Assembly: GCA_037975125.1 (NCBI GenBank)
Contig: JAJQOW010000022.1
Span: 1,064,501-1,128,500, forward strand
Direction of reading: 5' to 3'
Length of the DNA stretch: 64,000 nt
Origin: Latrodectus hesperus
Lineage: Eukaryota; Arthropoda; Arachnida; Araneae; Theridiidae
Shown: positions 1-64,000 of the stretch, in pieces
Layout of the letters: the number at the start of each line of letters is the position of its first letter
Numbering within the stretch: the first letter of the stretch is position 1
Translations under genes and position numbers: made by a program
Notes under the pieces: generated by a model
What the model was told of the DNA's origin: nothing
Databases searched by the model: none
Seen by the model: only the letters and a program-made list of their open reading frames with translations

Positions 1-6
1 ACATAC

Positions 7-483
7 GAGAATTTATCTCTTAACTAATCCCGTTCTCAAATATCTTCTAGTATAAGCGAAAGTATGAGATAAAGCACAAGTAGCGGTGTAGGCGAGCCTC
101 GGGCTGTACCTTTAGGCTAACGGGTTCAGTATACTCGCCCATCACCAAGTGCCTCGTCATTTTGAACCACAGTCAGGTGACAAGGTCACACCTCCTCTCC
201 ACATCCACGCTACACTAACGGAAGGACTTTGGAAGACACATATAAACGTGAACACGTCCCCAACCCACGGAGCTCCAGCAACCCAGTGAAGGAGAGTACA
301 CCGTGGTCACCCTCCCAACCACTGCCCGCGGCAAATGATGCTTCACTTTGCTGAGCTTAAAGAGAAGCGGCGTGAAGCTACTGAGCCACTGGAGCTCATG
401 AGAATTTCTTTACCTCTTAACTAATCTCATTTTACTCAAATACTTTCTAGTATATAAGCGTAAGTATGAGTAAAACCCACAAA
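7..483. repeat. Direct repeat pair flanking a G-type repeat
   Basis: Positions 7-82 and 400-483 are diverged direct copies. Both contain the elements cttaactaatc, tttctagtat or ttctagtata, and aagcg(t/a)aagtatgag. They are spaced about 393 bp apart and enclose the reverse-oriented G-type repeat at 83-399. Either a repeat unit of about 393 bp is tandemly duplicated and continues left of the window, or a short block was duplicated around the inserted element. The window edge hides which is true. Confidence 0.6.
83..399 (-). repeat. G-type interspersed repeat (SINE-like head), minus strand
   Basis: This block is the reverse complement of 10866-11125 and is related to 54277-54545. Shared landmarks read on the minus strand are the start gagctccagtggctcagtag, the core gcaaagtgaagcatcatttg, and gtcacctgactgtgg near the end. 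The beginning resembles a polymerase III A box (ggctcagtagc), so a tRNA-like origin is possible but weak. The 3' module seen in the 10866 copy is absent here. No protein is encoded. Confidence 0.6.
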
Positions 484-1638
484 TAACTACAGTAGTAAAC
501 ACATAATATATTTTAATATCCCAGTAAAATATATTTAACGTTATTTTATATAATAACCATTAAACACAAAATAACCTCTCTCGCATGTGTTAACAAATAT
601 AAAAATAAGTAAATAAACGCATCTAAAAATGTAGACATACGACACTCACTCCAAAATATTTGTTTACCAGCCCTCATTTCCTAATGGTCATCCACGTAAA
701 ACTAATATGCCCCTGCAATACACAAATCCCTCAAATTTCCTATTATAATAGACTTTTATTCATATGACAATGCCATCCTTTTTCCCCTTCTTTACTCATT
801 TACCAATATCCATCTCGTATTCAGAGACACTGTTCTTCTCCTGGCAGTCTGCCCTATAAGATTTCGATGGTTTCTTTTCCCCTAGAGACCTATTTTTCCC
901 TCCTGGAGCTCCGGATGAGTAGTAAAAAAGGGGAAAAAATAGGACTCGTCAGGGAACTATAGCAACAAGGGTTCTTCTGCTCCATCTTGTCGTTTATTTC
1001 GTATCTAATAGATCATCCACTACTTTTCTTGTAATACTTGGCTTAGGAAGAGCTTATTGTGATAAAGGAACTTAATAACAGGCTTGCTATTTTTTAAGTT
1101 ATTATTTCGGGTGATCTGTGTATAGTTCAATAATGGTTATAGTAGAAAAATCTATGTTTGTATAAATGCTTAATGCTGTTCAGTTAGAAATATTTAGTAC
1201 GCGGATATATATCCAAATTAGGGGACAGGAAGAACTATAAATGATAAAGATTTTTCTATAATTATTAATGTCTATATATAACGACAAATAAACTTAAATT
1301 TTAGATACACTGATTGCTTATAAATAAATTTAATGTACTGCAGGTTACATTAATGATCACTAATAATATGATGATTCAACTATGTAATGCATTGACTCAT
1401 ATTTCGAATCTACGATTCAAGTTCGATTAGAATTTTAAATTTAGGGTAAATAATATATTTTCCCTTACTTTTTAGGAAAAAAAATACATGATTTAAATTC
1501 CAAATCATATGCTCATAGAAGATACGTACTCGATTATGAGGACGCTTATTGCAATTTTGAGCTCTATGCACTCTGTTCTAGTTCATTTATGTGTACCTCA
1601 TTTCATGATAATATCTTCATAATAGGTACATAAAATGG
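484..1638. other. AT-rich non-coding stretch
   Basis: No convincing ORF, RNA gene or repeat of a family seen elsewhere in the window. Composition is AT-rich with scattered stop codons on both strands. It is most simply intronic or intergenic DNA. Confidence 0.5.
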
Positions 1639-1937
1639 ACCGCCCAACTTGTCTGGTGGTCAGCGTGACTGACTGCGGCTAAGGAAGTCCTGGGTTCGAA
1701 TCCCGGTTCGGGCATGGATGTACTTTCTCTCTCTATCTGTCCTTTCCGTGTATGAATGAGGTGTGAATGGTTGCCTACCCTATAAACGGGTACCTATGGC
1801 ATGTGTGTAGAGCAAAGCCGTACTTTCACCTTCATGGTGCTCTGATTAAAACGAAAGACGCTCCCAATCGACTTAATTCGCGTAGCCAAGGCATAGCGAG
1901 CTTGACTTGTCCAAGTGTCATTAGTAACAACAACAAA
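1639..1937 (+). mobile_element. tRNA-headed SINE, A-type head
   Basis: The head reads cgcccaacttgtctggtggt and includes the B-box-like ggttcgaatcccgg, followed by ttcgggcatgg. The body carries a CT-rich stretch and cctataaacgggtacctatgg, and then the common 3' module (tactttcacc ttcatggtgc, aaagacgctcccaa, ggcttgtccaagtgtcatt or a variant). It ends in a short (AAC)n tail. The A-box-like segment and B box are internal polymerase III promoter elements typical of tRNA-derived SINEs. The 64-codon ORF inside it is incidental. It is followed within 10 bp by a second, 5'-truncated copy. Confidence 0.85.
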
Positions 1938-1944
1938 TTATTTT

Positions 1945-2230
1945 TGCCTGACTGCGGATAAGGAGGTCTTTGGTTTGAATCCCGGTTCGGGCATGGATGT
2001 ATTTTCTCTCTCTATCTATCCTGTCTTTGTCCTTTCCTTGTATGAATGAGGTGTGAATGGTTGCCTACCTTATAAACGGGTACCTATGACATGTGTGTAG
2101 AGCAAAGTCGTACTTTCACCTTCATGGTGTTCTGACCCAAACGAAAGGCGCTCCCAATTGACTTAATTCGCATAGCCAAGGCATAGCGAGATTGGCTTGT
2201 CCAAATGTCATGAGTAACAACAACAACAAT
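1945..2230 (+). mobile_element. 5'-truncated A-type SINE
   Basis: This copy begins inside the tRNA-like head at tgcctgactgcggataagg, so the A-box region is missing, while the B-box region (ggtttgaatcccgg) remains. The rest follows the copy at 1639 and ends in a (CAA)n run. Because it sits directly behind the tail of that copy, it may be part of a head-to-tail dimer, or it may have inserted into the A-rich tail of the first element. Confidence 0.8.
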
Positions 2231-3392
2231 AAAATGAGGGCAATTAGTAAGTAAGTTTAAAATCGTAACAGTACGGACCAATTTTTCAATTTTAATAAGG
2301 GAACTAAGCTTATTGTTATTTATCCCCTCTCAGAAGCTACATTTAATATGATTTTATTTAAAATTACTCTTCTTTATTTATAACATAATAAAAAATAAAA
2401 GAAAACAGATCCCATTTTATATCAAACTAATCTTCCAGAAAGTTAATTCTATTCAATATCAGATATTTTTGTACGCAAATTTGTTTTCTTCTGTTTTACT
2501 TAACTGTGTAAAATGTTTTTAAGTATATTATATTTAATATATAATGTGCGTACGTATGTGCTTAAGCACATGAAATTATTTTCCAAGATTACACAAATTT
2601 ACACCCTGTAAATTGATAAGCAGTAACTCATTGCATAGTATTAGATTAATAATATTGAAATGCATACGTATGCAAGTAGCTATGAACTTTAAATAATTAA
2701 TGAGTTGAAGAGTTTTACAGCAAAATTGTGAAATACTAAACTGTGTGTGTGTGATTTTAAACAACATTATATTTCATTTGCATGTCATTTGTGTTTTCTG
2801 GTTTGCATATAAAATAAATGCTTTGTTGTCAAAGGTATTTAAATGATAATTAAGCTATATTGTAAAGGTCTGATATATATCTGTCTTATTCCATGCATAT
2901 ATTACAAAGATATAATTTTAATTTTCTGCGGAGAAGCGAAAATTAAAGGAGTATTTCAAGAAAGCTATTCGTATCAAATTAACATTTTGAAGTTATTTAA
3001 ATGAGTTTGTATTTACCTGCACACTCCTAATTAAAATTTATAAATGAATTCTTGATTTATATAGTCAGACATTTAAAATAACTGTTCTTTTTTAATAGAT
3101 TTCGATAAATTTCAAATAAAGCTGTGTGTTGCTTACATTACAGATCCTTTCAAACTTTACGTGATGCATCTTAAAGTTGTGAGAAAATCATTTTAATTTT
3201 ATACAAGCTACGTGACCAGAGCTTGTAAAGAGATTTTCTGTAAACCACGTTACATCTTATCCTTAACTAAGCATCTTAGAAAACTGTAGTAGCAGTATAA
3301 AGATACATTAAACAAGGAAGGAAAACCACAATGAAAATTGTCTTTTGAAATCAAAGTTTTCTTAAAATAATTCGAAGTATAATTAAAATGTA
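2231..3392. other. AT-rich non-coding stretch
   Basis: No gene, RNA or interspersed repeat recognised. The short ORFs here are low-complexity and have no recognisable domain. Confidence 0.5.
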
Positions 3393-4263
3393 CCAAAGGA
3401 TAAGGACATGAAATTACCATCTGTGAAAACAGTTTCTGTACTTGTGAAGAACATATTCCGTTCACTGATTCTTTCCTTGCATAGAAACTTTTTTCGTGTC
3501 TTCTAGTATTCCAGTATTCCCAGGGATAAAGACATTGGATTGTCATATGTGAAAACAGTTTCTGAACTTGTAAAGTACATATTCCGTTCCCCTGATACTT
3601 TCCTTGCATAGAAACTGTTTTCATGTCTCCTATTATTCCGATATTCCTAAGGATAAGGACACTGGATTGCCATTTGTGAAAACAGTTTCTGTACTTGTAA
3701 AGAACATATTCCGTACCTTGATTCTTTCCTTGCATAGAAACTGTTTTCGTGTCCCCTATTATTCCAGTATTCCCAAGAATAAGGACATTGGATTGTCATC
3801 TGTGAAAACAGTTTCTGTACTTGTAAAGTACATATTCCGTTCCCATGATACTTTCCTTGCATAGAAACTGTTTTCATGTCTCCTATTCTTCCAGTATTCC
3901 CAAGGATAAGAACATTGGATAGTCATCTAATAAAACAGTTTCTATACTTGTAAAGAACATATTCCGTTCCCTGATTCTTTCCTTGCATAGAAACTGTTTT
4001 TATGTCTCCTATTATTCCAGTATTCCTAAGGATGAGGACAGTGGATTGTCATCTGTGAAAACAGTTTCTGTACTTGTAAAGAAATATTTTGTTCCTTGAT
4101 TCTTTCCTTTCATAGAAAATGTTTTCATGTCTCCTATTATTCCAATATTCATAAGGATAAAGACACTGGATTGCCATGTGTGAAAATGGTCTTTGTTGTG
4201 GAAATAAGATATTCTGTTTTCTAATTCTTTCATTGCAAAGAGACTGTGTTCGTGTTGCCTATA
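3393..4263. repeat. 126-bp minisatellite, about 7 units
   Basis: The landmark gtgaaaacagtttctgtact and its variants recurs near 3423, 3549, 3676, 3802, 3928, 4055 and 4180, a spacing of 125-127 bp. Each unit also carries ccttgcatagaaactgtttt and attccagtattccc. Units differ from one another by several substitutions, and the last unit is the most diverged, so the array is not recent. Since 126 is a multiple of three, long ORFs run through on both strands (for example 161 codons at 3250-3735), but they only reflect the repeat. Confidence 0.93.
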
Positions 4264-6289
4264 TCTCGTGGACCACTTGAGTTAGTTACGCTTATGTAAA
4301 TTTCTGTAGTTGTTTTGTTTTCGTTCCCCACTAGTCATGTAATTAAACTCTTCATTTCTTATCACTTTTGAGCACAGTGACTGTTGTATGGGACCGTGAT
4401 ACGTGCCCATGAGCTTCCAGTACTATAAAACCAATGAACAAAAATACCAAGTCTCTTACTCATGCAAGAAGTATTATAACAAAGGGCTTTAATTATGCAA
4501 GTGTTTTGCTTAAGACTTAAATTATCGCCCTTCTGATGTGCATGCCAAAATAATGTTGAAACTCACGCACAAACCAACGCATGTTTTACATTTTTTCCTT
4601 TGTATGTCTGTGAAAAGGATACCATTTAATGCTTAATCACTGCTTCTCTAAGACTTTGTAATTGATTTTTCATGATACTTGTTGGTTTTTGAGATAGAAA
4701 ACTGCTACATTGTACCACTATTAGTTCCATTGTACACAGATACCATAAACTCTATACTCTTAAGATCTTCGTACAGCTACTTTCCTAAGTTTTCATCACC
4801 ATTTGATGAACAAAACTCTCGGCAATCCTAAGCTAAGAAATTAAGAAGGTACATAACTTGATGTGCTGTGAAAAGGCCTTTCTTTGCAGTATATAATTAA
4901 CGGTCCCAAACTGCTGAAAACATTTTTCATTGATATCTTAGAATTTGCGAAAGCTTAGTGAAATCAAAAATCTTAATCTCGACAGCTGTCAACAATATAT
5001 CATAAATAAATAGCTTCCGTATGCGTGTTCCTTCTTTTAATATGCAAGCAAGTTAAAATTTGATGTCCGCATATACTAGCAGTTGAATCAGTTTGTGCTA
5101 TTACTCTAAAGATTTCCTTAATTTATCAAGCAAAGAAACAGTTTGTCTTCTTACGATTCTTCTTAGCAAGAGCAATGTTTTATGTGCTTTTTATTAAAAA
5201 TTGTCCATACCCAAAGTACAATAACAAAATGTGTGTTTTCGGTAATCTCAAAAATTACCTTACTAAAATATGATACAGTTTACTATGATGTGTAATTAAC
5301 TGTAACTAATTTCTATTTGTGAAATATGTGGTTGAAATATTAACTCCAAATTATCTTGCTCTATATTCTATCTCTGCTTTTTGAATTTGATAGCCTTTTT
5401 GGGTTGTATTTTTGACATTTATGCTTTAATCATAAAAAAATGCTACAGAATAAGATATATTTTAATTTAACCCTCTGTACTTAATATCAATATATATTTT
5501 AGTTTTAAAACACATTTAGATAGGATATGTTTGAAGAGTTAATAGATGATTTTTCGGATTATTATCAATAACACCTGTTGCAAAAGAACACACGTATCAA
5601 AATAACACAAGAATGACAGAAATTTTAAAATTTATCCTTAGATTCAATTTCAGGATTACAACACGTTTTTTCAAGCACAATTCCCGATATATTTCGCGAT
5701 TCGAATCGCGGAAGATTTTTTTCTTCTTTCCCATGAATTTCCAAACATTTTCACTCTACGAACGTTCCCTGAATATATTTCCTTTTCCTATTTCATCGGA
5801 ATCTCCATCGAATTTCTTCTTAAAGTTTCCCGGATGAATATTTGAAGTTTCTTAAGAGTTGTTGACAACCAGGGCACGATCATTCCCCAGAAACAGCGTG
5901 CACAAGTGCGCATGCAGTACGTGCTCTAAGAAGTTGCTTTCTTAGCCTCTGATAAGTTGGGAATCGGAAATTTTATTTGTTATTGTTGGATTATCTGCTC
6001 CACCCCGTGGATTTTTTTTCTAAGCCCCGAGAACTTTCAAGACAGTTATTTCAACGCGTCAGATTCAAAAGAATCCAGTACTCTTAGAGTGTTTGTGTGT
6101 ATCTTTCTTTTTTTTATCTTATGTTTTATTCATAATATGAAACAAGGATTGAAGACGAAATTGATTTCAGGAAAACCGCATAACTCAATATGAAATGTTT
6201 GAAATTTAAGTTCAGAATTCTTTCTAGAATTTTTCTTCCAATTTAAGAGCCTTAATATAATTTGGTGACGATAGTTTTGAAATTGCCTA
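4264..6289. other. Unique non-coding stretch with a less AT-rich island at 5640-6070
   Basis: No gene is recognised. The segment 5640-6070 is less AT-rich than its surroundings and contains two open frames of 74 and 78 codons. These show neither a domain nor a clean splice structure. It may be a conserved non-coding element, but that needs comparison with a related genome. Confidence 0.4.
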
Positions 6290-6292
6290 AAA

Positions 6293-6531
6293 CCTATAAA
6301 ACAAAGAACAATATCTATTAAGAAGTAATACTTAAATGGGATTATAAATTTAATAATTCCTTTGAAATTGGGAAAGTTGTTTTATCATAATATATGTTCT
6401 ATAAAATCTATTTATATCATAATAAGTTCTAAAAATCTATAAAATAAAGAGTAATATCGATTAAGAAGTAATACTTTGGTGGGATTATAAATTTTATAAT
6501 TCCTTTGAAATTAGGAAAGTTGTTTTTATCA
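6293..6531. repeat. Imperfect direct duplication of about 96 bp
   Basis: The segment starting cctataaaacaaagaac at 6293 is repeated from about 6436. Both copies contain attaagaagtaatact, gggattataaatttna and ttcctttgaaatt, and both end in aaagttgttttatca or a variant. Spacing is about 143 bp. This is a local duplication in non-coding DNA. Confidence 0.75.
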
Positions 6532-7562
6532 AGTTCAACACTTTTAAATTAAGTACTATTGCACAATATGATTTTAATACTTTAATTTAGTACTATAATT
6601 TAGTTTATAACTATTATGCTATCAGTGCATCTTGCATTGTTGCTATGCTGTTTTTTATGAACTAGAAGTATAATTCCATTTAATTTGTTTTTAATTATTG
6701 AGGCTATGAAAGATTATTTCGAAGCAAATAAAAATCTCCCATATTTGAAGTTATGCTTGCTCATTAATACACATCAACTGATAATGTTTAAAGATCGGAT
6801 GCTTCTCCATCTTCTTGAAAAACCGTAAATATTACAAGAAACATCAAATATAAGTTTAATTAAAATAGCATTTTATGATATAACTTTAATCATGATTCAT
6901 AGCAGCTAATTATATAGCCATAGACTAGACTATGCATTTATATAAGAAAAAAGCGCCAGAAAATCGTTAAAATTCAAAAATCATAATAAAATAAATGATG
7001 CTGGAAGAAATGGTGGTGTCCAAGAAAATGAATCAAATATCATTAGACTTCTTCCGTAAAAAAAAGCTTAAATTATTGACATATAAAAATAGTATTTACA
7101 CATCATGCTTATAAAGCATATGGACTATTCGAATATTGGGAACATGAAAATTGAATGCGATTGAGTGTTAGTTCTTAAGCTTGTCTACAAAACAGACGAA
7201 TTCATCTCTATTCTATACCAAAAATAATCCACATGGTGAAAGGGTAATCACGATGACAAAATACTTTATTTTACTAAGTGAGATGCCTAATTTAATAGGA
7301 TTGTTTAAGGTAACGCATAATTTAGAAGATCATCAAAATAAGTGATAGACCATCATTTATTCGGGATCACGTTCCTTACTACAAAGTGTAATGGAAGATT
7401 TTGAAATCAGTGGGAAATAGGGAATCTAAGACATTAACATGCATTTCATAAGCGTTAGTCTGATGTCATGTGCTCAGAATCTTTAATCTTTATCCGTAAA
7501 AGATGTCGCCATACCACAAAGTATTACCGGCAGATAATGAAGAAAGACAACCCTTTACATTA
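6532..7562. other. AT-rich non-coding stretch
   Basis: Nothing recognisable on either strand. The segment ends at the TA target site of the mariner element that follows. Confidence 0.5.
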
Positions 7563-8449
7563 GGTTGGTGCGTATGAAATGTCGGATTCTAAAGTGATTG
7601 TATAAAACTGCATATCTTTCTTCAAAAGCTGTTTATTCAATCAAAGTATGCTCCATTCGCTTCAATACACTTCTCCTAACGAGATTTTAAAGCGTAGATG
7701 CCTGTCTTAAAAAAATTTTGGTCTTTAGAATTAATAAACTCTGATATCGAGTTTTTTAGACTGTCTTCATTTTCATAGTGTTTGCCCCTTAAAAACAGCT
7801 CTAAATGCTTGAAAAAATGAAAATCGGTCGGCGAGAGATCCGGTGAATAGGGTGGATGCTGCAATGATGAGCATACGTTTAACCGATCCAGCTTATTTCG
7901 CTCTGTCAGTGCGTGCGGTACCCACTTGTCCATCTTCTTAACCTTGCCAATCTCAGAAAGGTGTCTCAATATCGTTGTATGGTTAACTTTCATCCTGATA
8001 GCAAGTTCCCTCGTGGATACGCCTGGATCCGCTTCCACTAGAGCCTTCAGGTCATCATTCTTCACAGACGTTTTGGGTCTTCCGCGCGGCTCATTTTGCA
8101 GTGAAAAATCGCCAGTCCGAAATTTTTCGAACCAACGCTGCACTTTCCGATCGTTAACCGTATTCTCCCCAAACGCTTGGTTTATGTTGCGTGCAGCTTT
8201 TGCAGCACTATTACCAAGTTTGTACTCATATAAGAAAATGACGCGAATGTCGGCAGAATTCATATCGGCAATAAACTCAAAAGAAATAAAAAAGGGAAGA
8301 CCTTCGAGAAAACCTATTTTGCTGAAATGAGTCTCTGGCAATGGACAATACGAGTATGAATGAGGTTATGCCAAATACAAAAGTATAACGAAAACAGGGA
8401 GGAAAACGTCCGCATGTAAAGAGAATCCGACATTTCATACGCACCATCC
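7563..8449 (-). mobile_element. Internally deleted mariner transposon, 887 bp
   Basis: The terminal inverted repeats of 28 bp differ at a single position: the left end starts ggttggtgcgtatgaaatgt, and the right end reads agaatccgacatttcatacg through to gcaccatcc. A TA dinucleotide lies on each side (7561-7562 and 8450-8451), the usual mariner target duplication. Full-length mariner elements are about 1.3 kb, so roughly 0.4 kb is missing, and the encoded protein shows the gap is internal. The near-identical ends suggest fairly recent mobilisation by transposase supplied elsewhere. The element's coding strand is minus. Confidence 0.95.
7637..8263 (-). pseudogene. mariner transposase, internally deleted, one nonsense codon
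   Basis: Mariner transposase cuts and pastes its element using an N-terminal paired-type helix-turn-helix region and a C-terminal DD34D catalytic domain. Here the N-terminal region is intact from the methionine at 8263 (MNSADIRVIFLYEYKLG). It runs through RKVQRWFEKFRTGDFSLQ and the linker GRPKTS to the second helix-turn-helix (VNHTTILRHLSEIGKVKK) and KWVPHALTE. The chain then jumps in frame from about RLNVCSSL to HPPYSPDLSPTDFHFF. The third catalytic aspartate is therefore kept, but the segment carrying the first two is gone. A TAG at 7676-7678 sits where the conserved tryptophan after LKSR is expected; the next in-frame stop, TGA at 7637-7639, marks the ancestral end. The ORF could begin upstream at 8341, but the family start is 8263. 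It cannot be catalytically active, although a DNA-binding product is conceivable. Confidence 0.9.
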
Positions 8450-8451
8450 TA

Positions 8452-9549
8452 ATAATATGGGAGTATGCACAAAGGAGAAAAGACCAACAATCTTGATTGT
8501 TAATCACCAAGTATACTGATTACGTCATGCTGAATGACGTCATTGTACCATATATACGAATCTACATGATATCAATCCGTCTTGATTATGTGAACAAACC
8601 AAGATGTTCTTCACATATAACTGATTTTTATGTATTCATTGTGTTATTTATTCAGGGTATTTTTATTTTGAAGAGTTTTCAAAAACTGTTCCACCACTGA
8701 AGAGTGGCATCTGACACTCTTGGGAGACCATGTTTCGTCTAAATTACCCAACAAATTTATGATGACTTCTGACGCCTTCATACATGGTGATAATCTTCTC
8801 GTCAAGATTTTTTCCTTCTTGAAAATTTTATTTATAGTGATATATTGAGATGCAAATTTATATGCCTTTCCCGATCACCAGATCTCAAACTGGTGTTCGT
8901 GCAATCAACTCACTTTGTAATAAATATAAACAAAACAGTGTAGCAGGAAATTTAATAGATTTTAATTATCTGTCTATGGAAGGTCATTCCACATTGGTCA
9001 CAATTGGTCACATTGTCTTAATGTCATTTACAGACGTAGTAAGATCGAACTCAAACAAAATAACGATAATAATAAACAAAAGAAACTGTCTCACCTATTG
9101 AATAGGTTAAGTATTTAACAAATAAACAGCACCAGTTGAGAAGTTCAGCTGAAGAGATATATTGAACATTCTTTGCAACACATGAAAAATCCCTATCCTG
9201 CTGAAATTCTCGAAAAAGTGTTCATGTTCTTGATTTTCAAAGATGATTTTTTTTGCTATAATAACTGCTTACACTTCATAGCACGTCTCATTCATTATAC
9301 GTTATTGATTTTCTCAGAGGACAACTCAACGATTTCATTCGAAATGGCTTTCGATAATGCACACTAGAATTAAGCTTTCATATGCCTGGGGCCCATCACC
9401 ATGTTCCATAATAATGGATTTGTCAGAAAAAAACAGTTCTTATTTACTATCACGCCTACTAATATGTTCCTTTGTAAACTGCATGAGCAGATTTCAATTG
9501 TTTTTCGTCAGGAAGATACTTTACAAAGGAATTCTTGCATGCAGTCTAT
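8452..9549. other. Non-coding stretch between mariner and LINE fragment
   Basis: Several short ORFs (61-83 codons) occur here without recognisable domains. Nothing else was recognised. Confidence 0.45.
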
Positions 9550-9985
9550 GATTTTAAAAGCTTTGACTCATTTACAAAGCACACAGCTCCATCTGGCCCA
9601 CTTACCTTCCTTGAACTCTACTCCCGTGCCAAGAAGATCAACCAAGCCATTTGGTCACTTCCACCCTTGCACCATTGGTACCAAAACTACTCAACGGGAG
9701 GCTCCCTCACTCTCCAATGCGACAGGTGGAGCCAAACTTCCATCACCCGCTTCCGAAGTGGACATCTTCGTTCCATTTCATTCTGCGAAGGACATAAATG
9801 CTACGTGCCTTGCCCCAAATGCAACTCGGCGAGTGCGTCTCCGGAACATATTATCTTTCGATTGGGACTTAATAAAGAGGACATCTTCGAATCACCTTTG
9901 CTAGTCATAGACTTTCTGGTGGTTCAAGACGACATGGACCTAGTTTAGGCCTGCTAAACAAAGGGGATTGGAAAGAAGAAGAAGA
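9550..9985 (+). pseudogene. Non-LTR retrotransposon ORF2 C-terminus (5'-truncated LINE)
   Basis: The frame at 9535-9948 encodes the end of a LINE polyprotein downstream of the RNase H region. Visible segments are APSGPLTFLELYSRAKKIN, HHWYQNYSTGGSLTLQCDR, ITRFRSGHLRSISF, then a C-x2-C zinc motif (CPKCNSASASPEHII), and the typical ending SPLLVIDFLVVQDDMDLV. The stop is at 9946-9948. Just beyond it the 3' end runs into gaagaagaagaaga. The second part of the zinc motif has decayed (the cysteine expected after HII is replaced). No reverse transcriptase domain is present upstream, so this is a dead 5'-truncated insertion. Similar zinc-motif tails occur at 21390, 22251, 50474 and 56745. Confidence 0.75.
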
Positions 9986-10856
9986 AGACAGTAACATAAT
10001 AACAATGAAAAAACATGCTTCCAACTATATAGACAAAATTCTACGCTCTATCAGCGTCATCAGGACCAAATACTTACAATCATGTGCTGACAATACTTTA
10101 CAATATCCATTCAAAGATTTTAGGATAGTCCCGACTTCGTTATACCACAACTTCCAAACTTGCATCAATGTTATGCTGTTACGCTGCATATAACAGCCAA
10201 ACTTTCTTCAAACAAATGCACCAAAAACAATTAATCTCCAAATACAGGTTAATGTTGGTGAGGATATTTATATATTTAGAATGCATTATGGATAATCTTT
10301 AAATAAAAATATTAATAATTCAAATTTGTGCCGTTTACATTTATAAATTATTAATAGATGTAAATATTGCTTTTGTGACACTTAATATCTTTATGGTATA
10401 TCAACTTTTACTCCGGTGCAGTTGAAAAGTAAAAACCTTATTTATATAATTTTTGATAGAGCACAAAAATATTTAATTGTTTCGTGTACCACAAGAACTA
10501 TTGGTTTTAAAAGTTAAGATTGAATAATTAATCTTCTGTCATGTTTTCCCGAACCATTAGATTGGTTTGGTTTGTTTATTAGATTTCTTTGATTCCATTT
10601 ATTTTGTATTTTTTAACTTCGTGTCAGAGTTTGTATCTTAATTTTACTCCCTAAAAATCTCAGAGAAAATCTTAAATTTTTCTAATAAAGTTTTTCAAAA
10701 TGATGACTTTTTGTTATATAACCATTAAAAAAAGAAAATCTATTTAAGAAATCTGAAGATTCCGTGATCGGATTGCAAATTGCATTGTTTTTTTATAGAA
10801 AAATAACAAGTCCTCCTAATTCTTCAATTAAAAACATACCCACTAATAGTAACTTG
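9986..10856. other. AT-rich non-coding stretch
   Basis: No gene or repeat of a known family seen. Confidence 0.5.
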
Positions 10857-11273
10857 GACAAGTCGAGAGCTCCAGTAGCTCAGTAGCTTCACGCCGATTC
10901 CCGTAAGCTCAGCAAAGTGAAGCATCATTTGCCACGGGCAGTGGTTGGGAGGGTGACCACGGTGTACTCTCCTTCACTGGGTTGCTGGAGCTCCGTGGGT
11001 TGGGGACGTGTCCACGTTAATCTGTGACGTCCAAAGTCCTTCCGCTGGTGTGGCGTGGATATGGAGAGGAGGGTGTCAGCTCAGGTGTGGCATCGTCACC
11101 TGACCGTGGTTCGAAATGACGAGACACCTTAAAAAAGAACAAAGTCGTACTTTCACCTTCATGGTGCTCTGATCCAAACGAAAGACGCTCTCTATTGACT
11201 TAATTCGCACAGCCAAAGGTATAGCGAGCTTGGCTTGTCCAAGTGTCATAAGCCACAACAACAAGACAAGTCG
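10857..11273 (+). mobile_element. SINE with G-type head and common 3' module, with TSD
   Basis: The body 10866-11264 is flanked by the direct repeat gacaagtcg (10857-10865 and 11265-11273). The first part is the G-type head (gcaaagtgaagcatcatttg, ggttgctggagctccgtgg). From about 11138 it switches to the 3' module also used by the A- and C-type SINEs (aaagtcgtactttcacc, ggcttgtccaagtgtcata), ending in a CAACAACA tail. The target-site duplication shows that head and tail inserted as one unit. The tail contains a minus-strand ORF that is not a gene. Confidence 0.85.
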
Positions 11274-11561
11274 TGTTCACAAAATTTACAAGTAAAATGA
11301 TAGCGCTGGAACCACAGATGAATTTAAAGGACTTGAGCTTGATCCTTGCTTCTAAATTGGGAGAAATCATCCAATCACAGAATTAAATAGGCGCATCCTC
11401 GAGTGTCCCGCTGCACAAAATATTATGAAACATGTTTAATGAACTGTCAAAATTCTAATTGTGCCTGGCTATCAATAAAATTAAATCCATAAATATGTAT
11501 ACTATAAATTTCAGGAAGTTCCTTTCCTAGAGCGTAAATTTTAAATTTCCGTACACACACA

Positions 11562-11563
<2 letters not shown>

Positions 11564-11620
<57 letters not shown>
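11564..11620. repeat. (TA)n microsatellite
   Basis: An uninterrupted alternating AT run of about 57 bp. The TA at its right edge serves as the target site of the adjacent mariner end. Confidence 0.97.
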
Positions 11621-11621
<1 letters not shown>

Positions 11622-11622
<1 letters not shown>

Positions 11623-12112
11623 GTTGGGGAATAAGTTCGTAGCGTTTTTACCAAAGACATTTATTTAAACAAAAAACAATAATTATATCAATTATATATT
11701 CGCCGTTGCTGTTTACAACCTCTTCCCACCTCTCGACGAATTTGTTGATGCCGTTCCGCCCAAAATCGCCTGATCTGATGTCAAAGAAGTTGATGAGCCA
11801 GTTTTAAACGACTTCTTTGTTATCGAAGGTAATGCCCTTCATATGGTTTGACAAGCAGCGGAAAAGATGGTAATCGGTCGGTGCAAGGTCTGGAGAATAT
11901 GGCGGATGCTAAAGATTGGAGCTCTTTTAGTGCGGCTTTGACAACTTGTGCAACATGGGGCCTGGCGTTGTACTGAAGGAGTATGGTTTGACCACATGTC
12001 GCGCGATCAGGTCTTTTCAGTCGAATAGTCTCTTTCACGCGGTGTAGCTAGGCAATGTAGAGCTCCTTGTTAACTGTGATATTCTTTTCGAGCATTTCCC
12101 AATGCACCAAGA
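11622..12112 (-). mobile_element. Truncated mariner (fold-back family), transposase remnant
   Basis: The left end ggttggggaataagttcgta follows a TA and matches the element at 35892-36606. On the minus strand the sequence encodes the C-terminal half of a mariner transposase: TILLQYNARPHVAQVVKA (the usual HDNARPH catalytic motif reads QYNARPH), frameshifted remnants of the third-aspartate region, and the usual ending FVERWEEVVNSNGEYI. Similarity to the 35892 copy stops abruptly within or just after caatgcaccaagag, at about 12112, where a Ty3/gypsy coding region begins. The right arm is missing, and no continuation is seen on the other side of the gypsy sequence. Confidence 0.82.
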
Positions 12113-12331
12113 GCAACGGGACATGAATTTCAGGAAGGTGACAAAGTTTGGTTGTGGAACCCGATTCGATGTAAAGGAGTTTCTCCAAAGTTGCAAGCCA
12201 ACTGGGAAGGTCCTTACACAGTCCTAAAAAGACTGAACGACGTCGTTGTTCGCATAAGGAAATCATCTTCTTCAAAACCAAACATAGTAGTACATTATGA
12301 TAGATTAGCTCTTTATCGTAATGTAAAGTAA
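12113..12331 (+). pseudogene. Ty3/gypsy-type integrase C-terminus (pol fragment)
   Basis: A plus-strand frame of about 70 codons ends at TAA 12329-12331. It reads GHEFQEGDKVWLWNPIRCKG, then PKLQANWEGPYTVLKRL and HYDRLALYRNV. The pattern of GDKVWL, then K-L-x-x-x-W-x-GPY, then H-x-D-R-L-x-x-Y is the GPY/F module at the end of Ty3/gypsy integrases. Everything upstream (gag, protease, reverse transcriptase, most of integrase) is absent because the fragment begins at the mariner junction near 12112. It is followed by about 200 bp of 3' leader, a polypurine tract and an LTR, so this is the 3' end of an element in its correct order. Confidence 0.85.
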
Positions 12332-12539
12332 AAGTAAAAATTAGTAGACCTTAGTCTCTTTGTAAATAGTATAGATAATTAAAATATTTTTTTTATTTTT
12401 TTGTATTAGTATTTTTTTAGTTGTTTTTGTATGTAATGTGCTCTGTATCCTCTTAAAATGTAAATTCTTTCATATTAAATTTGGCTTCCTATCAGGGCAT
12501 TGTACCGCCCGGGACGTGCAATCCTTTAGAGGGGGGTAA
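12332..12539 (+). other. Gypsy 3' untranslated region with polypurine tract
   Basis: Non-coding sequence between the pol stop and the LTR. It ends in the purine run agaggggggtaa (about 12528-12539), positioned directly before the LTR, as expected for the plus-strand priming site of an LTR retroelement. Confidence 0.7.
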
Positions 12540-13137
12540 TGTTACAAATTTATAAATAATAATTGTATTTTTCTTAAAATATCTCAGACAGATCGGAAAT
12601 ATTGCGGCTGAAATTGCGGTATTTAAACGCGTTGTAGTTTAAAAGCGGCTTTTCTAATGATTTGGTGACTTGGCGATGTTTTGGCGAGAAAACTTGGTGA
12701 CTTGGCGACAGTTGGCAAGATTCTTGGCGACTTGGCAAGAAATAGATACTTCTGGAAACATCCATCACCTAAGCTCTAAGACCAATATTTAGTGAGATAG
12801 CCTAGAAGCTTTCAGAACCTTGGCGAAACTGGTAGATTTCTCCACCAAGTCAGGTATAAATACCGCAGCCCGACATAGAAGAGTCAATTTTGTGAATACA
12901 GTCAGTGAGTGAAGACGATTAGTTGCGACTGCTAGTTGTTCTCTGTCTGAGGTATTTGAGACCTGTGATTGGAAGTTGTTTCTTGTTATATATGACGAAT
13001 GGTAGCTGTATAATTGTGATTGTTACAGCGGGAATTTCTTATATCTAGTGAAATCGTTACGAATAAAAGTCTTGTGTTCACATTAAGTGGTTGCTTTATT
13101 CAACTCTCAATCGACACGAACCCTGAAGCGTGGTACA
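12540..13137 (+). mobile_element. Ty3/gypsy 3' LTR
   Basis: It starts TGTTACAAATT immediately after the polypurine tract. The proposed end is ...TGGTACA at 13137, which gives a TG...CA element of about 598 bp. It contains a TATA-type box (TATAAA at 12855-12860) and a polyadenylation signal (AATAAA, 13062-13067) in the right order for U3-R-U5. The right boundary is uncertain because the 5' LTR is not in the window for comparison and a target duplication cannot be checked. ORFs inside it are incidental. Confidence 0.7.
12849..12862 (+). promoter_or_regulatory. LTR TATA box
   Basis: The sequence caggtataaatacc lies about 205 bp upstream of the AATAAA signal in the LTR. This spacing suits the U3 promoter of an LTR retroelement. 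Activity is not known. Confidence 0.5.
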
Positions 13138-13187
13138 ATATATTCAAACTGAAAAAGGGGGGAAATTATATTTTAAACAAAACTATA

Positions 13188-13405
13188 CTGAACTCTGTGG
13201 CACGAAAACTCATGTGGGCCAAGGCCTACAGCGTCTATCTCAGTTTTCTTGGCCGAGAGGACCTGGGGTGCCAAGCGTATGTACCGATTAGTTGATCAGC
13301 CTAACACGAAATCCCTAGTGTTTCGTTTTCAAGCATGCTTGGTATTCAGTTAATCGACCCACTGAAGGGACGAAAGGTTGAGTCAACCTTGCCCAGCGCA
13401 AGGAT
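13188..13405 (-). mobile_element. E-type SINE, head truncated, minus strand
   Basis: Read on the minus strand it begins cgctgggcaaggttgactca and continues with gtgggtcgattaactga and taccaagcatgcttg. It ends near ggcccacatgagttttcgtg. The same blocks occur in the complete E-type SINE at 60097-60371. The tRNA-like head with A and B boxes is missing, so this copy is 5'-truncated. The 91-codon plus-strand ORF across it is not a gene. Confidence 0.8.
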
Positions 13406-14199
13406 ATATATATTAAAATATAAATTCTTTTTCTTTCATGGAAAAACAATTGATGGTTATTTTATTCCTATATGTAGTTGAGTGTTAATTCCTCGAAGTT
13501 TTTTCCCCATCTGTGTGTTACAACAAAAGTTTCCTTAGATGGTTACGATCGTTTAGAAAAAGCTAATTTTTTTTATCAGGGTTGCTGACCAATTTTCCTT
13601 TTAAAGAAAACGGCATGCAGCCACTTTAGCCTGGAAGAAAAGGTCACCAAAAGTCACTACCGTGACCATAATGAGTGTGTGCTCACTGTTATCAAATATT
13701 CTTAATATTTTCAATTCCGATTCTTATGAAAACAGGGAACTCCGTTAAAAATTCTTCCAATTCAAAATGTTTCCAAAAGCAGCCATGCGAAGGAATTATA
13801 TAAAAGAAGCAGGGAAAAGTTAAAATAAGTACAGTTGCAACAAAATAAAAAATGTGAACAGTTAATAGCAACTGACACCAGAAAATAAAAGTAAAATTCA
13901 AAATTAACTTCACTAAACACTGGGTGCATTTATAGACTAAATATTAAAAATTAATAATTTTTAAAAGTCTCAAAAATTGAAAATACTAAAGAAAAGTTGG
14001 TGCAAATGTAATGAAAGATATTCTTATTTACATATTGTAAAAATATATCTGTATAAAATATTACGTTAAGTAGTAAGTTAATACGATTCAACTAAGAATG
14101 TTAATATTTGTATAAGGTTTTCTGAAAATCTGTTATTAAGTATGTCTTATATTGAACGAATTTTGCATTGAATATTTTACTTAAATAGTACTGCATACC
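13406..14199. other. AT-rich non-coding stretch
   Basis: No gene or repeat recognised. ORFs are short and low-complexity. Confidence 0.5.
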
Positions 14200-14475
14200 T
14201 CTAGAGGATATTTTTTTAATCCTATGCCCATCCTCGGCATTTCTACCATTAACTGTTGAGCAGCCCAATAAAAAGATGAAATAGTATAAAAACAAGAGAT
14301 AAGTCCTTTAGTAGCCTCAAAAGAGTTGTCAGTCATAAACTTTTAAACTTCATGGCAGTTCTTGAGGTGAGCAGCATCCATATCATCAGGATTGCACAAT
14401 GAACAACGAGCAGGGTCCATTCAATGCAGCTAGATGCCTTTGTAGAGATGCCCTAGAGGATATAAACATACATAT
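14200..14475 (-). pseudogene. Second LINE type, C-terminal zinc region, minus strand
   Basis: On the minus strand near 14410-14340 the frame MDPARCSLCNPDDMDAAHL continues KNCHEV and then stops. The C-x2-C...H-x4-C pattern is the zinc-finger-like motif at the C-terminus of many non-LTR polyproteins. After a frame break the downstream sequence reads SSFYWAAQQLMVEMPRMGIG. This resembles, as I recall it, the usual end of an arthropod LINE product. It differs from the SPEHIL-type LINE tails elsewhere in the window, so it is probably another clade. The copy is short and frameshifted. Confidence 0.5.
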
Positions 14476-15425
14476 TTATATATAAACATACAGAATTCAT
14501 ACTTACACATATCACAACTTGTTGAATTTGTTTTTTACAATAGGATATAAAATTTCTACTTATTATTATAGATACTATTAATAATTGCTATTTTTTATTG
14601 TTATCGATCTGGATACATTAAATTTGTTCTGATAAATAATTAAAGTATCCTTGAAAATAAATTATTCATCATTTAGGTTCGAAAACTGTGCCGTACTAGT
14701 TGAACTTGCAATATGAATTAAAGTTAAATTATAACCAAAACTTATTCCTCTCAACGAATTCAATATACTTTTGGAGCCATCATTTCTTTATATAACTAAT
14801 TTTAAACCATATTGGAAACATAATGCTTATGTTTTGTCGGAAGTTGAAAAATTGAAATTAAATAAAAAATGGGAAAAGGCGAAAAAAAGATATTTACTGG
14901 ATCAGATAACTCCAGCTTTGCACCATTTGACAAGGATTTTAAAGATTACGTTCATTGAATTTAAAATGACTAAAATTTTAATGAAATAAAGTGGTATTTT
15001 AAGAATTAGCTATAAGTTGATTTTATTATCATGTAAAATAATAAACTTCTTATAACAGATAGTTTTTTTATAACTATTTTAATAAGCAATTACCTTAATA
15101 TTTTATAAATATATTTTACTAAATATCATATCAAATCCCTTAAAGTTTTTAAAATCTGTTTAAATAAATATTCAATAAACTAATCTTCTTATGAATTAGC
15201 CATAAATAAATTTTGCCTACAATTGTTTCTAAATAATTAAGCTTCTCATAATTACATTAGCAGAAAAAGTAATGTAATTCTTTAAAATAAAGCATTCACA
15301 CATCATTTTTAAATCATCCAAAACACTTTTCTTAGATAAACAATTATTCATGCAAGCAATGTTATATTATGTATTGTTTTCTCATGTGTCTTAGAACAAA
15401 ATATGTTCTTTTTTACTTTTTTCAG
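14476..15425 (+). other. AT-rich upstream intron sequence
   Basis: Non-coding sequence leading into the acceptor of the Ig exon. The end is a pyrimidine-rich tract (ttcttttttacttttttcag) and an AG at 15424-15425. The 72-codon ORF at 14771-14989 has no recognisable domain and biased Lys/Ile/Leu composition. Confidence 0.55.
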
Positions 15426-15578
15426 CTCCACCGAGAGTTTTGGAGATACGGGGTTACAAGAATGGCAGCACGGTCGAAATGAGAGAGGGTCAAAAACTGT
15501 CTCTTCAGTGCTTGGCGAAAAATAGCAAACCGGCAACCAAACTGAAATGGATGCGAAACGGAGTCGAAATCACCAAAG
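15426..15578 (+). CDS. Ig-domain exon, first half (nephrin/SNS-like adhesion gene)
   Basis: The exon is 153 nt, entered and left in phase 1. The acceptor is tttttcag|CTCC and the donor is AAAG|gtaaga. It encodes PPRVLEIRGYKNGSTVEMR, then EGQKLSLQCLAKNSKPATKL and KWMRNGVEITK. This is the first half of an Ig C2-type domain: an inter-domain PP, strand A', the EGQ turn, the strand B cysteine (LQC) and the strand C tryptophan (KLKW). The matching second cysteine is in the exon at 37394-37561, which restores the codon across the junction as Asp. Ig domains of this sort bind partner Ig proteins at the cell surface. EGQ-L-x-C with NSKPAT-LKW resembles nephrin, sticks-and-stones or Hibris, but other Ig adhesion proteins fit too. 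The gene extends beyond what can be seen here. Confidence 0.88.
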
Positions 15579-16266
15579 GTAAGATGGAAGTTGAAGCTCG
15601 AAAACACTCGAATTACGCATCGAGTCTGCATAATTCATGTAATGCACCCACTTGAGTTTTCAGTTTGAAGGTGCATGGGCTATGTGGTATTGCTTACGTA
15701 TGATTGCCAGTAAGCGCAGCACATAAAAAATTTAAGTTTATGGGTACTGCGACTGTATTTTTCTTTTTTTATCATCTGGATTTATTTCGGCGAAGTTTTT
15801 ACTTAGAGATGAAAATATTTTCAGATTGTTTACCAAATGATTGAGATTCATACATATTTATGACCGAGATGGAGCTCTTCATAAAATTCGTGCATTCACA
15901 ATCTTTGCTCGGATTTACTTCGGAAAGAGTGATACGTCACATTTATTCTCTGATACTTATACAAGAATTTATTATTTATTTACTTTATTACCGTTTTAGA
16001 GTTTGAAAGGATTTTAATTTTAAATAATGCAGATAAGGTTTTGGGTAAATATAAAAGTGTGTTTTTATTTCTGTTTTAATTTATAATTTACATTATTTTA
16101 CTGGAGCAAATTCCCAATAATATTTATTTTCTCTGCAAAATATACCCCATTTTCCATTATTTCAGCTGAGAGTAGTGACATCTAGCAGTAAAATGAGTAA
16201 ATATTATAGTATCAAATTATCAATGGGGCACGACTAGATATATATCAGCAAAATAAAAAAATTGCC

Positions 16267-16349
<83 letters not shown>

Positions 16350-19180
16350 AATCGTTTTTTCTTTATGGATTAAAATTTCAACTTTTAATATTATGATGCA
16401 AGACTAAAATTCTACTTTTGGGTGATGGATCATCATTTACATAATAAGAGAAATTAATATGTTCTTAATTTATCGTCAGAAAAAAAAATTCAGTTTTTAA
16501 CTAACAACAACAAATTTGTAATTAGAAAGAGTGAAAATTATAAACGAAAATTCAAAAGATTTTACTGTTGAGAATGATTGTGAATCTAATATTTTTTAAA
16601 ACGATACATTTTAAGGGATTGAATTTAAACGAAAATTTTTTTAAACAGTATAGTGTTCGAAAGTTTGTTCTTGTATTTTGGAAAACCCCTAATTGTAACT
16701 CCTAGATGATATTTTATCCAAATTTCAATTCTGAACCTAGTTTAATCTATAAAAAATACATAAATTTATTTAGAAGCTAGTTAAATTGCTTGTGTGTTGG
16801 TAACAAATATTTTTTTAAAAATAAATATCTGGTTTAATAATTCATCAAACTTTATATTTTAAAATATTGAGATAGATTTAAGACACTGCCTAGTAGTTTT
16901 CCAATTGGTTAGATTTTAAAACCATAAAATAATAATAATTCGTTATCTAGTATCGTTTTTAAAACTATTGTTGTTATTTATATTCCGTAGACAAAGCTTG
17001 AAAATATCAACATGAAATGCACATATGTGCTCATTACATGTGTCCAAATCATGAAAATTACATTAGTTTGTGATATAAAATTTTGATTCATTTACAATGA
17101 TATGACACTAATTAATTATATAAGCTTAGAATAAACATATTTAAATGGGAATATTACAAGTAAATAGATAAATTCAAAGCAGGAGCAATCTGTTTTCTTA
17201 AAATCGAAAGTTTCTGATAATTTTCTTGGCTTCGTTTTTTAAAATTATGAAAAGAAATAGAATCAGATTTAATATTATAGTTAAGGTTTCACATATTGAA
17301 TGGTGCGATAAAAACTACCTGATTATGCCTTAAGTTAAAAATAAGGATAAAAAAGTTGTCATACATTCTAATAAGTTTCATATTTCCAATTAAAAGTGGC
17401 GGAAAAAATATTCTGGTCTGCATTAATCGGGATCTAGGCAATTATTAATTGCTACAATGTTTCTTTTCTTATTTATGCCCCAACTAAAAAATCATAATAA
17501 ATTATGTATCTTTAATATCAAATAATATAAAATTTTCCGCCAGTTTAATAACATTATTTAAAATTTTAATACTTATATATGTAAAATATTATATATAGTA
17601 TTTAAATTTGAAGTAAAATATCTTAGTTACAAACTTAATATAATAAAATTTTAAGAACAAGTATATTTAATACATTTAATAATTGCATTGAATGGAAAAG
17701 CAGTGTATTTGCGATTAATTAGATACATCTTTTCATTTGAATTTTCGTTCGTTAGCTTATAATTGATCTTTAAAAGCAGCAAATGATAATGATTTTAATT
17801 ACATACGTTTTAATAACCGATCCAGTTACACCGAACCCAAGAAATATTTGAAACATTGAAACAGTCAGATCACATTATTTTCTTTATAATTGCTAATTCC
17901 CAACCAATTTTGCAATTAATTTGGTGATGGTAATTACAGAAAACTTTAATTAGATTTCCAATACACGAATTTCTTAATTAGTAAAGAACAAATATTTATC
18001 TGTCTTGTATTAAATCGAACTTCCACTGCATTTGGAAAAGAATTTCTCCTCAAGAGTTAAATAGTTCTTAAGGCCTGATATTCGAAAACAAACTAAGCAG
18101 TCTCAATTATTTTAAATATTCTTCGATACATTTAGGATAACAGTCTTCATTTCAAATTAAAAATCGGATTTTGATTAAAAATTTGAATAAGACAATCCAT
18201 GATTTTGATTCCAAAAATAAAATTAACTCTCTTTATCAAAAGCGGATAATTCACGTCTGAATATATTTCTGAAAAATGTTTAGAAATAAATCGAAATTGT
18301 AGTAAATGATTGAGTTTATTAGTATATTTTATATCAACAAGAACATTCATATATATATCCAAATTCATTTAAGATATGCTTTCATGATACGCAATACTTT
18401 TCTTTGTTTTTCTTTCTGTATTTGAGCCAATTATACATAATATTTAAATCAGGTATTTTAGCTTTAATTAGAAGTTTATTATGCTTCAGCAATTAAAAAA
18501 AACCCATCAAATTACACACGTCAAAAAAATTGTAATTAAGTAAATTAAATATTTTACAATTCATGCAAAAAATAATATTTTCCAAGTATTTAAGTAAATT
18601 CTTAATCGTTTGGAATCTATGTATGCATTTAGATCAACTGTATAGACAACATAAATATCTTTATGTTATCTTCTAAAAGATTTTATTAATATTTTAAAAT
18701 AGTACTCATTCACATATTAAAAATGTGTGCATTAAATGAATATGAAAAATAAAAGACATACAAAAAGCAAACAAAATCATCTAAGAATTTATATATATGC
18801 ATTGTAAAATCAGAGTCACATAATTCATTTTTTGTCAAAATAATTTAAACAACTCATTAAAAATTAAGAATTCAAAATTTACTTCTTAAGTTTGAAAGTA
18901 GAGCAACAATGAAAAAAACTGAAATCCTTTTCAAATTGGTTGTTTCTTGTTTTTGCTTTCTGTGCCTGGAGTTTAACTAAATTTAATAACATTTATATAA
19001 TGAGTTAATTTAATAGGCTATAAGACTTTTATAAACTTTATTTATTAAAGTAATTAATAAATTTATTTATTATTTAATTTTTTAAATATTATATTAATTA
19101 ATTTTATCATAAAATACAATAAATTATGAAAATTAAATATTAATAAAAGTAATTTAATAAAAAAAATTATCATATTATTT
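15579..19180. other. AT-rich intron sequence
   Basis: Apart from the (TA)n tract there is no recognisable gene or interspersed repeat. The segment 19000-19180 is almost pure A+T. Confidence 0.5.
16272..16345. repeat. (TA)n microsatellite
   Basis: Uninterrupted alternating TA run of about 74 bp. Confidence 0.97.
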
Positions 19181-19486
19181 AACTTTTTTTTCCAATTGCG
19201 GGCACAAGAGGGTTGAACCCTATGCCACAACAAGGCCAGAGACTGCTACTCATGTGTTGTTACCCAGCGGGCACCTGTGAACCAAGTCACGGAGGCGAGT
19301 AGCGTTGACGCGTCATACCACCACAAACCCGTTTATAGGGCGGGCCACACATTCATACAACATCACGGAAGAAAGGATAGAGAAACACAGAGAGAACAGA
19401 GAAAGAAAGTAACATCCATGCCCGAACCGAGATTCGAACCCAGGACCCACAGCTCAGGAGTCAGGAGCGCTAACCACATATTATTT
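19171..19486 (-). mobile_element. B-type SINE, 5'-truncated, with TSD
   Basis: The body 19181-19476 is flanked by catattattt (19171-19180 and 19477-19486). On the minus strand it begins inside the tRNA-like head (gtggttagcgctcctgactc), keeps the B box ggttcgaatctcgg, and continues with cctataaacgggtttgtgg, cgtgacttggttcacaggtg and ccgctgggtaac. It ends in ggaaaaaaaa. The A-box end of the head is missing, consistent with incomplete reverse transcription. Confidence 0.87.
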
Positions 19487-20899
19487 TACAGATTTACAAT
19501 TATAGGAATAATAATAAGTCATCTCGTTTTCAAATTCCTTTAATAATGAAAAATATTACGATTATTTTTATTCAGTTACATTATATAAATAGTAGTTGCA
19601 TTTTAAAGACAACATTATATAAAATAATTATTTGTTAATCTCAATCTTCATCTTAATTTATGAGTTCAAAATACGCAATTATAAATTGTTGCATTTTCTG
19701 ACATTTCAAAGTAAATGTGTAAAAGATAAATACACATATTTATGTACTGGACAACGATTAGATTTAAAGGATGTTCTGTTTTCCTGATAAACTTTTCTAA
19801 AAATACTATCATGTACATCTTAATATAATTTTTTACCGGGGGATATACCATAATAAAAAATTTATTGTTCTCAGGGCAACGCAATGTATGCCACATAACG
19901 ATATTTATTTGTTTTATTCTCTTACATAATACAAATGGAACAATGCTGGGACCTAATTTGCTTTTTTGTAGCCATGTAATCTAAGTTGATGCACATTTGC
20001 TGCCAATTCTGCTGCGTGATTGATTGATGTTGGAGTTAAGGGGATGGACTAAGCTCCTCCTTCTAGATCTCAACAGCATCCTGATGAGAGCAGCTCTGTC
20101 TCCCGTGAGATTCGTCTTTTCGTCGCATCAGATAGATTAAAAGCTTTTCGCGATGATCTTTTGATACCATGTCACCAACAAGTCGCTATTAGTGATGCAA
20201 CACTAAAGCGACGACATTTATCGAATGTACTTAAGCGTAGTTGATATAAGCTTAGCACTTCTACCAATCCTTTATTGCTATTAAATGATATATGTAGATT
20301 CCGTATGGTGCTAACTTTAGGGAATAAATATTTACATGCCACTTTTAAAAAACGTTTTGAATTTATTATTTTTATTATAAAGTTTAGAATTTATCATAAT
20401 TAAAAAAATTAAATATTGTTTTATATTTTCGTTAGTTACTATTGTTATTTTTTTAATATTTGCTGCCACTGACGCCCTGGAGCGTCAGCTTGGTGCTACC
20501 TCGTATGCCGGCGACACTCTAGGACGACGATTGACTACCTCGTACTACCTCGTCAGTACGACGATTGGCTACCTCGTAAGTTTTATTTTTAATGGCGATT
20601 CAATGAAGAGGATTTTGAGATATATTAGTAAGGCATTATTTTTATATTTCAATGCGTGGTTACTATATTTTATATTTTAATTTTTTAGGTACATTTTTTT
20701 AAAAAAATGGCGGACAATACATTCGGCTTCTAAAGATGAATACATAAATTTTGCCAAAAGCTGATGTGTTCATAATACAAACTTTTATTGTAATCACAAA
20801 TGTCAATAAATTATAATTATAAACTTTTTTATAACATTAAATTTTAATTTTCAACAGCAAAAAAATTACACGGAAAAATCACTCAAATGTGTTTCCCTG
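19487..20899. other. Intron sequence with a GC-rich island
   Basis: Mostly AT-rich with no gene. The block 20020-20250 is less AT-rich but has no recognisable product. The island at 20462-20580 is listed separately. Confidence 0.4.
20462..20580. other. GC-rich island with four CTACCTCGT motifs
   Basis: About 120 bp of clearly higher GC sits in almost pure AT DNA. It contains ctacctcgt four times (near 20496, 20536, 20545 and 20571) and gacgac/acgacgatt motifs. One plus-strand frame stays open through it, without an ATG, and the block is followed by gtaagt. No domain is recognisable and no acceptor AG precedes it closely. Confidence 0.45.
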
Positions 20900-21229
20900 T
20901 GATCTAATGTACAGACGACCGATGGCTGAGTGGTTAGCATTCCTGACTCCTGATCTGTGGGTCCCGGGTTCGCATCCCGGTTCGGGCATGGATATTTATT
21001 TCCTTCTCTGTTCTCTCTGTCCTTTCTTCTGTGAAGTTGTATGAATGTGGCCCGCCCTATAAATGGGTTTGTGGTGGTATGGTGCGGGTAACGCTACTCG
21101 CCTCCGTGACTTGGTTCACAGGTACCCGCTGGGTAACGATAAATAAGTATCAGTTTCTGGCCTTGTTTTGGCATAGGGTTCGTCACCCAAGTGTGCCCGC
21201 CATTGGAATAAAAAAATGATCTAATGTAC
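20900..21229 (+). mobile_element. B-type tRNA-headed SINE with TSD
   Basis: The body 20913-21216 is flanked by perfect 13-bp direct repeats tgatctaatgtac (20900-20912 and 21217-21229). The tRNA-like head has an A-box-like tggctgagtggttagc and a B box ggttcgcatcccgg. The body encodes nothing; its open frame (starting in gttgtatgaatgtggcccgc) recurs in every B-type copy simply because the copies are related. The 3' end is ccattgg followed by an A-rich tail. This is a full-length copy. Confidence 0.92.
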
Positions 21230-21389
21230 TCCCGATGCTCTTGTAGAATACATTGAATGGTGTATTCAGAAATAATATCTGAATTATATAAGAACTAATG
21301 TTCTAAATATTATAACATAATCTTTTAAGTGCCTAGGCTAACGGCATATATATACGAATTGAAAAGAGAAAAAAAGAAAAAAAAGAAGT

Positions 21390-22195
21390 TGATGCTTTGA
21401 ATAACCCTAGATAGTACAATTCCAGTACTAGATAAACTCCACAAGTCAGGAAATCGAAAGTATTATGGGCTTTGAAAAAGCCTTTTCCAAGTCCAAATTC
21501 AAGCAGCTCTAGATTTGCTCAGGAAATGCCTGTTCAGCTTTATATTTTGTGCTCAGACTAAAAGTCTTTTGACCCTGCACACATTTGAGTGCCCTTAGGT
21601 GACCACTGGTGAAGCGTGAAATTCAAGTCTGATGACCTCTAGTTCCCTCCAAAAGCAAGGCACCAGCAGGACGCCAATTATGAGGAGGTGGAATCCTCCA
21701 GACATCCATAAGCGTTTTTTCACTCAGTGAAACCCTCATTAAAATTGGACGGAAAATCAGGTTGTGAAGGTTCAAAGAGGCAGCCTTAACCAGCGAATCA
21801 GCAAGTCTCGTTTTGCTTCATGCTGACGTGCGACGGGATCTAGTGAAAATGAAAATTAATCCCAAAATCTTTGAGGGTCCATTGATCATATTCAATATTG
21901 AACTTCCAACTCTGTCACCAACCTTCATCTAATTGCTTAGGTGTTGGATTGAAGACTTGCTATCAGTCGGAATCCATACATGCTCAAAATCAGGTTTAGA
22001 AATATTCTCAACATAACTCAGTCCATTTTCAATAGCTATAAGCTCCGATCAGCAAAGTTCAGAATTTCTCAACTTGAAACTTTGGTTAGACATAGGAGTT
22101 GTGATAAATGCACCACTACCAGAATGGCCCTCGTTGCTTTTGCTACCATCTGTATAGATTTGCATAGCATCAATTGGAAGAAAACTTAACAGGCA
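21390..22195 (-). pseudogene. LINE ORF2 RNase H and C-terminal region, decayed
   Basis: Read on the minus strand from 22195, the frame passes through DAMQIYTDGSKSNEGHSGSG, where YTDGS carries the first catalytic aspartate of an RNase H domain. It continues with ENGLSYVENI, HVWIPTDSKSSIQHL and then TSGHLRALKCVQGQKTF. The zinc motif has decayed to LSTKYKAEQAFPEQI followed by a stop, and the end reads CLNLDLEKAFSKP. Several stops and frameshifts are present. The 3' end runs into an A-rich tail (ttct-rich on the plus strand near 21362-21390). The subfamily is the same as the fragment at 56745-56930 (KAEQ, AFSKP). Confidence 0.72.
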
Positions 22196-22250
22196 CTAGA
22201 TTTACCATAATGAAGAAAATTTATAAGAGTTGATCAATCTTTGTAAACTG

Positions 22251-22470
22251 TGTTGTTGTTGTTGCTTATCCCCGACTGGCGTGACAGTACCATCACACCA
22301 GCCCCATGAATCCAAAAATAGTCAGTCTCTCAAGCACCATCTCCAGTCTCACAACTTCATGTCTCCTCTCTCACACCCAATGCACTGAAAAATATAAGAT
22401 GGGGAGGCCTGAACCAAACGACATTTGGGACAGAGAAGGTAGACCTTTGTACCAGAGACGTAAATTGTAA
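22251..22470 (-). pseudogene. LINE 3' end with zinc motif and (AAC)n tail
   Basis: On the minus strand the translation is VYLLCPKCRLVQASPSYIFQ followed by CIGCERGD. This is the C-terminal C-x2-C...C motif of the SPEHIL-type LINEs. It is followed by about 100 bp of 3' sequence and an (AAC)n tail (gttgttgttgttg at 22251-22263 on the plus strand). It lies 55 bp from, and in the same orientation as, the LINE fragment at 21390-22195, but the two are separate insertions because each has its own zinc region. Confidence 0.68.
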
Positions 22471-22697
22471 AATCATGCATTGAACTATAAAAGAATTAAT
22501 CGTGTTTTAACCTAGTTTTAGAAAACAATCCAAAATTTCACATTCGCCAAGAACACAAACTTGCCCTTTACACAAAGTTGCCATAAAGTTCATTTTATGA
22601 CACTTCAGTTTATTCTAAGAGTTTTTGGGGTTCAAAAACCTTATTTCCATTGTAAATCCTATATCTTATCCGATATGTTCTTACACTTCCCTAACAG

Positions 22698-22985
22698 TTT
22701 TCTGTAATTGTTGTTATTTATGACAATTGGACAAGCCAAGCTCGATAGCCGACGGCTATGCGAAATTAAGTCAGAAATGTGCGTCTTTCGTTTTAAACAG
22801 AGCACCACGAAAGTGTGAGTACGCTTTGCTCTAAGACTCCTCCAATAGATGGCACCACCAGAACATCCTCTCCTTCAATTTTGACTTTGATTTGGAGAGG
22901 GGAGAAATTTTCTCTAGACAACTACACCCATGGTAGCTGCTTAACGACCGACCACAAGGCTGTCTTCTAAGCCGCTTATTTAAGG
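22698..22985 (-). mobile_element. C-type SINE, 5'-truncated, minus strand
   Basis: Read on the minus strand it shows the C-type body (gaccacagga-like start, ccatgggtgtagttgtc, ggtggtgccatctattggag). This is followed by the common 3' module (aaagcgtactcac, aaaacgaaagacgcac, ttggcttgtcc) and an (AAC)n tail. The tRNA-like head is missing. The 3' module carries a small duplication around gatagccgacggctatg. Confidence 0.75.
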
Positions 22986-24336
22986 AGAAGATGTAACGGT
23001 GTGTTTACAGGAAATCTTTACTCGTTTTCAGTCACGTGGCTTGTATAAAAATTTGCGATGAATGTCTCCTTTATTAAATCATAAGATGTATAACGAAAAG
23101 TTGTAAAGGTTCTGGGATTTAAACCACACGGGCTCGAAATTTTCTGAACACAATTAAATGAGCATAGATATTCCGAATATATAAACTAAATCAAAAATTC
23201 ATTAATAAATTTTAATTAGCAATATGCTTATGAAAATACGAACTTATTTAAGTGCCTTCCAAATGTTAACTTGATACTAATAACTTTCTTGAAATATTCC
23301 TTTAATTTTCGTCTTATTTACGTATTCCCAATACAATTTATATCACGCTCTTCTCGCCGAAAAATTTAAATGGATTCTTTGCTATAGTTGCATGAAAATA
23401 GAACGGTTCCAGTCGTATTCGAAAGATTTATTTTGCATGCTATAATTAAAATTGATAGCAGTAATGGATGCAGATAAAATATAGTATTGTTTAAAATCAG
23501 TTGAAAATAATCCCTTTCGTTAAGTAACTTTGCATTATCTTATCTATTATTAAAAGTACCTAACTCTGCACAAACTTATAAAATCATCGCATTTCATTAA
23601 CATTTATCAATTATTGTAATGTATTTCTGCTTAATTACCTTCGTAACTAATAAATAAGCTTCTGTCTTTGAAAAATTGCATATGTTTAGTGTATTATATT
23701 TAATAATTTTATGATATGCATAGCTGAAATATAACAGTAAAGTTTATTTTGAATAAAAAATACCAAATGCGTTGATTCTTAAAATTAAAGTTTTTTTGTG
23801 TAGATTTAGTATTTAAACCCATTTGGCAAAATTATATCTTTTGAAAATTAATTTTATATCAGCCAACATGATTTTATTTTTCAATAAAATTAATAAGCTA
23901 AATATAATGTATAATTTATGAAGCATAATATCAACAACGTTAATAGATATAAATGCACATCTATTAAAAGAAACAAGTGTATTAATAACTTGAACAGGGT
24001 TTGGTGTATATTTGGGTACCCTTTGGTTTGGTTTAAAATTTAGCAGTAAATTTTAATTTCTAGTAACCCTTGTACTCCTATCTTTATATAGCTTTTGCGT
24101 AGCTGCCATTTTGTTAGTCACATCTTGGCTCCTATCTTGGGGTCAAAAAATCTCCTAAGAAAAAGGCTACCCGATTGTAAACTTTTACAGCTCTAATATA
24201 TTATGATATAATGCACAGATATTAAAATCAAGGGTATCGATAATGTAATAAAGCGGTGTGTGAAAAGTAGATCATAATTTTAGCGTTTTTATTATAAAAA
24301 AACGAAAACCTCTATTAAAATTGTACAATTTAAATT
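22986..24336. other. AT-rich intron sequence
   Basis: No gene, RNA or repeat recognised. Confidence 0.5.
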
Positions 24337-24645
24337 GCCGCCCAACTTGTCTAGTGGTCAGCATCCCTGACTGCGGATAAGGAGATCCTGGGTTCGAATC
24401 CCGGTTCGGGCATGGATGTACTTTCTCTCTCTGTCTATCCTGTCTTTGTCCTTTCCTTCTATGAATGAGGTGTGAATGGTTGCTTACCCTATAAACGGGT
24501 CCCTATGGCATGTGTGTAGAGTAAAGTCGTACTTTCACCTTCCTGGTGCTCTGATTAAAAACGAAAGACGCTCCCAATTGACTTAAATTCGCATAGCCAA
24601 GGCATAGCGATCTTGGCTTGTCCAAGTGTCATTAGTAACAACAAT
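24337..24645 (+). mobile_element. A-type tRNA-headed SINE, full length
   Basis: Complete head gccgcccaacttgtctagtg with B box ggttcgaatcccgg and ttcgggcatgg. It has the CT-rich body, cctataaacgggtccctatgg, the common 3' module and a short AAC tail. A clear target duplication was not found. Confidence 0.85.
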
Positions 24646-26573
24646 TTTAATTTCCCTTTGCTCTAAAAAACTTAATAGAGACCAATATTATAATCTGCAT
24701 TATTTTTTTCTTCTTAAAAGCTAAGCAATATATACCTTTTAAGATAAACATAAAATGATATGCAAACAAGATAGATGAACTACTAATGGTAGAAGAGGAG
24801 CTATCCATCTTATTGGAGTTAAGAAAAAAACAAATAAACCTTATCTACTATTAATGATCTTAATAAAGGGAAGAAAAATTGTCATGTAGTCTTAAACATT
24901 CCTCTGGAGTTTTATAATTACATTCTAAACTGCGCAAATCTCCTTCCAAAAGCAATTTGGGGAAAAATTAATTAAAGTAATTGATGGTTGCAATTATTCA
25001 ATAAAAATCACGTCATAGCTGTTCTCATTAAGAGGACTATTTTTCAATGAATTTAACATTTCTTTGATAGGTCCTGTCCATAAATCGATTAATGGATTCT
25101 GCAAGAAGTCTTTTTTAGGATGAAAAATTTGGCTCCAAACGAGTGATCACGATTAATTGCTTACAAATTGTTCCGATTTCTTCTTCATTAATACACTTAA
25201 GAAGTTTAGGGAATATTTCACCCAATTTATGAATGCTTTCAACAAGAAGGGTGTCTAAAAATTAATTTTAATTAAGCACCCTTGATAAAATCAAACTTTC
25301 TCTACATTTTTATATTAATTATAAATTTTATGCTGTTTGTTGTTTCCATAGTAATGGATACATTTTAAATAAAAAGACTGAAAATTTTCAAGAGAGAATG
25401 AAATCAAGCGTTAACCCTTTTTCTTTTTATTAATATTTTATTTTTTCCTTTCTGTTCTATAATCATTTTCCTATGCAATTCATGATTAGATTGGTACCGT
25501 CCTTATATTATGAATAAAGGGCTATGACTTAACTAACTAAATATTCTTATAATTTTAAAAGTATTCTCTATTAATTAATCATAATTTAAATCTATCTTTT
25601 ATCAACATTAATTTTCTTATCCATTAAACATTATATAATTTTTCGTGTTACCTTACTTTTAAATTTAGAGCTTGTATTGCTTATAACAAGTCCATTAAAT
25701 GTTAATATTAAATGCCTCTCAGAACAATAGTTTATTGAACGAAAATAAGCTTAATTTATTCTCTATGTTTCCCCATTTTTGCATATTAAAAGTAAATTTC
25801 CTTTTCTATTTGTTTTTTAATTGTTTTATTGTAGCTTTTTATTTCTTCAGTCAGTTTGAATTTGAATACCAGGAACAATCATAAATGCTGATTGAATTAC
25901 ACTGATTTAAACCATAACTATCACCAAGATAACCTACAATAAAGATTCTACTATCACCTACGGTAAAGATTTAATGCTACGAAGATTTTATAAATAATTG
26001 TTCATTATATTAATACATTAATTAGCTACGTCAAATGCTTCTAATTTAAGATGGCGATGAAACAGATTAAATTATTAGATGTATAAATGGATTAAGATGA
26101 AATTTTTAGAGCAAAAAAGAATATTTAGTCATAAATTAGATAGCTTAGGTTAACGGAAAAGTGACAAATCGTAATATGTGGTTATGGAGAATTTTTCAAA
26201 AACAAGTCGTGTATCGATTTTAATTTAGTTCGAAAAATATTTCAGTTTTTGCCTAGATAGGATAAAAAGAAACAAAAAATTATAAATATGCAAATTAACA
26301 ATTCAAAAATTCTAAATTAACAGGAAAAGTGGAAATTATGCTAATACTTTTGATTTTACTATTTGATTACGTCTCTTCCAAGTAAATACAAAATATTTTT
26401 AACAAGAGTATATTTCAAATAATTTATTTTGCAATTATTTGAAAGTCTAATATTTTAAGTTTTTCTTTCTTACATTCAATGACATAACATAAGTTTTTAA
26501 ATAAAAATTCAACTTAGATAATTTTAATACCCCTTTCTTGTATTAAGAAAGTGAGGCACTACATTTATAATAA
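24646..26573. other. AT-rich intron sequence
   Basis: No gene or repeat of a recognised family. ORFs such as 25699-25884 are hydrophobic, low-complexity and unconvincing. Confidence 0.5.
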
Positions 26574-27003
26574 TTTATCTTTAATGATATTCATCATTAG
26601 CTGCAAACCAAATTTAAGGAATATATGGATAAATTCATATCCGTAATGTACCCCAACCACATTTACAACAGAGCCTATAATCTATCGTTAATGATATTCA
26701 TAATTATCTGCAAAGCAAATCTATGGAATCTATCTGTAATTTCGTATCCGTAATGTAACCGCAACCACATTTACAACAGAGCCTATAATCTATCTTCATT
26801 AATATTCATCATTAGCTGCAAACCAAATTTCAGGAATCCATGTATAAATTCGTATTCGTAAAGAACCCGCAACCTTATTCACAACAGAGACTATAATCTA
26901 TCTTTACTTATATTCATCATTAGCTGCAAAGCAAATCTCAGGAATCTATGTGTAATTTCGTATCCGTAAAGTACCGCCACCTCATTTACAACAGAACCTA
27001 TAA

Positions 27004-30000
27004 TCTATCTTTATTGATATTCTTCATTAGCTGCAAAGCAAATCTCAGGAATCTATGTGTAATTTCGTATCCGTAAAGTACCGCCACCTCATTTACAACA
27101 GAACCTATAATCTATCTTTATTGATATTCTTCATTAGCTGCAAAGCAAATCTCAGGAATCTATGTGTAATTTCGTATCCGTAAAGTACCGCCACCTCATT
27201 TACAACAGAACCTATAATCTATCTTTATTGATATTCTTCATTAGCTGCAAAGCAAATCTCAGGAATCTATGTGTAATTTCGTATCCGTAAAGTACCGCCA
27301 CCTCATTCACAACAGAACCTATAATCTATCTTTATTGATATTCTTCATTAGCTGCAAAGCAAATCTCAGGAATCTATGTGTAATTTCGTATCCGTAAAGT
27401 ACCGCCACCTCATTTACAACAGAACCTATAATCTATCTTTATTGATATTCTTCATTAGCTGCAAAGCAAATCTCAGGAATCTATGTGTAATTTCGTATCC
27501 GTAAAGTACCGCCACCTCATTTACAACAGAACCTATAATCTATCTTTATTGATATTCTTCATTAGCTGCAAAGCAAATCTCAGGAATCTATGTGTAATTT
27601 CGTATCCGTAAAGTACCGCCACCTCATTTACAACAGAACCTATAATCTATCTTTATTGATATTCTTCATTAGCTGCAAAGCAAATCTCAGGAATCTATGT
27701 GTAATTTCGTATCCGTAAAGTACCGCCACCTCATTTACAACAGAACCTATAATCTATCTTTATTGATATTCTTCATTAGCTGCAAAGCAAATCTCAGGAA
27801 TCTATGTGTAATTTCGTATCCGTAAAGTACCGCCACCTCATTTACAACAGAACCTATAATCTATCTTTATTGATATTCTTCATTAGCTGCAAAGCAAATC
27901 TCAGGAATCTATGTGTAATTTCGTATCCGTAAAGTACCGCCACCTCATTTACAACAGAACCTATAATCTATCTTTATTGATATTCTTCATTAGCTGCAAA
28001 GCAAATCTCAGGAATCTATGTGTAATTTCGTATCCGTAAAGTACCGCCACCTCATTTACAACAGAACCTATAATCTATCTTTATTGATATTCTTCATTAG
28101 CTGCAAAGCAAATCTCAGGAATCTATGTGTAATTTCGTATCCGTAAAGTACCGCCACCTCATTTACAACAGAACCTATAATCTATCTTTATTGATATTCT
28201 TCATTAGCTGCAAAGCAAATCTCAGGAATCTATGTGTAATTTCGTATCCGTAAAGTACCGCCACCTCATTTACAACAGAACCTATAATCTATCTTTATTG
28301 ATATTCTTCATTAGCTGCAAAGCAAATCTCAGGAATCTATGTGTAATTTCGTATCCGTAAAGTACCGCCACCTCATTTACAACAGAACCTATAATCTATC
28401 TTTATTGATATTCTTCATTAGCTGCAAAGCAAATCTCAGGAATCTATGTGTAATTTCGTATCCGTAAAGTACCGCCACCTCATTTACAACAGAACCTATA
28501 ATCTATCTTTATTGATATTCTTCATTAGCTGCAAAGCAAATCTCAGGAATCTATGTGTAATTTCGTATCCGTAAAGTACCGCCACCTCATTTACAACAGA
28601 ACCTATAATCTATCTTTATTGATATTCTTCATTAGCTGCAAAGCAAATCTCAGGAATCTATGTGTAATTTCGTATCCGTAAAGTACCGCCACCTCATTTA
28701 CAACAGAACCTATAATCTATCTTTATTGATATTCTTCATTAGCTGCAAAGCAAATCTCAGGAATCTATGTGTAATTTCGTATCCGTAAAGTACCGCCACC
28801 TCATTTACAACAGAACCTATAATCTATCTTTATTGATATTCTTCATTAGCTGCAAAGCAAATCTCAGGAATCTATGTGTAATTTCGTATCCGTAAAGTAC
28901 CGCCACCTCATTTACAACAGAACCTATAATCTATCTTTATTGATATTCTTCATTAGCTGCAAAGCAAATCTCAGGAATCTATGTGTAATTTCGTATCCGT
29001 AAAGTACCGCCACCTCATTTACAACAGAACCTATAATCTATCTTTATTGATATTCTTCATTAGCTGCAAAGCAAATCTCAGGAATCTATGTGTAATTTCG
29101 TATCCGTAAAGTACCGCCACCTCATTTACAACAGAACCTATAATCTATCTTTATTGATATTCTTCATTAGCTGCAAAGCAAATCTCAGGAATCTATGTGT
29201 AATTTCGTATCCGTAAAGTACCGCCACCTCATTTACAACAGAACCTATAATCTATCTTTATTGATATTCTTCATTAGCTGCAAAGCAAATCTCAGGAATC
29301 TATGTGTAATTTCGTATCCGTAAAGTACCGCCACCTCATTTACAACAGAACCTATAATCTATCTTTATTGATATTCTTCATTAGCTGCAAAGCAAATCTC
29401 AGGAATCTATGTGTAATTTCGTATCCGTAAAGTACCGCCACCTCATTTACAACAGAACCTATAATCTATCTTTATTGATATTCTTCATTAGCTGCAAAGC
29501 AAATCTCAGGAATCTATGTGTAATTTCGTATCCGTAAAGTACCGCCACCTCATTTACAACAGAACCTATAATCTATCTTTATTGATATTCTTCATTAGCT
29601 GCAAAGCAAATCTCAGGAATCTATGTGTAATTTCGTATCCGTAAAGTACCGCCACCTCATTTACAACAGAACCTATAATCTATCTTTATTGATATTCTTC
29701 ATTAGCTGCAAAGCAAATCTCAGGAATCTATGTGTAATTTCGTATCCGTAAAGTACCGCCACCTCATTTACAACAGAACCTATAATCTATCTTTATTGAT
29801 ATTCTTCATTAGCTGCAAAGCAAATCTCAGGAATCTATGTGTAATTTCGTATCCGTAAAGTACCGCCACCTCATTTACAACAGAACCTATAATCTATCTT
29901 TATTGATATTCTTCATTAGCTGCAAAGCAAATCTCAGGAATCTATGTGTAATTTCGTATCCGTAAAGTACCGCCACCTCATTTACAACAGAACCTATAAT

Positions 30001-31925
30001 CTATCTTTATTGATATTCTTCATTAGCTGCAAAGCAAATCTCAGGAATCTATGTGTAATTTCGTATCCGTAAAGTACCGCCACCTCATTTACAACAGAAC
30101 CTATAATCTATCTTTATTGATATTCTTCATTAGCTGCAAAGCAAATCTCAGGAATCTATGTGTAATTTCGTATCCGTAAAGTACCGCCACCTCATTTACA
30201 ACAGAACCTATAATCTATCTTTATTGATATTCTTCATTAGCTGCAAAGCAAATCTCAGGAATCTATGTGTAATTTCGTATCCGTAAAGTACCGCCACCTC
30301 ATTTACAACAGAACCTATAATCTATCTTTATTGATATTCTTCATTAGCTGCAAAGCAAATCTCAGGAATCTATGTGTAATTTCGTATCCGTAAAGTACCG
30401 CCACCTCATTTACAACAGAACCTATAATCTATCTTTATTGATATTCTTCATTAGCTGCAAAGCAAATCTCAGGAATCTATGTGTAATTTCGTATCCGTAA
30501 AGTACCGCCACCTCATTTACAACAGAACCTATAATCTATCTTTATTGATATTCTTCATTAGCTGCAAAGCAAATCTCAGGAATCTATGTGTAATTTCGTA
30601 TCCGTAAAGTACCGCCACCTCATTTACAACAGAACCTATAATCTATCTTTATTGATATTCTTCATTAGCTGCAAAGCAAATCTCAGGAATCTATGTGTAA
30701 TTTCGTATCCGTAAAGTACCGCCACCTCATTTACAACAGAACCTATAATCTATCTTTATTGATATTCTTCATTAGCTGCAAAGCAAATCTCAGGAATCTA
30801 TGTGTAATTTCGTATCCGTAAAGTACCGCCACCTCATTTACAACAGAACCTATAATCTATCTTTATTGATATTCTTCATTAGCTGCAAAGCAAATCTCAG
30901 GAATCTATGTGTAATTTCGTATCCGTAAAGTACCGCCACCTCATTTACAACAGAACCTATAATCTATCTTTATTGATATTCTTCATTAGCTGCAAAGCAA
31001 ATCTCAGGAATCTATGTGTAATTTCGTATCCGTAAAGTACCGCCACCTCATTTACAACAGAACCTATAATCTATCTTTATTGATATTCTTCATTAGCTGC
31101 AAAGCAAATCTCAGGAATCTATGTGTAATTTCGTATCCGTAAAGTACCGCCACCTCATTTACAACAGAACCTATAATCTATCTTTATTGATATTCTTCAT
31201 TAGCTGCAAAGCAAATCTCAGGAATCTATGTGTAATTTCGTATCCGTAAAGTACCGCCACCTCATTTACAACAGAACCTATAATCTATCTTTATTGATAT
31301 TCTTCATTAGCTGCAAAGCAAATCTCAGGAATCTATGTGTAATTTCGTATCCGTAAAGTACCGCCACCTCATTTACAACAGAACCTATAATCTATCTTTA
31401 TTGATATTCTTCATTAGCTGCAAAGCAAATCTCAGGAATCTATGTGTAATTTCGTATCCGTAAAGTACCGCCACCTCATTTACAACAGAACCTATAATCT
31501 ATCTTTATTGATATTCTTCATTAGCTGCAAAGCAAATCTCAGGAATCTATGTGTAATTTCGTATCCGTAAAGTACCGCCACCTCATTTACAACAGAACCT
31601 ATAATCTATCTTTATTGATATTCTTCATTAGCTGCAAAGCAAATCTCAGGAATCTATGTGTAATTTCGTATCCGTAAAGTACCGCCACCTCATTTACAAC
31701 AGAACCTATAATCTATCTTTATTGATATTCTTCATTAGCTGCAAAGCAAATCTCAGGAATCTATGTGTAATTTCGTATCCGTAAAGTACCGCCACCTCAT
31801 TTACAACAGAACCTATAATCTATCTTTATTGATATTCTTCATTAGCTGCAAAGCAAATCTCAGGAATCTATGCGTAATTTCGCATCCGTAAAAAGTACCG
31901 AAACCACATTTACAACAGAAATGAT
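27004..31925. repeat. Homogenised satellite core, 46 monomers
   Basis: Monomer starts run from 27004 to 31819 with no change in the 107-bp period (45 intervals total exactly 4815 bp). Differences between monomers are extremely rare: one that I noticed is cctcattcacaac instead of cctcatttacaac near 27307. The last monomer (31819) carries tgcgtaatttcgcatcc, which marks the switch to the higher-order region. Confidence 0.95.
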
Positions 31926-32231
31926 ATTCATTATTAGCTGCAAAGCAAGTCTCAGGAATCTATGTATAAATTCGTATCCCTAAAGTACCACAACCACATT
32001 TACAACCGAACCTATAATCTATCTTTAATGATATTCATTATTAGCTGCAAAGCAAATTTCAAAGATCTGTTTATAAATTCGTATCCATAAAGTACCGCCA
32101 CCTCATTTACAACAGAACCTATAATCTATCTTTATTGATATTCTTCATTAGCTGCAAAGCAAATCTCAGGAATCTATGTGTAATTTCGTATCCGTAAAGT
32201 ACCGCCACCTCATTTACAACAGAACCTATAA

Positions 32232-35200
32232 TCTATCTTTATTGATATTCTTCATTAGCTGCAAAGCAAATCTCAGGAATCTATGTGTAATTTCGCATCC
32301 GTAAAAAGTACCGAAACCACATTTACAACAGAAATGATATTCATTATTAGCTGCAAAGCAAGTCTCAGGAATCTATGTATAAATTCGTATCCATAAAGTG
32401 CCGCAACCACATTTACAACTGAGTCAATAATCTACCTTTAATATATTATTCATTATTAGCTGCAAAGCAAATCTCAGGAATCTATGTATAAATTCGTATC
32501 CCTAAAGTACCACAACCACATTTACAACCGAACCTATAATCTATCTTTAATGATATTCATTATTAGCTGCAAAGCAAATTTCAAAGATCTGTTTATAAAT
32601 TCGTATCCATAAAGTACCGCCACCTCATTTACAACAGAACCTATAATCTATCTTTATTGATATTCTTCATTAGCTGCAAAGCAAATCTCAGGAATCTATG
32701 TGTAATTTCGCATCCGTAAAAAGTACCGAAACCACATTTACAACAGAAATGATATTCATTATTAGCTGCAAAGCAAGTCTCAGGAATCTATGTATAAATT
32801 CGTATCCATAAAGTGCCGCAACCACATTTACAACTGAGTCAATAATCTACCTTTAATATATTATTCATTATTAGCTGCAAAGCAAATCTCAGGAATCTAT
32901 GTATAAATTCGTATCCCTAAAGTACCACAACCACATTTACAACCGAACCTATAATCTATCTTTAATGATATTCATTATTAGCTGCAAAGCAAATTTCAAA
33001 GATCTGTTTATAAATTCGTATCCATAAAGTGCCGCAACCACATTTACAACAGAACCTATAATCTATCTTTATTGATATTCTTCATTAGCTGCAAAGCAAA
33101 TCTCAGGAATCTATGTGTAATTTCGCATCCGTAAAAAGTACCGAAACCACATTTACAACAGAAATGATATTCATTATTAGCTGCAAAGCAAGTCTCAGGA
33201 ATCTATGTATAAATTCGTATCCATAAAGTGCCGCAACCACATTTACAACTGAGTCAATAATCTACCTTTAATATATTATTCATTATTAGCTGCAAAGCAA
33301 ATCTCAGGAATCTATGTATAAATTCGTATCCCTAAAGTACCACAACCACATTTACAACCGAACCTATAATCTATCTTTAATGATATTCATTATTAGCTGC
33401 AAAGCAAATTTCAAAGATCTGTTTATAAATTCGTATCCATAAAGTACCGCCACCTCATTTACAACAGAACCTATAATCTATCTTTATTGATATTCTTCAT
33501 TAGCTGCAAAGCAAATCTCAGGAATCTATGTGTAATTTCGCATCCGTAAAAAGTACCGAAACCACATTTACAACAGAAATGATATTCATTATTAGCTGCA
33601 AAGCAAGTCTCAGGAATCTATGTATAAATTCGTATCCATAAAGTGCCGCAACCACATTTACAACTGAGTCAATAATCTACCTTTAATATATTATTCATTA
33701 TTAGCTGCAAAGCAAATCTCAGGAATCTATGTATAAATTCGTATCCCTAAAGTACCACAACCACATTTACAACCGAACCTATAATCTATCTTTAATGATA
33801 TTCATTATTAGCTGCAAAGCAAATTTCAAAGATCTGTTTATAAATTCGTATCCATAAAGTACCGCCACCTCATTTACAACAGAACCTATAATCTATCTTT
33901 ATTGATATTCTTCATTAGCTGCAAAGCAAATCTCAGGAATCTATGTGTAATTTCGTATCCGTAAAGTACCGCCACCTCATTTACAACAGAACCTATAATC
34001 TATCTTTATTGATATTCTTCATTAGCTGCAAAGCAAATCTCAGGAATCTATGTGTAATTTCGTATCCGTAAAGTACCGCCACCTCATTTACAACAGAACC
34101 TATAATCTATCTTTATTGATATTCTTCATTAGCTGCAAAGCAAATCTCAGGAATCTATGTGTAATTTCGTATCCGTAAAGTACCGCCACCTCATTTACAA
34201 CAGAACCTATAATCTATCTTTATTGATATTCTTCATTAGCTGCAAAGCAAATCTCAGGAATCTATGTGTAATTTCGCATCCGTAAAAAGTACCGAAACCA
34301 CATTTACAACAGAAATGATATTCATTATTAGCTGCAAAGCAAGTCTCAGGAATCTATGTATAAATTCGTATCCATAAAGTGCCGCAACCACATTTACAAC
34401 TGAGTCAATAATCTACCTTTAATATATTATTCATTATTAGCTGCAAAGCAAATCTCAGGAATCTATGTATAAATTCGTATCCCTAAAGTACCACAACCAC
34501 ATTTACAACCGAACCTATAATCTATCTTTAATGATATTCATTATTAGCTGCAAAGCAAATTTCAAAGATCTGTTTATAAATTCGTATCCATAAAGTGCCG
34601 CAACCACATTTACAACAGAACCTATAATCTATCTTTATTGATATTCTTCATTAGCTGCAAAGCAAATCTCAGGAATCTATGTGTAATTTCGCATCCGTAA
34701 AAAGTACCGAAACCACATTTACAACAGAAATGATATTCATTATTAGCTGCAAAGCAAGTCTCAGGAATCTATGTATAAATTCGTATCCATAAAGTGCCGC
34801 AACCACATTTACAACTGAGTCAATAATCTACCTTTAATATATTATTCATTATTAGCTGCAAAGCAAATCTCAGGAATCTATGTATAAATTCGTATCCCTA
34901 AAGTACCACAACCACATTTACAACCGAACCTATAATCTATCTTTAATGATATTCATTATTAGCTGCAAAGCAAATTTCAAAGATCTGTTTATAAATTCGT
35001 ATCCATAAAGTACCGCCACCTCATTTACAACAGAACCTATAATCTATCTTTATTGATATTCTTCATTAGCTGCAAAGCAAATCTCAGGAATCTATGTGTA
35101 ATTTCGCATCCGTAAAAAGTACCGAAACCACATTTACAACAGAAATGATATTCATTATTAGCTGCAAAGCAAGTCTCAGGAATCTATGTATAAATTCGTA

Positions 35201-35449
35201 TCCATAAAGTGCCGCAACCACATTTACAACTGAGTCAATAATCTACCTTTAATATATTATTCATTATTAGCTGCAAAGCAAATCTCAGGAATCTATGTAT
35301 AAATTCGTATCCCTAAAGTACCACAACCACATTTACAACCGAACCTATAATCTATCTTTAATGATATTCATTATTAGCTGCAAAGCAAATTTCAAAGATC
35401 TGTTTATAAATTCGTATCCATAAAGTGCCGCAACCACATTTACAACAGG
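32232..35449. repeat. Higher-order satellite region, 415-bp four-monomer unit
   Basis: The marker tttcgcatcc recurs at 32291, 32706, 33121, 33536, 34272, 34687 and 35102. Spacing is 415 bp except for one interval of 736, which is 415 plus three ordinary 107-bp monomers. Each unit has four monomer types: A (tttcgcatccgtaaaaagta); B, which lacks 17 bp (acagaa joins directly to atgatattc); C (actgagtcaataatctacc); and D (aaatttcaaagatctgttta). The lengths A+B 199, C 109 and D 107 add to 415. An incomplete unit lacking C lies at 31878-32290. Confidence 0.95.
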
Positions 35450-35889
35450 GAAAATAACATTGTTTATTCAATCTCACTGCTTCTATTTGATTTGCTGAGA
35501 GGTTAACATTGAATATTTGTACGGGAATCACTTACTCAATGCTCATACAAATCCAGTCATTCTTTGCTATTGAAGTAAATCAGTTATAGAGATCTCTATC
35601 ATTCTAAACTATAAGCTTACAAATGTTGCAAAGTAACGTACATGTATGCCCAATATTTTGGATTTTAAATTTTTGATAACAATATACATTTTAAACTATT
35701 GCATTTTCTCTCTTTTATTTAAAGAACTTGCTTACCCTTGCAGTATAAGATTAAAATAAAAATATATGCAAACATAAAAATATAATTCTTTCAATTATTA
35801 ATAAGTAAAATGGAATATATTATGGCATTAGTAAACAGTAGTAAGAAAGCACATGGCTTTAGTAAAAAACTTAAGAAGCATGGATTTGT
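35450..35889. other. Non-coding stretch between satellite and mariner
   Basis: No gene or repeat recognised. Confidence 0.5.
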
Positions 35890-35891
35890 TA

Positions 35892-36606
35892 GGTTAGGGA
35901 ATAAGTTCGTAGCATTTTTACCAAAGACTTTTATTTAAACAAAAAACAATAATTATATCATTAAGTTAATCACAATTATATTTATTCGGCTTGCTGCTTA
36001 CAACCTCTTCCCACCTCTCGACTAATTTGTTGATGCCGTTCCGCCAAAAATCACCTGATCTGGTGTCAAAATGTTGTTGAGCAAGTTTTTGAGGATCTCT
36101 TTGTTATCGAAGGTAGCGCCTTTCATATGGTTTGACAAAGAGTGGAAAGATGGTAATCGGTCGGTGCAAGATATAAAGAATACGGTGGATGCTGAAGGAC
36201 CTCCTATTCGAGCTCTTGGAGTGTGGCTTTGACGACTTGTGCAACATGGGGCCTGGCGTTGTCGTGAAGGAGTATGGTTTGACCATGTCGATCAGGTCTT
36301 TTCAGTCGAATAGCCTCATTCACGTGGTGTAGCTGGGCAATGTAGAGCTCCTTGTTGACTGTGGCATTCTTTTCGAGCATTTCCCAATGCACCAAGAGGT
36401 CCTTAAAAACAACCTGGCTAAACAGCTCTTTTGACACCAGACCAGGCGATTTTTGGCCAAATGGCATCCACAAATGAGTCGAGAGGTGGGAAGAAATAGT
36501 AAACAGCAACGGCGAATATATAATTGATTAACTTGTTGATATAATTATTGTTTTTGTTTAAATAAAAGTGTCTTTGACAAAAACGATACGAACTTATTCC
36601 CCAACC
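35892..36606 (-). mobile_element. Fold-back mariner derivative, 715 bp
   Basis: It is flanked by TA (35890-35891 and 36607-36608). The ends are ggttagggaataagttcgta and, read inward on the other strand, ggttggggaataagttcgta. Unlike ordinary mariners, whose inverted ends are about 30 bp, the similarity of the two arms continues for about 170-200 bp (35892-36090 against 36606-36420). It includes sequence that in the left arm encodes the transposase C-terminus. The right arm is thus an inverted copy of the left, and the true 5' end of the transposon is missing. The centre keeps part of the transposase. Confidence 0.85.
36060..36420 (-). pseudogene. mariner transposase C-terminal remnant
   Basis: On the minus strand a frame reads VHWEMLEKNATVNKELYIAQ, then IRLKRPDRHGQTILLHDNAR and PHVAQVVKATLQELE. 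HDNARPH holds the second catalytic aspartate of the DD34D triad. After a frame break come RILYILHRPITIFP and VKPYERRYLR, which correspond in other frames to the region of the third aspartate. The N-terminal DNA-binding region and first aspartate are absent. It cannot code for an active enzyme. Confidence 0.8.
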
Positions 36607-36608
36607 TA

Positions 36609-37393
36609 ATAGTACAACTGATCTTATTAAAGCCATTGTTAGACATGAATTAAGTTGACGTTTTTTTTTCCATTCCAAGAATATTCTTGGAAATCACTAT
36701 GACCATTTAGTTAATACTCTACTAATTAGAATAAAGTGATATGAGTGTATTTTTGCATTTTTTCTTTTAATAAATATATTTCTCTAAAGATGGATAGACA
36801 ACCCTTTTCTAATCTTCATTTTTTTCATGTGCAGCATCAAACCACAAATTGTTTCAGTTTGCATTACGCCTTTTTAAGGTTTACTCATGATTTTGCGCCA
36901 TAGATTTTCTCCCTTTTTTAATATTCTCCTCTAATTGCTAAAAACGTTGTTATAAAATAATTTATGTATACATATACGACTCATTATTCAATAGTGTTCT
37001 CTTTTATTGTTTGTTTATATTTTGAAGCATTTTTCTATTCAAATTCTTCAATTTATACTAAAGTAAACCTGAATGGAATCATGGCTTATATTTATCTGTA
37101 CTCTTTGATTTTGCTGGTACTAAAAATAAATATTCTCAGAATTTTTGTTATAAAATAGATTGCATATTCAAGCACAACAGAATTCTTAGAATGCATTTCT
37201 AGATATATTTTATAAGTGTAATTTATAAAAAATAAAAAACCTATAGTTCATTAAAAGGAAGAAATCATAATACTTACTATTGAAAACTCTCATATTGCTT
37301 TAATCAATAAAAACCTTTTTTTATCAAAACATTGCAGAATTTAAACGTTTTGAATTTGTGTTCGTGTAATTTCAATGAGATTTTCAATTGCAG
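36609..37393. other. AT-rich 3' intron sequence with acceptor
   Basis: No gene. It ends with gtaatttcaatgagattttcaattgcag, the acceptor of the second Ig exon (AG at 37392-37393). Confidence 0.55.
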
Positions 37394-37561
37394 ATACCAC
37401 TCCCATGAAACAGGAAGATTCTACCGCCAGTTTGAAGTCCACAACCATTTCTGTAACATTGTCTCCGAAGCTGGATGATAATGGCGCCATCTACAGCTGT
37501 GTTGCTGAACATAAGGCAATCGCAAGACCCATGAGAACCAATGTTTTCTTAAGTGTTTTAT
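37394..37561 (+). CDS. Ig-domain exon, second half
   Basis: This exon of 168 nt is phase 1 at both ends: acceptor caattgcag|ATACC, donor TTTTAT|gtaagt. The split codon from the exon at 15426-15578 gives Asp. The product reads DTTPMKQEDSTASLKSTTIS, VTLSPKLDDNGAIYSCVAEH and KAIARPMRTNVFLSVL. It contains strands D-G of an Ig domain with the classic D-x-G-x-Y-x-C motif (DDNGAIYSC), the partner of the LQC cysteine in the other exon. The last codon begins with T, compatible with Tyr followed by the usual P-rich linker to the next Ig domain. Together the two exons give a domain of about 107 residues, normal for an Ig C2 domain. No transmembrane or signal segment is visible here. Confidence 0.9.
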
Positions 37562-37864
37562 GTAAGTATTCACCTATTAATAATAGTCGTCAGCATACTG
37601 TACATCTTGTTTCATTCACATACGAAATTCCATGAGATAAAATATAGAAAATTGTGCAATAAACTGTGAACACAAGAACAAAATTATTAATTAATTGTCA
37701 CGAAATTTTTGTATTATTTGGTTAAGAAAAACTTGACTCGAGAAATATTTAAACTATGGTTCTTTGTTTTCCATTAGCATTGACTTCATGCTAAATTCAC
37801 TGCGTGTTTTTGAACAAGAAACAAACATTCAACTGGAGAATAAATTTAGTTTTACTGAAAATTA
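37562..37864 (+). other. 5' part of the following intron
   Basis: Begins with the donor gtaagtattc. No further coding signal. Confidence 0.55.
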
Positions 37865-38509
37865 GTAAAAAATGTGTTGTTGTTGTAACTTTTGACATTT
37901 TTAAAAGGCAAACTCGCTATGCCGTTGGCGATATGAATTTAATTCTGTAGGGTGCGTCTTTCGTTTAACCAGAGCATCATGAATGTGAAAGTACGACTTT
38001 CCTCTAAACTTTTCCGATAGATGGCACTACCAGAGGATACACTCCCTCATCTTTGACATTGATCTGAAGGGGGAGGAAATTTTCTACAGATCACATTGCA
38101 CTCATGGTAACTGCTCCATGACCAACCACAGAACTTTCATTTCCACAGATTTAACGAGTACGTACATCGCATGAAGTCGGTGGTTCCTTGGGGGCATTGG
38201 GAATCCGACCCCACCCTTCCAGACGGAAGGCCGATGCGCAAACCATTACCTCGGCCCTTACTGATTTCTTAATTCTAAATATAAATTTTCCAGAATTAAT
38301 CCTGAGGTTTTTGAGCTTCCTATCACATATCGTGTCAGTAGGGTGCGTCTTTCATTTTAATCAGAGCACAATGAATGTGAAAGAACGACTTTCCTCTAAA
38401 CTCCTCCAATTGATGGCACCACCAGATGATCAACCCCCTCAATTTTTGAATTGGAGGGAGAGGAAATTTTCTCCAGATCATTACATCCATGGTAACTGGT
38501 AAAAAATGT
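37865..38509 (-). mobile_element. Dimeric C-type SINE inserted as one unit
   Basis: The direct repeat gtaaaaaatgt lies at 37865-37875 and 38499-38509 and encloses 623 bp. Read on the minus strand, the first part (38498 to about 38340) is a 5'-truncated C-type body plus common 3' module (ccatggatgtaatgatctgg, catcaattggagg, tgctctgattaaaatg). After about 80 bp of unrelated sequence, a full C-type SINE follows from about 38258, with head gggccgaggtaatggtttgc, gattcccaatgcc and module, down to an (AAC)n tail at 37876. A single outer target duplication implies that both parts moved together. Confidence 0.75.
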
Positions 38510-40210
38510 AATTATATATCAAATAATCTCATTTTACTTAAATTATTTTGTTAGAACAGAGTGTATTTTTAAATACAAAAAACATAACATTATTGATATT
38601 TATGTATCAAAATAATTCTAAGTTAATGTTATTTATTACAAAAGACTTCAAATAATATTAAAAGTAGAAAAATTTCGTCTCAAAGCTCCCGATTTCTTCT
38701 CGAAGCTATAATACATTTATCTTCAAAGAAGATCATTTGAAATATTTTTATCAGATCATATTTACATATTTATGTGACTTAAGCAATGTACATTTATGTA
38801 ACTTTAGCAATGTACTATATTACTAAATACATCATTGATAATTAGAAAACGAAATCGTATGTTATATTCAATTTTTAAAAACCATTCTAAAATCTTAGTA
38901 ATATGAAATATTGTTGCCTATTAAATTTTACATGTCAATTGTAATAGTATTTTTTGAATTATGTAGTAAAAATATTTCTATCTACACCAAACATTTTTTC
39001 ATTTTTTAAGAATCAGTCGTAAACTGACATTCTTAAGTCAGAGTAAATGACCTTTCAAGTTCTAACGCATCACAAAGCTTTTACACTTTTTTATTTTTTA
39101 TAATTCAAACAAGAGGCAAATTTTTGTAAATTTATGATCTGAATAACGAAATTAATTCCTTTTTGTCAAATATTGATACATATACATAAATACTTTAATT
39201 GGTGACATATATGAAAGAAATCAATTGCTGCTATCATTATTTCGAACAGTTTCTAATTATTTAAATTTGTTCTTAATTAATTATCGTTCATGAATACCTT
39301 GACTTTTGAGAATCTGTCTAATCTATTTCAGAGACAATGCAGATAAAAGATAAAACAAGTTCAAGAATTTTAATAAGTATAAAAATGTAGAACCCCCATA
39401 GCGAAATTATCTTCAAATTCCTTAAAATTTAGCAAATAAGAAAGGGGGTGGATCAATCCGAAATGAGCTTTTATGTCTACTCAATAGCTAAACTTTGTTT
39501 GCATACATCAGATTGCTTTTAAAAATATATGATTCTAAAATAATTTGTTTTTATACTTATTAACCCATTAAGAGCTTACTCATTATGCTTTTGTGCTAAT
39601 GGAGAACTACTCCCATTGTCGTTTTAAAAGACCCCCTCCTCTGAAAGATTGTTCTCTATGGTCAACAATGTCTCAAAAGATTTCGTAATCTGAAGTCGTG
39701 TAGAAAATGCCCCTGAGCTCAACCAGAACAAATTAAAATGAAGTCTTAATCAGACTAATGTAAAGGACAACATTTAAGGGGAGACCAACCTGTTATCAAA
39801 TAAAGATGGGATCGACTAGACGACGCAAACTTTTTGTTAGCTCAGTGACTTGTTCTCTATTTAACTACACCATCAAATCATGGAGAGTAAATCTTTCCTC
39901 TTGTTCGGTGGTTGATGTTTCTGTTTAAGATTGAGTTTCTATTTGATGTTAAGGAAAAAGTTACAAACTTAGGTTTTCTTCTGTTTAATGAGACGATTTT
40001 CCTTCCATGAGTGTGAAACCTCATCTCCTTAATTTTCTCAAATTTTCAAAAGATCCTTGGTTTTTTTAATTTGAGTAAACTGAAATCTTAAAGTCTTCTG
40101 AATCTTTGAAATTCGCAAATTTTAGTAACCACCGTAAAAGAGTAACAAAGTAACTAAATTAATAGTCTTTTACCCGTGTTGGCTTTTTCATGTAAATTAA
40201 CTTTGAATGT
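38510..40210. other. AT-rich non-coding stretch
   Basis: No gene, RNA or known repeat. The segment 39590-39950 is less AT-rich but has no recognisable product. Confidence 0.5.
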
Positions 40211-40492
40211 TGCCGCCTAACTTGTCGAGTGGTCAGCGTGCCTGACTACGGATAAGGAGGTCCTGGATTCGAATCCCGGTTCGGGCATGGATATACTTTC
40301 TCTCTCTATCTATATCCTGTCTTTGTCCTTTCCTTGTATGAATGGTGTGTGAATGGTTGCCTACCCTATAAACGGGTCCCTATGGCCTGTGTGTACTGAG
40401 GAAGTCGAACTCCACACCAAAATAGGGTTCAGTTGGAAAAGTGGAGCTGCGCACCCTATGTTGCCAGCCTAGCTGGCACACGACAATGAATG
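40211..40492 (+). mobile_element. A-type SINE with alternative 3' module (H)
   Basis: The head is the A type (tgccgcctaacttgtcgagtg, ggattcgaatcccgg or close). After ctatggcctgtgtgtactga it does not continue with the common module. Instead it has a different 3' end: aggaagtcgaactccacacc, agtggagctgcgcaccc and cagcctagctggcacacgac. The same combination is found reversed at 47551-47843, so it is a real subfamily and not a chance junction. Confidence 0.82.
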
Positions 40493-42369
<1,877 letters not shown>

Positions 42370-42674
42370 GTTGTTGTTGTTTACTATGACACTTGGACAA
42401 GCCAAGCTCGCCATGCTATGCGAATTAAGTCAATTGGAGCGTTTTTCATTTTAATCAGAGCACCATGAAGGTGAAAATACGACTTTGCTCTACACACATG
42501 CCATAGGGACCCGTTTATAGAGTAGGTAACCATTCACACCTCATTCATACAAGGAAGGGACAAAGACAGGATAGAGAGAGAGAGAGAAAGTACATCCATA
42601 CCCGAACCGGGATTCAAACCCAGGACCTCCTTATCCGTAGTCAGGCACGCTGACTACTAGACAAATTGGTCGGC
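42370..42674 (-). mobile_element. A-type tRNA-headed SINE, minus strand
   Basis: On the minus strand the order is head (aatttgtctagtagtcagcg, gggtttgaatcccgg), CT-rich body, ggtccctatggcatgtgtg, common 3' module and (AAC)n tail (gttgttgttg at 42371-42380 on plus). The copy is nearly complete; the first bases of the head have decayed. Confidence 0.85.
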
Positions 42675-43048
42675 TCAAAAAGCTATACAACAAGGCTATA
42701 ATATTAAAGCTACAATACCTAAATATATTTATTTGTCCTTTAAGCTGTGTCAAAATATAATATTATTTTACGTTTCACGATGACTTTAAAATACAACAAA
42801 ATACTTCTGATAAAATTCATTTACATTTGTACTTTATTTTTATAGTAAGTAAATAACATATAAAACTTTTTTTATAATTCTTAATTGACGCACAAATGAT
42901 TTTGCTTCTATTAGAAAATCCCAAAAGAGTAATATTGATATGATTAAGAAAAATATCACAAAGGTTTAAATCATATTGGTTGATGATCAATCAAATCTAT
43001 GATTGAGTAAGCGACATTTGATGATAATAATTTTAATTACATTTGATT
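42675..43048. other. AT-rich non-coding stretch
   Basis: Nothing recognised. Confidence 0.5.
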
Positions 43049-43462
43049 ACACTTAGTTAAAGGGCCGTGGTAGCCTAGTTTTTAGAGTATCGGCGTTCCA
43101 TCCGGAATGGTGGAGTTCCATTCCCAATGCCGCCAAAACCCCACCGAGTATATGTGATATATGTGCTCGTTATATATCTGTGGAATCGAAAGTCTTGTGG
43201 CCGATCGTTGAGCAGTTACCATGGGTGCAGTGGTCTGGAGAAATTTACTCCCCCTTCAGATGAATGCCAAAATTGAGGGGGTAAATCCTCTGGTGCTGCC
43301 ATCTATCGGAGGATTTGAAGAGCAAAAGTCGTACTTTCACCTTTATGGTGCTCTGATTAAAAAACGAAAGACGCTCTCAATTGACTTAAATTCGGATAGC
43401 CAAGGCATAGCGAGCCTGGCTTGTCCAAGTGTCAGTAGTAACAACAACAACACTTAGTTAAA
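43049..43462 (+). mobile_element. C-type tRNA-headed SINE with TSD, full length
   Basis: The body 43062-43449 is flanked by the perfect 13-bp repeat acacttagttaaa (43049-43061 and 43450-43462). The head gggccgtggtagcctagttt has a B-box-like region gttccattcccaatgcc. It is followed by the C-type body (gtggaatcgaaagtcttgtg, agcagttaccatgggtgc, ctggtgctgccatctatcgg), the common 3' module and an (AAC)n tail. The 78-codon ORF inside is not a gene. Confidence 0.92.
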
Positions 43463-43969
43463 CTACTTATATTTAATCAGATTTATATGTAAGCAAATTA
43501 TATTATATGAATAGTGCCAAAATTAAAACTTGCGTGCAGATGTTTGAGGTACTTTGTGTTTACTTAAATATTTTGTGATAACTATGAAATTAAGGTAACA
43601 AAAATTATAAAAAAAATACTATAGAAATGATTCTTTTTAACCTCACCATCATTTCAATTACTTTTATTTTCTATATCGTCATCACATATCATATTTTATT
43701 CGCATTGTTAAAAGACACTAAAATTGCTTTCAACATTACGGTTTTAGCAAAATTCCGTGTTGTCGTGGGGCCATTCATTTTACTCCAAAACGCAAAACTT
43801 TACCCTTTCCTATCTTCCATCACCCCCACCCCACCCCCAACAACCGAATCTGCATCATGTTCAAGAAAAGATGAATGGTTCTCCCACATCATTATTCTCT
43901 TCATAAGTAAAGAAGAAAAATACAAAAAAAAGTAAAAACTTTATGTCATTTTCTATCGTTTGCTTCAGT
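43463..43969. other. Non-coding stretch
   Basis: A 102-codon ORF (43627-43935) starts hydrophobic and ends in a proline/lysine-rich low-complexity segment. It has no recognisable domain, so I treat it as chance. Confidence 0.4.
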
Positions 43970-43971
43970 TA

Positions 43972-44140
43972 TCCTCACCAAGACACCGCCAGCTGTTCGG
44001 GGAATATGTCATAAACGGTAGATCTGTCATGGTATGGGGCGATCCTGCGACTGATGGTCGGACCTCCTACCAGCATTTATCCGTAATATACGTTTTCGTG
44101 TATTGTTCGATGGACTTGAAAGAGAGGTGGTTCTGCATGT
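43972..44140 (+). pseudogene. Possible Tc1-like transposase remnant
   Basis: The frame at 43960-44166 contains RHRQLFGEYVINGRSVMVWG and then DGRTSYQHL. G-x-SVMVWG followed by DGRT is a pattern common in the centre of Tc1-type transposases. No catalytic motif, inverted repeats or TA duplication were found around it, and the rest of the ORF is not recognisable. It is either a very decayed fragment or a coincidence. Confidence 0.35.
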
Positions 44141-44600
44141 GGGGTGAGCCCAAAACGTCGAAATGATCTTTACACAACTTTAAATAGAGGGAATAATTGA
44201 ATAGAGCTCTAGTAGAATTGTTCGTAAACAATTGCTCTTCTATGAATTGTATCAGGAATGCTTTTGGTCTTTCAAGTGAAGTATATATTTCCTTTTATTC
44301 TCTTAAAGCTTTCGATCTTAAATTTTCTGGCTATAATATTAAGTTTCAAGCCTCCGAATATATCATTAAATTGTCTAATGGTAGACATTGTAAACGCATA
44401 ATATTTTCTTTTACGTACTGAAATATTTTTCATGCGTGGTTATTTGCAAGTAAGTTTTTATTAATTTACTATTTCTTTAGTTATAAATTGTGTGCATTAT
44501 ATTCCGATACATATTTTATTTTGTTCTTTGTTGTGTTTCAGATTATGCGAGTTTTGCACACAATTATATGATTTTTTTTAAAATTTTGATTAATTCTCTC
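44141..44600. other. Non-coding stretch
   Basis: No supported gene; a 74-codon ORF has no recognisable features. Confidence 0.45.
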
Positions 44601-44795
44601 CTGTCTTATTTCGCCAAACCGGCAGCCGAATGGTTAGCGCTCTTGCCTTCGGTTCAATAGTTCATGAGTTCGAATCCCACCTTGGGCATGAATGTTTGTA
44701 GTAGTTCGGAATCCACTTTAAACCGTAGGTCCCGGTCTAATTAGCCCTCATGTGCAAGAAATGACCGTTGAGCGACAAACAAACTGTCTTATTTC
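44601..44795 (+). mobile_element. D-type tRNA-headed SINE with TSD, 171 bp
   Basis: The body 44613-44783 is flanked by the perfect 12-bp repeat ctgtcttatttc (44601-44612 and 44784-44795). The tRNA-like head has cagccgaatggttagcgctc (A-box-like), and the B box is gagttcgaatccca. A short body (cggaatccactttaaaccg, ggtcccggtctaattagc) ends in gagcgacaaacaaa. It is shorter than, and has a different body from, the A-, B- and C-type SINEs. Confidence 0.88.
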
Positions 44796-44859
44796 TATAT
44801 TGAGTCATGGATATAAAAGGAATGGCTATAAATTTTTAAATCAACAGCTACACTTATTA

Positions 44860-45410
44860 CAGGTTGACAACTTTATACTGTTGACATAATTGTACTGCTT
44901 TTGATTAGCTTAATTCATGTCCCCAATTTTTTATAAAAATTTCCTTTGCTTAAGATATCTTAATATTAGTAAAAAAAATAGTTATATTTTGTTTTCTTGT
45001 TTGAAATAATATGCCAAACCAACGACGGCATTGCTTTATTTGAGACTGGATTAAAGCAAATTCTGATTGTGGGAATATGGCCCCCCTATTCACCTGACTT
45101 AAACCCAATGGACTATAGTGTTTGGTCTGTTCTGCCATCAAGAGTATGCTCTAAGCCACATCGAAGTTTGGGAATGCCTAAAGGGTATTCTTAAGAAGGA
45201 GTGGGCTAAATTAACGCCTGATGAACTGCGGCCCAATTCAGAAAATTTTAAGCGACGTTAAGGCCCAAGGGAGTCATTTTGAAAATACTCAAATATGTTG
45301 TATCTAAGTGACAAATGACTTAAGTAAATTTAGTTTTTTGAAAATAAGTAACTTCCATGTTTTTTAGTGTAATACAATATTTTTTGTCAACAGGATAAAG
45401 TTGTCACCCT
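44860..45410 (+). mobile_element. Internally deleted mariner-like element, 551 bp
   Basis: The ends are inverted: left cAGGTTGACAACTTTATACT; right, read inward, AGGGTGACAACTTTATCCT. Both are followed by GTTGACA. TA lies on each side (44858-44859 and 45411-45412). The interior keeps the C-terminal catalytic segment IWPPYSPDLNPMDYSVWSVL and, after frame breaks, KGILKKEWAKLTPDELRP and KGSHFE-like remnants. PYSPDLNPMDY has the third catalytic aspartate. The N-terminus and first two catalytic residues are missing, so it is non-autonomous. The family is mariner-like but different from the other mariners here. Confidence 0.85.
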
Positions 45411-45412
45411 TA

Positions 45413-46612
45413 AATTATAAAATTCATGTAATAAAAAATCACATAATTTATATATTTCTAATTGTATATGCTTTAACTGCAAAACAATAAAATATTTGTA
45501 ATTTATATAATATAACGCATGTGTTACCCTTTTATCAAGCATTTGTACCTTATATATTTTGCAAATAATATGAAATATTTATTTAAAAATTTAAGGTATA
45601 ATTTATTAATTTATTTAAATTCAATAATAACATTAATAAAGGCTCATGAAATTAATATTACAATAAACGTTTGAGTCTATAGAATGTATAGTCAGGAAAA
45701 ATTTGGAAAACAAATAATATAAATAATTAACTGTTTAATATTTTAAATATAAATTTTTTTGAATTTTGGTCAGCATATTTCTGTAAAATGTATAATCTTA
45801 TATCATAGAAATGTTAGAACCAGAAGTCAGAAAACTATTTTTGATATATTTAAAACTTATAATTTATCTAAAACTTATAATTTTATTATAAACTTATAAC
45901 TTATAAAATACATGATGATATATTTATAACTTATAATTTCTTAAAGTACTTTGTATTAAATCACTTTACAAAATAAATTGAAAAGTAACATTTTAACTCG
46001 ATTGTAAGTCAGAAATTGAATTCTTATGTTATTTTAAACAATATAAAAGAAAAAACCCTTTATTTTCAAATTTTTAAAAAAATTATTTCTTTGTATAGTT
46101 TGATTAAACTACAAGATATGAATGAAAATTGCATTAGAAAATACATATCTAAATGTATTTAAAAAATTTTGTTTCAGACACTGTTAATTTACTAAATAAT
46201 ATTAAAGAATTTAGTCAAATGAAATGCTACAATTGGATTTTATTACTGTTAACTATTAGAAGACAGATAAGTACTTTTTTTTCCAAATTCAGCCCATGTA
46301 CAAATTGATTAAAATATAACATGTATTCATTAGAATATTTGTATTAAAAATCAAATTTGGCTGAATTTCTTTTAAAAGCTGACAGTATAATTTGTAGTAA
46401 TGAAACAAGTTATATTACGCAGCTGCTAAGCAACATTTTATTTTTTAATGTCTGCATCTTTTATTTACGAAACGATGTTTATTTGAATATACAGTAGGGA
46501 AACATCATAAAAAAATTAAGTGAAACTTCAGAAATTGGAATTCTACCTCTTTAATAAATGAAAAAAAAACACTTTGTTTCAAATTTAAAGAGTTACAATA
46601 TTATTTAACTCT
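45413..46612. other. AT-rich non-coding stretch
   Basis: Contains a small cluster of acttataa repeats (about 45838-45950). No gene. Confidence 0.5.
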
Positions 46613-46917
46613 GACCGATGGCTGAGTGGTTAGCGTTCCTCACTCCTGAGCTGTGGGTCCTGGATTCGAATCCCCGTTCGGGCATGGATGATTCTTTCCT
46701 TCTCTGTTCTCTCTGTGTTTCTCAATCCTTTTTTTCGTGATGATGTATGAATGTGGCCCACCCTATAAACGGGTTTGTGGTGGTATGACGCGGGTAACGC
46801 TACTCGCCTCCGTGACTTGGTTCACAGGTGCCCGCTGGGTAACGACAAATGAGAAACAGTCTCTGGCCTTGTTGTGGCATAGGGTTCAACCCTCAGGTGC
46901 CCACCATTGGAAAAAAA
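46613..46917 (+). mobile_element. B-type tRNA-headed SINE
   Basis: Complete head gaccgatggctgagtggtta with B box gattcgaatccccg. The body has cctataaacgggtttgtgg, cgtgacttggttcacaggtg and ccgctgggtaac, then ccattgg and an A-rich end. The 87-codon ORF it contains is the shared frame of the family and not a gene. No clear target duplication was seen. Confidence 0.88.
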
Positions 46918-47122
46918 TGATAATGAATACGGTGCTTAAGCCAATCCGGCCACCATCGCCACCTGTTGATAGAAACGAAATAAAAACAAACTGGAAATAA
47001 ATAAAATGAAAATTTGTCTAATGGGGTTTCCTAGCTGCAAAGAAATTGAAAAAAAAAACAATACACTCTTTCTATTGAAAGTTGTCAATATTTATTCTTA
47101 TATGAACAATTTGTCAATAGTC

Positions 47123-47429
47123 GACCGATGGCTGACTGGTTAGCGCTTCTGACTCCTGAGCTGTGGGTCCTGGGTTCGAATCCCGGTTCGGGCATGGATG
47201 TTACTTTCTTTCTCTGTTCTCTCTGTGTTTCTCAATCCTTTCTTTCATGATGATGTATGAATGTGGCCCACCCTATAAACGGGTTTGTGGTGGTATGACG
47301 CGGGTAACGCTACTCGCCTCCGTGACTTGGTTCACAGGTGCCCGCTGGGTAACGACAAATGAGTAGCAGTCTCTGGCCTTGTTGTGGCTTAGGGTTCAAC
47401 CTTCAAGTGCCCGCCGTTGAAAAAAAAAC
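47123..47429 (+). mobile_element. B-type tRNA-headed SINE, second copy
   Basis: Starts gaccgatggctgactggtta with B box ggttcgaatcccgg. The body and A-rich tail are as in the copy 200 bp upstream, to which it is very similar, so the two may belong to the same subfamily burst. Confidence 0.88.
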
Positions 47430-47550
47430 ATTTTATCAAGTTATGAGATTTCCCTGTTCTAAAACTTTTATAATTTATGTGAGCAATAATATTTTTATAA
47501 CAGGTATAGAAATTTATAAAGATTAATTTCTGATAAAGATGTTGATTAAT

Positions 47551-47843
47551 GTTGTTGTTGTTGTCGTGTGTCAGCTAGGCTGGCAATATGGTCAATATAA
47601 CAAATGTGCGCTGCTCCACTTTTTCAACTGAATCATATTTTGGTGTGGAGTCAGACTTCCTGAGTACACACATGCCATTGGGACCCGTTTATAGGGTAGG
47701 CAACAATACACTCCACATTCATACAAGGAAAGGTCAAAGACAGGATAGATAGACATAATACATCCATGACCGAACTGGGATTCGAACCATGGACCTCCCT
47801 ATCCGTGGTCAGGCACTCTGACCACTAGGTAGGGCGGGCGGCG
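47551..47843 (-). mobile_element. A-type SINE with H-type 3' module, minus strand
   Basis: The tail is (AAC)n (gttgttgttgttgt at 47551 on plus), preceded by the H module (gtgtgtcagctaggctgg, gcgctgctccac and ggagtcagacttcctgagta on plus). The A-type body follows, then the head ending with actaggtagggcgggcgg. It has the same head-tail pair as 40211-40492. Confidence 0.82.
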
Positions 47844-50096
47844 ATAGTGATTAATAAATCAACTAATTTAATACATAAAAAATTAATATCATAAATTATT
47901 ATTTAGCTAAAGAGAGCTACCGACAGCTGATTTTGAGATAAATTTAGAATTAAAAGCGCAATTAAAATTGTGAAATATGCCTTGGTATCCTATTTCGCAA
48001 TTTTCATTTGCGTATTTTTGAGCTAATAACTCCAATGATAGATTTTAAAGATGACACGAAGATGAATTTAATTTTACTCAAATATCCTTCAATCCTCTCC
48101 AACGAAATTTTTGAGTAAGCCATCAGCGCATGCTGAAGAGGTACTAGATGCGATTCGAAACGTAACCTCCCTGAAAAGATCAAGTGGAAAAAAAATAATA
48201 AATTCCAACACCTGGTAATTACCTCTCGTCCGACGTCAGATTTCGAGAAACGAAAATCATTTTTCAGATATTTTCCTTCAATTTATCACGTCTTGTGATC
48301 GATAGGGACTTCTAGACACGATGTTCGCCACATTCGGAAGGGAAAAAACCGATAAATATCTTGCGTGTTGGAAATATAGGGAAAAAAGCGAGGGGAAAAT
48401 TTTTGTTTGGGTCCCTTGTCAATGAAAGATGTATTTCCATCACATCAATTCGAAAAGAGAAACTTTTGAAAATATTATATAAATGAATTTTATTTTACAA
48501 ACTCTGTGAAAGAACTTATTTTTAGTGAAAGTTGTTTATTTTTTTTTATAAGAGATTGATAATATGTAGAATTTAGAGGTCGAAAATGAAAAAAGTAACT
48601 AATAAAATGAAGTTGCTCAAAACGTTTAAGTTTAGAAGGTATGAAAAAATGTTTTTACTTTATTACATATGATAATTAAGAATTTTTTAGTGAATATATC
48701 TTTCCAAATGAATATTTTTTTATTGATTAACTGTAAGTGGCGTTTGTTATATCGCTAATTCACAATAGAAATTCATAGTGAACATAATGAATAAATTCCC
48801 AAAAGAATTTTATCTTAAAGAAATTTATCTTAATATAATTTTACCTTAATATAATTCTTTGTACATATAAGGTTAAATAAATAAAATTTGAGAAAAAAGA
48901 GAAAATGTGTGAAAATATCATACAAAAAATAAATAACATAAATTTATAAATTCATTTTTTTAAGATTAAGGTATTTTTAAACTAAATAAAGAAGTCTAAA
49001 AAATAAAAATAATTTTTTCACAATTTTAAGAAAAAAATAAATCATGCCATTATCATACCTTGCACGTCAATCCAGATAATATTATTTTAAAAAAATCACA
49101 AGAAAAGTTTTTATTCCTGAAATACTCACATTATTTATAAGCAAAATATTATTCACATCATTAAATAACCATTTCAAAATTGCATATTTACTTGTGAAAA
49201 ATCTGTAAAAATAACGAAAAACATTTGTTTACTGAATATATGTATTCTTTGTGATAACATCTATTATGCAACTATCAACTACAAAAACCAAGTTAAAGAA
49301 ACAAAAATAAAAAGTCTTTAAAAAGTATAATTTTTTTGGAAAATGTTAAAAAAATCTTTTAAATAATTTAAGCCAAAAAAAATTTGATAAATAATGAACA
49401 GACATTTCGTCCATTTTTCGATATTATTAAAAGAATTCCGAAGGAAAAAAATTAGAATCCCTTATTTCATAAAAGAATATTAGAAAAAATATGATTTTTC
49501 TAAAAGTATTTTTATAAACACTCATTTATATAAGAAGGATAAATAAGAAATAAGATTTCTGGGGAAATGATTTGAGATTTTGATAAGCGACTTCAGATAA
49601 ATATAAATAAGCTTTATGAAAAATTCAATAAAAGAAAATGTAATGATCAGGCTTACTAAAATCATTAAAATTATTTGTGTTTTGAAAAGAAGAGAAATTT
49701 TGATGTTTCGCATTCGGTTTTATGTTTAAAATAGAATACATTTTTTTCTGTTATCTTAAGAAAAATTACATTTGTGAAATTCAATGAAAAACTAAAACAC
49801 AAGGATAAATCTCCGAGAAGAAATATTCTGATAATAATAGCAAAGAAATATAAAATTAAAAGGAAAAGAATACTTGGATTTTTAGGAGAATTATTTTAAA
49901 ATTAAATATGTTCGTGGTGATTTTGCTTTTAGCAGCATTACACGCATATTGAAAATAAATCTTGTTATATAGCATTATCTTGTTATATTGAAGTTTGAAA
50001 ATAATGAAGTATCATTAACCATAATGAGTTACATGCATTAGCATCACATACGTTGATTATAGAGTTGATCGGTAATGATATTAATATCATTACATA
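47844..50096. other. Non-coding stretch with less AT-rich block at 47990-48430
   Basis: No gene found. The block 47990-48430 is more complex in sequence than the AT-rich DNA around it but has no open frame with a recognisable product. The remainder is very AT-rich. Confidence 0.45.
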
Positions 50097-50473
50097 GGGC
50101 CTTGGTAGCCTAGTGGTTAGGGTATCGGCCTTCCATCCAGAAGGGTGGGGTTCGATTCCCAATGCCGCCAAAGACTCACCGAGTACATGCGATATACGTA
50201 CTCGCTAAATCTGTGGAATCGAAAGTCCTGTGGTCAATCGTTGAGCAGTTACCATGGGTGCAATGGTCGGGAGAAAATTTCCTCCTCCTTCAGATCAATG
50301 TCAAAATTGAGGGAGTGGATTCTCTGGTGGTGCCATCTATCGGAGGATTTAAAAAAGAGCAAAGACGTACTTTCACCTTCGTGGTGTTCTGATTAAAACT
50401 AAATACGCTCCCTATTGACTTAAATTCACATTGTAAGGGCATAGCGAGCTTGGCTTGTCCAAGTGTCATAAGT
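50097..50473 (+). mobile_element. C-type tRNA-headed SINE joined to LINE sequence
   Basis: Full head gggccttggtagcctagtgg with B box ggttcgattcccaatgcc, C-type body, and common 3' module up to gcttgtccaagtgtcataag. There is no (AAC)n tail; the sequence passes directly into the LINE fragment at 50474. ORFs on both strands inside it are not genes. Confidence 0.85.
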
Positions 50474-50605
50474 AAACTTGCCTTGCACGTCTTGCCTCTG
50501 GCCACTTTTGTAGCGGGTAATAAGACCTTCCCCCTCTGTCCTAAATGCCACGGACCCCAAGCTTCTCCTGAGCATATCCTCGATTGTATGAATATACTAT
50601 GGGAC
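50474..50605 (+). pseudogene. LINE zinc-region fragment
   Basis: The frame reads ATFVAGNKTFPLCPKCHGPQ and then ASPEHILDCMN. It has the C-x2-C...H-x3-C C-terminal motif in its best-preserved form in this window. The upstream RNase H region and the downstream C-terminal end are both missing. It starts at the 3' end of the preceding SINE. Confidence 0.72.
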
Positions 50606-50683
50606 GAAATCTATATCATTTCCAGATTAATTCAATATTACACTTTAATATCAGTGTAATGTGATATAAATATTCCCTGCAGC

Positions 50684-50952
50684 AAGCAATATTTCATTTT
50701 TTTAACGCCCGGCTGTCTTTAAAATATTCCTATTCACAGCGCTATAATCGGCCAAGATGATGTTATCTTATTCAGTGAGCAGCACCCAGTGGGTGTGGCA
50801 TTCCCCCTCCGGAAGTAAAGGTATAAAGAAAGACAAACAGAAAGAGAAAAAGCAACGTCCATGCCCGAACCAGGATTCAAACGCGGGACGTACTGCTTCG
50901 AAGTTATGGACGTTAACCTGTCCGCCATTGGGTGCAAGCAACAATTCATTTT
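50684..50952 (-). mobile_element. F-type tRNA-headed SINE, minus strand
   Basis: On the minus strand the head reads cccaatggcggacaggttaa, with B box gtttgaatcctggttcggg. It is followed by a CT-rich body and ggaatgccacacccactggg. Imperfect flanking repeats (aagcaatatttcatttt and aagcaacaattcatttt) may be the target duplication. The head differs from the A-E types. Confidence 0.7.
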
Positions 50953-52123
50953 ATAGTTTTGAATTTTCTCCTAAATAATAATATTTTATCACAACCAGCA
51001 ATTAAGTTAATCATCCAACATATTGAATATCTTCTGAATAAAACACAGAACTCTTTCAATTTAAAAAAAATGTGTTGCGCATTTGTTTCCTTACATTTAA
51101 TATGATTATTCCATCTGAAGCACATAAAGCATACTTAATGATTTAATCCCTCATCGTTCACTCATTTATTTAGATTTAATTTAAAAACATTTAGTCTTTC
51201 TCTCCTTGATTTTATATCCATACAGATACTACTTTCCTTAAATCCTAATCCCTATTCTCCTGTTTCCGGGAATACACAACCTTCCCTCCCCGATTGCATT
51301 AGGCTATCGGCCTATTTAACCGAGTTTTGTTTGCGTTGGTTAAATGCACTGGGTTATGATCCTACTTTAACCTGAGAGACTCGAAGCTCTCGGTCTCTAA
51401 TAGGGTTAAGAACAGCCTCCTTTCGCGATCTCTTAGAAAATTCTTTTATTCCTAGTTTCCGGTAACTTAATTAACTCATTTACCGGGGAGCTTCTTCTAA
51501 ATCCTGAGACTCCGGGAGAGTGAAACCGGAGCAGGAATTAACAAAGGAAAAGTTCACTTGGGTGTAGTTCAGAAAGAAATAAGAGACGTAGACTTTGGCG
51601 ATAATTTGCGCCCAAGGAAAAAAAATACGTTAAGTTATTTATAACTTGTGGTTTGTTAGTTTCTGTTTAATTATTGATATTTCAAACAATGAATCTTTTG
51701 ATTGAAATTTAAAAATATTAATTTTTTCAATAAATTTCAATGTATATGGTACTTATTAGTCTAAGACTTTACAGTAAATATTATTTCATTAAAATTTTTT
51801 AACAGCATTTGTAATTCATCTTATGTAAATATCCTGTCAGATAATTTTAATCCTATTTTTAAATAAAAGATTTCGTAAACTTTATGATAATAATTGACTA
51901 GAATGCGCGCTTGCAGTAACAGAAAAGATGACGATTGTTTGTGGTATTTTCTTAATGATCTATATTTGTTAAATAACAGTTACAATTTAGAAAAAAGTTC
52001 AATTATTTAATATCTATTTTATTTGACAAAATATATCAATTTTTATATATAAACGAAAATTATACTTATTTTTATTTTCCATTAATTCTTACTAATGATA
52101 TCAGGATTTAATGATATCATATT
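50953..52123. other. Non-coding stretch with less AT-rich block at 51230-51560
   Basis: No gene seen. The block 51230-51560 has clearly higher GC and several related motifs (tgtttccggga, agtttccggtaa, gaaaccggagcaggaatt), some in inverted orientation. It could be a conserved regulatory element or an unrecognised repeat. Confidence 0.4.
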
Positions 52124-52377
52124 TTGGCACAGATGCCGTATAATTCATGATTCCAAATTTTGAATTCTTTTGGCGATGAAGAAATGTTGCCAAGCTGACG
52201 TACTGTGACATGCGCAGTCACGTAAATACTAGGGTTGCCAAAATAGAATTTTTTGCATTCTTTTTATAGGTATCTACCTATTACGTAAAATCCTGGTTGC
52301 TAGACAAATGAAAAAATCCGCTGAAAAATCACCAAACTCAGAATTTGGCATCCTGGATTATAAAGCATCTGTTCCCA
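52124..52377. mobile_element. MITE copy 1, about 250 bp
   Basis: Terminal inverted repeats of about 36 bp: left acagatgccgtataattcat, right, read inward, acagatgctttataatccag. Both continue to ccaaattntga. There is no coding capacity. The interior includes tactagggttgccaaaatag. A related element in opposite orientation lies 430 bp downstream. Boundaries are approximate because no clear target duplication was identified. Confidence 0.75.
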
Positions 52378-52802
52378 TATTTTCAAATAATGCATAAAAA
52401 ATAGTATAGTTTTTTCTGTATTTTGTAATAAGTGATTGTAATTAATTTTTCTCTTTATCACAGCATTATAAATCAGCTCATTAATACAAATTTACTAGAA
52501 TCAAGCTTTATTATTCACCTCTAAGGGCAGCTTTTTAATTACTAACAAAACAGAAAGTATCAAGTCAAACAGTCCAAAAAAGATTTCATCAGTTTAATAT
52601 CTATGTATGTGGTATCTTTGCTAAATGTGTCAGTTTATATTAACACTTTGTAAAATCAAAAATGAGAAATGCTAATTATTAATATTGGCTGCAAAATAAT
52701 CAGACTCAAATATTGTTTACTGACATATTTTGGTTCAACTTGAAGTATGTTTCAGACATTTTTTACAACGGAGGGAAAATAATATTTGACAATATTCCCC
52801 AT
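52378..52802. other. AT-rich non-coding stretch between the two MITEs
   Basis: Nothing recognised. Confidence 0.5.
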
Positions 52803-53067
52803 TTGGGTACAGGTGTCGTATAACCCATGATTCCAAATTCTGAGATGGGTGATTTTTTGGCGGATTTTCTTACGTATCTGACAACCTCGTTTTTATTACG
52901 TCATACATATGCAGACCTATAGAGAATTATGCAGAAAATTCTATTTTGACAACCCTAGTATTTACGTTATGGCCCACGTCACTATACGTCATCTTGGCAA
53001 CATTTTTGTATCGCCAAAAATATTCAGAATTTGAAATCATGGATTATACGGCACCTGTGACCCAATT
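52803..53067. mobile_element. MITE copy 2, opposite orientation
   Basis: Inverted ends: left ttgggtacaggtgtcgtata, right, read inward, ttgggtcacaggtgccgtat. The interior is the reverse complement of much of copy 1 (for example ttgacaaccctagtatttac against gtaaatactagggttgccaa). There is no coding capacity. Confidence 0.78.
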
Positions 53068-53586
53068 TCTTCTAGGGGATCATATTATAGACAACTTAAT
53101 TTGATGGTATGAGTTCGAATCAATATATGTGGAAATATGAACTTTTAAATCATTTGAAATCACATTATAACAGACCACAGTTGTGAACCTAGATATAGAG
53201 ATCTCACGTAGTGCTTGCTGTTGCCAACATTAATTATTCCTTTCTTTCGATGCTTTATACAATGCCGGACTTCAAACGCCTCATATTGAGGAAAACCTTC
53301 TTGAAGCTTGAACCTTGCAGCATACAGCTTGATATTATGCTCTCTTGATCTAAATGTGATACAGGAAATTGAAACACACTTAAATGCTAACTGTGCCTAA
53401 CTGTCAGCTGAGTATTCAATGCTTTGGCAATGTTCCTCATTTCCTGGGATCCAGAAAAGCTGTTTGTAATGCATTAGAGTCCACTTTAAGGTTCTGGTCG
53501 AACTGGGCCTAGAGTGCAAATAAATAAGCAAACCAAACCAAATTTAGATGTCGTATTGCTATGAGAACAATGTTTACTTTGTGTTT
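53068..53586. other. Non-coding stretch with possible D-type SINE tail
   Basis: The segment 53485-53545 (gagtccactttaaggttctg, ggtcgaactgggcctagag, ataagcaaaccaaacc) resembles the 3' body of the D-type SINE at 44613, without a tRNA head. The rest is unassigned. Confidence 0.35.
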
Positions 53587-54000
53587 GGGACATGTTGTTG
53601 TTACTAATGACACTTGGACAAGCCAAGCTCTCTATGCCTTAGCTATGCGAATTTAAGTCAATTGGGAGCGTCTTTCGTTTTAATCAGAGCACCACGAAGG
53701 TGAAAGTACGACTTTTAGACTTCAAATCCTCCGATAGAAGGCAGCACCAGAGGATCTACTCCCTCAATTTTGGCATTGATCTGAAAGGGGAGTAAATTTC
53801 TCCAGACCATTGCACCCATGGCAACTGCTGAACGACCGACCACAGAACTTTCGATTCCACACATTTAACGAGCACGTATATCACATGTACTCGTTGGGTC
53901 TTTGGCGGCATTGGGAATCGAATCCCACCCTTCCGGATGGAAGGCCGATACCATAACCACTAGGCTACCACGGCCTCCTTAGGGACATGTAAAATGCATT
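53587..54000 (-). mobile_element. C-type tRNA-headed SINE with TSD, minus strand
   Basis: The body 53596-53991 is flanked by gggacatgt (53587-53595 and 53992-54000). The head on the minus strand is aggccgtggtagcctagtgg with B box gattcgattcccaatgcc. It has a C-type body, common 3' module and (AAC)n tail. It is full length. Confidence 0.9.
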
Positions 54001-54276
54001 TATTCTAGTATGAAACAACATTCTCCGAGCTCTTATCTATTGCATCTGTGCAAAATAAATATGCGGATGTTGGATTAATACACGCTGTATGTTATTTTTT
54101 ATTTTTGTGGATTAAATATCTTACTCTGAAGTATTTTCTTAAGTTCCTTTTATCAGTTCAAAGAATTAAGCACCCAAAAAACTGTTTTTCTTTCACCCAT
54201 TTATATAGCATTTTGTTTCATTTTTGAGAAATTATGTCTGTCTTCTATTTTTGTTTGTTTCCCTATTATTTTGGTT
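54001..54276. other. AT-rich non-coding stretch
   Basis: Nothing recognised. Confidence 0.5.
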
Positions 54277-54545
54277 CAGATCCGACTCAATAGCTTCACC
54301 CTACATTCCATTAACATCAGCAAAGTAAAGCATCGTTTGTCGAGGGTTGTGATTGAGAAGGGGACCACTTTCCCCTTTGTTAAATTGCCGGCGCTTCCTG
54401 GGTTGGAGACGTGTCCATGTTCATTTGTGATGTTCAAAGTTCTTCCGTTGGTATGGAGTGGTTGTGGCGATGAGGGTGACAGCTCAGATGCGACCTCGTC
54501 ACCTGACCTGGCTCAAAGCTATGAATCGTTTGGTGATGTGCGAGT
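54277..54545 (+). repeat. G-type repeat, diverged copy
   Basis: Related to 10866-11125 and to the reverse of 83-399: atcagcaaagtaaagcatcg, cctgggttggagacgtgtcc, tgtgatgttcaaagttcttc and gtcacctgacctggc align in order. It is strongly diverged. No 3' module follows. The 102-codon ORF across it is not a gene. Confidence 0.65.
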
Positions 54546-54890
54546 GTTCCTAACTAATTACCCTTATTCCCCTATGTAATTTCTTGTTTGATTTATTTAA
54601 AGCCTAACTAGATTTCAGAAATTTATATTGTATTATTTTTAAAAATTCCAAGATTTTTAAACGTAAAATCGAATATAAATTAGTTATATTTTTTTTTACT
54701 CTTTTGTATTAAAATTTTCGATTAAGTATTATTAAAAGCAAAAAAGTTTTATAAAAACGTTAGTTAATTTTTCTATAAATTCAAAATTGTCTGTTTTTTT
54801 TTTTAAATATAATTTTTATATCATATATTTTGTATATGTGAATGTATGGAAGCATAGTAAACAATAGTTATTCTGAATCAATTATACTAA
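54546..54890. other. AT-rich non-coding stretch
   Basis: Nothing recognised. Confidence 0.5.
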
Positions 54891-55220
54891 AATGATAAAA
54901 TACCGACCGATTGGCTGAGTGGTTAGCATTCCTGACTCCTGAGCTGTGGGTCCCGGGTTCAAATCCCGGTTCGGGCATGGATGTTTTTTTCCTTCTCTGT
55001 TCTCTCTGTGTTTCTCTGTCCTTTCTTCTATGACGTTGTATGAATGTGACCCGCCCTATAAACGGGTTTGTGGTGATATGGCGCGGGTAACGCTACTCGT
55101 CTCCGTGACTTGGTTCACAGGTGCCCGCTGGGTAACGACAAATGAGTAGCAGTCTCTGGCCTTATTGTGGCATAGGGTTGAACCCTCTTGTGCCCGCTAT
55201 TGGAAAAAAATGATAAAATA
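54891..55220 (+). mobile_element. B-type tRNA-headed SINE with TSD, full length
   Basis: The body 54903-55208 is flanked by aatgataaaata (54891-54902 and 55209-55220). The head is cgaccgattggctgagtggt with B box ggttcaaatcccgg. It has the B-type body and ends in ctattggaaaaaa. The 67-codon ORF is the family frame and not a gene. Confidence 0.92.
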
Positions 55221-56744
55221 GCTGGTGAATCATCAGACCATTTTATGTATTACCTTTAGTTTCTTGCAAATATTTATTTTTAAGTCAAATACCAATTTGA
55301 GCTACTTTGAATATTACTGTTTGTCATTAAAATGTCACCGAGAGATAGCGAGCATCAATATCTCCCACTAGAAGTCATTACTTCAAATTTCCATTTAATC
55401 AGAATTGAAATTTAAAGAACAGTTTCATTCAGCAATTGTTACAATGTAACACTATCCACCGATATTTTTTTTCTGAATGAAAGAACTCCAGTTTTAATGT
55501 CTATCACATTTATAGCTACCGCTTAATAACACTCCTCGCTCTCTTCCTTATCGTGACAGACAACTGTATCTGAAACGAACATCATAAAAAAATAAAGAAA
55601 AAAATAACCAAGCATTTAAAATAAAGTGTGCTAATGACCTCACCTGTTTAAGGGGCCGTTATCGCACATTAATCTCCTCAGAAAAGCTTAATTAACTTTT
55701 CAATGGATTTTTCCATTATCTGCCATCGGAAAAGTAGAATTTTTTTTAATAAAACAGTAATTACCCTGACATAACACGCAATTACTGTCACGGAAACGAG
55801 AAGACATTTTTTGTCCCCTTCACTCATAGTGGTTATCGCCAAAGCCGCCAAGCGTCATTCGGCTTGAAAATCCTCCTGGCTGTTTCCTGAAATTAACAGT
55901 TTCATTACATACATAGTATTATTAGGCGTCATAAAACCTTCTATCATGGATTTTGATACGTAGGGGGTAAAAACTTTGACGCCTTCATATTTAAGAGCTA
56001 TGAAAATATAAAGAACATTATGATAATTCCCCGTCACCAAATCTCCGTGGAGATTTTTGGGAGGGAAAATATATTTTCAACGAAATCTTTTCTTCATTTT
56101 GCAAGCTTTCATCTTGTCACTTAGTTATTATTAAATTACTTAATTTTATTTATGTGCGCCTGTGTAATGTATATAAAGTGTTTGTCATAAATTACATAAT
56201 GTGTTCATAATTAATCTTAATTTCATGCTTTATGTTCTATTGTTTGTTGGTGTTGTTTACATCTAATGGCATTTGATACAAGTTTGCGTTACCATGCTAA
56301 ATAATTTTCTGATTTAAAGCTACTGAATCATAATGATTTTTTTCTTCATAAAATTAAAGTATATGTTTCATCATTCATAATTTTTCTCTTTCGTTATTAT
56401 TATAATTATTAATATTTCTTCCATCTTGCGGACTTTTATAGTCCTTTTATAAGGTTTCCTCTGAACTAAATGCGCAAGGTATTTCTCATTAATTTTTTTT
56501 TAGTTGAAATTTAAATTTCCTCTATTGGTCATGTATGTTGAAAATAAATTCCTGTTTGTAAAACTTACACACACAAAAAAAACAATATTTAATTCATAAA
56601 TAACTTGTGTTAGAGTTTATAAATTATTTATTTTTTGAAACCAAAAAAAAACGCATTAAGAATCTGAAATTAGTATTTGGTATAGTCTGCGCAATACAGT
56701 AAATACTGCTATTCGACATAGCATGAAGTCAAACAGATTTTAAA
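55221..56744. other. Non-coding stretch, block 55490-56080 less AT-rich
   Basis: No gene found. The block 55490-56080 is more GC-rich and complex (gtcacggaaacgagaag, gccgccaagcgtcattcgg) and may be a conserved non-coding element. The minus-strand 61-codon ORF at 55855-56040 has no recognisable domain. Confidence 0.4.
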
Positions 56745-56934
56745 TGCTTGCCTGGAGAATATCAATCCGTAACTGAACTTAGTTTGTGCACAAAATGTAA
56801 AGCTGAACAGACATAACCTGAGCATATCTTGAGCTGCTTGAATTTTGTCCTGGAAGAGGCGTTTTCAAAGCCCCTTCTGTTTTTTGATTTCCTGGCTGTT
56901 TATGGACTTGTGGAGTTGGTCTGGTTTTGAAATT
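56745..56934 (+). pseudogene. LINE C-terminal fragment, zinc motif
   Basis: The plus-strand frame reads TELSLCTKCKAEQT, a stop, PEHILSCLNFVLEEAFSKP and FFDFLAVYGLVELVWF before a stop. It shows the C-x2-C...H-x3-C motif and the usual DFL...LV ending of the LINE family. One in-frame stop lies inside the zinc region. It is the same subfamily as 21390-22195. Its 3' end forms the first unit of the adjoining minisatellite. Confidence 0.75.
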
Positions 56935-58256
56935 GGACCATCTAGTATCAGCAACAACAGATCAATCCATATTGTCAGCATAGGAACCGTAAATTCATTT
57001 ATGGAATTGGACCATCTGGGATTAGCAACAACAGATCAATCCATATTGTCAGCATAGGAACCGTAAATTCATTTATGGAATTGGACCATCTGGGATTAGC
57101 AACAACAGATCAATCCATATTATTAGCATAAGAACCGTAAATTCATTTATGAAATTGGACCATTTGGGATTAGCAATAACAGATCAATCCATATTGTTAG
57201 CATAGGAACCGTAAATTCATTTATGGAATTGGACCATCTGGGATTAGCAACAACAACAACAGATCAATCCATATTGTTAGCATAGGAACCGTAAATTCAT
57301 TTATGGAATTGGACCATCTGAGATTAGCAACAACAACAACAGATCAATCCATATTGTTAGCATAGGAACCGTAAATTCATTTATGGAATTGGACCATCTG
57401 AGATTAGCAACAACAACAACAGATCAATCCATATTGTTAGCATAGGAACCGTAAATTCATTTATGGAATTGGACCATCTGAGATTAGCAACAACAACAAC
57501 AGATCAATCCATATTGTTAGCATAGGAACCGTAAATTCATTTATGGAATTGGACCATCTGAGATTAGCAACAACAACAACAGATCAATCCATATTGTTAG
57601 CATAGGAACCGTAAATTCATTTATGGAATTGGACCATCTGAGATTAGCAACAACAACAACAGATCAATCCATATTGTTAGCATAGGAACCGTAAATTCAT
57701 TTATGGAATTGGACCATCTGAGATTAGCAACAACAACAACAGATCAATCCATATTGTTAGCATAGGAACCGTAAATTCATTTATGGAATTGGACCATCTG
57801 AGATTAGCAACAACAACAACAGATCAATCCATATTGTTAGCATAGGAACCGTAAATTCATTTATGGAATTGGACCATCTGAGATTAGCAACAACAACAAC
57901 AGATCAATCCATATTGTTAGCATAGGAACCGTAAATTCATTTATGGAATTGGACCATCTGAGATTAGCAACAACAACAACAGATCAATCCATATTGTTAG
58001 CATAGGAACCGTAAATTCATTTATGGAATTAGACCATCTGGGATTAGCAACACAGATCAATCTATATTGTTAGCATAGGAACCGTAAATTCATTTATGGA
58101 ATTGGACCATCTGAGATTAGCTACAACAACAGATCAATCCATATTGTTAGCATAGGAACCGTAAATTCATTTATGGAATTTGACCATCTGAGATTAGCAA
58201 CAACAACAGATCAATCCATATTGTTAGCATAGGAACCGTAAATTCATTTATGGAAG
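56931..58256. repeat. 74-80 bp minisatellite, 17 units, grown from a LINE 3' end
   Basis: The landmark ggaccatctgagattagcaa starts at 56935, 57009, 57083, 57157, 57231, 57311, then every 80 bp to 58031, then 58104 and 58181. The early units are 74 bp with (CAA)2. The units from 57231 to 57951 are 80 bp because the internal run has grown by two CAA triplets. The second half of each unit is agatcaatccatattgttag plus cataggaaccgtaaattc. Units in the middle are nearly identical; the edge units differ. The first unit is continuous with the LINE 3' end at 56934. Confidence 0.95.
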
Positions 58257-58621
58257 TAGTGGGTTTCGAATCACGGTCTATGCGCTGACCAGAAATGAAA
58301 TACCACACATATTTAACAAGGAATGTATCCATGAACAAGTAGGCTATAAGAGAAATTGTAGGCATGCTGCTGAAAAATAGTCTTGAATACTCTTTCTACG
58401 ATAAGGGTGGCCATTATTCTGTTGAATGATTTTAATCTCTAGCATTTTCTTTCTGTGCATTTTGCAGTTATGATTTCAAAGATTGCGAAACAGTTGAGAT
58501 CATCCAAGGTAGGCAGTACAGTAAAAAAAGAACTTTTAACTTAAAAAATTTACTAAACTTAAATTTTTTTTAAATTTTAACTTAAAAATTTAAAAAATGT
58601 TTTAAGTAAATTACATTATTT
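58257..58621. other. Unique non-coding stretch
   Basis: No gene. A possible 41-nt exon at 58469-58509 was considered and rejected. Confidence 0.45.
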
Positions 58622-58724
58622 AAAAAATTAAGTGATGGGTCAAAAATGGTTTATAAAAACCATTTATAAATCATTTATAAAAACCATACATGAAAACCAT
58701 TTTTGACCCATCACTTAATTTTTT
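58622..58724. repeat. Perfect 31-bp inverted repeat (hairpin)
   Basis: Positions 58622-58652 and 58694-58724 are perfect reverse complements (core ttaagtgatgggtcaaaaat) around a 41-nt AT-rich spacer. It could be a small fold-back element or a transcribed hairpin. Confidence 0.95.
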
Positions 58725-59947
58725 CAAGTATAATTTTAATCAAAGCTAAATACCTTTCCCTCAAAAAAATACCTAAATTCATTTCTTATTTGTGTTTCAA
58801 CTTTTTTATATGAAGATTTTAAAATAAGCTAAATGCTTCTCACTCAAAAATATTTTATTAAATGAAAAATTTTCCTTAAACCATCATCTCATTACAACAG
58901 TTTTATCAATTTAAACCTAAATATGTTTGGAATTTTAAGCTTTTTATTTCATTAAAATTTTTCGCTTTTGGGTACACAAAATACATAATTATAAATACAT
59001 ACTATTTAGTAATGCTTTTCATTAATATCTAAAATATATATTATTCTTAATTCAATTGTTAACAGTTTACAAACCCATGAGGTTTTGCGATTTTTTGATG
59101 ACGAGATAGATAATTCAATTATAACTATATTTGAAATAATTTTAATGCATTAAAATAATTATATTATATGCTTAAATAGTTTTCAATGCTTAAAATTTTA
59201 TGACAAACATTTTAAGTATTGAAAATTATATTGAATAAACAATACTTCAATGAAAACTATCAATAAAAATTTTAATTTAAAGTCTACTTAGTGTTTCGGA
59301 CTTTCACACCGATCGATTTATCGGAAAAAAATAATCTACAGAGAGTATTTTTCACATTCAAGCGAAAATTGAAAATTGAACTAAGCACTAAATAAAAAAG
59401 AGCTGATAAAATGGCCGTATGATTTTAAAAATATTAGGTAGAAAGAAATATGAAATCATAGATCTATTACTTCAAGACTTTAGTTGAAAGAAACCTGCTG
59501 TAACAAATCTGAAACTAATACTGTGATAAAAAGGTAGAAAATCCATTTCTTTTATTTTAAAGCTTAAGAAAATGCACTTTTGTTTTAAAATCGAATTCAA
59601 CGCGTTTTTGATTGAGAAATACTTATTTAATTTATAAATAGTTTTTTTATTATTATTTCATGCATTGCTGTTTTTATGATTTTATTCGCCTATCATTATT
59701 ATGATATATTGCCTTTTAGTATTTTTATAGTCATATTATATTGTTAGAGAATTAAAACGTTCAATCATTATAATATGACAATAAAAATACTAAAAGGGAG
59801 TATATAATATTTTAATTAGTGTCATTTAAATATTTGATGGATCAATTAAATTTTAGTTTGACTAATGGAGTAAAATATTTTTTTTCTGTTTCATTACTGT
59901 GATTAAATTTTGAATTATTATTAATTCAAGAACAATTGAAAAATATA
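58725..59947. other. AT-rich stretch with further hairpins
   Basis: Contains the inverted repeat at 59712-59797 and a shorter imperfect one around 59183-59228 (ttttcaatgcttaaaat against attttaagtattgaaaa). No gene. Confidence 0.5.
59712..59797. repeat. 29-bp inverted repeat (hairpin)
   Basis: The arms 59712-59740 (ccttttagtatttttatagt...) and 59769-59797 are reverse complements with one mismatch, with a 28-nt loop. AT-rich. Confidence 0.9.
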
Positions 59948-60083
59948 AGGTAAACAAGAAAGTTCTTGCCATTTTCGCTTTGCTAATGAATGAAGTGAGA
60001 ATAAGTATGCAAATTAGTGTATGACGTGTTTAAGACACCGGCCAGTCGAGTGTAGGAATATCAGTCTTTATAAAAACAGGTTC

Positions 60084-60384
60084 AGCCCGCACATTCGAAA
60101 CCCGGTGGCTTAGTGGCAGCGTTTCACGCTCCCCTGACACAAGTCCGAGGTTCAATCCTCGGGCTGGGCAAGGTTGACTCAGCCTTTCATCCCTTCAGTG
60201 GGTCGATTAACTGAGTACCAAGCATGCTTGGGAACTAAACACTGGGGGTCTTAACACTGACCACCTAACTGAGACATATGCTTCTCACCTTAGGTCCCTC
60301 GGTCATGAAAACAGTTATGGGCACTATAGGCATTGGCCCACATGGACTGTTGTGCCATGGAAATTTAGTTTAGCCCGCACATTC
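60084..60384 (+). mobile_element. E-type tRNA-headed SINE with TSD, nested in mariner
   Basis: The body 60097-60371 is flanked by the perfect 13-bp repeat agcccgcacattc (60084-60096 and 60372-60384). The tRNA-like head has an A box tggcttagtggc and a B box ggttcaatcctcgg, with ctgggca at its end. The body includes gtgggtcgattaactgagta and taccaagcatgcttgggaac. It is the complete version of the fragment at 13188-13405. The insertion postdates the mariner. Confidence 0.93.
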
Positions 60385-61460
60385 ATCAATCGTAAATCGT
60401 ACAGTAGGGAAGAGAAGTGGGCGTGTCGATGGATCTCACTTGGTGTTGTTTGCTTTACGACTTCAAAGTGGGCTTATCAGCTACTACATCATGTCACCGA
60501 ATATGTGAAATATTTGGGAATAGTGCTGTAAATGAACGAATGGCAAAGCATTAATTTCACAAATTCAGGTCGAGAGATTTGTTTCTCTGTGATGAAATTG
60601 GCGTTTAGTGGTCGTCAAATGGTTCACAATGAGCTGCTACCAATGAACCAAAGAGTCACTGTGGACCTATTCTCTCAGCAATTGGAACTTTTGCCACAGG
60701 CATTGCAACAGAAAAGATGCAGCAATGGTTAATCACAAGGGTGCACTGTTCTTGATGGATTACGCGAGGCCGCATGTCGCTCGGGTGGTCAGAAATAACA
60801 TACAATGACTTGGTTGGGAGATTTTGGTTCACAATGAGCTGCTTTCAATGAACCAAAGAATCACTGTGGATCTGTACTCTCAGCAATTGGAACTTTTGCC
60901 ACAGGCAATTGCAACAGAAAAGATGCAGCAATGGTTAATCACAAGGGTGCACTGTTCTTGATCGATTACGTGAGGCCGCATGTCGCTCGGGTGGTCAGGA
61001 AATAACATACAATGACTTGGTTGGGAGATTTTGGTTCACAATGAACTGCTACCAATGAACCAAAGAATCACTGGGAATCTGTACTCTCAGCAACTGTAAC
61101 TTTTGCCACAGGCATTGCAACAAATGGAGAATGGAACACTGGTCAATCACAAGGGTGTATTGTTCTTGGCAGATAACGTGAGGGCGCATGTGACTCGGAG
61201 GGTCAGGAATAACATACAAGGACTTGGTTGGGAGAGTTTTGGGCTATCCTCCTTACTAACTTGACCTTTCACCAGCAAATTACCAACTCTGTCATTCTCT
61301 GGACAATCAACTTTGTTTATAATCCTTCACCAATGAGACAGACTTGCGCCTAGCATTGATGGAATTTATTCCTCCAAAACCCTGAGTTTTACCTCAAGGA
61401 GAGACACTTTAGCATAAGGGAATAGATGCCGATGTGGACTACTTTGAGGACAAAAAATAA
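60385..61460 (+). pseudogene. mariner transposase remnant with triplicated catalytic segment
   Basis: Recognisable pieces, spread over several frames, are MVHNELLPMNQRVTVDLFSQ, AAMVNHKGALFLMDYARPHV and ARVVRNNIQ, then WNLFLQNPEFYLKERHFS and ADVDYFEDKK near the end. ALFLMDYARPHVARVVR is the mariner motif that carries the second catalytic aspartate (normally HDNARPH). This piece occurs three times in tandem (60621, 60826 and 61033), the second as FLIDYVRPHVARVV and the third degenerated with stops. The third-aspartate motif is not recognisable. Multiple stops and frameshifts make it non-functional. Confidence 0.78.
60621..61240. repeat. Tandem triplication of a 205-207 bp mariner segment
   Basis: The marker ggttcacaatgagctgct and its variants begins at 60621, 60826 and 61033. 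All three units contain caccattg-free shared blocks tctcagcaattggaactttt, atcacaagggtgcactgttc and gcatgtcgctcgggtggtca (diverged in the third). Confidence 0.9.
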
Positions 61461-61527
61461 ATGAATTTTCTGTAGCCCATGTTTTTTGGGGTCATTAAAA
61501 ACGGCAGGAACTTTCTTGTTTACCTTA

Positions 61528-63295
<1,768 letters not shown>

Positions 63296-63398
63296 GTCTA
63301 CCGGAAAGTTCTGTCAATGACGATGTTGCTAAAACCATGTTAGAGCAAGATCTTTTTCTAACAACATAGGAGATCGCAGAAAGTTTATTTCTGTTCAG

Positions 63399-63806
63399 CA
63401 AACTATTTCGGGAGCCGAGATAACCTAGTGGTTAGCACATCGGCTTTCCGTCCGGAAGGGTGGCGTTCGATTCCCAATGCCACCAAAGACCCACCGAGTA
63501 CAAGCGATATACGTGCTCGTTAAATCTGTGGAATCGAAAGTCCTGTGGTCGGTCGTTGAGCAGTTACCATGGGTGCAATGGTCTGAAGAAATTTCCTCCC
63601 CCTTCTGATCAACGTCAAAATTGAGGGAGTGGGTCTTCTGGTGGTGCCATCTATCGGAGGATTTTAAAAAAAGCAGAGAAGTACTTTGACTTTCGTGGTG
63701 CTCTGATTAAAGCGAAAGATGATGCCTATTGGTTTAAATTCGCATTGCCAAGGCATGACGAGCTTGGCTTGTCCAAGTGTCAAAAGCAACAACAAACTAT
63801 ATTCGG
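63399..63806 (+). mobile_element. C-type tRNA-headed SINE with TSD
   Basis: The body 63412-63792 is flanked by caaactatttcgg (63399-63411) and caaactatattcgg (63793-63806), a near-identical target duplication with one extra base. The head gagccgagataacctagtgg has B box cgttcgattcccaatgcc. The C-type body and common 3' module (diverged) end in agcaacaa. Confidence 0.88.
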
Positions 63807-64000
63807 ACCTTATGCCAAAGATAAGAGTGTTGTGAAAATACATTCAAAATGGTTTCCATGTCAATTAAGTTAAAAGAGTTTGGATGATCAAGTCCTCACA
63901 TGTCTATTTCTCCTTTCGAAACAAAATGGATCTCTTCTTGAACCGGATGATAACTGGAAATGGAAACTGGATTGTACTACGAAAACATCGTAATGAGAAG
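63807..64000. other. Non-coding end of window
   Basis: Nothing recognised. Confidence 0.5.

What the first reader, a model, noticed from the sequence alone, without database searches (positions are those of the whole stretch)
27004..31925. 46 satellite monomers at an exact 107-bp period inside an intron
The sequence shows 46 consecutive monomers with no length change and almost no substitutions, next to diverged monomers on the left. Such homogeneity implies recent expansion by unequal exchange or rolling-circle amplification. It is unusual to see it inside an intron, here one that splits an Ig domain. The array must be transcribed and spliced out if the gene is active, so it may form RNA or chromatin structures.
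Basis: partly seen in the sequence, partly recalled or inferred. Interest (0 to 1): 0.75.

Follow-up and report, generated by a model that had tools for sequence, protein, structure and literature searches.

The report
Locus-specific tandem array in spider intron
A spider adhesion gene carries, inside one intron, a run of 46 almost identical 107-base repeats that is part of a larger repeat cluster whose layout records how such clusters grow and shrink; it is a tidy example of an ordinary process rather than a new kind of element.

Summary
From 26921 to 31842 there are 46 head-to-tail 107-bp units, 45 identical and one with a single T>C. They are part of an 8.9-kb array (26570-35448). At the equivalent junction of those copies the 107-bp unit has 1, 0, 0, 0, 3, 0, 0 extra exact copies, and two other units are exact one-breakpoint chimeras: footprints of out-of-register recombination in place. 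The array lies in a predicted 21.8-kb intron that splits an Ig domain; a Stegodyphus protein reads across the two exons without a gap, so they are one gene, of a spider. The one genome search that was answered found the unit here only. Tandem arrays are common here: 11 in 200 kb, this one included, and in 5 of 9 control stretches, one of them 4.76 kb at 99%. It is a new single-locus member of a known kind. Folds do not stand out from shuffles. Read support, polymorphism and expression could not be tested.

The parts
26570..35448 (+). whole tandem array; 84 units when cut at TA[GT]CTGCAAA
   Evidence: TRF; unit cutting
26570..26920 (+). left edge: three diverged units (T01-T03) and a short partial unit before them
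   Evidence: 80-90% identical to the other types
26921..31842 (+). 46 units of 107 bp (45 identical T04, one T05 with one T>C)
27309..31872 (+). longest stretch with no deviation from the 107-bp period
31843..32148 (+). shortened higher-order copy: T06 (T09 with one change), T07 (T10/T11 chimera), T08
32149..32255 (+). one extra T04 unit at the T08|T09 junction
32256..35448 (+). 415-bp higher-order repeat T09-T10-T11-T08/T12, seven copies, the last ending in a truncated unit (T13); three T04 units lie between the fourth and fifth copy
33916..34236 (+). three extra T04 units at the T08|T09 junction
15426..15578 (+). exon A (predicted), first half of an Ig domain, phase 1 at both ends
   Evidence: letters; Ig match
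15579..37393 (+). intron (predicted), 21,815 bp, 40.7% of it the array
   Evidence: GTAAGA donor; TTGCAG acceptor; letters printed
37394..37561 (+). exon B (predicted), second half of the same Ig domain
   Evidence: letters

Best explanation
It is a locus-specific tandem array (satellite-like VNTR) in an intron of an Irre/Kirre/nephrin-type Ig adhesion gene of a spider. It evolves in place by out-of-register recombination or slippage: blocks of whole units are duplicated and deleted between misaligned copies. One hybrid 107-bp monomer (T04), almost a chimera of two neighbours in a four-monomer higher-order repeat, was amplified to 46 copies on the left and to 1 and 3 extra copies at the equivalent junction inside the higher-order part. 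The left-edge monomers escaped homogenisation and diverged. Shown: unit order, identities, chimeric sequences, splice signals in phase, one gene. Inferred: the exchange mechanism, the recency, and that the array is neutral passenger DNA that is transcribed and spliced out.
For: Exact T04-phase tracts at the seven equivalent junctions are 208, 101, 85, 101, 422, 85, 101 bp, that is 101 + n x 107 with n = 1, 0, 0, 3, 0 where T08 precedes and 85 where T12 precedes. T08 is an exact T12/T04 chimera (0 differences against 3 for the best single parent); T07 is an exact T10/T11 chimera sitting where one monomer of the 415-bp order is missing; T04 is one difference from a T09/T08 chimera against 9 for the best single parent. 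T09, T10 and T11 are each identical in 7 of 7 higher-order copies. Strongly diverged units are found at the left edge only. The answered genome search had one candidate and its 43 matches all lie inside the array. None of six folds (four of the 13 unit types, T04 on both strands and in two phases) stands out from shuffles, z -0.47 to 0.90.
Against: T07 differs from T11 by one base only, so one substitution plus deletion of T10 fits it as well. T04 and T08 each resemble a chimera involving the other, so the direction of events is not settled. The right edge (T13) is not diverged, unlike the left. One search warns that common words are skipped and counts are lower bounds; its follow-up searches did not complete. 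Reads are not available, so copy number and perfection rest on the assembly.
Confidence: 0.8

Rival explanations
1. Rolling-circle amplification: a circle holding one or a few T04 units was copied and the multimer was inserted by homology into the array.
For: 46 units, 45 of them identical, in one uninterrupted block is what a single multimer insertion would give; the right end of the block joins a T09-like unit as in the higher-order copies.
Against: The graded series of 1 and 3 extra units at the same junction elsewhere and the chimeric units are explained by exchange alone; no second locus was found.
Confidence: 0.12
2. Assembly product: the number of units, or their perfect identity, comes from consensus building or polishing and not from the animal.
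For: Perfection over 4.6 kb is the sort of stretch where polishing could erase differences; the window lies on a 1.6-Mb scaffold, C22, whereas eight sampled scaffolds between C1 and C12 have 79-137 Mb, so it may be unplaced sequence.
Against: The order of distinct units (T05 near the left edge, T06, T07, T08 and T12 in mixed order, T04 runs of 1 and 3) is retained, and the other ten arrays in the 200 kb keep their differences (70-98% matches).
Confidence: 0.1
3. A copy of a dispersed satellite or of a mobile element that carries tandem repeats.
For: A decayed mariner-like element with terminal inverted repeats lies at about 35889-36609, 0.4 kb right of the array.
Against: No other locus; no match to the unit above chance level in nine control stretches (best E 0.37) or in the rest of the 200 kb (best E 0.23); no exact 27-mer match in viral contigs; the mariner-like ends lie outside the array.
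Confidence: 0.06
4. A functional intronic element, for example an RNA, chromatin or splicing regulator selected for its repeats.
For: No AATAAA or ATTAAA on the transcribed strand over 8.9 kb against 71 in the other 12.9 kb of the intron; each T04 unit holds GTAAAG and ACAG, a weak splice-site-like pair (sequence).
Against: None of six folds stands out from shuffles; no Rfam match in the array at gathering score; the units hold so little independent sequence that missing poly(A) signals mean little; conservation could not be tested.
Confidence: 0.05

Closest known systems
Large single-locus VNTR arrays with higher-order structure in the human genome (PMC2588610; passages seen), e.g. the 61-bp VNTR of Xp22.33, 18 kb with irregular 1.6- and 2.5-kb higher-order repeats
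   Same: one locus, many units, irregular higher-order repeats within one array
   Different: here a 107-bp unit, 8.9 kb, in a spider intron, with one unit type expanded to 46 copies
ABCA7 VNTR (PMC6857246; passages seen; its intronic place is recalled)
   Same: gene-associated VNTR that reaches multi-kilobase length
   Different: 25-bp GC-rich unit with frequent substitutions, known alleles from 300 to over 10,000 bp; here polymorphism is untested
TCAST satellite-like elements in Tribolium euchromatin (PMC3411249, PMC5844308; passages seen)
   Same: satellite monomers in introns, reported as overrepresented near genes with Ig-like domains
   Different: dispersed families, the satellite-like TCAST elements in at most four tandem monomers; here one locus with 84 units
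Satellite-bearing giant introns of Drosophila Y genes kl-3 and kl-5 (PMC6508621; passages seen)
   Same: satellite inside introns, there shown to be transcribed with the gene
   Different: megabases of simple satellite repeats; here 8.9 kb of a complex unit, transcription untested
Homogenised repeated introns of Argiope MaSp2 silk genes (PMC9779670; passages seen)
   Same: spider intronic sequence kept uniform (within-gene averages 94.3-99.7%)
   Different: there whole introns alternate with repeated exons; here the repeats lie within one intron between two halves of an Ig domain

Membership tests
Satellite DNA | head-to-tail tandem units of more than about 100 bp (size border as in PMC3152781, passage seen) | tested here: met
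   84 units, 107-bp base period, one orientation
Satellite DNA | abundant in the genome, many arrays | tested here: inconclusive
   only this locus matched, but that search skips common words; the mismatch-tolerant scan did not complete
Satellite DNA | heterochromatic or centromeric location | not testable with these tools
   scaffold C22 has 1.6 Mb and could not be placed on a chromosome; the array sits in a gene
Single-locus VNTR (large minisatellite) | array confined to one locus | tested here: inconclusive
   so, within the limits that call states; no match above chance in nine 10-kb control stretches
Single-locus VNTR (large minisatellite) | copy number differs between alleles | not testable with these tools
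   one assembly, no reads; different unit numbers at equivalent junctions within the array suggest it
Higher-order repeat array | multi-monomer unit more alike between copies than its monomers are to each other | tested here: met
   T09, T10, T11 identical in 7 of 7 copies each, while they are 87.8-92.2% alike to each other
IRM-type Ig adhesion gene (Irre/Kirre/nephrin/SYG) | Ig domain of C2-set type, homology to named members | tested here: met
   C2-set_2 E 1.8e-9; SYG-2 is the best of the solved structures by sequence, E 2.1e-13; 83% identical over 87% of the domain to a Stegodyphus protein named Irregular chiasm C-roughest, partial
IRM-type Ig adhesion gene (Irre/Kirre/nephrin/SYG) | complete domain chain with transmembrane segment; which branch of the family | not tested
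   only some exons were located, over about 120 kb

The most novel reading that the evidence does not exclude
The array is a hypervariable length switch: its copy number changes quickly between individuals and tunes transcription or splicing of an IRM-type adhesion gene, so that a cell-recognition protein varies in dosage or isoform between spiders.
Probability: 0.03. Interest if true: 0.75.

Novelty: new member of a known kind. Interest (0 to 1): 0.28.

Why it matters
It is a compact record of how tandem arrays grow: the same unit at the same kind of junction with 0, 1, 3 and about 46 extra copies, beside the chimeras that exchange leaves behind. With long reads from several animals it could serve to measure expansion and contraction at one genic locus. 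It also shows that long introns of this spider can hold sizeable homogeneous arrays, which matters for assembly and gene prediction. It does not by itself reveal a new mechanism.

Tried and rejected
Rejected: (1) the two Ig halves belong to different genes: a Stegodyphus protein is continuous over the junction and both splice sites are in phase (letters in 65). (2) Special RNA structure: six foldings of four of the 13 unit types, z-scores from -0.47 to 0.90. (3) Known structured RNA: the one Rfam match at gathering score in the window is a tRNA at 24340-24412, within a SINE copy. (4) Viral origin: no exact 27-mer match in viral contigs. (5) Long coding frame: no stop-to-stop frame of 60 aa or more overlaps the array. 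(6) A firm young date: simulates growth from 1 to 46 units, 1,000 runs per setting. With single-unit duplication at most one variable site is found in 6.8% of runs at theta 0.1 and in none at 0.3; with block duplication still in 18.5% at theta 0.3, the highest value tried. With a recalled rate of 3e-9 per base and generation this leaves, by hand calculation, about 1.4 and 2.4 million generations open, so identity alone does not prove a very recent burst.

Led nowhere: a mismatch-tolerant genome scan for the monomer, a scan with the diverged left-edge units and a scan for a second copy of the gene (a haplotig test) did not complete. Literature listings were used to choose papers; of PMC7919458 and PMC3152781 I also saw passages only.

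Full report
The observation. TRF gives one array from 26570 to 35448 with a 107-bp period. Cut at TA[GT]CTGCAAA it falls into 84 units of 13 sequence types. From left to right: three diverged units (T01-T03, 107, 108 and 108 bp); 46 units of exactly 107 bp from 26921 to 31842, 45 of them identical (T04) and one with a single T>C (T05, at 27242); then T06, T07, T08, a shortened higher-order copy; one T04; and seven copies of a 415-bp order T09 (92 bp) - T10 (109) - T11 (107) - T08 or T12 (107), with three T04 units between the fourth and the fifth copy and a truncated last unit (T13). The anchor does not occur on the other strand. The longest stretch that never deviates from the period is 27309-31872. 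The finding's count is right and its coordinates are right to within about 85 bp; it missed the right-hand part, which is just as homogeneous: T09, T10 and T11 occur seven times each without a difference.

How it grew. The higher-order repeat contains, across the T08|T09 boundary, a stretch that is T04 in another phase. Across the seven equivalent junctions the exact T04-phase tract is 208, 101, 85, 101, 422, 85 and 101 bp long: 101 + n x 107 with n = 1, 0, 0, 3, 0 where T08 precedes, and 85 where T12 precedes. T08 is an exact one-breakpoint chimera of T12 and T04; T07 is an exact chimera of T10 and T11 and sits where a T10 plus a T11 are expected but only one unit is present; T04 is one difference away from a T09/T08 chimera against nine from its best single parent. 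These are the marks of exchange between misaligned copies, which adds or removes whole units in place. The 46-unit block, which joins a T09-like unit (T06) on its right, is the largest case. The diverged left edge fits the expectation that units at an edge take less part in exchange (established idea, recalled); the right edge is not diverged, which this idea does not explain. T07 alone could also be one substitution plus a deletion. The direction of the T04/T08 relation is not settled.

How recent. Simulated growth from 1 to 46 units agrees with at most one variable site unless the mutation load per unit and duplication time exceeds roughly 0.1 (single-unit duplication: 6.8% of 1,000 runs at 0.1, none at 0.3); with block duplication 18.5% of 1,000 runs still agree at 0.3, the highest value tried. 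With a recalled rate of 3e-9 per base and generation this leaves about 1.4 and 2.4 million generations open (hand calculation). Homogeneity therefore argues against an old static array but does not prove a very recent burst; continuing exchange would give the same picture.

The host gene. Exon A (15426-15578) ends at a GTAAGA donor and exon B (37394-37561) follows a TTGCAG acceptor; both are phase 1 (letters). These are predictions from sequence; no transcript was seen. Joined, they encode one Ig domain (C2-set_2, E 1.8e-9) whose best relative among solved structures is domain 2 of SYG-2 (E 2.1e-13 for the whole chain). The protein search gave 6 hits among 9 candidates; the four with names are all spiders. 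The best, from Stegodyphus mimosarum, named Irregular chiasm C-roughest protein (partial), is 83% identical over 87% of the domain and runs through the exon junction without a gap: its residues 48-98 match exon A at 92% and 99-142 match exon B at 70%. A piece of a preceding domain lies upstream of the window at scaffold position 1059867, and Ig exons lie downstream at 1152403 and 1181789, on the same strand; that these belong to the same gene is inferred. The array makes up 8,879 of 21,815 bp of the intron.

How unusual it is. In the 200 kb around the window TRF finds 11 arrays of period 20 or more and length 150 bp or more, 15,045 bp in all, of which this one is 8,879 bp; 9 of the 11 lie between the outermost exons found. 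One of them (1669-2226) overlaps two SINE copies in a row. In nine 10-kb stretches of other scaffolds, taken at fixed positions (one of them with 2,500 N), 5 of 9 hold at least one such array, six arrays in all; one is a 256-bp array with 99% matches that fills the first 4,760 bp of its stretch and may extend beyond. So homogeneous arrays of several kilobases do not seem rare in this genome, on a small sample. In print, satellites in introns are known from Tribolium, where 29 of 68 TCAST-like elements are intronic and the elements are overrepresented near genes with Ig-like domains (PMC3411249, passages), and from Drosophila Y genes (PMC6508621, passages); large single-locus VNTRs with irregular higher-order repeats are known from man (PMC2588610, passages). 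I did not search the literature for this exact unit and claim nothing about its absence from print.

Is it a dispersed satellite? The one answered search of the 1.64-Gb assembly, with two T04 units, gave 43 matches, all within this array. That search skips very common words and scores only the best candidates, so it supports but does not prove a single locus. Neither the nine control stretches (best E 0.37) nor the rest of the 200 kb (best E 0.23) hold a match above chance level, and viral contigs have no exact 27-mer match. The follow-up scans met 24 further busy replies (listed in Tried and rejected), so the haplotig question is open: scaffold C22 has 1.6 Mb, whereas eight sampled scaffolds between C1 and C12 have 79-137 Mb.

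Function. None of six folds (T04 in two phases and on both strands, T09, T10, T11) stands out from shuffles; no Rfam family matches in the array at gathering score. The transcribed strand of the array has no AATAAA or ATTAAA while the other 12.9 kb of the intron have 71, but the array contains only a few hundred bases of independent sequence, so this is weak. If the gene is active the array is transcribed and spliced out; nothing here shows more. The most likely reading is passenger DNA that changes length by unequal exchange.

Verdict. A real, single-locus satellite-like array in a spider intron; new as a locus, ordinary as a kind. Its best use is as a natural record of unit gain and loss.

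Noticed in passing
window 35889-36609: Decayed mariner-like element 0.4 kb right of the array: terminal stretches complementary over about 100 bp at 86% and a partial Transposase_1 match in between.
   Followed up: partly
window 56952-58255: Second fairly homogeneous array, 80-bp unit, 16.7 copies, 97% matches, between exons of the same gene.
   Followed up: no
window 40216-40500 and 11 further matches (e.g. 1643, 24341, 42667, 47826): tRNA-derived SINE family, 12 matches in the window (the query copy included) at 71-100% identity, both strands; the tRNA head at 24340-24412 reaches the Rfam cut-off.
   Followed up: partly
window 3396-4262: 126-bp tandem repeat, 6.9 copies, 85% matches, upstream of exon A.
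   Followed up: no
L027 1-4760: 256-bp tandem array with 99% matches on scaffold C15, starting at or before the first base taken.
   Followed up: no
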